DNA of 64,000 bases from Diphasiastrum complanatum. Taxonomy: Eukaryota > Streptophyta > Lycopodiopsida > Lycopodiales > Lycopodiaceae. The stretch spans positions 36,244,361 to 36,308,360 of the forward strand of contig CM055106.1 in assembly GCA_029204225.1 (NCBI GenBank), written 5' to 3'. How positions within the stretch are numbered: the first letter of the stretch is position 1; each line of letters starts with the position of its first letter. Made by a program: the position numbers and the translations under genes. The notes under the pieces were generated by a model. That model was given only the letters and a program-made list of their open reading frames with translations, made no database searches and was not told the DNA's origin. Shown in pieces: positions 1 through 64,000 of this stretch.

Positions 1-687
1 TACCAGGTCGGCGAAGAATAATATCAGAAATAGAAGGTTTTTTCAGATGATCAGTTGTCATATTGTCATATTTTTGTCAAAAAAGTCTCTTTTTTGTAAA
101 AATACCAGTATTACTCTTGATTCTTCACCAAAATCTTCGTCGAGTTTCCAAGACATTCTATTTATAGTAAATTACTATTTTTAGAGTTCGACGAACATTC
201 TTTCTATCCAGATCATAGAAAATCTTCATTTTTACCCTCACCAAACTACATAAACTGTGTTTTTGTGTGCCAGAAACCTTCGTCGGATTTACCCTAGCTT
301 AATCTGTGTCAGATTTTGAATCTAAAAGTTCGGCGAAGGTTATTTCCTTAGAAATTGTCAGAAAAGCCTGATCATAGAGTTTTTTTCCCCCAAAATAGCA
401 CTACTGAACCTTCACTGAGCCAATCTTCGTCTAGGGAATCTATGCCAATACTATTTTTAGGTCTTGATTTTCCAGATCAAGTCTCTGTGAAAATTTGGGT
501 CAAATCTAATACATTCTGATTTGTATTTTGAAAAAATTTTCAATTTTGAGAAGTATTGATTGATTGAATTTCGAAATCGTTTTCACGATATAGAAATCTG
601 AATCTTGAAAAGTGGAATAGATCTAGATAGTTTTGATTGAAAAATCTAGATCCAATTTCATTGTCTGCTTGATTTGAATCCGTGAAG

Positions 688-1962
688 ATGGCTGTCCTTA
701 GAGGTGCTCCTTAGGAAATCAATCCAATCATTGTTAGAAGAGCACCCCGTTTGGATCTACCAAAATATAATGGATTAACAGATCCAGTTAGATTTCTTCA
801 AATTTATGCCGAATCTACTGAGCGTACAGATTGGGAGATTGTTAAAAGATCCCTTATCACACGGTTCAAACATCGGAAGTTTATGGAAGACCCTTGCCTA
901 CTTTTAAGTAAAATTAAAATGGGAAAGCGAAAAATGGTTCGAGATTACATTGAAAGGGTGAAACGCCTCAGATCTGAATGCGAACCTAAGTTGATTAACG
1001 AAAATGCCATGGTTATGTGGTTTTTGTCAGGTTTACCTAAATGGAGCTGAAACGCCATAATGAGTATGCACTTTTGCAAAATGCTATGGATGACGCAATT
1101 CGGGAGGAGGATGAAGATTCAGACGATGAGCCGAATATCAATATGTTGCCTTATACAGCAGGGTAGACCACTACAACATCCAGCACTATTGCATCAACGA
1201 ATGTCAACGCTACTGTAGAAATGATGCTCAATGAGTTTGAGAAACTCGGGAAGAACCAGCAGAAACAGATGGAAAAGTTGCAGTTGCAATCTGATGAGAA
1301 GATCAAAGTATTGGAAGATCTCCATGGAAAAGCGAACAAGGAACTTGAGAAGTTTGCGAAGACTTTTTCTACCAGGGAAAATGTCTGGTGCTCTATTTGT
1401 ACAGGAAATCACACAGTGAATGAGTGTCTTAAATTGAACGGAAATCAGTGTATGCCATTTGTGTGATTCGCCTGATCATGAGACTGCTTTTTACAACTTC
1501 AATCCTCGGATAATTCAGCAACGGTATGCCCAAATAAAATTTTGAGAACCAGATTATAGAGGAAATCCGCCAGCTAGACCTCGACGATCTGCTCTTGGAT
1601 ACTCGAAACGTTTAGCCTTACCTGCCCCACCAAAGCACTCTGCTCCTCCTTCCAATTTAATGGAACCAGAATTGTACAGAAGTGCCGAGCAATGGAACTA
1701 TGGTACTGATCAAGAAGGTGGATCTTCAGAACAATATGCTATCTATGCTGCCGCGCAACAGTAAGCATCTAGAAATTTGACCAGAGCACTACTTGGATGC
1801 TTTGCATGTGAAAAAAATCATAGAGTTGCAGAATGTCCAAATAAAAAAAAATTTGTACCATTTTGTCGTGACAATGGTTATGGGCATTGCTATAAAGACT
1901 ATCCAGCAAGACCAAAGCCACCACCAGCTACAGCTCCTATAAATTTGATAACAATCAAGTGA
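688..1962 (+). pseudogene. gypsy gag polyprotein, copy 1 (broken)
   Basis: The likely start is the ATG at 688; the minus-strand copy 3 has the same start (21614) and carries CAA where this copy has a TAG at 712. A retrotransposon gag domain is visible at 751-1050 (LPKYNG, then WEIVKRSLITRF and MVMWFLSGLPKW). After a frameshift, a coiled region (1221-1370) leads to a first knuckle, CSICTGNHTVNEC. A second cysteine cluster at about 1795-1905 contains GCFACEKNHRVAEC and CRDNGYGHC. The knuckle spacing C-x2-C-x3-H-x4-C is one residue shorter than the usual C-x2-C-x4-H-x4-C. Gag would form the particle and bind RNA. Several stops and shifts make this copy non-coding. Confidence 0.75.
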
Positions 1963-1995
1963 CGACCAGTAGCTCAGCATAAACCAAGTGTACCC

Positions 1996-3296
1996 TTGAT
2001 GGTGGTCGCCAGAGCACAGAAACAGAAAGAACCAGTAGCGGATCCAGTACCCACTGATTCTATACAGTTAACTAATATACCAACAGCATCTGGAATCTAT
2101 CCAAATCTTCATGCAGAAAAAATAAGATATCAAGATATGAGACAGTGGATTAAACATCTACAAGAAGAAGATGAGCTTGAAGCTACTAAAGCAACAGCCG
2201 AAGATCATTCTTCACAATTGCAGCCACCAAAAAATTCACGTATAGATAGGAATGATCAGTTGCATCATCATGAAGAACCCTTCAAGATGACTGAACTAGA
2301 AGCGCCGCAAACAAATCTACCCATGAATATTTTGTCTAGGAAGATCAATATTTCATTGGGAGAGTTTCTGAAGTTTGTGCCAAAAGCAAAAGAAGTCTTA
2401 GCGCAAAAGTTAGTTCAAGCAAAACCAAAAGCCCATCAAGAGCCACTTTTTTGTGCTGGATTTGAAGAATCTAATGAAGTACTCCATGTCGGAACAGCCT
2501 GGAAAAGTGAACAAAAAAATATCACTCAGCCGATACAGCATAGACAATTTTCTAAGGAAGCAGCTGTGATAGATGGCGGTTCAGGAGTTAACCTAATTTC
2601 TACAAAGCTATGTGCAAAATGGGGCCTTACAAAGATCAAGTCTACGACTTTTGCCATTAAGCTAGCTGATCAAATGATAGTTCGTCCGCGAGGAATGGTT
2701 GAAAATATACCTGTCAAAATTGTGAGAGTATAGTTCGTCATTACTTTCGTAGTAATGGACTTACCAGAGTTACCAAATGTCTACCGAGTCCTATTGGGAC
2801 GTCCATGGTTACGAGTTGCACAAGTAATTCATAACTGGGGTATCGAAAAAATCACTTTTGAAAATCGTGAACGTGCAGTCAAAGTTGATCCTACAACTTG
2901 GACTATCAAACCAGTGGTTCAAAAAAAGGATGATAATTCATCAACAACGGATCATACTTGTGATCGACCAGATAAAAATTTGGGAGTTCACTATGATTCT
3001 CAAATGGATACTGTCAACTAGAATGAAGCTCTTGCAACGATTGATTTACAGTAGGATATATGTGTCAACAAGATAATCAGTCAGATTTGAGTGAGATTTC
3101 ATTATTGGATCGAATCTTGGATACACTGTTCACTTTTCCATTGAATGTGCTGAATGTAGCTTGGATATCAACGGAACCTATACCAGATCCGATTGAAGAT
3201 GACCTCATTTCTGTGAGTCATGCCTTGTCTTATGATGACAATGCAAAACTTACTGATGAACAGATATATGGATCCGACCAGATTTGGAGTGCGTAA
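1996..3296 (+). pseudogene. gypsy aspartic protease region, copy 1 (broken)
   Basis: Three frames carry the region between gag and RT. The retropepsin-like part reads AAVIDGGSGVNLIS (about 2560-2605), with D-G-G in place of the usual D-S/T-G. Downstream is YRVLLGRPWLR (2780-2815), the typical distal motif of plant gypsy proteases, followed by HNW. A TAG at 2731 and another stop at 3019 break the frame. The last part (3060-3296) matches the same region of copy 2 (for example NVAW and ALSYDDNAKLTDE). Function in an intact element would be cleavage of the gag-pol polyprotein. Confidence 0.7.
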
Positions 3297-3678
3297 TATT
3301 CTTGATGAACCAACAATATAACCACCCAAAACAGTTATATTGAAGGAAGACAAGATCACATGGTCAATGATGAAGAAATAAGCCAATGACCTTAGAGAAT
3401 ATCAAGGATCAACTGTTGGTTGCTCGACTATATTTTCGTGCAGCAATGATGGGAGGCTCTTGGGAATCTCGCTTCACATCCTGGACAACTTCAAAGTGGA
3501 TTGCCAGAGCTCATCGTTGTTTTTTGCCGCATAATTTGGATTTTAACACTGCCTGACTCGATTTTCTGGAGAAGGTGCAGTATCATTTAATAAAGATTCG
3601 TCGCAAAGCCAATAAAAGTTCCTAGTAACTGCATCTCGCAGGTGTCGTGGGACCGCCACCAATTTTGATGGAGGATAC

Positions 3679-4100
3679 TGTTGGAGGGTTTGCGGATTTC
3701 AAGGCAACCCTAACTCTAGCTAATAAGCGAGAGGGATTTGGCCTCCCTGTGTGTGTAAGTTCAACTCGATAATCACATGGTTATTTGATTAATTAGAAAG
3801 TCAATAAAAGAACTTTAGGCCTTTTTGCAGGACTTTTGATGTCGTAGGGCCTAAATGTCAAGTTAGTGAATAAAGTTGGGTTTCCCTCCAATTTGGATGG
3901 TTCTGACTCTTTTTTAAATTTGAATAATTAGAGAGGCAGAAATAGAACAATAGGATTCAGAGGCCAGGGTCTTCCTTGCTATTATAAAAAGGGACTAACT
4001 CGAGTTCCTACACATGTTCATTTCTTCAATTCAATAAAGCAGATTGGTTCTCTTGTGAAATGGATTGATGAATGTTCTTGCTCTTTGTCACTTTTCCTCC
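3679..4100 (+). mobile_element. probable 3' LTR of gypsy copy 1 (right end unresolved)
   Basis: The sequence TGTTGGAGGG at 3679 follows a purine-rich tract (GATGGAGGATAC), the expected polypurine tract-LTR boundary. Inside are a TATA-like ATTATAAAAA (3981-3990) followed about 40 bases later by AATAAA (4033-4038), the promoter and polyadenylation order of an LTR. The matching 5' LTR is outside the window, so the right end cannot be fixed; the listed end is a minimum estimate. Confidence 0.45.
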
Positions 4101-5058
4101 ATCTCTCATGCTTTCTTTGGATTTTGCTAATTGTTGGATCTGATTGCTATTGGGATTGCATGTTATTATACTTTTTATGAGGGAGAAAGGGAGAGAGATA
4201 AAGAGTAAGTTATCTTGTTGTGGATCTAGTGTTAGTGGCTGTAGTGTTAATGCTTAGGGTTAATGGATGTTAGAGTTAGATGTGAATCTTCCATTCATGC
4301 TGAAATCTGAACTATACTATCGCTCTCATGGGAACGAATCTATGCATGACAACTAGCTTAATCTCTTTGATGCTAGATTGATTAGATCTTGGATTGAGGT
4401 TAGGCAAGGAAAGAAACCCACTACAGATTTAAGACAAGGTAAAGGTTGTATCAATCTATCGGTGAGTATAGTGTATAGTATGAGATGAATCCAATGAGGA
4501 ATCAATGATTTATGGGCAAAAATAGAGCACTATGATAGGGGAAAAGGGAGGTGTCACAAGTCTCCTTCTACCAATGCAGAATGCTACGCCCTATCAAAAG
4601 ATTAAAAACAGAGAATGCATCCTACCTAGGACTATGATGAATGCATGTGTAGATGGAATGACTTCTCAATCGCTTCTAATGGTTATTTGTGGGCACCATC
4701 CTTTCAGACCTTGGCCTCTTTGGGTTGCAAAGCACCAATTAATGAAACCTACCTACTTGGCTTAAAGCATATATAGATGATTCTAACAACTAGAAACATG
4801 CTACTAAGGTAAGGAAGATGCATGGGAGCTAGTCTCCCTATCTACTAATTTGCTCTATGGTTACTCAACTTCATCTTCATCATAGCTCTTGGTAATTTCA
4901 AAAAATTGCTCCTATTGCCATAGCATCCTATGGCAAGGTGGCATGCTAATACTTATTCAAAAACTACGATGAATGCTAAAAAAACACAAAGGAGAACATC
5001 AAGCATAGTTAGCACAAGGCATCATACAAGCTTAATGGAGAAGCAAAGCATAAGCATA
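4101..5058. other. no gene seen
   Basis: AT-rich sequence between the gypsy LTR and a microsatellite. No recognisable domain, RNA gene or repeat was found; short open frames here show no conserved motif. Part of it may still belong to the gypsy LTR. Confidence 0.5.
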
Positions 5059-5081
5059 ACACACACACACACACACACACA

Positions 5082-5162
<81 letters not shown>
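5059..5162. repeat. compound microsatellite (AC)13 then (CT)about 39
   Basis: A run of AC from 5059 to 5084 passes directly into an uninterrupted CT run up to 5162. Homology to the gypsy family (copy 2) begins about 20 bases after the tract, so the tract marks the 5' break of that copy. Confidence 0.98.
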
Positions 5163-5166
<4 letters not shown>

Positions 5167-6835
5167 TCAACAGCGCATGGCTTTACCTGCCCCACCAAGG
5201 CCAACTAATCAACAAGTGGCCCACGTAAACTTGACAGCAGCAGAACTAGAGATGCCAGTACCACCTCACCCTGACCAGCAGCAATGGTATGGGCCGGATG
5301 AACCATATATGGATCCTACTATAAATGAATATATTGCGGCCTATGCAGCTCAAACTCAACGTCAAGGCGGAAGAAAGTATGGCTGCTATGGATGCAGCAA
5401 AGGAAACAGAATTGTTGAATGTCCTTACAAGGGACAATATACATCCTTTTGCCGGGAATGCGGTTATGGACACTGCTTCAAGAATTGTCTATTACGGCCT
5501 GGGACCACTGCGCCATTGAACTTCATTGGGATACGATGAGCAACAATTCCAATGGGGATGCCACTAGAAAAGCAACATTTACATGCCCCTATGTTAGCCA
5601 CCACATGAGCCCAAAAGAGGAAGGAAGTGGCTCCCTCACCACCACCATCAGTCACTGATGACCAACCCTCAACTTCAGCTCCATATCCGAATGAGAGGGA
5701 AGAACGAAGACAATACCAGAAGATATAACATTGGGTATAGAGAGCACAAGTGGAGGAAAACAAGCAAGAAAAGGCCAAACCTATGGCACCTCATGCTGAT
5801 GAAGAACCGGAACCACGAACGGGCTCACCACTACGCACTGACCAGAATGATTGGTTGCATCATCATAACCCACCTTTCTACATGGTGAAGCCCGAGGAAC
5901 CGCACACTGAAATGCTCACAAGCCTGCTAGCAAGCTGTGTTAGTTTACCCCTTGGAGAATTACTGTGAATTGCACCACAAGCTAAAGGCCTTTTAGCTGA
6001 ATGAGCCAAAACAGACACGGAACCAGTAGTGCCAGAGCCCATATATTGTATGGGCTACGATGAGACAAGTAATGTCCTCCACATCGGGACAGCGTGGGAA
6101 AGTGAGGAACACATCACCCTGCCAAAACACAAGAGATTCGAGGACCAGACAGTAGTGGAAAATGGAGGATCAGATGTCAATTTGATCTCCACTACTTTTT
6201 GTATCAAAAGTGGGGTTTACAGGGATTGAAGCCATCAAAGTTCGCCATCAAACTAGCGGATCAATCCTGTGTAAAGCCAAAGGGTGTAGTTGCCAATATC
6301 TTGGTAAAAATAGCAAGCATGCAGTTTGTGATCACCTTTGTTGTAATGGACATACCAAAATTCCATCTGCATACCGTGTTTTACTAGGAAGGCCATGGTT
6401 GAGGACTACGCAAGAGTACACAACTGGGGTACGGGGAAACTCAATAGAGAACAGGCTGTAAAGATCGATCCAACCACATGGGCGGTGAAACCTATTGCAC
6501 CCAAGGTTGATGACGGATCATCCATGACAGATCATACGACTGATTACTCAAAGCAATCCAAGGGTGGTCACTACAATTTAGAGACAGATATCGTGATATG
6601 GATGGATGCATTAGCAACAATTGACTGCCAAGCATGTCAATATGAGTTAGACCCTGAACCCAGCACATCTTCACCCAAGTGTTACACCATGGACACACCA
6701 ATTACATTTGGGGTGAATATGATAAACGTAGCATGGTTGTTAGCGAAATCTATTGAGAACCCAATGGACGACGATGTAGTCCCTTGGAAACATGCTTTGA
6801 CTTACAATAAGGAGACTGAACTGACTGATGAGTAG
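5163..6835 (+). pseudogene. gypsy gag C-terminus and protease, copy 2 (broken)
   Basis: The 5' part of gag is missing. Homology to copy 1 starts at LPAPPRP (about 5180; copy 1 near 1618). A cysteine cluster follows at about 5380-5500: YGCYGCSKGNRIVEC and CRECGYGHC, where the first knuckle has N in place of His. After several shifts comes the protease region (6060-6460) with MGYDETSNVLHIGTAWE, then VENGGSDVNLIS (N-G-G where copy 1 has D-G-G, so the catalytic Asp is lost), then a YRVLLGRPWLR-like stretch near 6370-6405. The segment 6395-6835 matches 2820-3296 of copy 1. This is older and more diverged than copies 1 and 3. Confidence 0.7.
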
Positions 6836-6907
6836 GTCCTATAGCACATGGACCCAGATCGCTATGGAATCAAGAGAGTACCAGCTTAACCGCCGCAAAA
6901 ATCTGCT

Positions 6908-7935
6908 ATGGCGAAAGTTTCAAAGATAGATCCACCAAAAGTACCTACAAATAAGAAGAACCAGTTGAAGCAACGTTACAACCAAGTGATCCGATGGAGT
7001 GATCTACCCGATGAAGCTATAGATGTTGATATTTGTAATCACGAGGCAAATATCATGCCAGTTTTGAAGAAAGACACCAAGGACGAATCCAACTATGTGA
7101 CAAGAAAAGACAAAAAGAAGGTGTTCGATTCCTTGAAGTCAATTAGGATGAATTCAGATACAATATTATCTTCTTTTCAGATGAGGAGAATCAAAAGATG
7201 ACCAGTCGGGCTAAGATCAATATGCTGAAGGAGGAATCTCGATGAGCATCAGTTCACGAGATGCCTGAGACCTTCAAGAATTATACCTTGGATGACATGG
7301 TAATTATGATGTCGCAAGCCCAACAAGAACCCGATCAAAGTCAGACACCAGCGGAACAAGTCTTCGAGGGACCTGCACGAACTCAACCAATGAACCTTGT
7401 CAAGCCAGGTGAAAAAGAAAAGATCATGCATGTGTGGGAGCAGTTAACACCCACACAATTCAAGCAACTACGATCATTGTTGGTGGAATACAGGGATTGT
7501 TTTGTCTGGAATTACAGTGATTTGAAGGGCATCCCACCAATCGTAGTCCAACACACCATACCCTTGGTGGATGGAGCAGTCCCCAAGGTGAGTCGTTATT
7601 ACCGTTGAAACCCAAACTATACAGAGTTGATCAAATAAGAGTTGCAAAAGCTGTTAGACGCTGATTTCATTTATGAAATCAAACACACTGAGTGGGTATC
7701 GCCTATAGTTATAGTACCCAAGAAGAACAAAAAAATACAAATCTGTGTGAATCTAAAGGCACTAAACACAATCACCAAAAAGGACCCTTTCTCTTTACCC
7801 TTTACGGAAAGTGTCCTGGACAGAGTAGCTGGAGCCGAAGCCTACAGTTTTCTGGACGTCTTCAACGGCTACAATAAAGTGAAGATAGCGCCTCAAGACC
7901 AACATAAGACAATATTCGCCACGGAATGGGAAACT
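6908..7935 (+). pseudogene. gypsy reverse transcriptase N-terminal part, copy 2 (cut by copia A)
   Basis: Frames at 7261-7608 and 7642-7935 encode the start of a Ty3/gypsy RT. Visible motifs are FVWNYSDLKGIPPIVVQH, then DFIYEIKHTEWVSPIVIVPKK, then YSFLDVFNGYNKVKIAPQDQ and KTIFATEWE. These are fingers/palm motifs of plant gypsy RTs. The polypeptide stops at codon ATEWE where the copia A LTR (TGTGAAAGATT at 7936) begins, so the YxDD box, RNase H and integrase are absent. A stop at 7606 separates the two frames. No continuation was found right of element A. Confidence 0.8.
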
Positions 7936-8583
7936 TGTGAAAGATTCAACTAGTTTCATCACATTTTGCAATATTTTCATATTTGACATATTGAAGCCAA
8001 AACTTGTTTTAGACTTAGAGGTTGACTTTTTAAAGTTCATTAGTCTAAATTTTATTTGAATAAACACTTTTTGAAAGTGTGAAAAAGTTAGAATGCGAGT
8101 TTGAGTAGATTCAATTTGAAAAGTTGGGTACATTGAATCTAGACCCAAAATTAGTAAAGTTAGCATATTGGAGGGAAAGCCAAGTGGCCAGATAGGGTTT
8201 GGACCTGTTATAAAAGGATGTAAATCATGGAAAGAGCTATCTTCTCTCTTCTCTATCTCATTTCATGCTTATACATGGTTCTCTTGGATTCTACTATCCA
8301 TTGGTGCACTATCTTCGTGATTGCTTGCAATTCTATGTGTAGAATGTTCTATATTTGTTATTTTTGGATCCAGACGTGTGAAATACAGTAGTTTGCTGAT
8401 TTTGTATGGACAACAATAGTAAATAATCATTTCATTCAAGTTTGATCAAGTTCTATTGGTGTTTGCATCCATTTTATGTGTAGATGCTGATTTTTTTACA
8501 TTGGTGAAATTGGTGGTGTATTTCTCTTTCTAACCAAAGATCATTCAAGTAGATTGGATATTAAGGATCTAAAATCTTTCACA
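7936..8583 (+). mobile_element. copia element A, 5' LTR
   Basis: The LTR starts TGTGAAAGATT and ends AATCTTTCACA, a perfect 11-bp terminal inverted repeat with TG...CA ends. It is followed at once by a Met-tRNA primer site. A TATA box, TATAAAAGG, lies at 8219-8227. The left edge falls inside the gypsy RT codons. No 3' LTR copy was found, so A lost its right end. Confidence 0.9.
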
Positions 8584-8595
8584 TGGTATCAGAGC
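8584..8595 (+). other. primer binding site of copia A
   Basis: TGGTATCAGAGC is complementary to the 3' end of initiator methionine tRNA, the usual primer of plant Ty1/copia elements. It directly follows the CA end of the LTR. The 440 bases after it are an untranslated leader with no gene. Confidence 0.9.
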
Positions 8596-9038
8596 TTGTG
8601 TTTCAGGTTATGAAGGAGAAAATTAGATCTATCAATGATTTGGTGAAGATATCAAGTCTAGAGCATACTAGAGAGGATTCTACACCAAAATAGGATTTTT
8701 TGCTTTTGTAAATTGGATCTTTTGTAGATCAAAATACTAAAAAAATTTGTGATTTTGTCAAAACCCTAATTTTGATTGGATCTCTAGATAGTAAGATTGG
8801 TGAACTTCATTTGAAGGTGTTTCAATCTTAGGAAGTGGCAAAAGTCATTAGATTGAGGATAGATCATAGGTTGATCAAGATTCCATGATTCTATGTGCTG
8901 ATTTGCTTGGATAAGTGCTAGAAGAGAATTTGTGAGATAGTTTTAAATCTTGGTGATTTCTTTTGAAAGCATTTGTTGTTGTTCAAAGGAGTGCTTTGTC
9001 CATTGAAGCAGGTTGAAAGAGAAGATCAGGTCATTGCT

Positions 9039-11228
9039 ACATGGCTACTGTTGGAAGCCAATGATAGGCTTACCTCAAGTAACTATTAATTGTGAAAAGT
9101 GAGGATGGAGTCACTTCTTGAGATGAATGATGTTTTGGATATTGTTGTGGGTTTGGAGGAGAGACCAGAAACACAACAAGATCAATTGAGGTATGACAAG
9201 AGGGCCAAGAAGGCTCTACACATGATAAAGATGAATGTTACCAATGAACTTCTCAAGGAAGTTGGTAAGTGCACATCATCTTTGGAAGCTTGGAATTCAT
9301 TGAAGAAGCTTTATGAATCCAAGTCTACTTCTAGAGTGTTGACTCTAAGAAGGAAAATCTTTTCTTGTTTGCAAAAGAATGAAGAAAGTCCAAGTACTTT
9401 TGTTTTGAGAATGAAAGCATTGAATGATGAGTTAGCTTGCATAGATGAAAGCATTAAGGAAGGAGAGCTTATTCAAGTGATTCTTAATGGCTTGTTGGAC
9501 ACTCATGCTAACATTGTTAAAAGTATTGCTATTCAAAAGACTTTTTCAAGTTTGATGGATCTTCAAGAGATCTTGATCAATGAGGAATATAGGCTTCAAG
9601 CAAGAGGTGGATCTACATCGACACTTCAAGAGGATGCTATGTTCACAAAGGGCAAATTCAAGGGCAAAACCAAAAGTAAATGGTCTAAAGGGCAAGATAA
9701 AGTGGATGCTTCTTCAAGTGGCAAAAAGAAGGATAAATCAAAGCTCAAGTGCTTCTATTGTGGCATCAAAGGACACTTTGCAAGTGAGTGCTACAAGAAG
9801 AAGAGAGATCAAGGAGACAAGCAAGGTGATCTTACTCTTGATGAGGATGGTTTGGATGTTCAAGATGCAAATGATGATGTTTTTGTGATGTCTTCATGTA
9901 TGCTTGCTAATGATGGAGATCTAGATCCTTGGTGGATTGATAGTGGAGCAAGTTCACACATGACCTTTCACAAAGAGTACTTTAATTCTTTGTTGGCATA
10001 TGGAGACAACAAGAGGGTGATCTACACGGCCAATGATGGTGAGTGTGCAATCAAAGAGATTGGCACAATTCCTATCTCTCTCTCTCTACAAATAAGAATG
10101 TTCATTTGGAGGATGTCTTGTTTATTCCATCTATTACCAAGAATCTACTTAGTGTGAGTCAAATGCTAAGTAAAGGCCTCAAGGTGGAGTTTGATGGAGA
10201 TGCTTGTTTGATCAAAAGGAAGGACGTCTTGATTGGAAAAGGTAAAAGGCAAGGGAAGTTGTTCAAACTTGATGCTTGTGTTATTGCTAACCAAGTTGGA
10301 TGTGTTGCAAGGGAGCAAATTTCTATTCAAGAGGTTTGGCACAAAAGGATGGGACACCTGAACTTCAAGTCATTGGAGGTAAAGGCAAGGAAGAAGGTTG
10401 TGATTGGTCTTCCAAGTTCCTTAAGTAATGTCAAGCATGTTTGTGAGTCTTGTGCTTTGTCCACATAGACTACCTTATACTAGATCTATATCTAGATCTA
10501 CACAGCCTTTTCAACTTGTACATTCGGATATTCATGGATTTACTACAATTAGCAATAGTGGAACTAAAATGTATGTAGCATTCATTGATGATTTTAGTAG
10601 ATTTTGTTGGATCTATCTACTAAAGAGCAAGGATGAAGTGTATGACGTCTTTGTCAAGTTCAAGAATACAAGGGAGAACCAATTTTTCACAAAGATCAAG
10701 TGCTTGAGAGGTGACAATGGTGGTGAGTACATATCTAACAAGTTCAAGGCCTTTTGTGATGAGCATGGGATCAAGAGGGAGTATACAACATCAAGGACCC
10801 CACAACAAAATGGAGTGGCTGAAAGGAAGAGTAGGACTTTATGTGAAAGCGCTAAAGCTATGAGGTTAAGTGCTAATCTTGACAAACCATTTTGGGATCA
10901 AGCTTTGTTGTGGTGCCAATTTCTTGTGCAATAGGTGGCCGAGTGCTATTTTGGATGGAAGGACACCTTTTGAGATGCTATTCAAGAGGAGGCCAAGTGT
11001 CAACTTTCTAAGAACCTTTGGATGCACATGCTATGTCAACATTACTCTTGATGATAGAACCAAGGAGGATCCATTTTCAAGAAGAGGTATTTTTGTTGGA
11101 TATAGTGACCTTCTACTAACAAAGTGATTGTTGGTAGAGATGTCATTTTTGATGAGGGAAACATTCCAAAGGTATCTTTAAGCATGATTGATGGTAGAGT
11201 GGATGGATCTAAAATTCTTGATGTTGAT
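9039..11228 (+). pseudogene. copia A gag, protease and integrase (broken gag-pol)
   Basis: The probable start is the ATG at 9039, disrupted by early shifts and stops. From 9099 the gag reads MRMESLLEMNDVLDIV, then a UBN2-type gag body, a zinc knuckle CFYCGIKGHFASEC (about 9750), and the protease WWIDSGASSHM (about 9930). A frameshift near 10090 leads to the integrase zinc part (VWHKRMGHLNFKS ... CESCA), and another near 10460 to the integrase core. All three catalytic residues are present: HSDIHGF, RGDNGGEY and NGVAERK. A further shift near 10920 gives FGCTCYVNI and GIFVGY. The frame is then interrupted by insertion of element B at 11229. RT and RNase H are missing. Confidence 0.85.
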
Positions 11229-11233
11229 GAGAA

Positions 11234-12095
11234 TGTTGAAAATTGTCACTTCTCACTTGACATTGGTTCATGTAAATATTGATCAAACATTAGAATATGT
11301 TGATGATATGATTTCACACGTGTGGAGCATGTTCCCATGTGTGAAAGGATGTACTTTTCATGTTTGTATATATCCAAATTGATTTTGTATCATTCTAGTT
11401 AGTGTGAACATGAAATGACTAGTTTTTAGTCAAGTTGACTAGTCACCTACAAATTAGCTTTTCCTTGCATGTGCATGAGTAAATGCTCCCACATGGCAAG
11501 TGGATGTTCACATGTGTGTATAGAGTACTAGAAGATAAGAGTTGACCATTTTCCTTAGATCCTATTTTGTAGGGAATATTCCTATATTCTAGGAGACTAG
11601 CTTTTTGGATTTTAGTCATATTCTAGAAGGTCAACTATTGGATAAGGATCAAGGATGGATCAAATGGATAGATATGAGTGATGTGGCACTCTTCACACGT
11701 GTGAAGGCCTGCTGGACTGTACCAGACTCATGGATGTACTTGATCCATAAAAGGATCATCATTTTGCTAAGAAAATTGATGAGACTTTTGCACTCTACAC
11801 TTTTGTGAGATTTCTAGTCATTTGTCTTGTGATTTTTATGCATGATTGCTATCTAGTATCATTGTACTTGTTGTTTCAGGTGCAGGCCGTACAGTGGACA
11901 GTACTCCACACGTGTGAAGCCGCTCTCACTAAAAAATGATGTGTTGATCCATTGCTCTTGCTTAAATCCAAGTGTAGTGAATCTAGATCAAGATCTAATG
12001 TGTAGAACTTGATAGATTCATTGATTAAGCAACCAATAACTCTCTATGATTGTAAAGTACAATCATTATTGTCCTAAAAACTGTAAAATTTATCA
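11234..12095 (+). mobile_element. copia B 5' LTR
   Basis: Starts TGTTGAAAATTG and ends TTTATCA. It carries three CACACGTGTG palindromes (11315-11324, 11694-11703, 11907-11916) and a TATA-like CATAAAAGG (11746-11754). GTAC-containing stretches lie beside the second and third palindromes. A 67-codon open frame inside is repeated identically in the 3' LTR and is not regarded as a gene. Confidence 0.93.
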
Positions 12096-12107
12096 TGGTA
12101 TCAGAGC
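12096..12107 (+). other. primer binding site of copia B
   Basis: TGGTATCAGAGC directly after the LTR, matching initiator Met-tRNA. The leader that follows (12108-12689) has no gene but carries a fourth CACACGTGTG palindrome at 12259-12268 followed by CCGTAC. Confidence 0.9.
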
Positions 12108-12689
12108 TAAGTAAGAGAGTGATCATTGAATCATAAATCTTGTAAAGATCATTGGCAAAATTTGTATTTTGGCCAATACTAGTGAGGGCGAGTTCTTCTA
12201 GAGTGATAGCTTGTAATCATTTGGATCAAAACGACTTGGAGGCTGTGTATGTACTTTTCACACGTGTGAAACCGTACAGCAACTTTCAATTCAAGTTACT
12301 TTGTGTTTTTTGGTCCCAAAATCACAATACTAGTTCATTTTTGGTGCTTTTTGAAGCATAGTATTGATCTAGATTCATTCTAACTAATGCCTATGACCAA
12401 ATAGTGTTTTGGATCATTGAAGCATTTCTTTTTAGAGTCTAAGATCAGATCTAAGAGGCTGATTTGTTCAGATCCTTAGTTGAAGTGAAATCTCTAAGAA
12501 AAGTGTAAAGCAATTTTTTTGTGAGAGTGAAAGCTAGAAATTTTTGGTAAGATCTTTGAGTATCATTCAAGCTTGTGTGTTAGTTTGATAGAGACAAGCC
12601 TATAGGCATTCTAGTAAGCTTTAGGCCACTTCATAGATCTTTTAAAATTCAAAAATCTTTGTGATTTTTAAAAGAGCATTCATTCTAAA

Positions 12690-15600
12690 ATGTCATCCAT
12701 GGGTGGATATTTGATGGAACCAAGTGAGAGACTCACTTCCACAAATTATTCCATTTGGAAAGTGAGAATGGAATCACTCCTAGTGATCCATGATCTATAT
12801 GACATAGTTCAAGGAGTAGAGGAAGAGCCTCAAACTCCCCAAGAACAAGCCAAATACAAGAAGAGAGCAAGATTAGCTCTACATTGCATAAAGTTAAATG
12901 TATGCAATGACCTCTTGAAAGAGGTGTCTTCTTGTACCTCATCCAAAGAGGCTTGGGATTCATTAAAGAGCATTTATGAATCCAACAATACTTCAAGAAT
13001 CCTCATGCTAAGAAATCAAGTTTTCCAAAGCATGAAAGGAAGTGGAGAGAGTGGACAAGAGTATGTTCTTAGGATCAAATCTCTTAACAAGGAGTTAAGT
13101 GCAATAGGAGAGAAGATCCAAGATCAAGAACTAGTACAAATCATTTTGAATGGTCTAAGTGATGAGTTTACCAACTTAGTCCAATCATTTGCCATTCAAG
13201 ACTCTCTTCCATCCATTGAAAAGTTGCACAATGTTCTTGTGGCCGAGGAGAGTAGGCTTCTACACCTCAAGACAAGAATGGATAGCATGTCACTTAATGG
13301 AGGAGAGGAGAAAGCTAACTTTACATCTAAAGGCAAGAAAAAGCAAAATCCATTCAAGAAAAATCAAGGCAAGGAGGCCGAGATGAAGAATGGAGGATCT
13401 ACCTCCAAAGGCAAAGTGAAGAACAAGGCAAAACTAAAGTGTTTCTTTTGTGGAAAGAAAGGACACTTTGCCTCAGAATGCTACTTGAAGAAGAATCAAC
13501 AAGCCAAAGGAGATCAAGGGAACATTGCTCAAGAGGAAGAATATGAGGATGGATTCAACACATCCTTAATGGTTGCATCTACACCAACTTCAAGTCAAGA
13601 CACATGGTGGATAGATAGTGGGGCTAGTTCCCACATGTCCTTTAACAAGCATTATTTTTCTACTCTTCTATCTTGTAATGACTCTAAGAAGTCAATATAC
13701 ACTGCTAGTGATCAAGCATGCAAGATAGATGGCATAGGATCTATACCTCTTTGTTTAGGCACATCTAAAAGGATAGATCTAGATAATGTTTTGTATGTTC
13801 CTACCATTTCAAGAAACTTGCTTAGTGTAGGACAATTAATGGACAATGGACTAGATGTACATTTCAAGAATGGAGTTTGTTCCATCTTGAAAAATGATAA
13901 GTGCATAGCTAGTGGCATTAAGCAAGGTAGACTTTTCAAGTTGGATGCTAATGTTGCAAGTGAAAGTGTGAACTTGGCTAGGGAGGAGCTAACTCAAGTG
14001 GAGCTTTGGCATAAGAGATTAGGCCATCCTAATCTTCAATCTATGGAGTCAATGGCAAGCAAGGAACTAGCTCTCGGCCTAGCAAGAGCTTTCAAGAAGT
14101 GTGGAAAAATGTGTGAGGCATGTGGCCTTGCAAATTCACACAAATCTTCTTACAAGAAATCTTCATCAAGATCTCTCTCTCCCTTGGATCTCATACATTC
14201 TGATGTACATAGTTTTTCACATGCAAGTAATGGAGGTGCCTTGATGTATGTAACTTTTATAGATGATTGTACTAGATTCACATGGATTGAGTTACTATCA
14301 AAGAAAAATCTTGTTTATGAAGCTTTCATTAAGTTCAAGTCTCTAGTAGAGAAACAACTTAGTACTTCTATCAAAGCACTAAGATGTGATAATGGAGGAG
14401 AGTACACCTCCAATAAAATGAAAGACTTTTGTGAGATCAATGGTATTAAGTTACAATACACTTGTTCCTACACCCCTCAACAAAATGGGGTGGCCGAGAG
14501 GAAAAATAGGAGTCTATGTGAGTGTGCAAAGTCCTTGAGGCTTGATGCATCACTTCCCATCTCATTTTGGGGAGAAGCCATAACATGTGCTAATTATTTG
14601 TGTAATAGACTTCCTAGTAGTGCTATAGATGGGATCTCACCTTATCAAGCCTTGTTTGATAAGAAACCCAATGTAAAATATTTTAAGATCTTTGGATGTA
14701 CTTGTTATGTACACATTCCTTTGGAGACTAGAAGGAAAGAAGATGCTACCTCCTTCAAAGGAATCTTTGTTGGCTATGGAGAAAATAGCAAGGGATATAG
14801 GATATATGATCCTACATCCAAGAAAGTAAAGGTAAGCAAGGATGTACTTTTTGATGAGTCACAATTTGCTAAGAGCTTGTCAAATGGATCTAACCCATTG
14901 TGCATTGAAGATCTTGACAAATCCGAGGAGGATCTTGACAAACCCGAGGAGGATCATGACAAACCCGAGGATGGAGATTTGGATCCAAGTCAAAAGGGGC
15001 CAAGAAGATCATCAAGGAGCAAGGCCGAGCCCTCAAGGCTTACCTATGTGGACAAGGGAAAGCAAAAGGAAGGCTCTACATCTTCTACCTCTTACTCTTT
15101 TTTAGCTACATTGATTGAAGAACCATCATCTTTTGAAGAAGCATGTAAATCTAAAGTTTGGAGAGATGCAATGCAAGTAGAGTATGATGCATTAGAAGAA
15201 AATCATACTTGGAATCTTGTAAATCTTCCAAGAGGAAAGAAACCACTTGCATGTAAGTGGATTTATAGAATTAAGTACAATCAAGATGGATCTATTAGTA
15301 AATACAAAGCTAGGCTTGTTGCTAAGGGATTTCTTCAAATAAAAGGATTGGATTATGAAGAAACATTTGCACCTGTAGCTAAGCTTGTAACTATTAGATT
15401 AATCATTTGCATTGCTACTTTGTTCAAATGGGATCTCTACCAAATGGATGTGACAAATGCCTTCTTGAATGGCTTCTTAGAAGAGGAAATCTACATGATG
15501 CAACCCGAGGGCTTCATCAAGATTGGTGAGGAGCAAAAGGTGTGCTACTTAAGGAAGAGCCTATATGGCTTGAAGCAAGCACCTAGAGCTTGGTACTCTA

Positions 15601-16670
15601 GGTTGCATGATTTTCTCTATTCCCTTGGCTTTGTACTAAGTGCTTATGAACCTTCTTTATATTTCAAATGTAATGAAGGAAAGATCATCATTTTGGTTCT
15701 TTATGTTGATGACATCATTATGACAGGAAATGATGATGATGGCATAGGCAAAGTAAAAGTTGACTTATCTAGTGAGTTCAAGATGGTAGATCTAGGCTTC
15801 CTAAAGTTTATACTTGGGATAGAAGTGTCTAGAAGTAGCAATTGTACTTTCATAAGTCAATCTAAGTATGCTACTTCCATTCTTGAAAGATTTGGTATGA
15901 AAGATTGTAAGGGGATTGACACCCCTATGGAGCATGTTGTGAAAGCAACTAATGAAGGTGATGAAGCATCCTTTGAGGACATCACTCTCTTTAGGAAGCT
16001 TATAGGCTCTCTAATCTATTTAACCATCACTAGACCTGACTTAAGTTTTTGTGTAAGCAAGTTGAGTCAAAGTATGCAAGCTCCTTTAATTCATCATTGG
16101 AAAAGTGCCAAGAGAGTACTTAGATATGTTTCTAGTACTAGATTTTTTGGTATACTTTATGAAGGATCTAACTTGCACTTGAGAGCCTACTCGGATTCAG
16201 ATTTTGCAGGTGACAAGATGGATAGGAAGTCCATTAGTGCATTTGCAACATTTCTTTGTGGAGGAGTGATATCTTGGCTTTCCAAAAAGCAAGATACAAT
16301 CTCACTATCTTCTTGTGAAGCCGAGTACAAGGCATTGACTTCAACAACCAAAGAGCTCTTATGGCTAAGAAGACTCTTGATGGAACTACATGTGCTAGAG
16401 GCCGAGGAGATCCCTTACATATTTTGTGACAATCAAGCTTCTCAACAAATTGCTTCAAATCCTATCTTCCATGCTAGAACAAAGCATATTGAGATAGCTC
16501 ACCACTTTGTGAGGGAGAAGGTACAATCCAAGGAAGTGCAACTACATCATGTACCATCATCCGAATGCATAGCTGATATCTTAACCAAACCATTGTCCAA
16601 AGATCCATTTTTTAAGTTAAGATATGCTCTTGGAATTGTAGATAGATGTACACTAGATTTGCCAAGTTAG
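12690..16670 (+). CDS. copia B gag-pol polyprotein, intact
   Basis: A single 1326-residue frame holds every Ty1/copia domain in the order gag, protease, integrase, RT, RNase H. Gag begins MSSMGGYLMEPSERL. The zinc knuckle CFFCGKKGHFASEC lies near residue 250 and the protease WWIDSGASSHM near 305. The integrase zinc part (WHKRLGHPN ... CEACG) lies near 440-480, with core residues in HSDVHSF (about 503), RCDNGGEY (about 565) and NGVAERKNR (about 601). RT shows QMDVTNAFLNGFLEEEIYM (about 918) and the catalytic YVDDI (about 1005). RNase H shows YSDSDFAGDK (about 1167) and SSCEAEYKALT (about 1206). The protein would copy the element RNA and insert the DNA. Length is normal for the superfamily. The start is the first ATG of the frame and aligns with the gag starts of C and E. 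Confidence 0.95.
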   Translation: MSSMGGYLMEPSERLTSTNYSIWKVRMESLLVIHDLYDIVQGVEEEPQTPQEQAKYKKRARLALHCIKLNVCNDLLKEVSSCTSSKEAWDSLKSIYESNNTSRILMLRNQVFQSMKGSGESGQEYVLRIKSLNKELSAIGEKIQDQELVQIILNGLSDEFTNLVQSFAIQDSLPSIEKLHNVLVAEESRLLHLKTRMDSMSLNGGEEKANFTSKGKKKQNPFKKNQGKEAEMKNGGSTSKGKVKNKAKLKCFFCGKKGHFASECYLKKNQQAKGDQGNIAQEEEYEDGFNTSLMVASTPTSSQDTWWIDSGASSHMSFNKHYFSTLLSCNDSKKSIYTASDQACKIDGIGSIPLCLGTSKRIDLDNVLYVPTISRNLLSVGQLMDNGLDVHFKNGVCSILKNDKCIASGIKQGRLFKLDANVASESVNLAREELTQVELWHKRLGHPNLQSMESMASKELALGLARAFKKCGKMCEACGLANSHKSSYKKSSSRSLSPLDLIHSDVHSFSHASNGGALMYVTFIDDCTRFTWIELLSKKNLVYEAFIKFKSLVEKQLSTSIKALRCDNGGEYTSNKMKDFCEINGIKLQYTCSYTPQQNGVAERKNRSLCECAKSLRLDASLPISFWGEAITCANYLCNRLPSSAIDGISPYQALFDKKPNVKYFKIFGCTCYVHIPLETRRKEDATSFKGIFVGYGENSKGYRIYDPTSKKVKVSKDVLFDESQFAKSLSNGSNPLCIEDLDKSEEDLDKPEEDHDKPEDGDLDPSQKGPRRSSRSKAEPSRLTYVDKGKQKEGSTSSTSYSFLATLIEEPSSFEEACKSKVWRDAMQVEYDALEENHTWNLVNLPRGKKPLACKWIYRIKYNQDGSISKYKARLVAKGFLQIKGLDYEETFAPVAKLVTIRLIICIATLFKWDLYQMDVTNAFLNGFLEEEIYMMQPEGFIKIGEEQKVCYLRKSLYGLKQAPRAWYSRLHDFLYSLGFVLSAYEPSLYFKCNEGKIIILVLYVDDIIMTGNDDDGIGKVKVDLSSEFKMVDLGFLKFILGIEVSRSSNCTFISQSKYATSILERFGMKDCKGIDTPMEHVVKATNEGDEASFEDITLFRKLIGSLIYLTITRPDLSFCVSKLSQSMQAPLIHHWKSAKRVLRYVSSTRFFGILYEGSNLHLRAYSDSDFAGDKMDRKSISAFATFLCGGVISWLSKKQDTISLSSCEAEYKALTSTTKELLWLRRLLMELHVLEAEEIPYIFCDNQASQQIASNPIFHARTKHIEIAHHFVREKVQSKEVQLHHVPSSECIADILTKPLSKDPFFKLRYALGIVDRCTLDLPS

Positions 16671-16683
16671 AAGTGAGGAGGAG

Positions 16684-17545
16684 TGTTGAAAATTGTCACT
16701 TCTCACTTGACATTGGTTCATGTAAATATTGATCAAACATTAGAATATGTTGATGATATGATTTCACACGTGTGGAGCATGTTCCCATGTGTGAAAGGAT
16801 GTACTTTTCATGTTTGTATATATCCAAATTGATTTTGTATCATTCTAGTTAGTGTGAACATGAAATGACTAGTTTTTAGTCAAGTTGACTAGTCACCTAC
16901 AAATTAGCTTTTCCTTGCATGTGCATGAGTAAATGCTCCCACATGGCAAGTGGATGTTCACATGTGTGTATAGAGTACTAGAAGATAAGAGTTGACCATT
17001 TTCCTTAGATCCTATTTTGTAGGGAATATTCCTATATTCTAGGAGACTAGCTTTTTGGATTTTAGTCATATTCTAGAAGGTCAACTATTGGATAAGGATC
17101 AAGGATGGATCAAATGGATAGATATGAGTGATGTGGCACTCTTCACACGTGTGAAGGCCTGCTGGACTGTACCAGACTCATGGATGTACTTGATCCATAA
17201 AAGGATCATCATTTTGCTAAGAAAATTGATGAGACTTTTGCACTCTACACTTTTGTGAGATTTCTAGTCATTTGTCTTGTGATTTTTATGCATGATTGCT
17301 ATCTAGTATCATTGTACTTGTTGTTTCAGGTGCAGGCCGTACAGTGGACAGTACTCCACACGTGTGAAGCCGCTCTCACTAAAAAATGATGTGTTGATCC
17401 ATTGCTCTTGCTTAAATCCAAGTGTAGTGAATCTAGATCAAGATCTAATGTGTAGAACTTGATAGATTCATTGATTAAGCAACCAATAACTCTCTATGAT
17501 TGTAAAGTACAATCATTATTGTCCTAAAAACTGTAAAATTTATCA
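16684..17545 (+). mobile_element. copia B 3' LTR
   Basis: Same length (862 bp) as the 5' LTR, with no mismatch seen by eye. Palindromes CACACGTGTG are at 16765-16774, 17144-17153 and 17357-17366. Followed by the target duplication GAGAA. Confidence 0.93.
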
Positions 17546-17550
17546 GAGAA

Positions 17551-17860
17551 GGATCCTACTTTGGATGGTGGTGATGATGGACCTTCATCAAGTCAAAAGC
17601 CAAGGAGAACATCAAGAGAAAGACAAGTACCTTCAAGGCTCACATATGATCAAAAGGGTAAGCAAGTAGTTTCTGGAAATTATGTTGCTTTCCTAACCTC
17701 TTTGGATGAGCCTACAAGTGTAGATCAAGCAAGGAAAGAAGAGGAGTGGATCCAAGCAATGGATCTTGAGTAACGATCTCTTATGAAGAGTGGAATATCT
17801 TTTGGAGGATCTTCTTGTGTACATGGAGCTATACAAGTGGATGGATGTTATCTTGCTGTA
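17551..17860 (+). pseudogene. copia A continuation: integrase-RT linker
   Basis: Right of element B the frame of A resumes: SSSQKPRRTSRERQVPSRL, then LDEPTSVDQARKEEEWIQAM. This is the linker before the RT domain in copia polyproteins (compare RRSSRSKAEPSRLTY in B). A TAA at about 17771 follows MDLE, and similarity fades within about 60 bases. The RT of A is therefore lost, and no 3' LTR of A was found. Confidence 0.75.
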
Positions 17861-18384
17861 AATTCAAGTATTGGATCTGGAAAACAAAGTTTGCTCAATG
17901 ACTTTGATGTTCAATTTGAAGATCAAGAGGTTGATCTCAAAGCACTTCAACTAGTCAACCTTCTCCCCTTCAGACTCCTTCCCAAAATTATCCTATTGCA
18001 AGCACTTCCCTCGTTTCACCCACTTCTCCTCAACTTGATGCCACTCCTTTTGGCACTCCCTTTGCCACATATCCATCAGTTGACATCTTGTTATCTTATG
18101 ACATAGATGTGGAGAGGCGCATAGTTGAGAATGACTGTGGTGCCTGTGTCATTACTCACATGAGACAACTCATGCATGTGGTCTTCAACAAGGAGATGTT
18201 CAAGGATTGGCCCAAACAATATAATAAAGACAAAAATTATGTCGTTGACCAGTTGTGTAGAGAGTTTCTAGTCCCCTTCCTTGATATGCAATTTGATCAA
18301 AAATGGATGGCGAGTCACGTGGGAGGTATGATGGAGCCACCGCAAATCAAAGATTTGAGATGCGGTGAAAGTTGGCAGATCTAG
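17861..18384 (+). pseudogene. possible C48 (Ulp1-like) cysteine protease C-terminal fragment
   Basis: A frame from about 17950 to 18384 reads through a Ser/Pro/Thr-rich stretch and then DILLSYDIDVERRIVENDCGA, CVITHMRQLM and PKQYNKDKNYVVDQLCREF. The segment NDCGACVITHMRQL resembles the catalytic-Cys motif of SUMO-protease-like C48 peptidases (usually DCGxFV), which plant transposons often carry. The catalytic His and Asp were not identified, and the frame upstream is broken. It could instead be an unrelated gene fragment. The domain call is an inference from one motif. Confidence 0.3.
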
Positions 18385-19690
18385 ATCGTCCCACATGCAC
18401 AAAGAAGACTAAAAATTTGCGAGGACAAAATTTCGAGAAAATTCAGATCAATTCACGCAACAACGAGAGACGGATTGGAGACTACAAGGCCTTCTCACTT
18501 GGGTAGCGGTGGCCAAGATTATTTTCATGCCCATTTCATAAGTCTCCCACCCATATGTTAAATTTGAATTAATGGAATTCAACAAAACTTATTCATCTTC
18601 GTTGCACGCAAGTATCACAATCCCAATCACATGCATCGCAGTCACATGAGTCCAATGTCCATGGCCAGCACAAGGACGATTCTGTTGGATCTAATTAGGT
18701 ATTTCATTCTAGCACACACGTATGTGAGAGTCCTGATTTAGTTTGCAATATATCTTTGTACTTGGATCATTTATGTATGAATACATATTTTGTTTATCAT
18801 AAGTGTCTTTCATTAGTCTTTAAGTTCATGAAATGTAATTCAAATATTTGACAGAATTATTAACAATTCCAAACAAATGATTTTGCTTACCAACTTCAAA
18901 AAAAGTGGTGCAAAAGACTCTTGGGATTGGATGGAATCCATTTTTAGGGCCAAATGGAGCCAGTATACTTGTTCCATTATGCCTTTGAAAAAAATTATTT
19001 TTGTTCCCTTGAAATAATTCTCAAGGAAATTCTTCGTATAAACCTCAAAATCACCCTCGGAAAACACTCTTATCCGAGCAGTCCACACCTTAAGGGATAT
19101 TTTGAGGGCCCTCGAGATATCCCTCGGAAAACACTCTTGTCTGAACAGTCGACATCCCGAGGGATATTCTAAGGTCCCTCGATATATCCCTTTGAAAACA
19201 CTCTTTAAACAACATAAAAATATTATGGGATGCCTCGGAAATTGATGCAATTATTGAGACTCTACTATCGAGGCATACATCGTTTGACATACCAACATAT
19301 AGGAATTTTTTTTTTAATTTTTGCTTTGTGCATCTCCATTATCTGTGGACATTCAGTCTATAAACAAGTTGTGTACTTAGCTAATCCATAGATAGTTCAC
19401 TCGACCCATCTATCGATGGTTCACTAGTTACACTAGGTTGATCTATCTCATCAAAGAGGGGGTTAGATATGCTATGGACCAAGGGGATACCCAACATCCC
19501 TGCAATCATGTCTTGATTCAGCACTTCGGGTTCCTAGCCCACAAGTACAAGATTCCCTTCACTATCCTCTTCGTTGAAACTTGTCAAAATCGATATTGTG
19601 GCCTTCTATTTATTGTATCCTCATCTATGGTACTAAACTAGAACTTGAAAATTTTGTAGATGAAATCAATTTTACTAGGTGGCAGGTACA
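18385..19690. other. no gene seen
   Basis: AT-rich spacer holding a 67-bp tandem repeat (listed separately). A short open frame at 19438-19641 (YLIKEGVRYAMDQGD...) has no recognised domain. Confidence 0.5.
19054..19205. repeat. 67-bp tandem repeat, about 2.2 copies
   Basis: The motif CCCTCGGAAAACACTC or CCCTTTGAAAACACTC starts at 19054, 19121 and 19188, exactly 67 bases apart. Each full unit also contains AGGGATATT and GGCCCTCGA or GGTCCCTCGA. Two short relatives of the motif (18981, 19006) lie to the left. Confidence 0.85.
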
Positions 19691-20197
19691 CAACTTCTAC
19701 ACCTAAGAATCAAGTCTCTCAATAGGGAGTAACTTGGAGAGAAGAATCAAGATAGTGAGCTTGTTCAGATTGTCCTTAATGTTCTAGGGAGAGTGACTTT
19801 TCAAATTTGGTCCAAAGCTTTGCAATCCAAGACACTTTGCCCACTATAGAAAAGCTTCACAATGTATTAGTGGTTGAAGAGTGTAGGATGATGCAAGAAT
19901 GAATGCTATTTCTTTGTAGGATGGTGATGAGAAAGCTAATTTCTCATTCAAAGGCAAGAAGAAGACCAATGGCAAGAAGAAGCACTTCAAGGAGACCAAG
20001 GAGGAGGATGAGGCTTCAAGCTCAAAGGGCAAGATCAAAGACAAGTCCAAGTACAAATGCTTTTTTTGTGGAAAGAAAGGACATTTTGCATCAGAATGTC
20101 TCAAGAAGAAGAAGGCACAAGAGAGCAAACAAAGCAACATTGCACATCAAGAGGAGGAGGATGAAGAAGAGTCAATTGTCTATGCTGTATCAGTAGG
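19690..20197 (+). pseudogene. copia gag fragment
   Basis: Broken frames encode part of a copia gag: SLNRE-like and LVQIVLN-like stretches near 19720-19780, then QDTLPTIEKLHNVLVVEE (about 19830-19880), DGDEKANFSFKGKKK, and a zinc knuckle CFFCGKKGHFASEC at about 20060-20100. It is very close to the gag of fragment D (32595-33490). It ends abruptly at about 20197, where antisense gypsy copy 3 begins. Confidence 0.7.
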
Positions 20198-21975
20198 GTG
20201 ATATTTTTTTGTTCACTTTTCCAAACTGTTTTGACATGGAGTACTTCATTAGATTCTTCAAATCCAGCACAAAAAAGTGGCTCTTGATGGACTTTTGGTT
20301 CTGCTTGAGCTAACTTTTGAGCTAAGACTTCTTTTTGCTTTTGGCACCAACTTCAGGAACTCTCCTAATGAAATATTGATCTTACTAGACAAAATATTCA
20401 TGAGCAGTTTTGTTTGCGGTGCTTCTGGTTCAATCATCTTGAAAGGTTCTTCATGATGATGCAACTGTTCATTCATATCTGTACGTGAATTTCTTGGTGG
20501 CTGCAATTGTGAGGAATGAACTTCGCTTGTTTCTTTAGCAACTTCAAGCTCCTCTTCTTCTTGCAGATGTTTAATCCATTTCCTCATATCTTGATATCTT
20601 CTTTTTTTTGCATGAAGATTTGGATAGACTCCAGATGTTGTTGGTATATCGATTAACGGTATAGAATCAACAGCTACTGGATCCGCTACTGGTTCTTTCT
20701 GCTTCTGTGCTCTGGTGACCACCATCAAGGTTATACTTGGTTTATTATGAGCTACTAGTCTTTGCTTGATTGTTATCAAATTTACAGGAGTTGTAGCTGG
20801 TGGTGGCTTCGGTCTTGCTGGACAATCTTTATAACAATGCCCATAACCACAGTCACGATAGAATGGTACAAATTTTTTTTTATTTGGACATTCTGCAACT
20901 CTGTGATTTTCTCCACATGCAAAGCATCCAAGTGGTGATTCGGTCCAATTTCTAGATGCTTGTTGTTGCATGATAGCATAAATAGCATACTGTTCTGAAG
21001 ATCCACCTTCTTGATCATTACTATAATTCCATTGCTCGGTACTTCTGTATGGTTCTGGTTCCATCAAATTGGCAGGAGGAGCGGGGGGCTTTGGTGCAAC
21101 AGGTAAGGCTAAACATTTCGGGTATGCAAGAGCAGATTGTCGAGGTCTGGCTGCTGGATTTCCTCCATACTGTGGTTCTTGGTATCCCATTTGGGCATAC
21201 TGTTGCTGAATTATCCGAGGATTGAAGTTGCAAAAAGCAATCTCATGATCAGACGAATTACACAAATGGCATACACTGATTTTCATTCATTTTTTCAATT
21301 GAAGACACTCGTTCACTGTGTAATTTTCTATACAAATAGAACACCAGACATTTTTCCTGGCAGGAAAAGTCTTTACAAACTTCTCAGGTTCTTTGTTCGC
21401 TTGTCCATGAAAATCTTCCAATGCTTTGATCTTCTCATCCATGTTTAAGTTTATCTTGAGGGAAAATTTCGCCATAGACTTCACAGGATTCAGCATAGAT
21501 ATGAAGAAATCTAACTGGATCTATTAATCCATTGTATTTTGGTAGATCCAAATGGGGTGCTCTTTTAACAATGATTGGATTAACTTCTTGAGGAGCACTT
21601 CTAGGGGCAGCCATCTTTATAGATTCAAATCAAGCAGACAATGAGATTGGATCTAGATTTTTCAATCAAAACCATCTCAGATCAGATCAGCTAGATCTAT
21701 TCCACTTTTCAAGAATCAAATTTCTAAAAAAAAAATTTGAAATTGATCAATCGATACTTTTCAAAAATGAAAAATTTCTCAGAATCCAAATCAGACTGTA
21801 TCAGATTTGACCCAAATTTTGATAGAGACTTGATCTAGAAAATCAGAATCTAAAACAGTACTGGTGAAGGTTCCCTTGGCGAATATTGGCTCAACGAAAG
21901 TTCAACAATGCTATTTTGAGAGAAAAAAACTCTCTCTGATCAGGCCTTTCTGACAATCTCTAAGGAAGGCTGAAT
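20198..21975 (-). mobile_element. gypsy copy 3, antisense, truncated
   Basis: The reverse complement matches copy 1 from roughly base 330 to 2525, with part of gag (roughly 830-1280 of copy 1) deleted. The long frame 20258-21286 carries CHLCNSSDHEIAFC, then GCFACGENHRVAEC and YRDCGYGHCYKDCP. The gag start is at 21614 (MAAPRSAPQEVNPI), without the stop found in copy 1. The leader extends to about 21975. The left end stops inside the protease region. Intact cysteine pairs lost in copy 1 suggest this copy decayed less. Confidence 0.8.
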
Positions 21976-21985
21976 AGGCAATTTT

Positions 21986-22956
21986 TTGGGGGACAAGGAA
22001 ATAATCCTTCTACTACACCACCACCCTCATGCATGGGAGTATCGAAATGGCATGGTGAATGGCTTAAATATCATGATGTTAATATTTTTATGGAATGAAT
22101 CCATTGATGGTATGAAACAGTTGTCTATGTTTCATAAATTACCATATTGGAGGAATTTATTGCAAAATCATTTATTGGATCTTATGCACATATTCAAAAA
22201 TGTCGGTGAATCACTATGGAACCACATCATTGGCATAAAAGACATCTTCGCAGCTCGTAAAGATCTACGAGCGGCCGACGTGAAAAGACCTTATTGGATT
22301 CAATACACTGAAGGTGAAGATGAGATTTTACCTAGCGTGCCATGGATTCTTACAAAAGAGCAACTCTCACATATAAAACATGTCATAAAACAAATGAGAA
22401 CTCCAACATGCTATGCACATTCTTTATGCAAATCATTTACCAATGATGATAAATTAAGTGGATTGAAATCACATGATTGGCACAAGATGTTGCAATTCAT
22501 ACTTCCACTTTCGATTTGAGGTCTTTTCAACGATGATATACTAAATACGCTTTACAATTTATTATCGATGATTAGGTTTGTATATCTTTTTGAACACTTG
22601 TATAAATATGTGCTATTTCAATATTTTTATGTGCTAAATAACCTAATGTTATATCAATTTTCTTGCAGGCGGATTTCCTCAAAAGAACTAAAAAATAGTT
22701 AATTGGATTCCATGAAAATCCAAATGAAATGGTATGTTTGTTGGAAAGAGATTTTCCAGCATTCTTTTTGGATATACAAGTTCACCTTCTAGTGCATTTG
22801 GTCAAAGAAGTATCAATTGCAGGATCTGTGCACACGCGATGGATGTTCTACCTTGAGCGTTTTATGAAAGTTTTGAAGGGCTTTATGAGACAAAAGGCAA
22901 GGCCAAAAAGTAGCGTTGCAAAAAGTGGCAAGCTTTATTTTATATCACTGAAATAA
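21986..22956 (+). pseudogene. CACTA (En/Spm) transposase fragment, TNP2 end plus DUF4218
   Basis: The first part reads LPYWRNLLQNHLLDLMHIFKN, close to the CACTA TNP2 motif with LDVMHIEKNV, then PWILTKEQ and SGLKSHDWHKMLQFILP, which begins DUF4218. A TGA at 22517 replaces an expected Arg. An intron fits well at 22576-22668 (GTTTGT ... TTGCAG, 93 bases); joining the exons gives MIRRISSKEL, matching the family. The second exon shifts frame once and then reads LERDFPAFFLDIQVHLLVHL and VHTRWMFYLERFMKVLKG. The DDE part is missing. No CACTA termini were found. Confidence 0.85.
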
Positions 22957-23194
22957 TCTCACAATTGCATCCTACAAGTCCAAAAATGTGGTGTAAGATT
23001 GCTCGCCGAATTCATCTTGACACAAAAATCTTAATACTATTATCTACAGATCTCCTAATAGAGATCAGGTTTAAACTCCAGTGGTCATTGCAAAATAAGA
23101 TTGAAATTTCTTTAGCTGCAATTCTGAGAACTATTTTTATTGACAATGCTAATGTTAATGCATAAAACAACAAGAAGCATTTAATATATCTTAC
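22957..23194. other. no gene seen
   Basis: Short stretch between the CACTA fragment and the presumed intron of the minus-strand locus at 23.2-24.0 kb. Its minus strand starts with a GTAAGA donor-like sequence at 23194. Confidence 0.4.
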
Positions 23195-23545
23195 ATCACT
23201 GATAGAAGCCCGTCTGTCTTTGAGATTCAAACAATCAAGAACTCTATAATCTATACTAAAATCAAGTTCATCTAATCTAAAACAAAAAGGAGTACCAATT
23301 GTATCTATAGCATCAGATATGTTCTCAAATTTAAGATAATCATCCGAATCTATATATGTATAAAGATTTGAGGGAGGAGGAGGAGGTCAATGTGTAGTAT
23401 CTACAGGAATTGAAGGGGTATCCAAAACAGATGTAGCTATATTTACAATAGTATCAAGAGCAGCGTTATCTACAATTGATTCCGGGTTAGGCTTCACAGA
23501 TTCTGTGGTGTCTACCCTCCTTACTTTCTTCAGAGCTCTCTTGGG
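23195..23545 (-). CDS. C-terminal extension of the H3-like locus (unrecognised)
   Basis: Directly downstream of the histone fold, in the same frame as the N-terminal half of the H3-like protein, is an open stretch starting KQTAPKRALKKVRRVD. It continues through PESIVDNAALDTIVNIATSV, a TGA (about 23384-23386), a proline run (PPPPP), and TYIDSDDYLKFENISDAIDT. It ends at a plausible splice donor GTAAGA at 23194. Histone H3 normally ends right after its last helix, so a tail of more than 100 residues would be unusual. It may be a fused domain, a separate exon, or chance read-through. The peptide DDYLKFENISDAI faintly resembles ESYISFNNIEDVL at 51.55 kb. Confidence 0.35.
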
Positions 23546-23995
23546 TGCTGTCTGCTTCCAGTCCTATCTAGAGGAGTTAGTCTAGGAGCAGCATGCTGAG
23601 ATATGTGCAATTTGCAAAAACTCTCTCTCATTCTCATCAGGAGTTGAAAATCCTTGGGCATTATGGTGACTCTCTTGGAATGGATTGCCAGCAAAAATGA
23701 ATCTTCAAAAAAAAAGACACATGTAATTTTTAGCAGCCTCCTGAAGGCACTGAAGAGCACTGGGTGTGAATCTAACCAGTTGTCCGAGATCATTTCTAGT
23801 TATGTTTTGGACAGCATGGTAGAATGGAGCTCTTGGATTCAACAGAGCGGTTGATCTTTGATACTTGCGTATTTCAGAGAGCCACCTGCTGCGGTTGCGC
23901 GTTCTAGGTCTAGCGAGAGGTGTAATGGCAACCGCCGGAGTTGAGGACGAGCAAGCAGAGAAGAAGTCCCTCCTTGTCTGCTTTCTCCTATCCAT
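23530..23995 (-). pseudogene. divergent histone H3-like protein, copy A (one homopolymer frameshift)
   Basis: The frame starting at 23995 begins MDRRKQTRRDF, comparable to the H3 tail (M-R-KQT-R pattern). It continues with NRSRWLSEIRKYQRSTALL (alpha-N helix), PRAPFYHAVQNITRNDL (alpha-1), VRFTPSALQCLQEAAKNYMC (alpha-2) and FF. After a one-base shift in an A9 run at about 23707-23715 it reads EDSFLLAIHSKRVTIMPKDF and MRMRE (alpha-3). Loop 1 is one residue longer than in canonical H3, as in centromeric variants, and the tail is much shorter than canonical. H3 packages DNA in nucleosomes. Removing one base of the homopolymer would restore a continuous fold, so the shift may be a mutation or a sequence error. 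It is divergently oriented to the gene at 24835. Confidence 0.75.
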
Positions 23996-24012
23996 GGAAG
24001 TGTACTATGGGA

Positions 24013-24812
24013 TAGCGGACTTGTGCGTGACGGCTAGGATGAGTAGGGAAGGATGATAAAGCCCTCGTAGAGGACCGATATGTATGGATAGAATGTACGG
24101 TGTATCGGACCTGTGCGAGCCGAATATAAGAGAGATAGATTAGTATTGAAGGAAGGCGCACAAGTGTGAAATGAGGAGACATGTAGGTATATGTATCGGA
24201 CTTGTGCGCATGGAAGGCGGTAGGAAGAATATCGATTGTGAAGGATGCGCACAAGTGCGATATGCGGAGCGAAAAAAAAAAGTGAAAAAAATTCATCGAA
24301 GTTTGTGATTTTATATCGCAATTTGCACGTGCAAAAGAACATCCTGTCACATGTGTGGGACTTGTACGGTCAAATGCGAGAGCGACATGTGTCACCCTGT
24401 CACTTTACACGTGTAGGATTTGTACAAGCAAATGCGAGAGCGACACGTGTTGTCGAACAAACGAATGAACATGATACATGTGTATAGGTGTCATTTCACA
24501 CATGTCCAGGGTCAACTCACACGTGCCAATGCCTTAGTCCAATTGAAAGTAGACATGTGTCCTTTGACCGTTGACCACACGTGCATAGATTTGGTATAAG
24601 TGGCACGAAACTCGATTAATTTTTTAGATTTTTTGTTCTCAAAATTCACGGCATATCGCTCTTGTGCACGCGCATTGTTGTCCATTTGTTTGCAACGATA
24701 CCTACTTGCGCACAAGTGCGATATTCGGTATCTACGTGTCATACATATCCCTCTTGTGCGTGATCTTGATAGTTAGTTGTTTCAGTTATCCCTCGCACAC
24801 AAGTGCGATATC
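24013..24812. promoter_or_regulatory. divergent intergenic region with repeated TATCGSACTTGTGCG motif
   Basis: Between the H3-like start (23995) and the plus-strand start at 24835 the motif TATCG(G/C)ACTTGTGCG or its complement CGCACAAGTGCGATA occurs, exactly or with a few changes, about nine times: near 24013, 24103, 24156, 24194, 24247, 24654, 24718, 24746 and 24794. A 58-bp tandem pair containing CAAATGCGAGAGCGACA starts at 24371 and 24429. Occurrence in both orientations between two divergent genes suggests a shared regulatory region; this function is an inference. Confidence 0.5.
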
Positions 24813-24834
24813 TACGTTACTTCCATGGCCTCTT

Positions 24835-25338
24835 CCTCAGGATCCTCACGAGATTCAGGCTTGAGTTCATTTCTTAGTGAATTTGGGATTACTGAAAATC
24901 TAGACTACTTCCACAACCTATTCAGGCCATATCTACATGTTTTCAAGACTGCACAATCAAATTTTGACGTATTTTATGAACATTATGTTAGATTCGGAGA
25001 TATCTGTTTTCTCCATAGGTTCACTCCAGTACATGCATTATGCTGATCTTGTTCATTTCTTTCCAGCTTTCAGACATAGACTAGATAGAATGTTCACCAA
25101 ATTGTTTGATCTTTTCAAAAGTAGTTCAATGTGTCCTTATTGCAACAAGAAATGTCAATTGGTAGAATATCAAAGTGGTTTCGTACTTTTCCTGTTATTT
25201 CAGATTCCAGATGATGAGAAAGTTTCTGTTGCTGACCCTCCTTCTGCATCATTTTCTGTTCAGTCAGCTATTAAGGATATCAGTCACTTCCTTATCGACA
25301 CTCTTGATAGTTTATCCAGAGACGAGTGTGCCTCATAG
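24835..25338 (+). CDS. unrecognised 'LDYF' gene, copy 1 (frame break or intron)
   Basis: The ATG at 24835 opens MASSSGSSRDSGLSSFLSEF, then GITENLDYFHNLF and, near 25010, DICFLHRF. The frame then changes, by a frameshift or a short intron near 25015-25040, and continues with YADLVHFFPAFRHRLDRMF, FKSSSMCPYCNKKCQL (a possible CxxC zinc site) and QIPDDEKVSVADPPSASF, ending at 25338. The minus-strand frame at 52197 shares the pattern FLxxxxIxxxLDYFxxxF and a later CFxHF. No known domain was recognised. It is transcribed away from the H3-like gene. Confidence 0.45.
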
Positions 25339-25578
25339 CTAAAACTCATTATCTATGGAATCTCTCCTGTTCTAAAAAGTTTCTGATTTGCTTATCATAT
25401 TATACCTCTGATTTGCCTATGTTCTAAAATGTTCAAAACATAAGATCTTTTGACAAAAATGATCTTATTTGTCTTAACAAATTTATGTCCTCCTAGGTAA
25501 AATGATAAAGCTTTAACTGCCATTATAAGACTCTCCCCAACTGGGCTCACTTGGAATGAGCAACACAAATTTCATTTT
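25339..25578. other. no gene seen
   Basis: AT-rich gap between the convergent ends of the gene at 24835 and the minus-strand gene at 25579. Confidence 0.4.
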
Positions 25579-27093
25579 TCAAGAAATGCCTAAGATAGTG
25601 GCCAAGTCCACTATCTCTCTGGAACGAGGATGCATGTTGTCTGAAACCACCTGCACATTTTTCAAGGGGATAGGCAGCACATGCTTCCAGTTTGGATCTG
25701 CATATTCTCTAGTAATTCCTGTACTCCTAGTTACATCTTTTGCTATTTTCATGCAGTACAAACAAGGGCGTTTTGATGTAGCATCGTGAGAGACATTATA
25801 CATACATTTCAATGTTTTCAAATCACCTGCTAAGTGCCATTCAACATTGAAGTCTCCAACTCCTAGAACATTGAGAAGTTCTCCATCCATATGGTCAAGG
25901 ATAAGGTGTCCTTGAGAATATCCATGATAATATATCATGATCCTCCTTCAGCTCCTTTCCAAAGAATTAGTCAGACTTAGTTTACAATGAATTAATACTA
26001 TTCAATGAATGTAATGTAATAATGAGGCTACTTACCTAAAACGCTGCCAACCACCATATATCATTTTCTGACTAGACATTGAATCTGAAATCTTCTTGGT
26101 TCTCTGTTTGTGATAGGGCACCATTCATGAGAGTTATACTAATCCTCTCCATCTTCTGCCCTTTCACAATTTCGGACTCATCTAACTTAAGTACTATGAT
26201 TATTTTGCCATTCACCTTTTCATAGGTTATATCATAGAATGTGACGATGTATCTCAGCAAGTTATTTAGATCAGCAAATAAGTTGTTTCCATCAGTTTCA
26301 TGCACCTCCTCAATATGAAATGGAGTTCCAGTGATCTTATGCATACCTATGTTTAATGTATCCCTCTCTTTCTTCAAGTGATATGTCCTAGGGATTGGGA
26401 CTTTTCTAATTTGAACTTGCTTAAAAGCTTCTCTAATTAGTTTAAGTTGCATATGCTTCCATGCTTATACTTGCAGAATCATAAGCACCCTGAACTATAG
26501 TCTTATCTAGAATTTTTTGAATGTCCACCATCAAAGACTCTGCTATTTTACACTTTACATTTGAACTCCTATTGTTCATCATGATACACCCAGTGGATTT
26601 GCAAGTCAATATTGTGCCCAATGACATTCCTAGTGAGACATTGTCTTTAATATTCCGAGGAGCTACTAATGCAAATCTGCAAAAAAAATAGCGTTTGAAT
26701 ATCCTTGCAACTTTGTCGCTTTCGCTTCTTACTTTTAGCCTTCTTCTTTGCCAAATCCACATCCTTCAATAATTGTAAGTTTTCAATACGAATAGACTGT
26801 AAGACTGATTGCATTTGCTCTAGTATTGATTTGATATTGATTGTTATCTTCTGTAATGATTCATTATTTTTTTTAAGTTGTTTATTTTCTTCTAACATCT
26901 TTTGGAGATGACAATCTCTATTCTGACAATAAGAGAATATCCGAATTAACTCACCTTCTAAGAAGTGAACTTTATTCATATAAAGTTGTTTTCCATGGTT
27001 TCGCAATCTTTCACAATATCCTAGTAATCCACTATGCCCATTGCATATCCATGTAACTAAATGAGTTATTGAAGAGAATGTGGGATGAGTCAA
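25579..27093 (-). CDS. putative DDE-transposase-like gene, probably spliced or decayed
   Basis: In minus-strand order: a coiled-coil stretch with a basic KKKAKSKKRKRQ (27093-26647); APRNIKDNVSLGMSLGTIL (26700-26600); TGTPFHIEEV and KIIIVLKLDESEIVKGQKME (26380-26120); then WHLAGDLKTLKCMYNVSHDA, RPCLYCMK, and VLPIPLKNVQVVSDNMHPRS followed by REIVDL (25870-25580). The series LKLD, GDLK about 14 residues before CxxC, and IPLxNVxxDxxH is remembered from a family of transposase-like proteins in many eukaryotes. The Asp in LKLD and GDLK could be two DDE residues, with CxxC after the second as in several superfamilies. The third acidic residue was not located. Segments lie in different frames, so introns or shifts are needed. 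Confidence 0.4.
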
Positions 27094-27473
27094 AGTGCTT
27101 GGATCTTGTGGATATTATGTTCCATCTATCCACAAATCCAAGTGTTTTTTTTTCCTTCTGCCCTGTAACAAGAACGATCCTCAATAGATATTTGAATTCC
27201 TTTGCCTCCGAAGTTGATCTAGTTTGTCTTGTTTTGGTGAAATATTTGAGACCTATCTCAAATTCAGTTGCAAGATTTTGCATAGGATTTGGTAGTACAC
27301 CCAATTGTTTTGGTTCCTATAGTAAAAAAGAAGCAACACACTCAATTCCTATAGTGAGAAGTGTAGCAACATTTAGTTTATTTGGAGCAAGCTCAAACAT
27401 ATTGTTGTCCAATTTACAAGAAGTCTTCACATTCATGGCATCTATAGGAGATTTTCTCTTTGAAAAACAATAA
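27094..27473 (-). CDS. unrecognised open region, possible upstream exon(s) of the DDE-like gene
   Basis: A minus-strand frame with one stop (about 27319) reads KRKSPIDAMNVKTSCKLDNN, then MFELAPNKLNVATLLTIGIE, then NPMQNLATEFEIGLKYFTKT, and TLGFVDRWNIIS. It has the feel of real coding sequence but matches no family recalled. It could be an exon of the 25.6-27.1 kb gene or a separate fragment. Confidence 0.3.
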
Positions 27474-27556
27474 TAAGTATGTGATATTGGAAATGACTTT
27501 AACGTTCTACGCTAAGTCTTAACAAACTCTAGTACCTATAGATAGTGAGTACTTGT

Positions 27557-28058
27557 TGTTGAATTTCACACGTGTGGGAAGTGTTCCAAAAGTATTCTAA
27601 GTAAAAACAAGCTGCTCTCCTCGGGTAGAGAGAGAAAAACCATCATGAGCTCTCGGGTAGAGAGAGAAAGCTAGAAATTCAATGACACTCAAAATCCACT
27701 CAATCTCAAAATCAATTAGATCCAAAAGGAGGAGTACAATGATACTAATAGATTCATGAGCTACCACTATGCTTAACTGTGATTGGATCACACTTTACCA
27801 CCTCTTAATCCTATTGGACCATTGATCCATGCAACTCTAAATTCTATTGGACTATATTCAAGCACACCTCAATTTTCTATTGGACCTCACAAGGTTCCAC
27901 CTCTAAATCCTATTGGACCTCTTAAGCTTCATCAAACAAAAGCATGACACTTGTCTACACTCTAATTGGCACAAGTTTGGCTCTATTTTGGCTCAATAGT
28001 GGCATTACAAGTGGAAATGGATAATTTGCCATCTATGCCAAATTTGACCCTATCAACA
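27557..28058 (-). mobile_element. copia C 3' LTR, with 33-bp internal repeats
   Basis: On the minus strand it starts TGTTGATAGGG at 28058, next to a purine-rich tract (GGTGTAGGA), and ends at 27557. The first 120 bases match the LTR of element F. Inside, the motif CTATTGGAC occurs at 27811, 27844, 27877 and 27910, exactly 33 bases apart. A palindrome CACACGTGTG lies at 27567-27576. Two copies of CTCGGGTAGAGAGAG lie near 27617-27670. Confidence 0.75.
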
Positions 28059-28348
28059 TCCTACACCTAAATGCTTGACTATGAGATTCTATGAGAGCCC
28101 TATATCAAACATTTTGATTTAATTTACGATTCTCCACACGTGGGAACATCCTCCACACATGTGAGATTCACTTAAAAACTTCTATCATAAAAAATACCAA
28201 GCTAGATTTTTGCCAATTTCTCACACTCCTCAAAAAATAGCTTGGAAAGGTACTAGATCACTTGAGAATTTTGTAAATCTTTTTGAGTGGATCCTTTGGT
28301 ATGCATAAGAAGTGAAGATCAGCCAAGGGATCCATCATAGCAGCACCC

Positions 28349-29247
28349 TCACCATATCCATGATAAGATCTCTTTGGTAGAGATCTCTTGCCAATGCCTT
28401 TGAAGAGTGCTCCACCAATATGCCACTATTATCATGGGCTTCCTCCATGCTTGATGATGATCTTTACCTTGAAAGTTCCACTTGCATGATGGATGCACCA
28501 TAAATAGAGAAATTTGAGGCTTCCAAGCCTCATAAGGATCATGGAGATCAAGATCATAAGATGTGAAACAATGATGATTATCAAGATTATGCTTTCTAGC
28601 TTGACTAGTCCACATACAATGAACTATATCCATGATGGATCTAATCTTGATATCAAAGACTATCTTGATCTTTTTTAGGCTAGTTACTCTCTCAAGGATG
28701 TAAGTGTCCACTTTGTATGCTTCACTTAATCTCAAGAGGAGTTTACAATTTGCCTCAAAACATGTGAAAACATGATTTTCAAAAAAGTGAGTATTACTAG
28801 AACCAAGAGCATACTTTTGACAATACAATATCTTGCTTTCAAAAAGTATTGGAAACACATCTAAGTCAATAATGACAAGAAACATGTCCATACCATAAGC
28901 ATCATACAAAACTAGTATAGCTTTTCTTGAACTTTGAGATCCAAAAAATTCAATGAAGCAAGATAGCATTTCAAGCAAAGGAAGAGAAGCATATATGAAT
29001 GTGTTGTAGTAGATACAACATGAAAGATGCCCTCTTTGCCATGTAAGGTGAGCCATAAAGACTTGGCCATGCGTCTTGAAGATCTTCTTGAAATCATATG
29101 AAGAAGAAACTCCTCCTCACACATTGGCCCCATCATAACTTGAATACCTTCAAAAAGAATAACTTGTGATGCTTCTTGAGAGGCCTTGATCTCAGCCACT
29201 TCCAAGATTGAATCTTCATGCAATATGACATCTCTATTCACAATCAC
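28349..29247 (-). pseudogene. copia C integrase C-terminal/linker remnant
   Basis: The frame starting near 29247 reads MIVNRDVILHEDSILEVAE and then RRSSRRMAKS, matching the VSRDV...HED and RRSMRDRSEP region of element F. Further minus-strand frames down to 28349 have no recognised RT motif, so the RT domain is deleted or replaced. Confidence 0.5.
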
Positions 29248-29272
29248 ATTTGAAATAGAGAGTGTAAAGACA

Positions 29273-30319
29273 CTAAAGGCCTCCTTGATGAATGAGTATA
29301 ATCATGATCCATGAGCTTGGATCATCCTTCCTTCTTGTTTCCAAGGGAATATATGCAAAGCAAGCACTACCAAGTTCACTAAGGTGATCAACCTTAGGCT
29401 TCATCTTGAATAAAACTTCATATGGTGCTATTCCTTCAAAAGCTCCAATACTCCTCAAAGCTTTGATCTTCAATGAGAATTTCTTCTCAACATATGCTTT
29501 GAATAATAAGGAATAATCATACACCATAATACTTGAAGAGAGAAGATATGTGCATCTTGTGTAATCCTCCTCCTTTGAAATATTGGAAATATAAGAAACA
29601 TCAAGAGAGTTTGCACTCTCACTTGGATCCAATTTGTAGATGCCTTCAAATCTTGATCCGTATGCAAGGATCTCACCATCCTTCTTAATCACACAATTGT
29701 CAATATTGAAATTGACATCAAAGCCACTATCAAGAAGTTGGCCAACACTTAAGATGTTCTTTGTAAGCTTTGGGACAAAAAGAACATTGTTGAGAAAGAG
29801 ATCTTTAGAAGATGCAAGCTTCAAGGGAATAATCCCTACTCCTTCAATATTGCACTCATGCTTACTTGCAAAGTATATGGTCTTCTTGACTCCATCATAA
29901 GGCATAATAGATGAAAAAAAGTGCTTGGAGCCACACATATGTGAAGATGCTCCACTATCAATATACCATGAGTCATCCTTGTTGAAGGTGGAAGAGGAGA
30001 AGCTTGATGCCATAAGAGAGCCTTCTCCATCACTTGCAATATAGTCTTCTTTCTCATCGGTGATGTTGGCTTGATTGAGTTGATTCTTCTTCTTGAAGCA
30101 ATTGGTGGCATAATGGCCTTTCTTGCCACAATAAAAGCACTTGATCATCTTCTTCTTGAGATTTGAATTATAAGCATGAGAGGTATCCTCCTCCTCTCCA
30201 TCTTGGTCTTTAGCTTTGTCATTAGAGAAGTGATGGTGTTGCTTCTTACTCCTCTCTTTGTGCTTGGCAAATAGAACTTTGCCATCATCATGATTGAGTG
30301 ATAGCTTGTCCATCCTCAA
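29273..30319 (-). pseudogene. copia C gag end, protease and deleted integrase
   Basis: The 348-residue frame carries the zinc knuckle CFYCGKKGHYATNC and the protease WYIDSGASSHMCGSKHFF. After KNILSVGQLLDSGFDV and a short pre-integrase part, it jumps from the integrase core (FKAYVEKKFSLKIKALRS) straight to APYEVLFKMKPKVDHL. The central integrase with the second Asp and the Glu is therefore deleted. It lies in the same frame as the upstream gag, separated by one TAA near 30341. Confidence 0.85.
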
Positions 30320-30340
30320 GAGTTTGTACTCTTGTCTTGA

Positions 30341-30901
30341 TTATTCAGAAATAAGCACACTTTGAAGGGCCTCCAAACTTGTTAGCTCCTCCTTAATAGC
30401 ATAGGATTGGACAAGGTTGTCATATTCATCTCTCAAGCCATTGAGAATGACTTGGACTAGCTCACTTTGATTGATTGAGTCACCAATACATGCAAGCTCC
30501 CTATGAATATCCTTGACTCTCAAAACATAATTAGATGCACTCTCATCACTCTTTTGACTACTTTGGAATATTTGATTTCTAAGAGTGAGGAGCCTAGAGG
30601 TGTTCTTAGCCTCATAGATGGACTTGAGACAATCCCAAGCTTCCTTGGATGTAGAACAATCACCAATCTCCCTCAATATCTCATTAGAGACATTCATCTT
30701 AATGTAGTGGAGAGCCATCCTAGCTCTCTTCTTGTATTTTTGTACTTCTTGAAGGACTTGAGGCTCCTCCTCAATCCCAAGTACAATGTCCATCACATCT
30801 TGGAGTATCAAGATGGACTCCATCCTCAACTTCCATATTGAATAATTGGAAGTAGACAATCTCTCACTTGGTTGCAACAAGTATGAACTCATTGAAGTCA
30901 T
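30341..30901 (-). pseudogene. copia C gag N-terminal part
   Basis: Starts MTSMSSYLLQPSERLSTSNY, the same start as in elements B and E, and continues through the UBN2-type gag domain (SIWKLRMESI, YKKRARMALHYIKMNV, SRLLTLRNQIFQS, LVQVILNGLRDEYDNLVQSY). It is interrupted by a TAA before the zinc knuckle. The leader 30902-31646 has no gene; it contains a CACACGTGTT at 31465 followed by CTGTACAGTACC. Confidence 0.85.
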
Positions 30902-31646
30902 GTAAAGTGGAGATAAATAAAAGTGATGAACAAAAAATGTTGCTTCTCTCTCACTATAGGATCCAATAATGGTGTGCTACTATCTCCTATGCAAGATCTT
31001 GCAACAAACTATGAGATGATTCTCACTAGCTATCTCAATCTCTCCAAAACTAGATCTACTTCACATCAAATGATGGAGTATGGGAAAAAATAGGATCAAA
31101 CACTCTTAGCACGTGTGAAATACACTAAGAAACCAAATTTGACTCAAATACAATAATATTGCATGAAACAAAATGGCCAAGATCTCAAAACAGTGCCTAG
31201 ATCACATATAGATGAGATTGGTAAGCATTCAACTATGATTTTGGATCAAACAAGCAATCTTTTGACCAAACCAAATGTGTTCACCCAGGTCTAGGTGCCC
31301 TACCTAACCCTCTTCAAAAGCTTATAACTTTTGATTGGCTCAACCAAATGGAATGAAATTGATTGCATCAGAAACTAGACAAAAATAGCTTCAAAACAAG
31401 CTATCTAGCAAGATTTTTGGATCAAACATGAAAGAGAACTCCCAAACTGAAATTGGATGTTCCTCACACGTGTTTGAGCACCTGATTCTGTACAGTACCA
31501 GGTCAGACCCAATCAATGTCCTTTTGATCTCTTTTGATCCAAAATTGAACAAGATAGCTAGGAAAATGGGCCTTGACAATTTCTAGCTCAAGATTGATGA
31601 ATAGTTTTCACTCAAATGGATCAAAATGCATGGTAACCTTAGGTAG

Positions 31647-31658
31647 GCTCTGATACCA
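31647..31658 (-). other. primer binding site of copia C
   Basis: GCTCTGATACCA on the plus strand is the complement of TGGTATCAGAGC and directly adjoins the LTR end at 31659. Confidence 0.85.
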
Positions 31659-31839
31659 TGTTGAATTTCACACGTGTGAATGAGAGTTGGAAGTGATTGA
31701 ATGCATGTAGTATCGTGTTTTTGCCATAGAATCAAAGATGGACCTTGAATCTCAATTTAGTCTTGATCTTGGTGTATCTACACACCTTAGGAGATCACAA
31801 GTACATGTAGTGGACAATCCACACGTGTGAAATTCAACA
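31659..31839 (-). mobile_element. copia C 5' LTR, short, with inverted central segment
   Basis: 181 bp, with perfect 20-bp inverted ends (TGTTGAATTTCACACGTGTG and its complement). The centre (about 31682-31829) matches 57449-57598 of element F on the same plus strand, although the two elements point in opposite directions. Relative to the primer site this segment is therefore inverted. Palindromes are at 31669-31678 and 31820-31829. Confidence 0.75.
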
Positions 31840-31844
31840 CTTGT

Positions 31845-32594
31845 AAATGTCTTTGACTAGTTCACACAAACATGTCAATATGACCATCCTTTACCTAGAA
31901 CCTTTTATGTAATGTTCGATTTCCTAGCAACATAAATATGCAATATTTGTTGTCAGGATTTTTTGCCTGATACAAAGAGTAACTTTCAATACATGTGCAA
32001 GTCTAGGACTTAAATAAAAACATTTGTGTTTTAATATGAACACAAGCACAATAAAAGTTATTACAGACAAACCAAAAGCTGCAAATTAAAATGCTACATC
32101 TACCATGCTAATCTCAATAGTAAAGCGATGTAGTATTTGGTGAACACAAATAAAATGTGAGACAAATGATGAAGATAATAGAAAAATATCGTAATAACAT
32201 TTTTACTTGATATCATATTGACAATAGCAAACAAAGAAAATATCATGTATTCAAACCATATATTTCAAGTGCATATATTGGAAAGTGAGTTTTGTAATAA
32301 AAACACAAATACGAAACTAGAAATCTCAACATTATAACAAGTAAACATGCTAATCAAAAACTAGAAATCTCAACCATGTGAAACAAACGAGAAAACCAAA
32401 ATATTCTTAAAAAAAAAAAGTGATACCCTATTCAAGTTTGCTATTTTCAAGTGCAAAACAATCAAGGTTTGGAATAGTGAAACTTATGCACCCAAGGTTT
32501 GAAAAGGACTTTAAAAAAAAAAAACTTAAAACCATAGTCAAAAGTCCATGGAAATTGAATCAATACAAATTACGTCAACTTTTTGGTTTGCAAG
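31845..32594. other. no gene seen
   Basis: AT-rich sequence right of element C, with poly-A stretches. No domain or structured repeat was recognised. Confidence 0.5.
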
Positions 32595-33490
32595 TTCATA
32601 TTATTCTGATGGGTATAAGGTTGAGAAAAAATTCTTTTCACAAGACATGTGGGAGCTAGCTCCACTACCAATCCACCAAGCGTCTCTTGAATTGCTATTG
32701 CTTGTTGGTGAGGATGTGGATGCCATCAAGAATACATCAACTTCATCCTCCTCCCCCTCATGTCCAAGGTTTCCTTGTTTATCCTCCTCCACTTGTGCTC
32801 TTAGCCTCTTTAACATTCGGATGCATAATGCCCCTTCTTTCCACAAAAGAAGCATTTTTGCTTTGACTTGTTCTTTGAGTTTGATGCATCATCCTCTTCT
32901 TTGGCCTCCTTTTAATGCTTCTTTTTTTCATTGGTCTTCTTTTTGCCCTGGAATGAGAAATTGGCTTTCTCATCTCCATCCTGCAAGGACAATGAACTCA
33001 TTCTTGCCTTGATGTGAAGCATATTACACTCTTCAGCCACTAATACACCGTGAAGTTTTTCTATAGTTGGCAACATGTCTTGGATGGCAAAACTTTGGAC
33101 CAAATTTGCAAAGTCATCTCCTAGACCACTAAGGACAATTTGTACAAGCTCTCCATCTTTAATCTTCTTTCCATTGGAAGCCAACTCCCTATTTAGAGAC
33201 TGGATTCTAAGCACATAATCCTGTGCACTCTCCTCACTTCTCCTCATGCTTTCCAAAATTTGATTTCTAAGCATAAGAACTCTAGAAGTGTTGCTAGATT
33301 TATAGATTAATTTTAAAGACTCCCAAGCCTCTTTAACACTTGTACATAATGATACTTCCATCAAAAGATCATTGCTTACATTCATTTTAATACAATGAAG
33401 TGCAAACCTAGATCTCTTCTTATATCTCACTAATTTATGTGCACCTAGAGGTTCATTTTCTTCTAGAGGTATGCTCCAATAGATCACATC
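32595..33490 (-). pseudogene. copia fragment D: gag and protease start
   Basis: Minus-strand frames encode a gag from YKKRSRFALHCIKMNVSNDL (33440) through SRVLMLRNQILESMRR and LVQIVLSGLGDDFANLVQSF, to a zinc knuckle of which CFCGKKG-like remains are seen in shifted frames near 32850. The protease motif then reads WWIGSGASSHM: the catalytic Asp of DSG is Gly. The gag N-terminus (the SIWKVRMESLL part) and everything after the protease are missing. It closely resembles the fragment at 19690-20197. It may have been part of a larger element into which E later inserted. Confidence 0.75.
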
Positions 33491-33855
33491 TTACTAGTGA
33501 TTTCTACAAACAAGAAAAAGATTTGATTGACTCTGAAACTCACAAAGGTCTCACACTTGTAGTGTTTCACTCAAATTAGATTTCTAATCCAACAAATGGA
33601 CTTCTAATCTCAGTTCTAGCACTCCTTCACAAAGTTGGAATGAAGATAAGATGATGTGAAATCTACTTACAATCAAATCTTGCCAATTTTTCACTCTATT
33701 GACTACTCTTGAGAAAATCAATAAACACAAAGTAGATTGAACTTCTTGACCCTCCATAAGTCCTTTTCCAAAAATTTTCCCACTAGAAACCTACTTGAAA
33801 TGCACATATATTCAAGTAGCAAGATCCCCTTGATCTTGATTCAAAAGAACTTTTT
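33491..33855. other. no gene seen; flank of element E
   Basis: AT-rich sequence left of the E insertion; it probably continues the region now at 40025 onward. No primer site or LTR boundary for fragment D was found in either part. Confidence 0.4.
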
Positions 33856-33860
33856 GGAAG

Positions 33861-34542
33861 TGTAAAAATTACAGCAAATAAGAATCCTAAAACACTTGAA
33901 ATTATGAGGGAAACAATAGATTATGATTTCATAAGATTAGCACAAGTTGAACCATCAAAATCCATCAAAAATCTATGCTTGAACCTCACTAAATGGCCCA
34001 AATCCTTGAAGAAGGCTTCACACGTGTGAAAGTACGGCCTCCCACAGTCTGAGTACTGTACACCAAACCTACATTCACTCCTATAATCATTAGTAATCAC
34101 AAGTACTCAAACAATTATGAACATAGAGAGCAATTGCACCATTATGAGAGAAAAAACATGAAATTGCTTGATTGATTTTGGTGAGATATCATCACCTATA
34201 TATACATGATCCATCACGGTTTTGGGCAGGTATGAGTAGCCCTAAACCTATCCCTAATGCTAATTTTGGTGGATCTTTCATCCCTACTAAGTTAGGGTTG
34301 GAATCTTGGAGATCCCTCAACAATGCAAAAATTACCAAAAATAGCTCCTATTTTTTCTCCCTTGTATCTAGGCATAATTTGGACTCATTCCAAAGGTTCT
34401 AACACTTAGGTATACTTGAGAACATACTTATGAATGGAATCCTATGCTATTTGGCACGTGTGACAAGCCACATCATGACCATCTAACTATTTACAAGTCA
34501 TATGACCAAAACTAGTCAAGCTAGAATTGTGAATTTTTAACA
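33861..34542 (-). mobile_element. copia E 3' LTR
   Basis: On the minus strand it begins TGTTAAAAATTC and ends TGTAATTTTTACA. A TATA-like TATATATA is at 34197-34204. A 76-codon open frame inside also occurs in the other LTR and is not considered a gene. Confidence 0.92.
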
Positions 34543-34557
34543 GAAAGTCCTCACTAT

Positions 34558-37500
34558 CTAGCTTGGTTCAATCATTGCTTTACTAATCACTCCAAGTGAT
34601 GATCTGAACTTCATAAAAGGTGTCTTTTGAAGTGGTTTAGTAAGTAGATCAGCTACACATTCATTTCTTGGAACATGCTCCAAAGCAATCTCCTTGGCTT
34701 GCACCATTTCTCTCACAAAGTGATGGCATATCTCAATGTGCTTAGATCTTGCATGGAAGATTGGGTTAGATGCAAGGTGTTGGGCTGATATATTGTCATT
34801 GTAGATGATTGGTGCCTCCTCTGAATCCATGATCTTTAGTTCCACCAATAATCTCTTGATCCAAAGTACCTCCTTTGTAGTGGTTGTCAAAGCTTTGTAC
34901 TCGGCCTCGGTTGAAGATAGAGATATAGTTTCTTGCTTTTTTGAAAGCCATGAAACCACACCTTCTCCTATGAAAGTTGAATAGGCACTTGTTGATTTCC
35001 TATCCCTCTTGTCCCCTGCAAAATCTGAATCACTAAATGCAGGAAGGTTAATCACATCTCCTCTATATAGAATCCCAAAATCCAATGTACCCGAGATGTA
35101 TCTTAGAATCCTCTTAGCCTTTTTCCAATGGATATTCAATGGCTTTTGCATGGATTGGCTCAACCTACATACACTAAAGCTGAGATCTGGTCTAGTTATA
35201 GTGATCCACATTAAGGAACCTATAATTTGCCTAAACAAAGTGATGTCCATGAAGGATCTTTCACCATCTTCATTTGGCACTTTTACATCTTGCTCCATTG
35301 GTGTGTCAACACTTTTGCATACTTCCATCTTAAACTTCTTCAAAAGACTTTGAGCATAGTTTACTTGACTTATAAAGATAAAATCAGACCCTCTAAGTAC
35401 TTCTATGCCTAAAATGAAGTGAAGACACCCTAGATCTACCATCTTGAACTCTAAGGATAGATCTATCTTGATTTTTTCAATACCATCAACACTATTTCCA
35501 CTAATGATGATGTCATCTACATAAATGAGTAAAAGTACAATACCAACATCATCAAACTTAATGTAAAGAGTGGGATCATATTCACTTTGAACAAAAGAAA
35601 GTGAAATAAGATAGCAATGTAGTCTTGAATTCCAAGATCTCGAGGCTTGCTTCAAGCCATAGATGCTTCTTTGGAGATGGCATACTTTGTTCTCCATTCC
35701 ATGCTTGATGAACCCTTGTGGCTGCTCCATATAGATATCCTCTTCCAAAAAACCATTCAAGAAAGCATTAGAGACATCCATTTGACATAGAATCCATCCA
35801 AAATGTGATGCAAGTGCAATGATTAGTCTTATTGTGACCATCTTGGCCACGGGTGCAAAAGTTTCCTCATAGTCTATCCCTCTCTCTTGAGCATAACCTT
35901 TTGCAACTAGTCTTGCTTTATGTTTGTTAACACTCCCATTTGCATTCAACTTAAGCTTGAAGACCCACTTGCATCCTATTACATTCCTTTGAGGTCTCTC
36001 AACAAGCAACCAAGTTTCATTCTCAATCAAGGCATCATACTCATCCAACATAGCTTTATACCATTCTTTGGAGTTCAATGCAACTTCAACATTAGACGGT
36101 TCTTCAAAACTAGATAAAGCATAAGAAGTGGATGAGATACCCTCAACTTGCTGTCCTTTGCCTTGATATGTGAGCCTTGATGGCTCCACTTTTGCCCTTG
36201 AAGATCTCCTTGGTGTGATAGGTGGGTTTGGTGCTTGCTCCTCCATGAGCTCCTCCTCAAAACCAAGATCTTGCTCCTCGGCCATCTTCTTCTTCATTGT
36301 TGGAGCACTTGAGCCTTCTTCAAGCATATGCATATGATGTTCATCAAAGATGACATCCCTTGAAACAACAAATTTGTTCAAGGATGGGAGATAGACTTTG
36401 TAGCCCTTGCTTGAGCTTGCATATCCAAGCATGATCCCTCTTGTGGAAGATGGATCCTCCTTGGTTCTTGTTTCCAATGGCACATGCACATAACATATAC
36501 ACCCAAAAAATTTCAAGTGATTAAGATTGGGTTTCTTTCCATACAACATCTCATAAGGAGTTTTGCCTTCAATGGCTTTGCAAGGCACCCTATTCATCAA
36601 GTAGTTTGCACATACAAGAGACTCACCCCAAAAGGATTTGGGCAAACAAGCATCTAATCTTAAAGCCTTAGAACATTCACATAATGTTCTATTCCTTCTT
36701 TCAGCAACTCCATTTTGTTGAGGAATGTAAGGACAAGAAGTCTCTTTCTTGATCCCTTCCTCCTCACAAAAGGCCTTGAACTCATTGGAGATGAATTCTC
36801 CACCATTGTCACTTCTAAGAATCTTGATGCTATGATTATGATGCTTTTCCACAAATAGCTTGAACTTTACAAAAGTATCAAATACTTGAGACTTGAAGGA
36901 AAGTAAGAACACCCAACAATATCTTGAGTAGTCATCAATGAAGGTTAAAAACATGGATGAACCTCCATTATATTTGGTGCTAGCAATGTGCACATCCGAG
37001 TGTATGAGTTCAAGAGGATGAGATGACTTTGTGATGGAGTTAGGAAACACCTTCTTATGTGCCTTGGATAAGGCACAAGCTTCACAAACCTTGTCTTCCT
37101 TCCCAATAGACCTTGGTAGGCCTAAAGCATACTCCTCCTTGATCATAGCCTCCGTGGAACCCGAGTTGACATGTCCAAGTCTTTTGTGCCATAAAGTAAA
37201 GGTAGATATCTTGCTCTTCTCGTCCAACATGACGACATTAGTATCCAAAAATGCATCCAGCTTATAAAGTTTGCCAAGTCTAGTGCCCTTAGCCACTATC
37301 TTACCCTTCTTCTTGATGAAACATTCATTTGAAGCAAAGTCAACATTGAAACCATTGTCTACCATTTGGCCAACACTTAGTAGATTCTTTGTTATTGTAG
37401 GAATGTACAAAACACCTTCTATGTTGATCTTTTTGGAAGATCCTAAGCAAAGGGGAATGCTACCAACTCCTTCAATCTTACAAGCTTCATCACTTGCTGT

Positions 37501-38526
37501 ATAGATAGACTTTATAGGTCCATCATAAGATAAGAGAGAAGAGAAAAACTCCCTTTTACTAGTCATGTGTGAACTAGCACCCGAGTCAATCCACCAAGGA
37601 TCTTCTCCTTTGAAGCTTGTTGAAGAAAATATGGACATCATGAGAGAGTCCTCATGTGAACTCTCCTCCTCCTCCTCTTTGCTCATGTTGGCTTGGCTTT
37701 GATCTTGCTTCCTCTTGAAGCATTCCGAGGCATAATGCCCCATCTTGCTACAATAGTAGCACTTCACCTTTGATTTGTCCTTCTTGACTTTGGTGGTTCA
37801 TGGAGATGCCTTTGGGGGTCCTTCTTGATCCTCAAGCTTTGTAGACTTCTTGAATGTTGATCCTTTGCCTTTGGACTTGCCTTTGCCTTTGGTGAAGAGA
37901 GCTTGGTCATCTCCACCTTGGATGGAAAGCCTATCCATCCTCTCTTGCATTTGGCTCCTTCTTGATTCCTCGGCCATGAGTGTGCCTTGGAGTTCTTCAA
38001 GTATGGGTAGCTTACCCATAATTGCATATCCCTGAACCAAATTGTCAAATTCAAAGCTTAGTCCATTCAATATGAGTTGAACAAGCTCTTCATCCTTGAT
38101 AGGGTCACCTATAAAGGCTAGCTCTTTGTTCAATTCCTTTACTCTTAGGACAAAAGTATGTGCACTCTCTCCTTTCTTTTGATAGCTTCTATAGATTTGA
38201 TTTTTCAAAGCTAACATTCTAGATTGGTTCTTGGATTCATAGACCTTTTGCAAAGTCTCCCAAGCATCTTGAGCTGAAGTGCAATCTCCTACCTCTCTTA
38301 AGAGTTCATTTGCAACATTCATTTTTATGCAATGTAGTGCAACATTGCACCTCTTGATGTATTTGGCTTTTTCTTGAGGATGAATAGGTTCACCCTCCTT
38401 ACCATTTACAATTTCCATCAGATCTTGCATGATCATGATAGATTCCATTCTAACTTTCCATATGGAATAGTTAGTTTTGTTGAGCCTTTCATTAGTATCC
38501 AAAAGATATGCATTTATAGATGCCAT
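34558..38526 (-). pseudogene. copia E gag-pol, full length except one TGA
   Basis: The single frame of 1323 codons is broken only by a TGA at 37798-37800, between gag (242 residues, MASINAYLLDTNERLNKTNY) and the zinc knuckle CYYCSKMGHYASEC. After it come the protease WWIDSGASSHM (about 37590), the integrase zinc part (LWHKRLGHVNSGS ... CEACALSK), core residues in HSDVHIAS, RSDNGGEF and NGVAERRNR, RT with QMDVSNAFLNGFLEEDIYM and YVDDI (about 35515), and RNase H with SDSDFAGDKRDRKS and SSTEAEYKALT. Length matches element B. The stop could be a simple inactivating mutation; its place at the gag-pol border also permits read-through, but no read-through signal was identified. Confidence 0.9.
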
Positions 38527-39325
38527 CTAGTCTCCTAATCAAGGACTTGACACAAATGAAGGTTACTTCTATTGACTTGATTGAAGGTCTACCTTATCCC
38601 ACTTCTTAGGGACTTGAAAAAATCAGTAATAGACTTCCTATAAAGATCTAAGAATGATCTCTAACAAAATCAAATCATAGAATACTAGAAACAATGCACT
38701 TGCTTGATTGAAGTAGACAATACTAGTAGAATTGCCCCTCTTTCTATAAAGAACATTAAAGCTTCCAAATGATCTGATCAAGAGTGAATTTCAGCAACCT
38801 AATATACTTCCAAAATCACTTGTAAAAGATCTAAATGGAACTTAATGAGGATGCAACACAATCTACTATCCAATCACAAGCAAAAAATGATCAAAATTGA
38901 TAAAAAATTGATCTAATTTGGTGCATGAGTCAAGCAATGGTTGGACTGAACCTAAATCACTTTAGGAGGTGTCTACTACACCTTAGAACAGCCTTGAAGA
39001 GTCCCCAAAACTCTGATCTTCCCTCTCCTTGAATGCTAGAAAGCCTCCTCTATGAAATCACCTCCAAAACTCGCTTAGAAATCAATGCTTGGAGCAAGCA
39101 AAACTTGCTATCTTGGTAATGTGAATTGAATTCAACTTTGCCTCTGCTTTTAGACACCTAAACACCTGCAAATGAAGTCACACAACACCAATCTCCAATG
39201 TATTTGACTCACTTTGAGTTCTAGAATCAATACTAGATGCTAAGATCCAATCTACACAAGATTTAGATCAAAAATTGTGATCAAATTGAATGAAAACCAA
39301 GGATTTAGCTCATTTCAGCCTTTAG
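38527..39325 (-). other. copia E untranslated leader
   Basis: Leader between the primer site and the gag start. No open frame or structured repeat was recognised. Confidence 0.7.
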
Positions 39326-39337
39326 GCTCTGATACCA
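39326..39337 (-). other. primer binding site of copia E
   Basis: GCTCTGATACCA (complement of TGGTATCAGAGC) adjoining the LTR start at 39338. Confidence 0.9.
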
Positions 39338-40019
39338 TGTAAAAATTACAGAAAATAAGGATCCTAAAACACTTGAAATGATGAGGGAAACAATAGATTA
39401 TGATTTCATAAGATTAGCACAAGTTGAACCATCAAAATCCATCAAAAATCTATGCTTGAACCTCACTAAATGGCCCAAATCCTTGAAGAAGGCTTCACAC
39501 GTGTGAAAGTACGGCCTCCCACAATCTGAGTACTGTACACCAGACCTACATTCACTCCTATAATCATTAGTAATCACAAGTACTCAAACAATTATGAACA
39601 TAGAGAGCAATTGCACCATTATGAGAGAAAAAACATGAAATTGCTTGATTGATTTTGGTGAGATATCATCACCTATATATACATGATCCATCACGGTTTT
39701 GGGCAAGTATGAGTAGCCCGAAACCTATCCCTAATGCTAATTTTGGTGGATCTTTCATCCCTACTAAGTTAGGGTTGGAATCTTGGAGATCCCTCAACAA
39801 TGCAAAAATTACCAAAAATAGCTCCTATTTTTTCTCCCTTGTATCTAAGCATAATTTGGACTCATTTCAAAGGTTCTAACACTTAGGTCTACTTGAGAAC
39901 ATCCTTATGAATGGAATCCTATGCTATTTGGCACGTGTGACAAGCCACATCATGACCATCTAACTATTTACAAGTCATATGACCAAAACTAGTCAAGCTA
40001 GAATTGTGAATTTTTAACA
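39338..40019 (-). mobile_element. copia E 5' LTR
   Basis: Same length as the 3' LTR, with about 11 mismatches. On the minus strand it begins TGTTAAAAATTC at 40019. Followed on the right by the target duplication GGAAG. Confidence 0.92.
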
Positions 40020-40024
40020 GGAAG

Positions 40025-41651
40025 TCCTACAAAACAATGCTTAGAAAACTTGAAATTGATTTGATCCTAGAAACTAACAAAAGTTTCAATTTGTCTTTAT
40101 TACCTCAAATTTGACTTCTAGCCCTCTCTTGGACTTTTGGTCACAATTCTTACACTTCGTCACAAAAATGAAATGCAGATTAGATGAGATTCTATCAATG
40201 ACATATCAAATCCTATCAATTTTGGCTATTTTTGGACAAAAACATGACTAAATCTCACTCACACCTATTGATGGTTTTACCAGACCTGTATGTCACTTTA
40301 AGATGAAATTTTCTCAACCTAGATTAATTAGATTCCATACACTCAGTCAAATCTAATTAATGGCACTCAATCTTGGTAGTTTATCCTAAGATTTCCATCA
40401 AAAATTACATAAAAGCTCACAAAATAAATTTCTTTGGATCAAATGAATACCATGCATTAAATGCAGGTTCAAAGATTTCCACACGTGTTTGGGATAACTG
40501 CCAAGTTTGGGATCAAATCCTCTCACCAAAATCAAGATTCTAGTTCGCCTTCTCAATACTAGTTTTAGAACCAAAACTTGCTAAAAATGGATTCACTTTT
40601 GATCAATGGTTAATGATCTTGTACTTGGCTCAATTACCACGCAAAAGTATAGTACTTTAGGATCATAAATGGATCTACAAAAGATCCACAAGAGTGATTG
40701 GATATTTGCCTAACAATCTATCAAAAAACTAGCCACAAAAAAGTGATCTAGATTGGCAATTTGACAAACAACAAGCATTAACAATCAAAAGCATTGATCA
40801 ACATTAAAATTAGAGCCCACACATGTGTACTATAGGCTGTAGTACGGCCTTCAAGCTGAGAAACAAGTAGAAATTGATTTGGTTTCATTTGGATTATAAA
40901 AACTCAATGCACATAGTGAGCTAGCTTGAGATTGCCAATGAGCTCCGAAAACATTCTATCTTCTCACCATGGGTACTTGGAATACATAGCAAATTCGACT
41001 TCCTATCCACAAGGTGATTGTATGCTTGTTAAACAATCTATCAGAAACTAGTCATCAGAAAACAAGATCTAGTTTAGCAGCTTGATAGGAAACAAGTAGA
41101 GACAATCAAAGCATTGATCAAATAGTCTAATCCAACTCCACACGTGTGGAAATAAGGCTGTAGTACGGCCTGTAGACAGTGTTTACAAAGTGCCAAAGCT
41201 GGGTTTCATTGGAAAAATAGAGTAATCACCATACAATGAGAGGAAACTCGAGTTTCTCCTTGAGGCTCCAAAAAGTTTTTGTCTTCTCACTATGGAGAAT
41301 GGAAATACATAGTAAAACACACTTCCTTTGCAAAGTTAGGTGAAAATCCAGCATGTAATAAGGAAGTAGACTCCACTTTCTTGCCCTAATGTGAAAACCC
41401 TAGCCTAGATCCAAGAGTCATGCTTGGTAGGTGCATGGTAGGTACAAATCTCATCATAAATCATGGTCTAGATCCTACAAAGTAGGAATCACTACCAAAT
41501 AGACACAACCACTCCTCTTGACTCGTGGTAACCTACTTTAGGTGTGTATGTACAAGTGGCACTTTGGCCATTCAAGTAACCAACAAACAATATTGACAAA
41601 ATGTACAATATTCTACATGGCTAGATTTGCCAATGTAGGCAATTTTTCACA
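40025..41651 (-). mobile_element. copia element G, 3' LTR region with 320-bp tandem units
   Basis: On the minus strand an LTR begins TGTGAAAAATTGCC at 41651, right after a purine-rich tract (GAGGAGGAG). The far end was not resolved and may lie beyond the E insertion. Two diverged direct repeats of about 320 bp start at 40712 and 41032 (AACAATCTATCA). Each carries a palindrome (CACACATGTG at about 40822; CACACGTGTG at 41139-41148) followed by GGCTGTAGTACGGCC. A related CACACGTGTT is near 40482. Confidence 0.6.
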
Positions 41652-42570
41652 CTCCTCCTCAAATCTAGCCTTGGAGATCACAATGCTTTTATCAGTAACT
41701 CCAATTGAAGATCTAAGCTTGACAAATGAATCTTTAGGTAAAAATTTAGTAAACAAATCAGCCAAGCAACTTGATGATGGCACGTGTTGGAGCTTGATCT
41801 CTTTAGCTTGCACTTTTTCCCTCACGAAATGATGAGCAATTTCGATGTGTTTGCTCCTTGCATGGAATGTAGGATTAGTTGCAAGTGATTGGGATGATTG
41901 GTTGTCACAATAGATGATAGGGATCTCCTCCTCCATGACATGAAGCTCCACCAATAGCCTTTTGAGCCACAAGACCTCCTTGCATGTTGATGTCAAGGCC
42001 TTGTATTCGGATTCTGTGGAAGATAGGAAGATGGTATCTTGCTTTTTGGAAAGCCATGATACTACTCCATCACATAGAAAGGTGACAAAGGCACTTGTTG
42101 ATCTTCTATCCACTTTGTCACCTGCAAAATCCGAGTCACTATAGGCTCTTAAGCCAAGATTAGTTCCTCTATACAAAAAACCAAAATTCTTAGTGAATGA
42201 AATGTATCTAAGAACTCTTTTGGCCATCTTCCAATGTGAAACTAGAGGACTTTGCATGAATTGGCTTAACTTTCCAACACTATAACTAAGATCAGGTCTA
42301 GTTATAGTTAAATAGATCAAGGAGCCAATAAGCCTTCTATATAATGTGATGTCCTCAAAGGATGCTTCATCACAACCAATAGATGCTTTTACATGTTGCT
42401 CCATTAGTGTCTCAATGCCTTTACAATTCTTCATTCCAAATCTATCTAGGATGGATGTAGCATATTTAGATTGACAAATGAAGCTAAAATCACATCCTCT
42501 AATAACCTCTATTCCACGAATGAAGCTCAATAGGCCGAGATCTACCATCTTAAACTCTTTTGCTAAAGCA
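41613..42570 (-). pseudogene. copia G RT end and RNase H
   Basis: The frame reads KEFKMVDLGLLSFIRGIEVI at its start, then KLIGSLIY-like RRLIGSLIYLTITRPDLSYS, YSDSDFAGDKVDRRSTSAF, SSTESEYKALTS and ARSKHIEIAHHFVREKVQAK, the copia RNase H region. The RT N-terminal half and catalytic YVDD are missing: the sequence stops at about 42570, where the foldback structure begins. The frame runs through the polypurine tract and 39 bases into the LTR before its stop. Confidence 0.85.
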
Positions 42571-44372
42571 ATTTTTTATAACAATAACAATCTATCACGT
42601 CCGCTGACAAGATTGTCTTACATCTGAGCTTAACATTAGCACTCCTTCATTCATCGCTCGTTGTCGTTGCCGCTGCTCCTCTTATGCTCTTGAGCCTCTG
42701 CAAATAGATTTTTGTTTTCTTTGACAGCCATTTATCGTTTCGTTTTCTTTTGCTTGCTTGTCATTGATCATATGCTCGTATTGATAATTTGTCTTGTCTG
42801 CTACTCGCATTCAGTAATTCATGTCTGACATTCATCCACACTCCAACCATTCTCCGTGGCTTGATCCAAAAGGTTATGAACATGAATGAATTCACTATTT
42901 ATGATAAATGCCCCATTATCACGGAGCTCGTTAAAAAGGAGGTTGAGATGGCTAGCATGTTGTTCATCTCTAACAATGATAGAGTCATAGCAAAAAGCTT
43001 GAAACATCTTCTATTTTCAAAGTCTCAACTGGGTATGTGTTTTAGCACCACACAAAGAACCACTTGTCTGCAAGTTGCGTATCTATATAATAATATCTTG
43101 CATATTGTTCATATTATTGTACAAGGTTGCATTGATCTCTGTGCTTGTGTTTTAAAAGTATAAAAATTTGCAAATGATATTAATATTAATATTAATATTA
43201 ATATTAACATGAGTGTTGATTGCATTGTCTTTTAGAAAGAAAAAATTTAAATACATTCTACATCTACACCAATTTAAGGTTGTAAATCATGGATATACCT
43301 TTGAAAATATGAATTCTCATTTAGTTTCACTTCCAACATTAACTGCCATAGCTCATTCTTAATATTTGCATAGATTTATTTTAATATAACATTATGACAT
43401 TAAAACACTGCTTACATATGGTGGCAACATATTAAAAAAAAATCTTGATTATTAAACTCAACAAGTTTCTTACAAGTGAGTTTGAATCAAGGATCCTTAA
43501 CTTAAAATTTTCAAGAACTTGTATCAAGCCAAATTGTATTTTTAAGTTGGTGTAAGATTTATTAATATAAATGTGCTCAAATCTATAAGTACAAGCTTTG
43601 GCAGTTGACGTTAAAAATGAAACTAAACGAGCTCTCATATTTCTACATGTATATCTATGGTTTACAAATTTAGATTGGTGTAGATGTAGAATGTATTTAA
43701 GGTTCCTCATTGTTAAAGGCAATGCAATCAACACTCATGTATGAACATATATATGTAAATTTTATGTCAATATCATTCATTAATTTTTACACTTTCACAA
43801 CAAAAGCACGGAGATTAATACAACCATGTACAATAATGTAGATCTGCAACGTCCAAGCGGTTGATTCTTTGTGTGGTGCTAAAACACATATTCAATTGAT
43901 ACTTTTAAAAAAGAAAATGCTTCAGGCCTTTTGCTATGACTCCATCATTGTTAGAGATGAATAGCATGCTAACTATTTCAACCTTCATCTTAACAAGCTC
44001 CATGATAATTGGGCCTTTCTCCTCAATAGTCAATTCATCCATGCTCATAACCTTATAAATCAAGCCACAAAAAACGGTTTCCATGGAACCCTAGTTGGAA
44101 TATAGAGGATGGCAGATAAGAATTAATTAATACAGAGATGACAAACAAGAAAAATTATCAATACAAGCATATGATCAATGATAGGCAAACAGAAGAAACG
44201 AAATGACAAATGAATGATGCCAAAGAAAACAAAAATCTATTTGTAGAGCTCAAAAACGTAGGAAGAGACATCAACAACGACAGTGGACGATGGATGGAGA
44301 AACGCTAATGTTAAACTCAGACTTGAAACAATCTTGTCAGCATACGCTATAAATTGTTGTTGCTATTGATTT
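42571..44372. mobile_element. large inverted-repeat (foldback-like) element
   Basis: Arms of about 820 bp (42571-43390 and 43560-44372) are imperfect reverse complements around a 169-bp spacer. Matching landmarks include GCTGACAAGATTGT (about 42601 and complement near 44332), ATTATTGTACA, GAGTGTTGATTGCATTG, and ACATTCTACATCTACACCAA. Both arms encode related peptides: QAFCYDSIIVRDEQHASHL on the minus strand at about 42990, and QAFCYDSIIVRDE-stop-HA on the plus strand at about 43930. Exact termini and target duplication were not resolved. It adjoins the broken end of copia G. Confidence 0.7.
43177..43207. repeat. (ATTAAT)n short tandem repeat
   Basis: About five units of ATTAAT in the left arm of the inverted repeat; absent at the matching place of the right arm. 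Confidence 0.85.
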
Positions 44373-46170
44373 TGTTTTTCTATTTTTCTCTACAAAGCAA
44401 ACTAACTGCTTATGTGATTTTTTAAGTGAAATCAATTTTTTTACTATACTCTTCTTACTTTTATATGTACATTATTCTTCATTTTTGTTAAAACAAAAAC
44501 ATTATGATATTATACCACAAAGGCCTCATTGTAATAGTGAAATTGTCAGACTAAATTTTTTTATCTAATAATACGTTCTTTCTTTTTCTTGAGATTCAAA
44601 CAAATGCATTTATTTTAATTATTTTGCTAAAGATGTAACTATCGATAAGTCAAGTTATTGCGAAAAAAAAAAATTACGTTTTAAGTTGCAAGAACTTACA
44701 TTATCACAAAAGTAGTTAAAAAATTTAAAATTATAAAAGTATAATACATATTGAAATTTGAAATAAATAAAAATTGTGTATCAAATGATTTTGCCAACAA
44801 GTAAATGATCTTCATTCAATAATAATTTTTTGTAATGGATTTCATATTTTAATTACAAAATATATCCATTATTTTAAAATTTTGAATTTGGCAAAAATTC
44901 ACAATCAATATTCACAATAATCACAATTAGTATTCTAAAAACATTTTAGTAATCATGATCATTATTCTTGAGTATTCACTATCAATATTCACAAGTATTT
45001 CACGATCAATAGTCACAATAATCATAATCAATATTCACAACAATCACGATCAATATTCAAAATGTTCGCTTTTCAATATTCACAATCTTTGATAATCGTT
45101 GTTGACCATCAATCAGATAGCCTTTAGGACACATCTTTGAAAAGTCAATTAATTTCTATACATCTCGCAAAAGAAGAAATTAAATATAGTCTTAGAAATT
45201 ACAAAAACATAGTCAGTTGTCATAATTTTTCGTTTCAAACATGCGAGCACAATAAGAAGAAAATGCCACAACATTATGAAATCAAGCATGCATCAAGTAT
45301 AAAGTCGAGTACTCGCATATGTGATTATTACAATATGTATATTCACAGTCGAGCATGCAATAGCCATATAAATTTATTTGTTTTCTTTCATGCATGTAAG
45401 CTATGTTCTTTTTTTCATGTATGTAGGCTCACTTTCATGTTCGGTAACTGAACCCTCCACCAGAGTGTAAATTTATTTGTGAGATTGAAATATATTCATA
45501 TTCACAAATTTAATTTGAGAAATCAATAATGTTGTTAGGTAAATCTTAGAAAACACATGATGCAACAAAAAATGTCGAGGGCTCCGTATAAAACAAATAT
45601 ATAACATTCAAGAAACCTTTAAATACTTACCATCAAAGATGCCAAATTATAGACCAACGATAAAGCCATCCACCTTAGAGATTCTTGCACCAGAGAAATC
45701 TTCCATAGAAGTCCTTTTGTCACACAGACTTGAATGCCCATAACTGAATCACCCATCATTTGCTGAAATTTTTTTGAAAACATGAATTACAGTAAACGCA
45801 TATTAAAAACATGAAATAAGTAATGTTTGGAGAACAAAATTTGATCACAAAGCTGTAGGTACATACCTAGAATCATGTCATGGATAGAGTACACTTTAGA
45901 GGCCCACGTCGATTCTGTTTAGTTATATGTGTTTTAGGACAGGTCAACATAGAAATAATAGCATTTGACACCACTGCTCGAGAAGTTCGTCTTGGAGACA
46001 TTGCCATATAAGTAAACGTAAATGGTTTTCTGATTTAAATGTTTGATTGTTGGGCATTGATGTTCGGTCTTTTTCAATTAATCTCTTAATATGATAACTA
46101 AGGTTATCAATAAATTACAAGAGCGTCTCAGGAGGATGCACGATAGCATTCGAAGCAGTTGTCATATGGA
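44373..46170. other. no gene seen; AT-rich with degenerate ATTCACAATCA repeats
   Basis: Very AT-rich. From about 44895 to 45090 the phrase ATTCACAATCAAT or ATAATCACAATC recurs roughly ten times as an irregular tandem repeat. A 104-codon open frame at 45137-45451 shows no known domain. Confidence 0.55.
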
Positions 46171-46932
46171 TCATAAATGGCCTTCTTGTCTGTTTCCTAA
46201 CATATAGCTCTAACAGACAAGAGGGTCGATAATTCGATAATCTAAATCAAGAATTGAAGAACGCTTTGATATGTTACTATCGACATATGATTAAGGTGGC
46301 CAAGTCTATAATGCCAAGTCAATTATTTATTGATAGATGTTGAACTACTTAAAGCACAATCAGTCATAGAGTTACAATGACTAAGCCTATAGAGATATCT
46401 TTGTCTCTTTTCGAGTGCAAGCTTTCTCTTGCTTTTATCAAGAATTCAACATGAATTTATCTAAAACTCTATCCCATGTCCTAGACTTCTATGACTGTTT
46501 TTTATTGCCATCGAATTTTCTGATAAATTTCTTCTTCTGTTGTTTTCTTGTGTTCTTCTTTGAGAATAATGTCTGCGAGCCATTGATGGAGGACAAGGAC
46601 GCTCCATTCCTTCTTGTCTCCTCTTGCAGCAGCATGATTATGACTATGGACAATGCAATATCTAGAAATCATCATCACCCAGTTTCATATGAGGACGACG
46701 GGCTAGACAATAAGGTCATTACAACGTCAGAGTCTTCGATCACTGAACCTATTGTTGTCATATGCTCTAACAGAGTCTTGAAATGATTAATGTGATTCTG
46801 AACAGAATCACCTTCTAACATTATGAGTGAGAAGAACTTTCTCCTCAGTGTCAAAAATCCATGGGATATTGTGGAAGTATTGAATGGTATTAGATTAGTA
46901 GAACTCTGATTATAACAGAAGCTCTGATACCA
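46171..46932 (-). pseudogene. copia fragment H (gag and integrase zinc remnants) with primer site
   Basis: On the minus strand, 46850-46690 reads FFSLIMLEGDSVQNHINHFK and then LEHMTTIGSVIEDSDVVMTL, the UBN2-type gag pattern. Near 46320-46280 is TWHYRLGHLNHMSI, the first part of the integrase zinc domain. The primer site complement GCTCTGATACCA is at 46921-46932, and the presumed LTR starts TGTCGAAAAATC at 46933. This family differs from B, C, E and G in its shorter leader and gag sequence. Many stops. Confidence 0.65.
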
Positions 46933-47289
46933 TGTCGAAAAATCAGAGGTGTAGCAGAAGTGATATCAGATTGGTAGAGCATTGTGATAACAACAGTTCC
47001 AATATCAAATCTAAAACAGTGTGATAGCGACAAAAGTTGAGAACAGATAGTTTGCGGATCGGAAGTCTAGCAGTTACCAGCAAAATGATCAAGATGAATA
47101 AATATATAGTGATGCTCAATAGGACAAACTAGTAGTGGGACAAAAATGTATTCTTGATTGATTGGAAAAAATTGAGTACAATGGCTTGAAGCAAAAACGG
47201 CTTTAGCTGGTTGTTAAATAACTTGTTAGCCACTTAGCCACTACTAGAATACATCATACAGACTATGTTAAATTTGTTGATGCTATACA
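46933..47289 (-). mobile_element. possible LTR remnant of fragment H
   Basis: Starts TGTCGAAAAATCAG just after the primer site. The far end was not identified, and no second LTR was found. Confidence 0.35.
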
Positions 47290-47724
47290 TTGATGATTGT
47301 GCTGGAAAGTGAGTCCGTCCGCAGGGCTCCAACCCGAATGCTTGGTGATGGCAATCATGTTCAGAGATCACTGATGCGGAATGAAAGGCTGAATAGAGCC
47401 GACTTAGCAGGAGTAGCTACTGCTTCTCACTGCGGTCTAATTCTCTTCCAGGCCTCAGATTTGCTACTGCAAATCTGCTGTAGAATTCAAACTTGTAAAC
47501 AATAGATAATGTTGAATAAAACAACATCAAAAATCTATCTACTGATAGCATGCATTCAAGTATTACAGATCATATACATCACTGAACAAAACATTGAAAA
47601 AATGGCTTCTATATCTAAACTGAATTTACAATACAATTCTCGAGCGTTGTTTGTTTCCCAGATCGGCGCGTTGGCACAAGAGAGATGTTCTTTTCTCGCG
47701 AATAGTATGACTAGCTACTGCTAA
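47290..47724 (+). other. two short open frames, unrecognised
   Basis: Adjacent frames 47290-47505 and 47509-47724 (71 codons each) have no known motif. The second contains QIGALAQERCSFLANSM. They could be exonic or chance; base composition here is less AT-rich than the flanks. Confidence 0.15.
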
Positions 47725-48210
47725 TCTGTAAAATTGGAAAAGTTCTTAGATTTATTTTCTAAGTGTTTTAGACCTAGGATGAATTTTCTTCATGACCCCA
47801 AAATGCAGACTGTGCGAAACCTAGTTCAAAATGCACAGTTGCAAAAAGACAGCAAAGGAAAAACTAAGGAAAAATGCTAAGGCTTTGAAAGATACAAACT
47901 CTTGGTTTCTTCAGCTCCCTCTCAAAGCTGGTATTTTTCTGATTCCTAAGCTTGCGTGTTGCACAGATTAAGTTACAAGTCCAAGATTGCAATGCAAACT
48001 TAATATTAGTTGACCGTGTGTAGTACAAAAATCAATCACTTGTATTAGAAAAGCATTTCGCACTTGCCATTGTTTTATTTAGTTTTGTTTGCTCAAAGAC
48101 AATAGCCATGTGGCATATTGTGAATCGTACATTTGCATTAAAATGGAAGGTTAAGTTTAAATTAACCAATGGTATAGAGGAAAGGTTTGTGTATGTGACT
48201 TTCTATGTGG

Positions 48211-49234
<1,024 letters not shown>

Positions 49235-49401
49235 ACCTCACTATACCCCTTTTATCTCTCTCCATAGAACACCTCACTATGGCTATTTCTCATCCCAAAA
49301 CTTACTGTCACGATTGTTTTGCGATACATCTTTATCTGGTATCAACTACTATTTATGGTCTTATGCAAATCATAAACATGATATATACAAGATGGTTTGC
49401 C

Positions 49402-49479
49402 GCTAAACTATTCTTAACTAATGTCCCACGATCATCTCCTGCTAAACTATTCCTAACTAATGTCCCACGATCATCTGCT
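49402..49479 (+). repeat. 39-bp tandem duplication
   Basis: Two copies starting GCTAAACTATTC at 49402 and 49441 with three or fewer mismatches. As the period is a multiple of three, an open frame here gains a 13-residue repeat (AKLFLTNVPRSS). No further protein evidence. Confidence 0.9.
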
Positions 49480-49675
49480 GCATCGCTAAAAGATTCACTA
49501 ACTTTTTGGTCATTTTCCAAAATATGTTCCCACTATTTTGACCAATTCGAGCTCAACACGGAGAAGTATACACACCACCGGCATTTGTGCACGACATTTG
49601 TCTCGTCACATCAACATGTTTAAACACATGTTGATCAACACGTGTGTAAATTTTTTGTCAGCCGATATGACATGT

Positions 49676-49962
<287 letters not shown>

Positions 49963-50289
49963 GCTCCGTATTCTTAGGCATTAACTGGCATTTTGCTGCA
50001 TTTCTTTTCTTGCTGTTATTTTTTAGGTATTAGTTATTGTGCATGAATTTTCCTTGCAATGAAGCTAATTTTGTAGCTTTGAACTTTATTTAAATTTTTT
50101 TCAAATAAGCTTCAAATTTCATAATAATCAACCAAGTGTCAAACCTTTAATAGATGTTCAGGTCTTTCGACAATTGTTCCAATTTTTTTGCAACAATTGT
50201 TCGAATTTCATACTCTTCAAGTCTCTATCAGATTTTAATTGTGCGAACTTCTCGTGTTATTCTATAGAATGTGTGAGCTTTCGTGTCAT

Positions 50290-50602
50290 TATGTGGGGGG
50301 GAAGGCCCTGCCCGAGGGCCTTCCGTGCTGGGAGGGCAGGAGCCCGAAGGTAGGGCCTGAACTGCACAGAAGGCCCGAGGGCTGCGGCCTTCCCCTGCGT
50401 AATGCTCAGTGCAAATGGTGGAGATTCCTGCAGAATGGATCACTGAGCCAGCTGTCAGAGTAATCATTCTGGCAAAACTTGCTAGTAATCCAGCTGCCAC
50501 AATAGGCATTCCAGATTGTGGCATTAAGAACTGTGTGCTTGAGAATTCTATGGAAGGAGGTGCCTCCAAAATACACACAAACTCTGAGCACTGAGCATTA
50601 CG
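50290..50602. other. GC-rich patch with hairpins and a 15-bp inverted repeat
   Basis: A local GC-rich block in AT-rich surroundings. A perfect hairpin is GGAAGGCCCT-GCCCG-AGGGCCTTCC at 50300-50324. The sequence CGTAATGCTCAGTGC (about 50398) recurs as an exact inverted copy at about 50588-50602, enclosing about 175 bases. Open frames on both strands show no known domain. It could be a small inverted-repeat transposon or a promoter island. Confidence 0.5.
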
Positions 50603-51292
50603 TAGACTGTTAAAATTTTCGAGTACTTCTGCAGACCTTAAAAAATAACAAAAAAATGAAAACTATACAAAAACAAGCAAGAATTTTCTAGATTTTCATG
50701 ACTAATGAAAATGAATCAAAAGACTTACGGTGACTTGCGCTTTGACATTTGCGAGTGGGGGTGTTATTTCAACAAAAGTGCAACAATGTTTTTAGTGTTG
50801 TTGTTGGGCAATTTTAATACAAGAGATCAATTCCAAAGGAAGAAGTGCAGACATGATTAACACTACAACGTCATGCTATTATGAGAGTAGCAACAAACTA
50901 ATGGTTTGATCCAAAGTTTGGTTTACTCGCCACATCGTACTTCCTATGCAATAAGGATTTTCCAAGTCTTTAGAGAAATTCCCAAAGAAAAATGTGTCGG
51001 TCATCCTAGATCATGATTCCCTACTCACAACAATCATTTTTGGGGTTCATCTAGATTTTTTACATTAGTACAGCTAATTGGGTCTAGCCCGCCTTCAACG
51101 TTCATTGGCTATTTCGGTTTCATATCCAATTCTAGGATCTCTTCCAGTACTTTTTGAAAGATATGTCAAATCCTAGGGAGAATAAAGGTAAAGGACAAAA
51201 ATCCCTAGACATAGGTCCATGTATCTATTGGTAGCTACACTCATTTGTCTCCAATTTAATATATTAATCAACACATAGACTTTCAAAGGACT
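50603..51292. other. no gene seen
   Basis: AT-rich sequence; nothing recognised. Confidence 0.45.
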
Positions 51293-52197
51293 CTACATTT
51301 CCGGAGGGGATATACCGAGTCCTTGGGAGATATTTTTTTTGGAATTCCAAAATTCCTCCTCTATAGGCAAAGTTTTTTCATAGGCTTTAGATTTTTCAAT
51401 CATGGCCTCCAAGGCCTCATTGCTAGATTTCCAATTGCCATCTTTATCATAGTCTATCTCACTTTCAAGGTCATCATATGTGTAATCAACAATGTCAAAA
51501 AAATTTGATAGATTTTGTGCAAAAATTGGGAGGATTTCATCCTCTCTCAAATTTTAAAACATCTTCGATATTATTAAATGAAATATAACTCTCATTATTT
51601 ACAAAATATATGGGAATATCGAGTAGAGTTAATTGATTAACAGGAGATGCAGATGGATGAAAATCAAAGAGGATTATAGAACAAGAGAGAGTTTTCTGAT
51701 AATCTGAAGCCGTAGATACTTCAGCTTCAATCCCTCTATCAGTATCTGTATCATCTAAATCAACTGGAGCATATGCAGATGCTTCAATCATTGGAACAAT
51801 AGAAGATTCAACAAATCTGAAATTTTAGTAGATATGTAAAAGAAAAAAGCCATTCCTTTTATTAGAAGACGACATATTCTTTTGTGGATACCACAATATA
51901 TATTTCTTTTGAAATGATCATGCAGGTTAGAGTACTTTTTATTGTGATTATGCTTAGAGGATGGTTGGGAATAAACAAGGTCTTGAAAATGAACAAAACA
52001 AAAACTATCTATATCCTGAACATGAGTACTAATAATTTGAGAAAAAATATCAAGAAGAGAAAGTAAATTATAACGATTCTCATAAACTAGCTTATCGATA
52101 TTGAAAGGTGCAAAAAAATACTGAAAAAATAATCTAATTTTTTAGATGGAATGTCATTGGCATTCAAAAAATCTAGAAGTTTGTCATATGAGGACAT
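51293..52197 (-). CDS. unrecognised 'LDYF' gene, copy 2 (frame breaks)
   Basis: The minus-strand ATG at 52197 starts MSSYDKLLDFLNANDIPSKK and LDYFFSIF, aligning with FLSEFGITENLDYFHNLF of copy 1. A one-base frame change near 52120 leads to VYENRYNLLSLLDIFSQI and DSFCFVHFQDLV, parallel to DICFLHRF in copy 1. After a possible acceptor TTTCAG (about 51827) comes VESSIVPMIEASAYAPVDLD, IYFVNNESYISFNNIEDVL, then a further frame change near 51540 and an acidic segment (DIVDYTYDDLESEIDYDKDG). The gene diverges from the H3-like copy B at 53975. No known domain. Confidence 0.45.
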
Positions 52198-52221
52198 GGA
52201 GGAACTAGCTATATTGAACCT

Positions 52222-52413
52222 GATATCGGTTCAACGCAATTGAATGATTTCGGTCAAGGACTGAACAACAGTGCATGCGTTGATCCGATATCGTTTTGAC
52301 AAGACTGAAATTTTTTGGACGAGCACACGTCAAAAGAGGCTGATATCGTTTATGCGCGCCTGAATGAATCCGACCGTGCACTGTAGGCGAAGGTGCACGT
52401 CGATTCGATATCG
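52222..52413. repeat. GATATCG repeats, 120-bp dimer upstream of LDYF copy 2
   Basis: GATATCG occurs at 52222, 52287, 52342 and 52407, i.e. two units 120 bases apart with sites spaced 65, 55 and 65. Units share CTGATATCG followed by GCG-rich and TGAATGA-type stretches. It lies just upstream of the minus-strand start at 52197, so a promoter role is likely but inferred. Confidence 0.7.
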
Positions 52414-52959
52414 TGAGAGAGAAAGAAAACAAAAAGACGGAGTTCAGAATAAAAGATCACGGAATCGAAATATTGATCACAGCCATACATTTGTCAAATA
52501 GTGAATTGAGGACTGCGGCCTATATTTATCCACTAATCAGAGTGAGACATATTTGTACCTCCACCGAAATACATTAGATAGTCTATCACTAGATTCTCCG
52601 AATCATCATTAGCACTGATCCTAAGATTTGTGCCTACACCAGAATACATTAAATAGTCTATCACTACTCTCTCCGAATCATCATTAGCCCTGACCATAAA
52701 ATTCTCCGATATCATAAAACAAATATTAAAAATATTAAATGGACATCATTGAAAAACGTGTATGAGAGCAATTATTACAGACTCTCGTCCTATTTAAGCA
52801 TCGTAAAGACGAATTTTTTTTTTTTGAGATAATTTTTCATTCAGTAAGACGGAACATTTTAAAAGAGCCAATATCTCGATCCACACGAGAGGAGAAGTGC
52901 TTCACCGGAACAGATCAAATAGTGCGCGTTGATGAGATACTCCAATATGGCGAATTGGT

Positions 52960-53450
52960 TATCGGATCAACGCGCTCATCACAAAAAAAAAAAAATTCAA
53001 CTTGGACTTTGTACTGTGATTCGCTATTAGAATGCATTATGAATAATCAAAGCTTGCTTCTGGAGATTCCACATACATCCAAAGCTAAAAGTTTGTCAAA
53101 GCAAGCTTTGATGGTTCATAATGCATCACAATATACTTTCAGTGTGTCTCAGATATCAGATCAGCGCGTCTGGTAGAAGAAAAAAAAATTTCACTTGGAC
53201 TATGCACGTCGAATCGTTATTGCAGGAAAAAAAGATTTTTGAAAATTGTCAAAATTATTGGATTGTATTTAAAATGATCAAAGCTTGCTTTAAAAGATTC
53301 TTCATACAGTCCAAAGCTAAATAGAGTCTATCGAGGCAGCTTTGATCATTCATAGTGCCCTCCAATATCGGTTCAGCTCATGAGAATAACCTCTCTAGTT
53401 TACACATGCAGTATATGTGCATCGATTTGCTATTGGATGAAATAATGGTC
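52960..53450. repeat. about 200-bp tandem repeats upstream of H3-like copy B
   Basis: Units begin TATCGGATCAACGCG (52960), TATCAGATCAGCGCG (53154) and TATCGGTTCAGC (53366). The first two share an A-rich run, CACTTGGACT or CAACTTGGACT, ATCAAAGCTTGCTT, and TCCAAAGCTAAA in the same order; the third is partial. Related TATCGG motifs recur at about 53877 and 53909, close to the H3-like start. The phrase GATTCGCTATT(G/A)GA also recurs near 53020, 53435 and 53957. Confidence 0.75.
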
Positions 53451-53974
53451 ATTGTAATTTTTCGAAATTATGATGATTGGATATTAAAGAAGGTTAGATG
53501 TTCATAGCATAACCTTGTCAATTTCAGAAATTAATTGTAGATGTGACCATACGTTTCCATATTTACATTACCATGAGTTTTCATCATTACGGTCGTCATT
53601 AGCCATATCGACTAATCATTTTAATAATCGATGGATATTTAATTGGATTTGATTGACAAGTCTCTGAATATCTCGAAGTAATGATCACTGTAGTTCTAGC
53701 CTCTAAATTTTAAACCATCATTATGCAATCATTTTAGATTTGTACTACATGTACAAATGGACTACGCTTAAATTTTTTTTGCCTAAAGTTCCTATCATTC
53801 TCTACCTCCATGCGGTATCGATTTAGCACGCCTACTTGTTTGTTTTTACTCATGCGCGCCCATCCGCTCTCAGATATCGGTTTGGTTTTGGTTCAAGTAT
53901 CGGTTCGACGCGTTCAACCTGAATTCTGATCTTATGTCCACCTTGCTCGCGCGCTGATTCGCTATTGGATAGTA

Positions 53975-54447
53975 ATGGCGCGGACTAAGCAAACATCATG
54001 AATCCACCCTGGTGGAATCCCAATCATAGGAGGAGGTCAGAGAAATCTTCCACCACTGTCTTGTCCACCACCACCTCTCCTAGGTCAAGGGGCATATGAA
54101 AAGACCCTCCCTGGCTGAAGGATATTCGAAAGCTATAGAAGACCAATAATCTTTTGATTCCAAAAGCTCACATACAAAGATCCATTAGATAGGTTACAAG
54201 AAGTCTATCTGTAGATGTGAGATGGACTGTATCGACAATTGAGGCATTGCACACTGCATATGAGGATTTCCAAGTGAAATTTTTTTCAAATAGTGTTGTT
54301 GCAGCTGTCCATGCCAAGAGAGTGACAATCATGCCCAAGGAATTCATCGTTATGTTCAAGGTACGGGACACATATGACAAATTTGTTGAGTACTTCAGAC
54401 CAGCCCCGTCCTCTCCTCGAAAACAAGATACAGAGAAAAACAAATGA
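53975..54447 (+). pseudogene. divergent histone H3-like protein, copy B (stops and one frameshift)
   Basis: The ATG at 53975 starts MARTKQTS followed by TGA; the first seven residues are the exact H3 N terminus. In the +1 frame from 53998 a basic Ser/Thr-rich tail follows (HRRRSEKSSTTVLSTTTSPR). Then come PPWLKDIRKL-stop-KTNNLL, IPKAHIQRSIR-stop-VTRS, VRWTVSTIEALHTAYEDFQV and VAAVHAKRVTIMPKEF. The fold aligns with H3 without gaps from the alpha-N helix to alpha-3. The two TAG codons lie where H3 has Gln and Glu. The VRWT at the start of alpha-2 recalls centromeric H3 variants, but loop 1 has canonical length. WLKDIRK parallels WLSEIRK of copy A. It is a pseudogene as read. Confidence 0.75.
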
Positions 54448-54800
54448 AAGCAATCTCAACCATCCCGACTTGCTTTTTGAGTAAAGAGCGGGAGTGTTTC
54501 AAAGAAGAAGAGGTATCATGAAAACCCCCTAATAAAGCAAGAGATTTTTCAAAGCCTTCTCCTCTGCATGAGATTCTAACGGCTCGACAATCTCCTCCTA
54601 AGTCTCCTTCTTCTCTTCCTTGATGTCAATCTCCATCTTCTCCTCCTAAATTTTTCTCTCCTAATAAATCTCCTCCTCCATCAAAATCTCAGTCTCCTCT
54701 TACCCTCACAAATATTAGTTTCCCTCCTCCAGTTTCAAAAAAGGATTTAGATGATTTTGTAAATTCAAAGGTCGAATCAAGTTTGAATGACAATTCTTTG
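54448..54800 (+). CDS. Ser/Pro-rich open stretch after H3-like copy B
   Basis: In another frame from about 54528 the sequence reads KARDFSKPSPLHEILTARQS, PPKSPSSLP, a stop, SPSSPPKFFSPNKSPPPSKS, and LTNISFPPPVSKKDLDDFVN. The repeated SPxK/SPP pattern resembles basic DNA-binding tails in composition only. It may be a C-terminal extension of the H3-like protein, as at 23.2-23.5 kb, or a separate exon. No known domain. Confidence 0.3.
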
Positions 54801-54913
54801 AGTGGCTTGACTCTGATTACCTTCTGGGTTTCAGTATTCGGTAAAAGCGCCAGTTGTAAGGCCACTTCAAAATTTTTAAGTTGGCACATAGCTGAGGATC
54901 GTATACCGGGACG

Positions 54914-54987
54914 CCAGCGGTATGCCATCGGGACCATTCGGTCCGTGGCACCAGCGGTATGCTGTCAGGACCATTTGGTCCAGGAAC
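54914..54987. repeat. 37-bp tandem duplication
   Basis: CCAGCGGTATGC starts at 54914 and 54951; both units contain GGACCATT(C/T)GGTCC, a near-palindrome. Confidence 0.85.
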
Positions 54988-55225
54988 TGGTTGTCTCCAT
55001 ATCTATCGTGGCTTGTGGTTCTGTCCTATACTTCGCTTTACCAGACTCTATGTGACTATAATAGGACTCGATACTATAGTACATGGCCTTGAATTGGAGA
55101 CTTAGCACCAGAAGCTGATAACGAGTTGTGGTTGGTATACGATATGCAATGCCAAATTCTTTGTTAATTGGCTTGCACTATAAGATGAACTTTCTAATAT
55201 GGAAGAGGTAATCTATACCTGATAA

Positions 55226-55356
55226 TGCCTAATAACTAATATTCAATTAATAACAATTAGTTGTGTTTTTGTTTTTTTTCATAATCACATTCCTAATAGC
55301 ATTCCTAATAACTAATCTTTGATTAATAACATTTAACTGTGTTTTTGTTTTTGTCA
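55226..55356. repeat. duplicated AT-rich intron-like segment, about 79-bp offset
   Basis: TAATAACTAAT...GTGTTTTTGTTTTT occurs at about 55228 and 55307. The second ends in TTTTTGTCAG, a good 3' splice site just before the coding-like segment at 55357. Confidence 0.6.
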
Positions 55357-56246
55357 GTTTAAATGCCCGAAGGTCTCCCCAATGGAGATAATGCACTTCA
55401 AGCAGGAGACCATAAAACTTGTGATCGAAAATTCATATTCAATTGCAGTGGCAAAGTGTTCTCCACCCAAGCTACTTCCAACTGGAGAAATGGATTTAGA
55501 GATCATAGATTAGCATGACTCACAACTTGGGGAATGATTCTCAAGTTGATACTGATAAAAAGTTGGTCTTGATGTGGATGAGACACATGCACAAATCTTT
55601 TTTATAGAAATATATTTATAGTTTTCTGTGGTTGTTTTTACATGTTTATTTTCTTGTTATTAATTCAGATTATTATTGATTCATCTTCAATTACTATGGT
55701 GTTCCTACATGTTTGTTTTTCATAGCCTTGGTCTGCCTTGCCTTTACCATGGTTTTTTTGGATAAGTTTAGAAGGTGATCTCAATGAATTTTTGCCACAA
55801 CCAATCCAAACATGCGACATATGTTCACACAGATTTGTTATGGTAAAGCTTCACTGAGATCATCTTCTAAACAAGGGCAAGCGTCGATTCACTATCTGAT
55901 TGTAGTAGTCACTAGAGTTCAAGTGCCCAAAGATCTCCCCAATTCAGATAATGCATTTCTTGCAGGAGACAATGAATCTTGTTATCGAAAACTCATATTA
56001 TCCAGTTGCAATTACATTGTATTCTGCACCATGGAAATGGAGATCATAGAAATGAAAGAGCCTCATAGAAAAAGTGATTCATATATTTTAAAAAATGATG
56101 TATACAAAAAATTGTATTACATAATAAAAAACTCCATTGTTCATAATCTATGGATCTTCAATCTCGATGGATGTTCCAATGTCTTTGCATTTTATATGCT
56201 CTTCCTGCCTTACTCTTACCTGCACAAGAGAAATCATTTTAGTTAA
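55357..56246 (+). CDS. unrecognised coding-like region with an internal direct duplication
   Basis: Segments at 55357-55515 and 55917-56055 are diverged direct copies. In the same frame they read MPEGLPNGDNALQAGDHKTC and VPKDLPNSDNAFLAGDNESC, each followed by RK(F/L)I and a further Cys. The second lies within a 144-codon frame (55812-56246). Between them, near 55812, CDICSHRFVMVKLH resembles half of a C2H2 zinc finger with a stop after it. The duplication with amino-acid similarity hints at a gene with repeated modules, but no family was recognised. Confidence 0.3.
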
Positions 56247-56295
56247 TATACTTTTTGAAATTGATTCACTTAGAATAAAAAAAGAAGAAATATTT

Positions 56296-57238
56296 TCATA
56301 TGGCATAACGTACTTTTACACCATTCAATCGAAATTGATAGTACCGAGGTAGATCAAATTGCAATATGTATAGTTCTGATCGAATGTGATTGAGACACCA
56401 ATCCTCCTTGACCTCAACCATTGCAAAAATGTTGTCATTTTTTCTCACTGTTATTTGAAGTTGCTCTTGAGGATTTATTCCAAAATCTTGATCAAGTGGC
56501 TTCCAAACATTTTTGCACTTAAGACATCTTCTATAATACAGCAGCAAAGTGAGCATTTGTTTTTCGATGTGATATCTAAATGTCATTGATGAGTAACATA
56601 CTCTGCACTCAACTTGCTGATTTTGTTTCATATCCCAACCAGCATCCAACAACTCGACGATTATTTTAGCACTCAAGTCCTTACAAATAAACATTGTGTT
56701 CGTTCTCCGAACATTTCATTTGGAAAAAAAAATCAACAAAAATAGTAAAAGATAGATACCAACTTAATTTATTATTCTTTGATCCAGTGCTACATTTTAA
56801 TATACTCTGAATATCAACATATAGTCTAGATTGAAAACTTTTTGAAATTGTTGCATTAGGAAAAATCCATTCCTCATCTGGTAGAGGATATGGCTCTAAT
56901 TTACCAACCAAACCATTTTTATCATAGGTGTGATCATAAAAGAAAACTCTTGACTCTAAAAGTGATTTTGGAAAACGACCTTTATATTGAAAAATATCGA
57001 TATCTGAATGTATGACATCGATTATTCCTATAATTGATTGAACTATTTGCCGTTCAACAAAATTTAATGGATACAAATCTGCAAAACCAACAAAAATATT
57101 ACAAGAAAATTTTTAAAATGATAACTCTAAAGAAATTATATCTGAAAACTTACAATTGCATTTTCTTCTATCATTTGGATTCAAATCATGAATGTTGAGC
57201 TCATTGTGAAGATAAACATGTTGAACTAAAACTTCCAT
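56296..57238 (-). CDS. unrecognised three-exon gene model
   Basis: Exon 1 runs from the ATG at 57238 to 57154 (MEVLVQHVYLHNELNIHDLN) and ends at GTAAGT. The acceptor TTTTGCAG opens exon 2 at 57079-56760 (YPLNFVERQIVQSIIGIIDV, KLEPYPLPDEEWIFP), in frame. Exon 3 (56704-56296) carries CRVCYSS and CLKCKNVW, a likely four-Cys zinc site, and WCLNHIRSELYILQF before ending VKVRYAI. The second junction (donor GTATCT, only 55 bases to the acceptor) would create TGA, so either the boundary differs or the gene is damaged. No domain was recognised. Confidence 0.4.
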
Positions 57239-57323
57239 GATAGATTTGTGAAGAATTGAAAAAGATCATCTATGTTAGATATAGGGGTCTTATGTTTTTT
57301 ACATCAAGCATCTAGGTGTAAGA

Positions 57324-57607
57324 TGTTGATAGAAACAAATTTGGCATAGATGACAAATTATGCATTTCCACTTGTAATGCCACTATTGAGCCAAAATAGA
57401 GTAAGAGGCTAAACTCATGACAATTAGAGTGTAGACAAGTGTAATGTAGTGAGAGTTGGAAGTGATTGAATGCATGTAGTAGTGTGTTTTTGCCATAGGA
57501 TCTAAGGTTGATCTTGAATCTCAATCTAGTCTTGATCTTTGTGCATCTACACACCTTAGGAGACCACAAGTACATGTTGTGGACAATCCACACGTGTGAA
57601 ATCAACA
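57324..57607 (+). mobile_element. copia element F, LTR
   Basis: 284 bp, from TGTTGATAGAAAC to GTGTGAAATCAACA, preceded by a polypurine-like GGTGTAAGA. The preceding bases (from about 57265) match the 3' internal end of element C (TAGATATAGGG... and TCAAGCAT). A CACACGTGTG is at 57589-57598. It has internal sequence on both sides, so it is either a rearranged junction or a remnant of tandem elements. Confidence 0.75.
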
Positions 57608-57619
57608 TGGTATCAGAGC
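57608..57619 (+). other. primer binding site of copia F
   Basis: TGGTATCAGAGC directly after the LTR. The leader that follows is only about 20 bases (CTACCTAAGGTTACCATGCAT, same as in C) before it jumps to integrase. Confidence 0.85.
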
Positions 57620-57639
57620 CTACCTAAGGTTACCATGCA

Positions 57640-59074
57640 TCTTGTGAACAAGCTCTCTATGGAGGAATTATGGCATAGGAGGTTGGGACATCCCAACTAC
57701 AAATCCATGCTCTCTATGATCAAAGAAGCCAAAGCTATTGGCTTGCCAAAGTCATTCTCCAAGAAGATCAAGCCTTGTGAGGCTTGTGCTATTGCTAAAT
57801 CTCACAAAAATCCATTTACAAGATCTTTTATTAAAAGCAAGCATCCTTTGGAGTTAATCCACTCGGATGTGCATTTCTCATCAACTACAAGCAAGGGAGG
57901 AGCCACTTGTTTTGTTACTTTCATTGATGATTTCACAAAATTCACTTGGATATATTTTCTTGCTTCTAAATCTATGGTGTTTGATCATTTCCTTATTTTC
58001 AAAGCTTATGTAGAGAAGCAATTCTCATTCAAGATTAAAGCTCTTAGAAGTGATGGAGGTGGTGAATATATCTCCAATAAATTTCAAGATTTTTGTGAGC
58101 GTGAAGGCATTAAAAGAGAGTTCTCTTGTGTCTACTCTCCATCTCAAAATGGAGTGGCCGAGAAAAAGAATAGATCTCTATGTGAATGTGCAAAATCTAT
58201 GAGAATTGAGGAATCTTTGCCCAAAGATTTTTGGGGAGAAGCCATTAATTGTGCAAATTATCTTTGCAATAGGCTCCCACATATAGCTCTTGGAGGAAAG
58301 TCACCATATGAAATCTTATATTTGAAGAAGCCTAAGGTTGATCACCTTAGAGTTTTTGGATGCTTATGCTTTGTCCATATTCCCTTGGAAACAAGCAAGA
58401 AAGAAGATCCTAGTGCATGCAAAGGGATCATGGTTGGATACTCATCTACCAAGAAGGCCTATAGAGTCTTTATACTCTCTACTTGAAAGTAGAGATGTTG
58501 TCTTTCATGAAGATCAACACTCATCTTTTGAAGAGGCCGAGATCAAGAAATCTATGGATGCATCATCAATTATTGATTTTGAAGACAATCATGATGTGAT
58601 GGGGTCGAGATTTGAAGAAGACTCTCCTCGGATTTTCTCACCAAGAAGATCCATGAGAGATAGATCCGAGCCTAAGAGGCTCTCATATGTTGACAAAGGC
58701 AAACAAGTGGATCTTGATTCCACTAATTATGTTTTTTATGTCTCTCATGAAGAGCCAAAGAATGTACAAGAGGCACTCAATACCAAGGAGTGGTATGATG
58801 CCATGACGCAAGAGTATGATGCATTGATCACCAACAATACTTGGGAGCTTGTGGATCCTCCATCCAACAAGCATGTGATTGGTTGCAAGTGGGTATTTCG
58901 GATCAAGTTCAATCATGATGGCACCATCAACAAGCATAAAGCAAGATTATGTGCCAAAGAATTTGCTCAAATCCATGGCCTTGATTATGAGAAGACCTTT
59001 GCACCCGTTGCAAAGATGGTGACAATAAGAATTATTATTTCTCTTGCTTGTTTCTTTAAGTGGAAGGTGTTCTT
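57640..59074 (+). pseudogene. copia F integrase and RT start (gag and protease deleted)
   Basis: After the primer site the sequence jumps straight to the integrase zinc domain: ELWHRRLGHPNYKSML ... CEACAIAKSHK. The core is complete: HSDVHFSS, RSDGGGEY (Gly replaces the usual Asn after Asp) and NGVAEKKNR. A one-base shift near 58470 moves to the frame with SRDVVFHEDQHSSFEEAEIK, RRSMRDRSEPKRLSYVDKGK, and the RT start (ALNTKEWYDAMTQEYDAL, CKWVFRIKFNHDGTINKHKA, FAPVAKMVTIRIIISLACFF). It breaks off at about 59074 with WKVFF, before the RT catalytic motif. The element cannot be autonomous. Confidence 0.85.
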
Positions 59075-59912
59075 TTGACGAGTTTGATCGACATTGGTGG
59101 ACATATTTTTTTGGGGAGCAAAAAATACATTTGGTTGATTTGGGAGACTCAAACTTGACTGAAGAATTTCAGTGGCCAACCAGACCTTCAATTCCAACAA
59201 CGGCCGTTGATTCCTCTGTTGTTCCAGAACAGACTAAGTCTTTAAACCTTCTTCACAACGAAGAACATGAAATTTATTTGGGTTCAAGAAAAAGTTGACG
59301 AACTATAAATGCTGCCAAGGCTAAATGGTCTGGTAACCTCATTGTTTAAAGGTCAAGAGTCTCATTGCACTTTCGGCGTCAGAAAATAACGAAAGTCATC
59401 CATTTTGGATTGCTAAACTGATTGGCCTCATTCAGAGCAACGACACCAAGATTTTACATGTGCACTAGATGTGTACCGTTTTAACAAATGCTTTCTTGGA
59501 AAGGTACGAGCTAGAAATGTTGCAATTAGATCCAAGAAGCAAGCGGAAGTGTGCAACAAAGAACCAACCAAGAGTCAATGACATAAATCTTGAAGATGTG
59601 GATGTGCTTGCATTTAATTTTGAGTTAACAATGATGAATCATTTACGAAAGTCCACAATACCTATTTTACAAGAACGGCTTGGGCTAAGTGCAAACCATC
59701 ACCTTCGATTCGGCTTCAACGCAGCAAAGCCACAATAAACATTTTTCTCTCGACATTGGATGTTGATTCAGATGAGAATTTGTCGATAGACTCTAATGAA
59801 GAAGATGGGTCATCAACTTCTTCAGCTGAAAAGGAGAGGCTTGATAATATTTCAAGCAGTGACTTAAGAGGAGTTAGTGAGAATTCCTTGGAATTTGAAT
59901 TTTAAAAAAACA
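59075..59912 (+). pseudogene. unrecognised gene remnant with an acidic C-terminus
   Basis: Three frames in succession carry HWWTYFFGEQKIHLVDLGDS, then ALSASENNESHPFWIAKLIG and ILHVH (about 59360-59460), ERYELEMLQLDPRSKRKCA (59495-59555), INLEDVDVLAFNFEL, and after another shift an acidic Ser-rich end (DVDSDENLSIDSNEEDGSS ... LEFEF, stop at 59903). The HPFWIAKLI...HVH pattern recalls a BAH- or Tudor-like segment found in some transposon-linked proteins; this is a weak impression. Frame changes and stops suggest a pseudogene. Confidence 0.35.
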
Positions 59913-60872
59913 TATATGAAAATTATTTTCAGTGTTTCAACATTTGTGAAGTTAGCGTAGTTGCCTCCAAATGTATTATGTGAGTTATTCTATGAGATTC
60001 AATTTAGACTATTAAAATATCATAAGTGTTTGTCAATATTTTGTTCACTTTGAATATTTTTTATTTTTAAAGTTTTATTGGTAACTTTAATTTTTTTGGA
60101 CATGATGTATTGATGTTTTTGTCCAAAATGCTTATATTTTGTAAGAATTTTTTGTGATTTTCCGAAATTTTTTCATGAAAGAGCATGTTTTTGGGAAAAA
60201 ATTAAAAATTTGAAAAATGATTGCTCTTTTTTAGGATTTTGACCCGTTTCAAATGATTTGGCGTTCTACTCACCTCATTTTTCATTCTAAAATCTTTCCA
60301 CTCATTGTAAGTACCTAGTTAGTATGAAAGATGTGGATAGTCTATAGTTCTACTTGTATATTTTGATAGTCTATAGAATTACACAAGATTTGGCAACTAG
60401 GAGTTTTTTGTTGAATTACATGAAATTTGACATAAAAATCGACAAAGTATGTAGAATTATAAATGATTCTGTACAGGTCAAAAAAAAATGCCCAAAGGCA
60501 TAAATCCTAAAAATGTTGATCAGCATTGGTCAGTAAAAATTTAGACTTTGATCAGCCAATCTAAAATGCCACCTTAGTGAAAATTCCAACCCAGGTAGTC
60601 AAGTATCTTTCCAACAATTGTGCATCGCACATCTAATACATAGTTTAGTAAGTTGTCTTAGTTGTTGATCGCCTAATTTTGATCTATTATACGACATGTT
60701 TACTACGAGAAAATTGTCTAATATTACTGATATTATTTATGTTTATGTATTACATGAGTTGTGTACTTGTGCTTCTCATATCTATTCTTACCCTATCATT
60801 TTTTATCTTAGTATCAAACTTTTTCTTGGTGTGATAAATCAACTATTTGATCAAAGATATCAACGACTATCA

Positions 60873-61005
60873 TAGACGTACATTATTTAAATTTCTTCAA
60901 TGGTTGTCACAAACACTTTCAAGAGATTGATACCTCCGTAGACGTACATTATTTAAATTTCTTCAATGGTTGTCACAAACACTTTTCAAGAGATTGATAC
61001 CTCCG
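60873..61005. repeat. 66-bp tandem duplication
   Basis: TAGACGTACATTATTT starts at 60873 and 60939; the units are almost identical apart from one extra T. Confidence 0.93.
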
Positions 61006-61023
61006 TAAGACTGACAAAAATTG

Positions 61024-61027
<4 letters not shown>

Positions 61028-61057
<30 letters not shown>
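61028..61057. repeat. (AC)n microsatellite
   Basis: About 15 AC units. Confidence 0.95.
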
Positions 61058-61058
<1 letters not shown>

Positions 61059-61446
61059 GGCATAATTCATCATAAGAAATTTCATTTTTCTTTCAGGCTG
61101 CAAAAATCCTGACAAGTTGCATAATAGCACGAAAGTTTGCATAGTCTGCAGAATAGCACAGGGAGTTCACAATATCAGAATTTGACAAGGACTCGAACAT
61201 TATGAAATTTGAGCAATTGTTGAACAAAATTCGCAAAGTTGTTAAAACACCTGAACATGTTTCAAAGGTTCGACCCTTGGCCGATTATTATGAAATCTGA
61301 ATTTTATTTGAACAAAATTTAAATAAAGTTCAAAAGTGACATCTAACAAAAAGGAACTAAAAAGTTTCATTCTTTTAGTGGATCATTTAGCAATGATGAC
61401 AAATGATTGTGGGCCATTAGTTAACAATAGTTTAGCGGTAAACCAT

Positions 61447-61616
61447 GTCTAGGATTGCATAAGAACATATATAGTAGTTGAGATCATCTAGAGATGTATC
61501 GCAAAGCAACCGTGACAACAAGTTATAGTGAGTCTAGGATTGCATAAGAACATATATAGTAGTTGAGATCATCTAGAGATGTATGGCAGAGCAACCGTGA
61601 CAACAAGTTATAGTGA
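61447..61616. repeat. 85-bp tandem duplication
   Basis: GTCTAGGATTGCAT starts at 61447 and 61532; only two or so mismatches between units. Confidence 0.93.
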
Positions 61617-61688
61617 GTCGGACTTTTCTCTACAATGTGCAAGTACTTAGTGATTGTTCTATTGTAGTGCACTTAGCATTGAGCAATC

Positions 61689-61846
61689 ACTTGATCAATT
61701 ATGTACATGTGTATATCAATAATAAAATTACATTAGTTTCAATATCAATGCCATTACTCTTGAATTTACTTGATCAATTATGTACATGTGTATATCAATA
61801 ATAAAATTACATTAGTTTCAATATCATTGACATTACTCTTGATTTT
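61689..61846. repeat. 79-bp tandem duplication
   Basis: ACTTGATCAATTATG starts at 61689 and 61768; the units are nearly identical. Confidence 0.93.
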
Positions 61847-62106
61847 TATATGCACGTATGTTATATTGTTCATTTTTTTTTATCTACTTTGAATATTAGA
61901 GTTCGTCAATTCTCGATGGCATAGGTTTCGATTGTTTTAGAATGGATCTACGCACAAGATAGACATTCATTTTATTCTACACTTGTCTACCTTTCATCCA
62001 TAATGGGATTCAGATCAAATTCGACTTTTCCCTTCCCAACCAAAAAAAATTATAAATGGCTTATAAAACTCAAAGTTACAATGCAAGTTTCAACCACTGG
62101 TCCACA

Positions 62107-62205
62107 TTAGAGACTCGAGTCTCAAAGATTCATAATGGATTCAACAGCAATTGGTCCAAATTAGAGGCTCGAGTCTCAAAGATTCACAATGGATTCAACA
62201 ATTAC
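62107..62205. repeat. 54-bp tandem duplication
   Basis: TTAGAGACTCGAGTC at 62107 and TTAGAGGCTCGAGTC at 62161, each followed by TCAAAGATTCA and AATGGATTCAAC. Confidence 0.9.
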
Positions 62206-63475
62206 ACTTGACGACAAGTTCAAGGCACAATGAATAATCTCTAAAAGATTCTTGTACTTAGAGTACTTTTACAATAAGAATGTTTAATGATTTTTCATGA
62301 ATTATTCAATCCTAAATGTGGGCTTTTGAATATTGCTCTACTAAATCAAGGATAACGTTTGATTAATGTCATGGAATTGTCATGTGTTCATGGGAGTGGG
62401 CACTTTTTGAACAACAATGTGAAACATGTACACTATGAGATGTTTGAGCATAACCTTTGTGAAGCTTGCATGTTATGATCAATGGAACAAACACATGATG
62501 ATACAAGCTTCATACATAGAATGGTAGATTTCTATAGAAGTATGTTGTATCATAAATGTTAGCAATTGCTACAATAGGTGTTCAAATTTGTCACAAAATG
62601 ACAAAATGGAAATTAAGCATCTACAATATTCATGTGTCTTTTGACTTGTTCACACACTAGCTCAATAATCATGCTCTTAATACAGCATACATTTGTCGCA
62701 GCCTTTTTTCTTCCTTCATTGTAAGTGCTAGCCCAAGAAGGAGGTCAGTTCCATATTCTATAGAAGCATGTTGGCAAAGGCTAAAAGTGGCATGATTTTG
62801 CATCTAAAATAGTATACAATGATCTCTCAGTTAGACGTGGAGCCTACAACAAAAAACAGAGACTAAAATATATCACTAGTCTCTTATCATGTGACAATCG
62901 TTCTCTTTTCACAAGTTTATCCAATGATTTAAGATTGTTCATCCATTAAAATCATCTGGTAGTCAGCTCTCACAATTTGCAGATGGTAAAAAACAGCACG
63001 ATTCATTCATTATCAAGTAAAGATCAACAAGAGAACAGCTGAGTGTTAGAAAGCTGCGAAAAAAATGCAGAGGGCTGTATCCTCCGTATCCTTAGCAAAA
63101 GAAGATGACGATCATAACTGAGTCTCTGATTCTTCTTCTCCTACACGCAGCAGGAACACGACGATGGCAAAATTCTAGGCTTTTTTGGCAGTTGAGGTCG
63201 CTATAGTATATCCGCCACTGCCAAGACGTTTCAGATCTATACATTACTTAACCAAAGCTGATTCTAAACCACAAGGGTAATATATTTTCATAAACTGTCA
63301 GAACATACAGATATAAACAAAATCTCCCGGTGGTCGGGTCCCGCATCACAGGTAACATGGTTACTGACTATTCAGGTGACATCAAACTGGCAGTCTTGTT
63401 CTCAATTTTTTCCTCTAATTCAGCCCCAGCACCCAGCCCTTACTTCATCCTTCAAACGGGAGCAACTTACTGATT

Positions 63476-63997
63476 TCATAAACAGTATTGACGCCTTCGC
63501 AGGCGTTCTGCTTCGAAGCGTCTAGAGCTTGCATCCACCATTCCAGTAGGCCTGTCTATCAACTTTGCCAACTGAGTGGCCTGGGAGGCTACGACACTGT
63601 AGGCTGCCTGGTAGCACCCAATCTCCGTGTCCAATTGTACGGCTTCATTCTTGGCTGCAGCAAACTGGCCTTGCACATTCAACAACTTGTCTCTCAGATC
63701 CGTTCGCTCTTCTTTTAGAATCACTAGTTTGGCTTCACTGGCAGCAAGGTTATTCTTTAGCATTTCCACATCTGTAGATTCCCTCACCTTACAAGTAAAG
63801 CTTTTCAGGATATGGGCTTTTAACACAGGTGTGCTTTCTATCCATTTCTCCATCCACCGGACATCCAAACATTTAGAAGCCAACCAAACCTCAGCATCAT
63901 CAGCAACAGGAACTCGGGTTGATATCAACTGACCATGACAAGGTGTAGAGTCTCCATCATTATTAGGAACAATTTTCATGCTGCTGGTAGGCGTCAA
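63476..63997 (-). CDS. coiled-coil protein or exon at window edge, unrecognised
   Basis: A 173-codon minus-strand frame, open up to the window edge and possibly longer upstream. It contains DDAEVWLASKCLDVRWMEKW and then a long heptad-rich helix (MLKNNLAASEAKLVILKEER, VQGQFAAAKNEAVQLDTEIG), ending ERLRRRQYCL. A coiled coil is likely. Composition is less AT-rich than the preceding 3 kb, so it may be a real exon. No family was recognised; it could also be the gag-like protein of another transposon. Confidence 0.4.
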   Translation of the reverse strand: MTPTSSMKIVPNNDGDSTPCHGQLISTRVPVADDAEVWLASKCLDVRWMEKWIESTPVLKAHILKSFTCKVRESTDVEMLKNNLAASEAKLVILKEERTDLRDKLLNVQGQFAAAKNEAVQLDTEIGCYQAAYSVVASQATQLAKLIDRPTGMVDASSRRFEAERLRRRQYCL

Positions 63998-64000
63998 AGG

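Follow-up and report, generated by a model that had tools for sequence, protein, structure and literature searches.

Two head-to-head pairs of a histone H3-like gene and an LDYF partner gene lie in the window, by which we mean the whole 64,000-nucleotide stretch of Diphasiastrum complanatum DNA analysed here, and both pairs are almost certainly degraded members of a single group of plant DNA transposons. In our best reading this group is new, as far as the literature was searched, and encodes a variant of histone H3 that lacks lysine 9. Complete elements hold four genes in the order G, H (the histone H3-like gene), L (the LDYF partner) and T (an orphan with transposase-like motifs), and the group is scattered over the 1.74 Gb plant genome in three diverged families, of which family 1 is represented in the window by copy A and family 3 by copy B. 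While the identity of the element as a DNA transposon group is well supported and leaves us in very little doubt, the explanation as a whole, a transposon group with a K9-less H3 and partner-guided anti-silencing, appears to us about evenly balanced between right and wrong.

The two gene pairs, which the original prediction had placed head to head, were confirmed as such at A and B. The features of the window are:

22998..27209, minus strand: element fragment A, family 1 (blastn of the window against the complete elements L017 and L028, 82-94% identity)
23195..23995, minus strand: H of copy A, H3-like gene with C-terminal extension, frame-broken (PF00125; tblastn to intact family-1 H, 62% over aa 1-267; tail MDRRKQTRRD)
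23996..24824, no strand: H/L spacer of copy A, dense in GCACAAGTGCGATAT-like sites
24825..25338, plus strand: L of copy A, LDYF partner, frame-broken (tblastn, 84-87% to intact family-1 L)
25642..27150, minus strand: T of copy A, pieces of the transposase-like gene (tblastn, 69-88% to T1a/T1b, 43% to T2a)
32699..33300, plus strand: empty target site in Copia-like DNA (the homologous locus L028 has a complete family-1 element between the equivalents of 32998 and 32999)
51296..52197, minus strand: L of copy B, LDYF partner of family 3, frame-broken (tblastn/blastp to family-1 L, E 4e-5 to 9e-5; two stretches, 27% and 37% identity)
52198..53974, no strand: H/L spacer of copy B, dense in TATCGGATCAACGCG-like sites
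53975..54800 (3' limit approximate), plus strand: H of copy B, H3-like gene of family 3, broken (PF00125, E 2.9e-9; MARTKQTS then a stop; fold at 54112-54444)
56299..57112, minus strand: G of copy B, orphan fourth element gene (blastp, 49% and 44% to family-1 G)

Frame changes or stops disrupt all four H and L genes of the two copies, and H of copy A matches the Pfam family Histone (PF00125) in two reading frames, with E 1.4e-11 in one and 4.4e-7 in the other. Fragment A has lost its terminal repeats, contains an inversion at 25424-25652 and touches a CACTA remnant on one side; no family-1 or family-2 ends were found in the window at up to 8 mismatches. Genomic matches to H of copy B lie at 69-82%, self not counted, and the part of G of copy B at 56299-56715 has 150 scored matches in the genome at 83-100%, self among them.

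The suggestion that the pairs may be carried by a mobile element is upheld by inverted terminal repeats in three complete copies, by genome-wide counts of the ends and by empty sites. The three copies read whole (L017, L028 and L020) measure 8.7-9.3 kb each and end in inverted repeats of about 30 nt, CATTAG...CTAATG, identical at 27-30 of 30 positions, with the 5'-CA..TG-3' termini that are a feature of the CMCT clade (CACTA/Transib/RAG1). Across the genome, family-1 ends gave 1195+1269 = 2464 matches and family-2 ends 1008+1012 = 2020, with 0 for the reversed control in either case.

At the three empty sites, insertion took place without target-site duplication, including the 2-5 bp duplication that is a feature of the CMCT clade. 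For the site in the window that corresponds to L028, the joined flanks align over 600 nt at 88% with a gap-free junction, and among the joined 300+300 flanks of 13 elements only those of L028 gave a junction-spanning alignment in the sequence compared; one further joined-flank search returned the self-match alone and no empty site. The flanks of the 13 elements match over 3 bp in 2 of 13 pairs and over 2 bp in one, and a 3-bp duplication was rejected since in one of the two cases the empty sites span both copies gap-free. A scan around both pairs for inverted repeats of the form CAC...GTG flanked by 3-bp duplications yielded nothing useful. The group may represent a new superfamily, one whose integration leaves no target-site duplication.

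The relatedness of the two LDYF partners, also part of the original prediction, was borne out via intermediate genomic copies. Within the window, L of copy A and L of copy B match weakly (tblastn, E 4e-5, 27% over 66 aa); they are nonetheless related, because an intact genomic L copy matches both, at 84-87% to A and 27-37% to B. Full-length L proteins of families 1 and 2 are about 24% identical. The proposed genome check on head-to-head occurrence was run on a sample of 20 of 137 L hits, taken along the whole list and inspected over 2.1 kb upstream, and H stood head to head with L in 14 of the 20, or 15 if one locus with the start region alone is counted. The idea of a kept head-to-head order holds for family 1 and for copy B and fails for family 2, where each of the 10 loci with both genes has H and L tail to tail; the head-to-head arrangement is thus family-specific and not universal.

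In 20 loci chosen by histone score and a long open frame, which include four pairs of near-duplicates, G was present in 18, L in 16 and T in 14. For family 3, a G hit lies within 10 kb of 19 of 150 H hits, and 16 of these pairs, the window's own among them, are convergent with G downstream of H, where 0.26 were expected. T is wholly or partly inverted in three loci, and one locus has a T fragment on the G side.

Judged by its sequence, H is a true, diverged relative of histone H3 whose core fold is closest to H3. Family-1 H matches PF00125 at E 4.2e-27, its CENP-T and CENP-S matches being weaker and under their cut-offs, and in PDB searches with H of families 1 and 2 the best 60 matches shown were all named H3 or histone-domain protein, with ordinary H3 as the nearest solved structures. 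The H folds of the three families show a mutual likeness of 32-47%, and H113, K115, R116, P121, K122 and D123 of the H3-H4 interface are kept, while R63, an arginine that touches DNA, is lost in all five aligned H sequences.

The tail departs further from H3. The K4-Q5-T6 stretch is kept in all three families, and ARTKQTAR, intact or altered at one or two positions, occurs in family-2 and family-3 copies, where the remaining tail is unlike H3; its family-1 equivalent is DRRKQTRR, and in family 2 MSEE precedes KQT, which would be N-terminal only if translation begins at the second methionine. The lysine used in silencing is absent from all 33 H tails read, residue 9 being D in 26, G in 6 and I in 1, and inspection of the longer tails by eye revealed no ARKS motif, so that the canonical modifiable tail (K4, K9, K27, K36) was not found and only the K4 context is retained. 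Three host H3 genes that were read have the normal tail MARTKQTARKSTGG..., and the loss of K9 is therefore a property of the element. Most sampled H copies are broken, with frames of more than 300 aa from the KQT start in just 2 of the 20 L-selected loci. The H copies of the group, with a conserved fold and altered tails, make up a huge natural collection of H3 variants.

Between the subgroups of family 1, which are separated by a dS of about 0.5, dN/dS of the H fold is 0.14 (10 pairs), or 0.17 with the L-selected set included (26 pairs), compared with 0.44-0.50 for the H extension, which makes the fold the most constrained part. Constraint is weak among young copies, whose H folds give 0.60 (78 pairs) and 0.70 (65 pairs), and for the genes within family 2 (0.36-0.83). 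From the ratios between subgroups, the H3-like fold is under purifying selection, and selection appears to have kept H. The surmise that the pair is chromatin-related thus proved apt for one of its genes, a true H3 relative under purifying selection, and the functional module that had been suggested is supported by selection and gene order; we infer that H and L act together.

The remaining genes are orphans in the searches performed. T of families 1 and 2 has, by eye in alignment A3, the series D, D, C-x2-C, H-x4-H and a conserved E, and is very probably a DDE-type transposase with motifs as in the CACTA/Transib/RAG1 clade. It has no Pfam match above cut-off and no PDB sequence match, its best PHROG match is weak (E 0.17), and a profile comparison with the CACTA (TNP2) transposases of this genome, made on very thin alignments, gave no match. 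Nothing significant was found for L in Pfam, PDB and PHROG or for G in Pfam and PHROG; a resemblance of the N-terminal part of G to BAH domains was considered and found no support in Pfam.

Dense, family-specific short repeats fill the spacers of family 1 and of copy B. Allowing up to 3 mismatches, 9 of the 11 GCACAAGTGCGATAT-like sites in the window lie inside spacer A (1.04 expected in the whole window), as do all 8 TATCGGATCAACGCG-like sites inside spacer B (0.43 expected). Looser words were used for the spacers because the repeats are degenerate: in the 8-letter word test spacer B was not above shuffles, and the family-2 spacer gave a weak signal (11, equal to the highest value among the shuffles). 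No exact 10-mer occurs at least 5 times across whole elements.

Taken together, these features suggest a mechanism in which T would be the DDE-type transposase of the element, and H would pair with H4 and enter nucleosomes, because the six interface residues are kept. L, with G, may act as a DNA-binding protein or chaperone specific to the element and deliver H to the repeats of the spacer. Nucleosomes with H, on which K9 and K27 methylation would be impossible and K4 present, would shield both the element and its bidirectional H/L promoter from host silencing. Anti-silencing by a K9-less H3 variant is a tentative proposal that we place somewhat below an even chance; its most specific form, in which the transposon's own K4-retaining, K9-less H3 and a dedicated partner would build a sequence-targeted anti-silencing nucleosome on promoter repeats, possibly in a new superfamily, is less probable still. 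If true, the transposon would counter silencing by supplying the nucleosome itself, as a selfish element that uses a histone of its own to write its chromatin; our literature search found no report of this.

Several other explanations account for parts of these data. H could instead serve transposition, as a DNA-packaging subunit that wraps or marks the repeats or steers integration and has no anti-silencing role, which agrees with the kept H3-H4 interface and with the genes found alongside H, namely T in families 1 and 2 and G in family 3. Family-1 ends also cluster on scaffold C1, where 54 of the 100 exact matches listed fall within 64.9-66.7 and 95.0-99.9 Mb of 101.6 Mb, and this could mean targeting. 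However, family-2 ends are less clustered in the same regions (6/36), the clusters may be just old heterochromatin, and the repeats sit between H and L and not near the ends, close to which transposases usually bind; we consider this role unlikely. Alternatively, the tail could be a decoy that acts outside nucleosomes: its A-R-T-K-Q-T-A-R stretch would bind proteins that read K4, or a demethylase of the LSD1 type, and so titrate or recruit them. This fits the exact or near-exact stretch of families 2 and 3 in a tail otherwise unlike H3. A pure tail decoy would, however, have no need of the fold, which is more strongly constrained than the extension, and the family-1 stretch is DRRKQTRR; we give the decoy a slim chance.

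Another possibility, now disfavoured and of only slightly better prospect than the decoy, is that a host H3 gene was captured as a passenger and multiplied without function, for which fungal hAT elements provide a precedent (PMC6710886, PMC3538342). The many broken H copies and the young-copy dN/dS of 0.6-0.7 fit such a passenger, but purifying selection across subgroups at dS of about 0.5, the survival of H in three families with such diverged folds and the recurring gene order do not. Endogenous pieces of a large histone-encoding DNA virus would explain why an insert of high copy number carries a histone gene and orphans; this is highly improbable, as units of about 9 kb whose inverted repeats match, together with the empty sites, contradict a virus as the unit of mobility, and no virus gene was recognised among the tested proteins. 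The first idea, that the pairs are cargo of a CACTA transposon, is the least probable: a TNP2 remnant (21986-22953, DUF4218, E 1.2e-19) does adjoin H of copy A, and TNP2 is common in this genome, but fragment A starts at 22998, just beyond that remnant, and cargo status is refuted for the three complete elements, which have no TNP2 similarity at E up to 0.1 and own ends, and make no duplication, unlike CACTA.

The H3-carrying transposons recognised in the literature search were fungal cases only, and no report of a "transposon-encoded histone" was found. The Pyrenophora tritici-repentis hAT with H3L has inverted repeats, an H3-like gene beside the transposase, an additional ORF of unknown function and tens of copies (PMC3538342), and the Pseudocercospora fijiensis hAT has an H3-like gene, 8-bp duplications and hundreds of RIP-inactivated copies (PMC6710886); in both, the authors view the H3 as a captured gene. 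An inverted-repeat DNA transposon with an H3-like gene near a putative transposase is common to these and our group, whereas T has no hAT match in Pfam and the plant element is duplication-free, has about two thousand end repeats per family in two families, and combines three diverged families with selection on the H fold and loss of K9. The fungal precedents have been read as captured genes, while here selection appears to have kept the histone in a highly abundant transposon of a plant, across three families.

Other comparisons concern escape from silencing and insertion. Arabidopsis VANDAL transposons carry the anti-silencing protein VANC and have family-specific short motifs that are massed in non-coding DNA and diverge between families (PMC5735166, PMC10398659). 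Our group shares with them the character of a plant DNA transposon and the family-specific motif arrays (family 1 and copy B; weak in family 2). In contrast to VANDAL, no known anti-silencing protein was recognised in Pfam searches of the element's proteins, and we infer anti-silencing here; VANC is not a histone. Fungal TET/JBP transposons have a DNA-modification gene proposed for silencing escape and, in some families, a conserved gene order (PMC12730594), and so resemble our group as DNA transposons with a gene proposed against silencing and a recurring gene order, but TET/JBP is an enzyme acting on methylcytosine, unlike the element's histone. Spy of the PHIS superfamily also inserts without target-site duplication, in AAATTT (PMC4482050); our three empty sites have no AAATTT, and T has no Pfam transposase match.

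Among the CACTA-like lineages, one that is EnSpm-like, Lanisha, comes from a moss. The CMCT clade has CA..TG ends, the series D, D, C(2)C, H(4)H, then E, and a 2-5 bp duplication (PMC12730594); the ends and the motif series of T agree with it, whereas the zero target-site duplication and the lack of detectable TNP2 sequence similarity do not. The group offers apparently duplication-free integration in a CACTA-like element.

The two H3-like genes (H) and the two LDYF partners (L) are present in the window where the original prediction placed them, and they belong to a DNA transposon whose genes also include an orphan (G) and a transposase-like orphan (T). All four window copies of H and L are broken. 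The H of pair A, at about 23-25 kb, begins MDRRKQTRRD and matches the Pfam core histone family PF00125 in two reading frames (E 1.4e-11 and 4.4e-7), and the H of pair B, at about 51-54 kb, matches it with E 2.9e-9 and begins MARTKQTS, with a stop directly after. The two L partners align weakly with each other within the window (E 4e-5), and intact genomic relatives align with both.

In the 1.74 Gb assembly the window sits on scaffold C15. Searched with the histone family, the genome yielded 6325 first-look candidates; scoring was limited to the top 150 of them, and 153 matches were reported. Ordinary H3 genes, scoring about 164 bits, account for 13 of these; the other histone matches listed are diverged H3-like sequences that score 83-110 bits, many of them with open frames of at least 300 aa. 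Among 20 diverged loci, picked for long stop-free open frames, fetched at 10 kb each and including the near-duplicates L010/L021, L011/L013, L018/L019 and L009/L012, G was present in 18, L in 16 and T in 14. The order G-H-L-T recurs across these loci but is not universal: L014 and L023 carry T inverted, L016 has part of it inverted, and in L024 a short piece of T sits on the side of G. With an intact L protein as query, first-look candidates numbered 8914 and scored matches 137, the latter at 87-100% identity; 20 of these 137, spread along the list, were read for 2.1 kb upstream. This sample served as the genome test proposed with the original prediction: H stands head to head with L at 14 of the 20 loci, or 15 if one copy with a start only is counted; an H frame of more than 300 aa from the KQT start occurred in only 2 of the 20.

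The elements fall into three families. Family 1, the window A type, is laid out G-> <-H L-> <-T, and family 2 G-> H-> <-L <-T, so that the proposed conservation of head-to-head order holds for family 1 (6/6 loci with both genes) and fails for family 2, where H and L stand tail to tail (10/10). Window B represents a third family, with G, H and L arranged as in family 1. Its H and G each had 150 scored genomic matches (the best 150, at 69-100% and 83-100% respectively, the window itself included), and a G match lay within 10 kb of 19 of these 150 H matches; 16 of the pairs, one of them the window's own, have the convergent layout seen in the window, where random placement predicts 0.26. In the family-1 element L017, a 172-aa open frame at 2437-2955 (minus strand), downstream of L and on the same strand, is perhaps a further L exon; an element part near it stands inverted beside T in window A, at 25424-25652.

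The G-side edge is sharp, is common to the loci compared and starts CATTAG in families 1 and 2. Three loci, when extended, yielded complete elements of 8681, 9305 and 8955 bp, whose terminal inverted repeats match at 30, 27 and 28 of the first 30 nt, respectively. With up to 3 mismatches allowed, the family-1 end is matched 1195+1269 times in the genome and the family-2 end 1008+1012 times, the reversed control patterns not once; family-3 ends were not found. Judged from end positions, shorter pairs of the same ends exist at 2.6 and 1.1 kb, as expected of deletion derivatives. Of the 100 exact family-1 end matches listed, 54 lie within 64.9-66.7 and 95.0-99.9 Mb of scaffold C1 (101.6 Mb), clusters that are possibly centromeric or heterochromatic, and 6 of 36 family-2 end matches on C1 lie in the same intervals.

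The element inserts without a target-site duplication. Among 13 end pairs there was no consistent duplication (a 3-bp match in two, a 2-bp match in one, a single base in five). Empty sites settled the point. The joined flanks of the family-1 element L028 align to window positions 32699-33300 over 600 nt at 88%, gapless at the junction and with the ten bases on each side of it identical; this empty site, at 32998/32999, is supplied by a Copia-like stretch. One of the two apparent 3-bp cases, the element at C1:48368841-48378291, was ruled out as a duplication: its joined flanks matched 21 places, two of them its own flanks, and in 8 the whole 80-base query aligns to exactly 80 genomic bases (94-98%), so that no bases are left over for one. 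For a third element, whose flanks share one base, contiguous matches cross the junction at positions 34-80, its left flank changing repeat type just before the matched part; the joined-flank search with a fourth gave no empty site.

As read by eye from an alignment, T of families 1 and 2 carries the acidic motifs IKLDE and DLKTL, together with a C-x2-C and an H-x4-H closely followed by a conserved E. These motifs and the element ends fit the CMCT clade of CACTA/Transib/RAG1 transposons, whereas the clade's target-site duplication does not, and none of the profiles compared supported membership. L and G are orphans with no recognised relatives in profile searches. A CACTA-type TNP2 remnant (window 21986-22953, plus strand; DUF4218 E 1.2e-19) directly adjoins element A, whose broken end is at 22998. 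The three complete elements show no such TNP2 similarity, and 22 of the TNP2 (PF02992) places listed crowd into 1.6 Mb of C1 (48.6-50.2 Mb), apart from the H3-element clusters.

The closest PDB relatives of H are ordinary H3 proteins, with a best E of 1.8e-22 (family 1) and 2.5e-27 (family 2). Compared with host-type H3, the fold of the family-1 and family-2 proteins shares 54% identity, and that of family 3 37-40%. Five aligned H proteins keep R69, R83, H113, K115, R116, V117, T118, P121, K122 and D123, and lose R63 (to P, or L in one) and K79. In 33 tails (6 family-1, 10 family-2, window A, 11 L-picked copies and 5 family-3), residue 9 is D in 26, G in 6, I in 1 and K in none; the three host H3 genes read all have a normal tail. 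A K4-Q5-T6 stretch, preceded by MSEE in family 2, occurs in all three families, which is not a within-family rate, as the search pattern required KQT for all but the family-3 tails; one family-3 copy read without it has KQI. In several H copies the reading frame breaks at about the same point ahead of EDSF, where window A has a T-run (23700-23719); a shared old mutation, a hot spot or an assembly error could account for this. Three sampled copies (L034, L038 and L040) share the same 110-aa open frame.

By Nei-Gojobori counting over non-independent pairs, the H fold has a pooled dN/dS of 0.14 between two family-1 subgroups (10 pairs, dS 0.48), and of 0.17 (26 pairs, range 0.08-0.45) with L-picked copies, chosen without regard to an intact histone. 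Its C-terminal extension gives 0.50 and 0.44 between subgroups, and the fold among young copies 0.60 (78 pairs) and 0.70 (65 pairs); L, G and T range from 0.43 to 0.63 between family-1 subgroups, and genes within family 2 from 0.36 to 0.83. These ratios give H the pattern of a gene maintained in working order as the element spreads, with decay setting in after insertion.

The spacer between H and L is rich in short repeats in family 1 and window B. Of 11 matches to GCACAAGTGCGATAT in window A (up to 3 mismatches), 9 fall inside the 829-bp spacer, the expectation for the whole window being 1.04, and in window B all 8 matches to TATCGGATCAACGCG fall inside its own spacer, with 0.43 expected; as both motifs were picked from these spacers, the counts describe clustering and are not a blind test. 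In complete family-1 elements, 12 of 16 and 15 of 17 loose motif matches, with positions read by eye, lie in the spacer, and the family-2 element L020 has 2 altogether. For 8-letter words, three family-1 spacers and that of window A reached 11-12 against maxima of 7-9 in 30 shuffles; the window B (13 versus 16) and family-2 (11 versus 11) spacers did not exceed theirs.

The mobile element itself, its genes, ends and duplication-free insertion, selection on the H fold, K9-less tails and spacer repeats are established; beyond them, an anti-silencing role for H can be proposed. T would move the element, L, perhaps with G, would recognise the spacer repeats, and H would be built into nucleosomes there. 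As H lacks K9 and, judging by the longer tails, any K27-like ARKS, host K9 and K27 methylation would be unable to mark these nucleosomes, K4 would stay, and the divergent promoter might thereby remain open, with both H and L driven from it. We regard this mechanism as a whole as tentative, with the odds somewhat against it; its main rivals are a role of H in transposition itself, an H tail acting as a decoy, and capture of H as a passenger. The closest working model is VANDAL/VANC, in which short motifs specific to each family crowd non-coding DNA and silencing is lifted by a protein of the transposon (PMC5735166, PMC10398659), and the closest precedent for an H-carrying element is the H3-like genes of fungal hAT elements (PMC3538342, PMC6710886). 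Other chromatin genes are also known on transposons, TET/JBP and SET (PMC12730594), and Spy is a known duplication-free group, one that inserts in AAATTT (PMC4482050). No earlier report of the present element was found in the literature searched, with most subscription papers, Repbase and the Lanisha lineage outside its scope.

Among the other repeats, very long (CT)n/(GA)n runs occupy window 48200-49900, and a similar run lies near G within the family-2 element L020, at about 2000-2120. Copia-like retrotransposon sequence is repeated between 12690-16634 and 34591-38526 of the window, and occurs also at 29273-30319 and 57596-58486.
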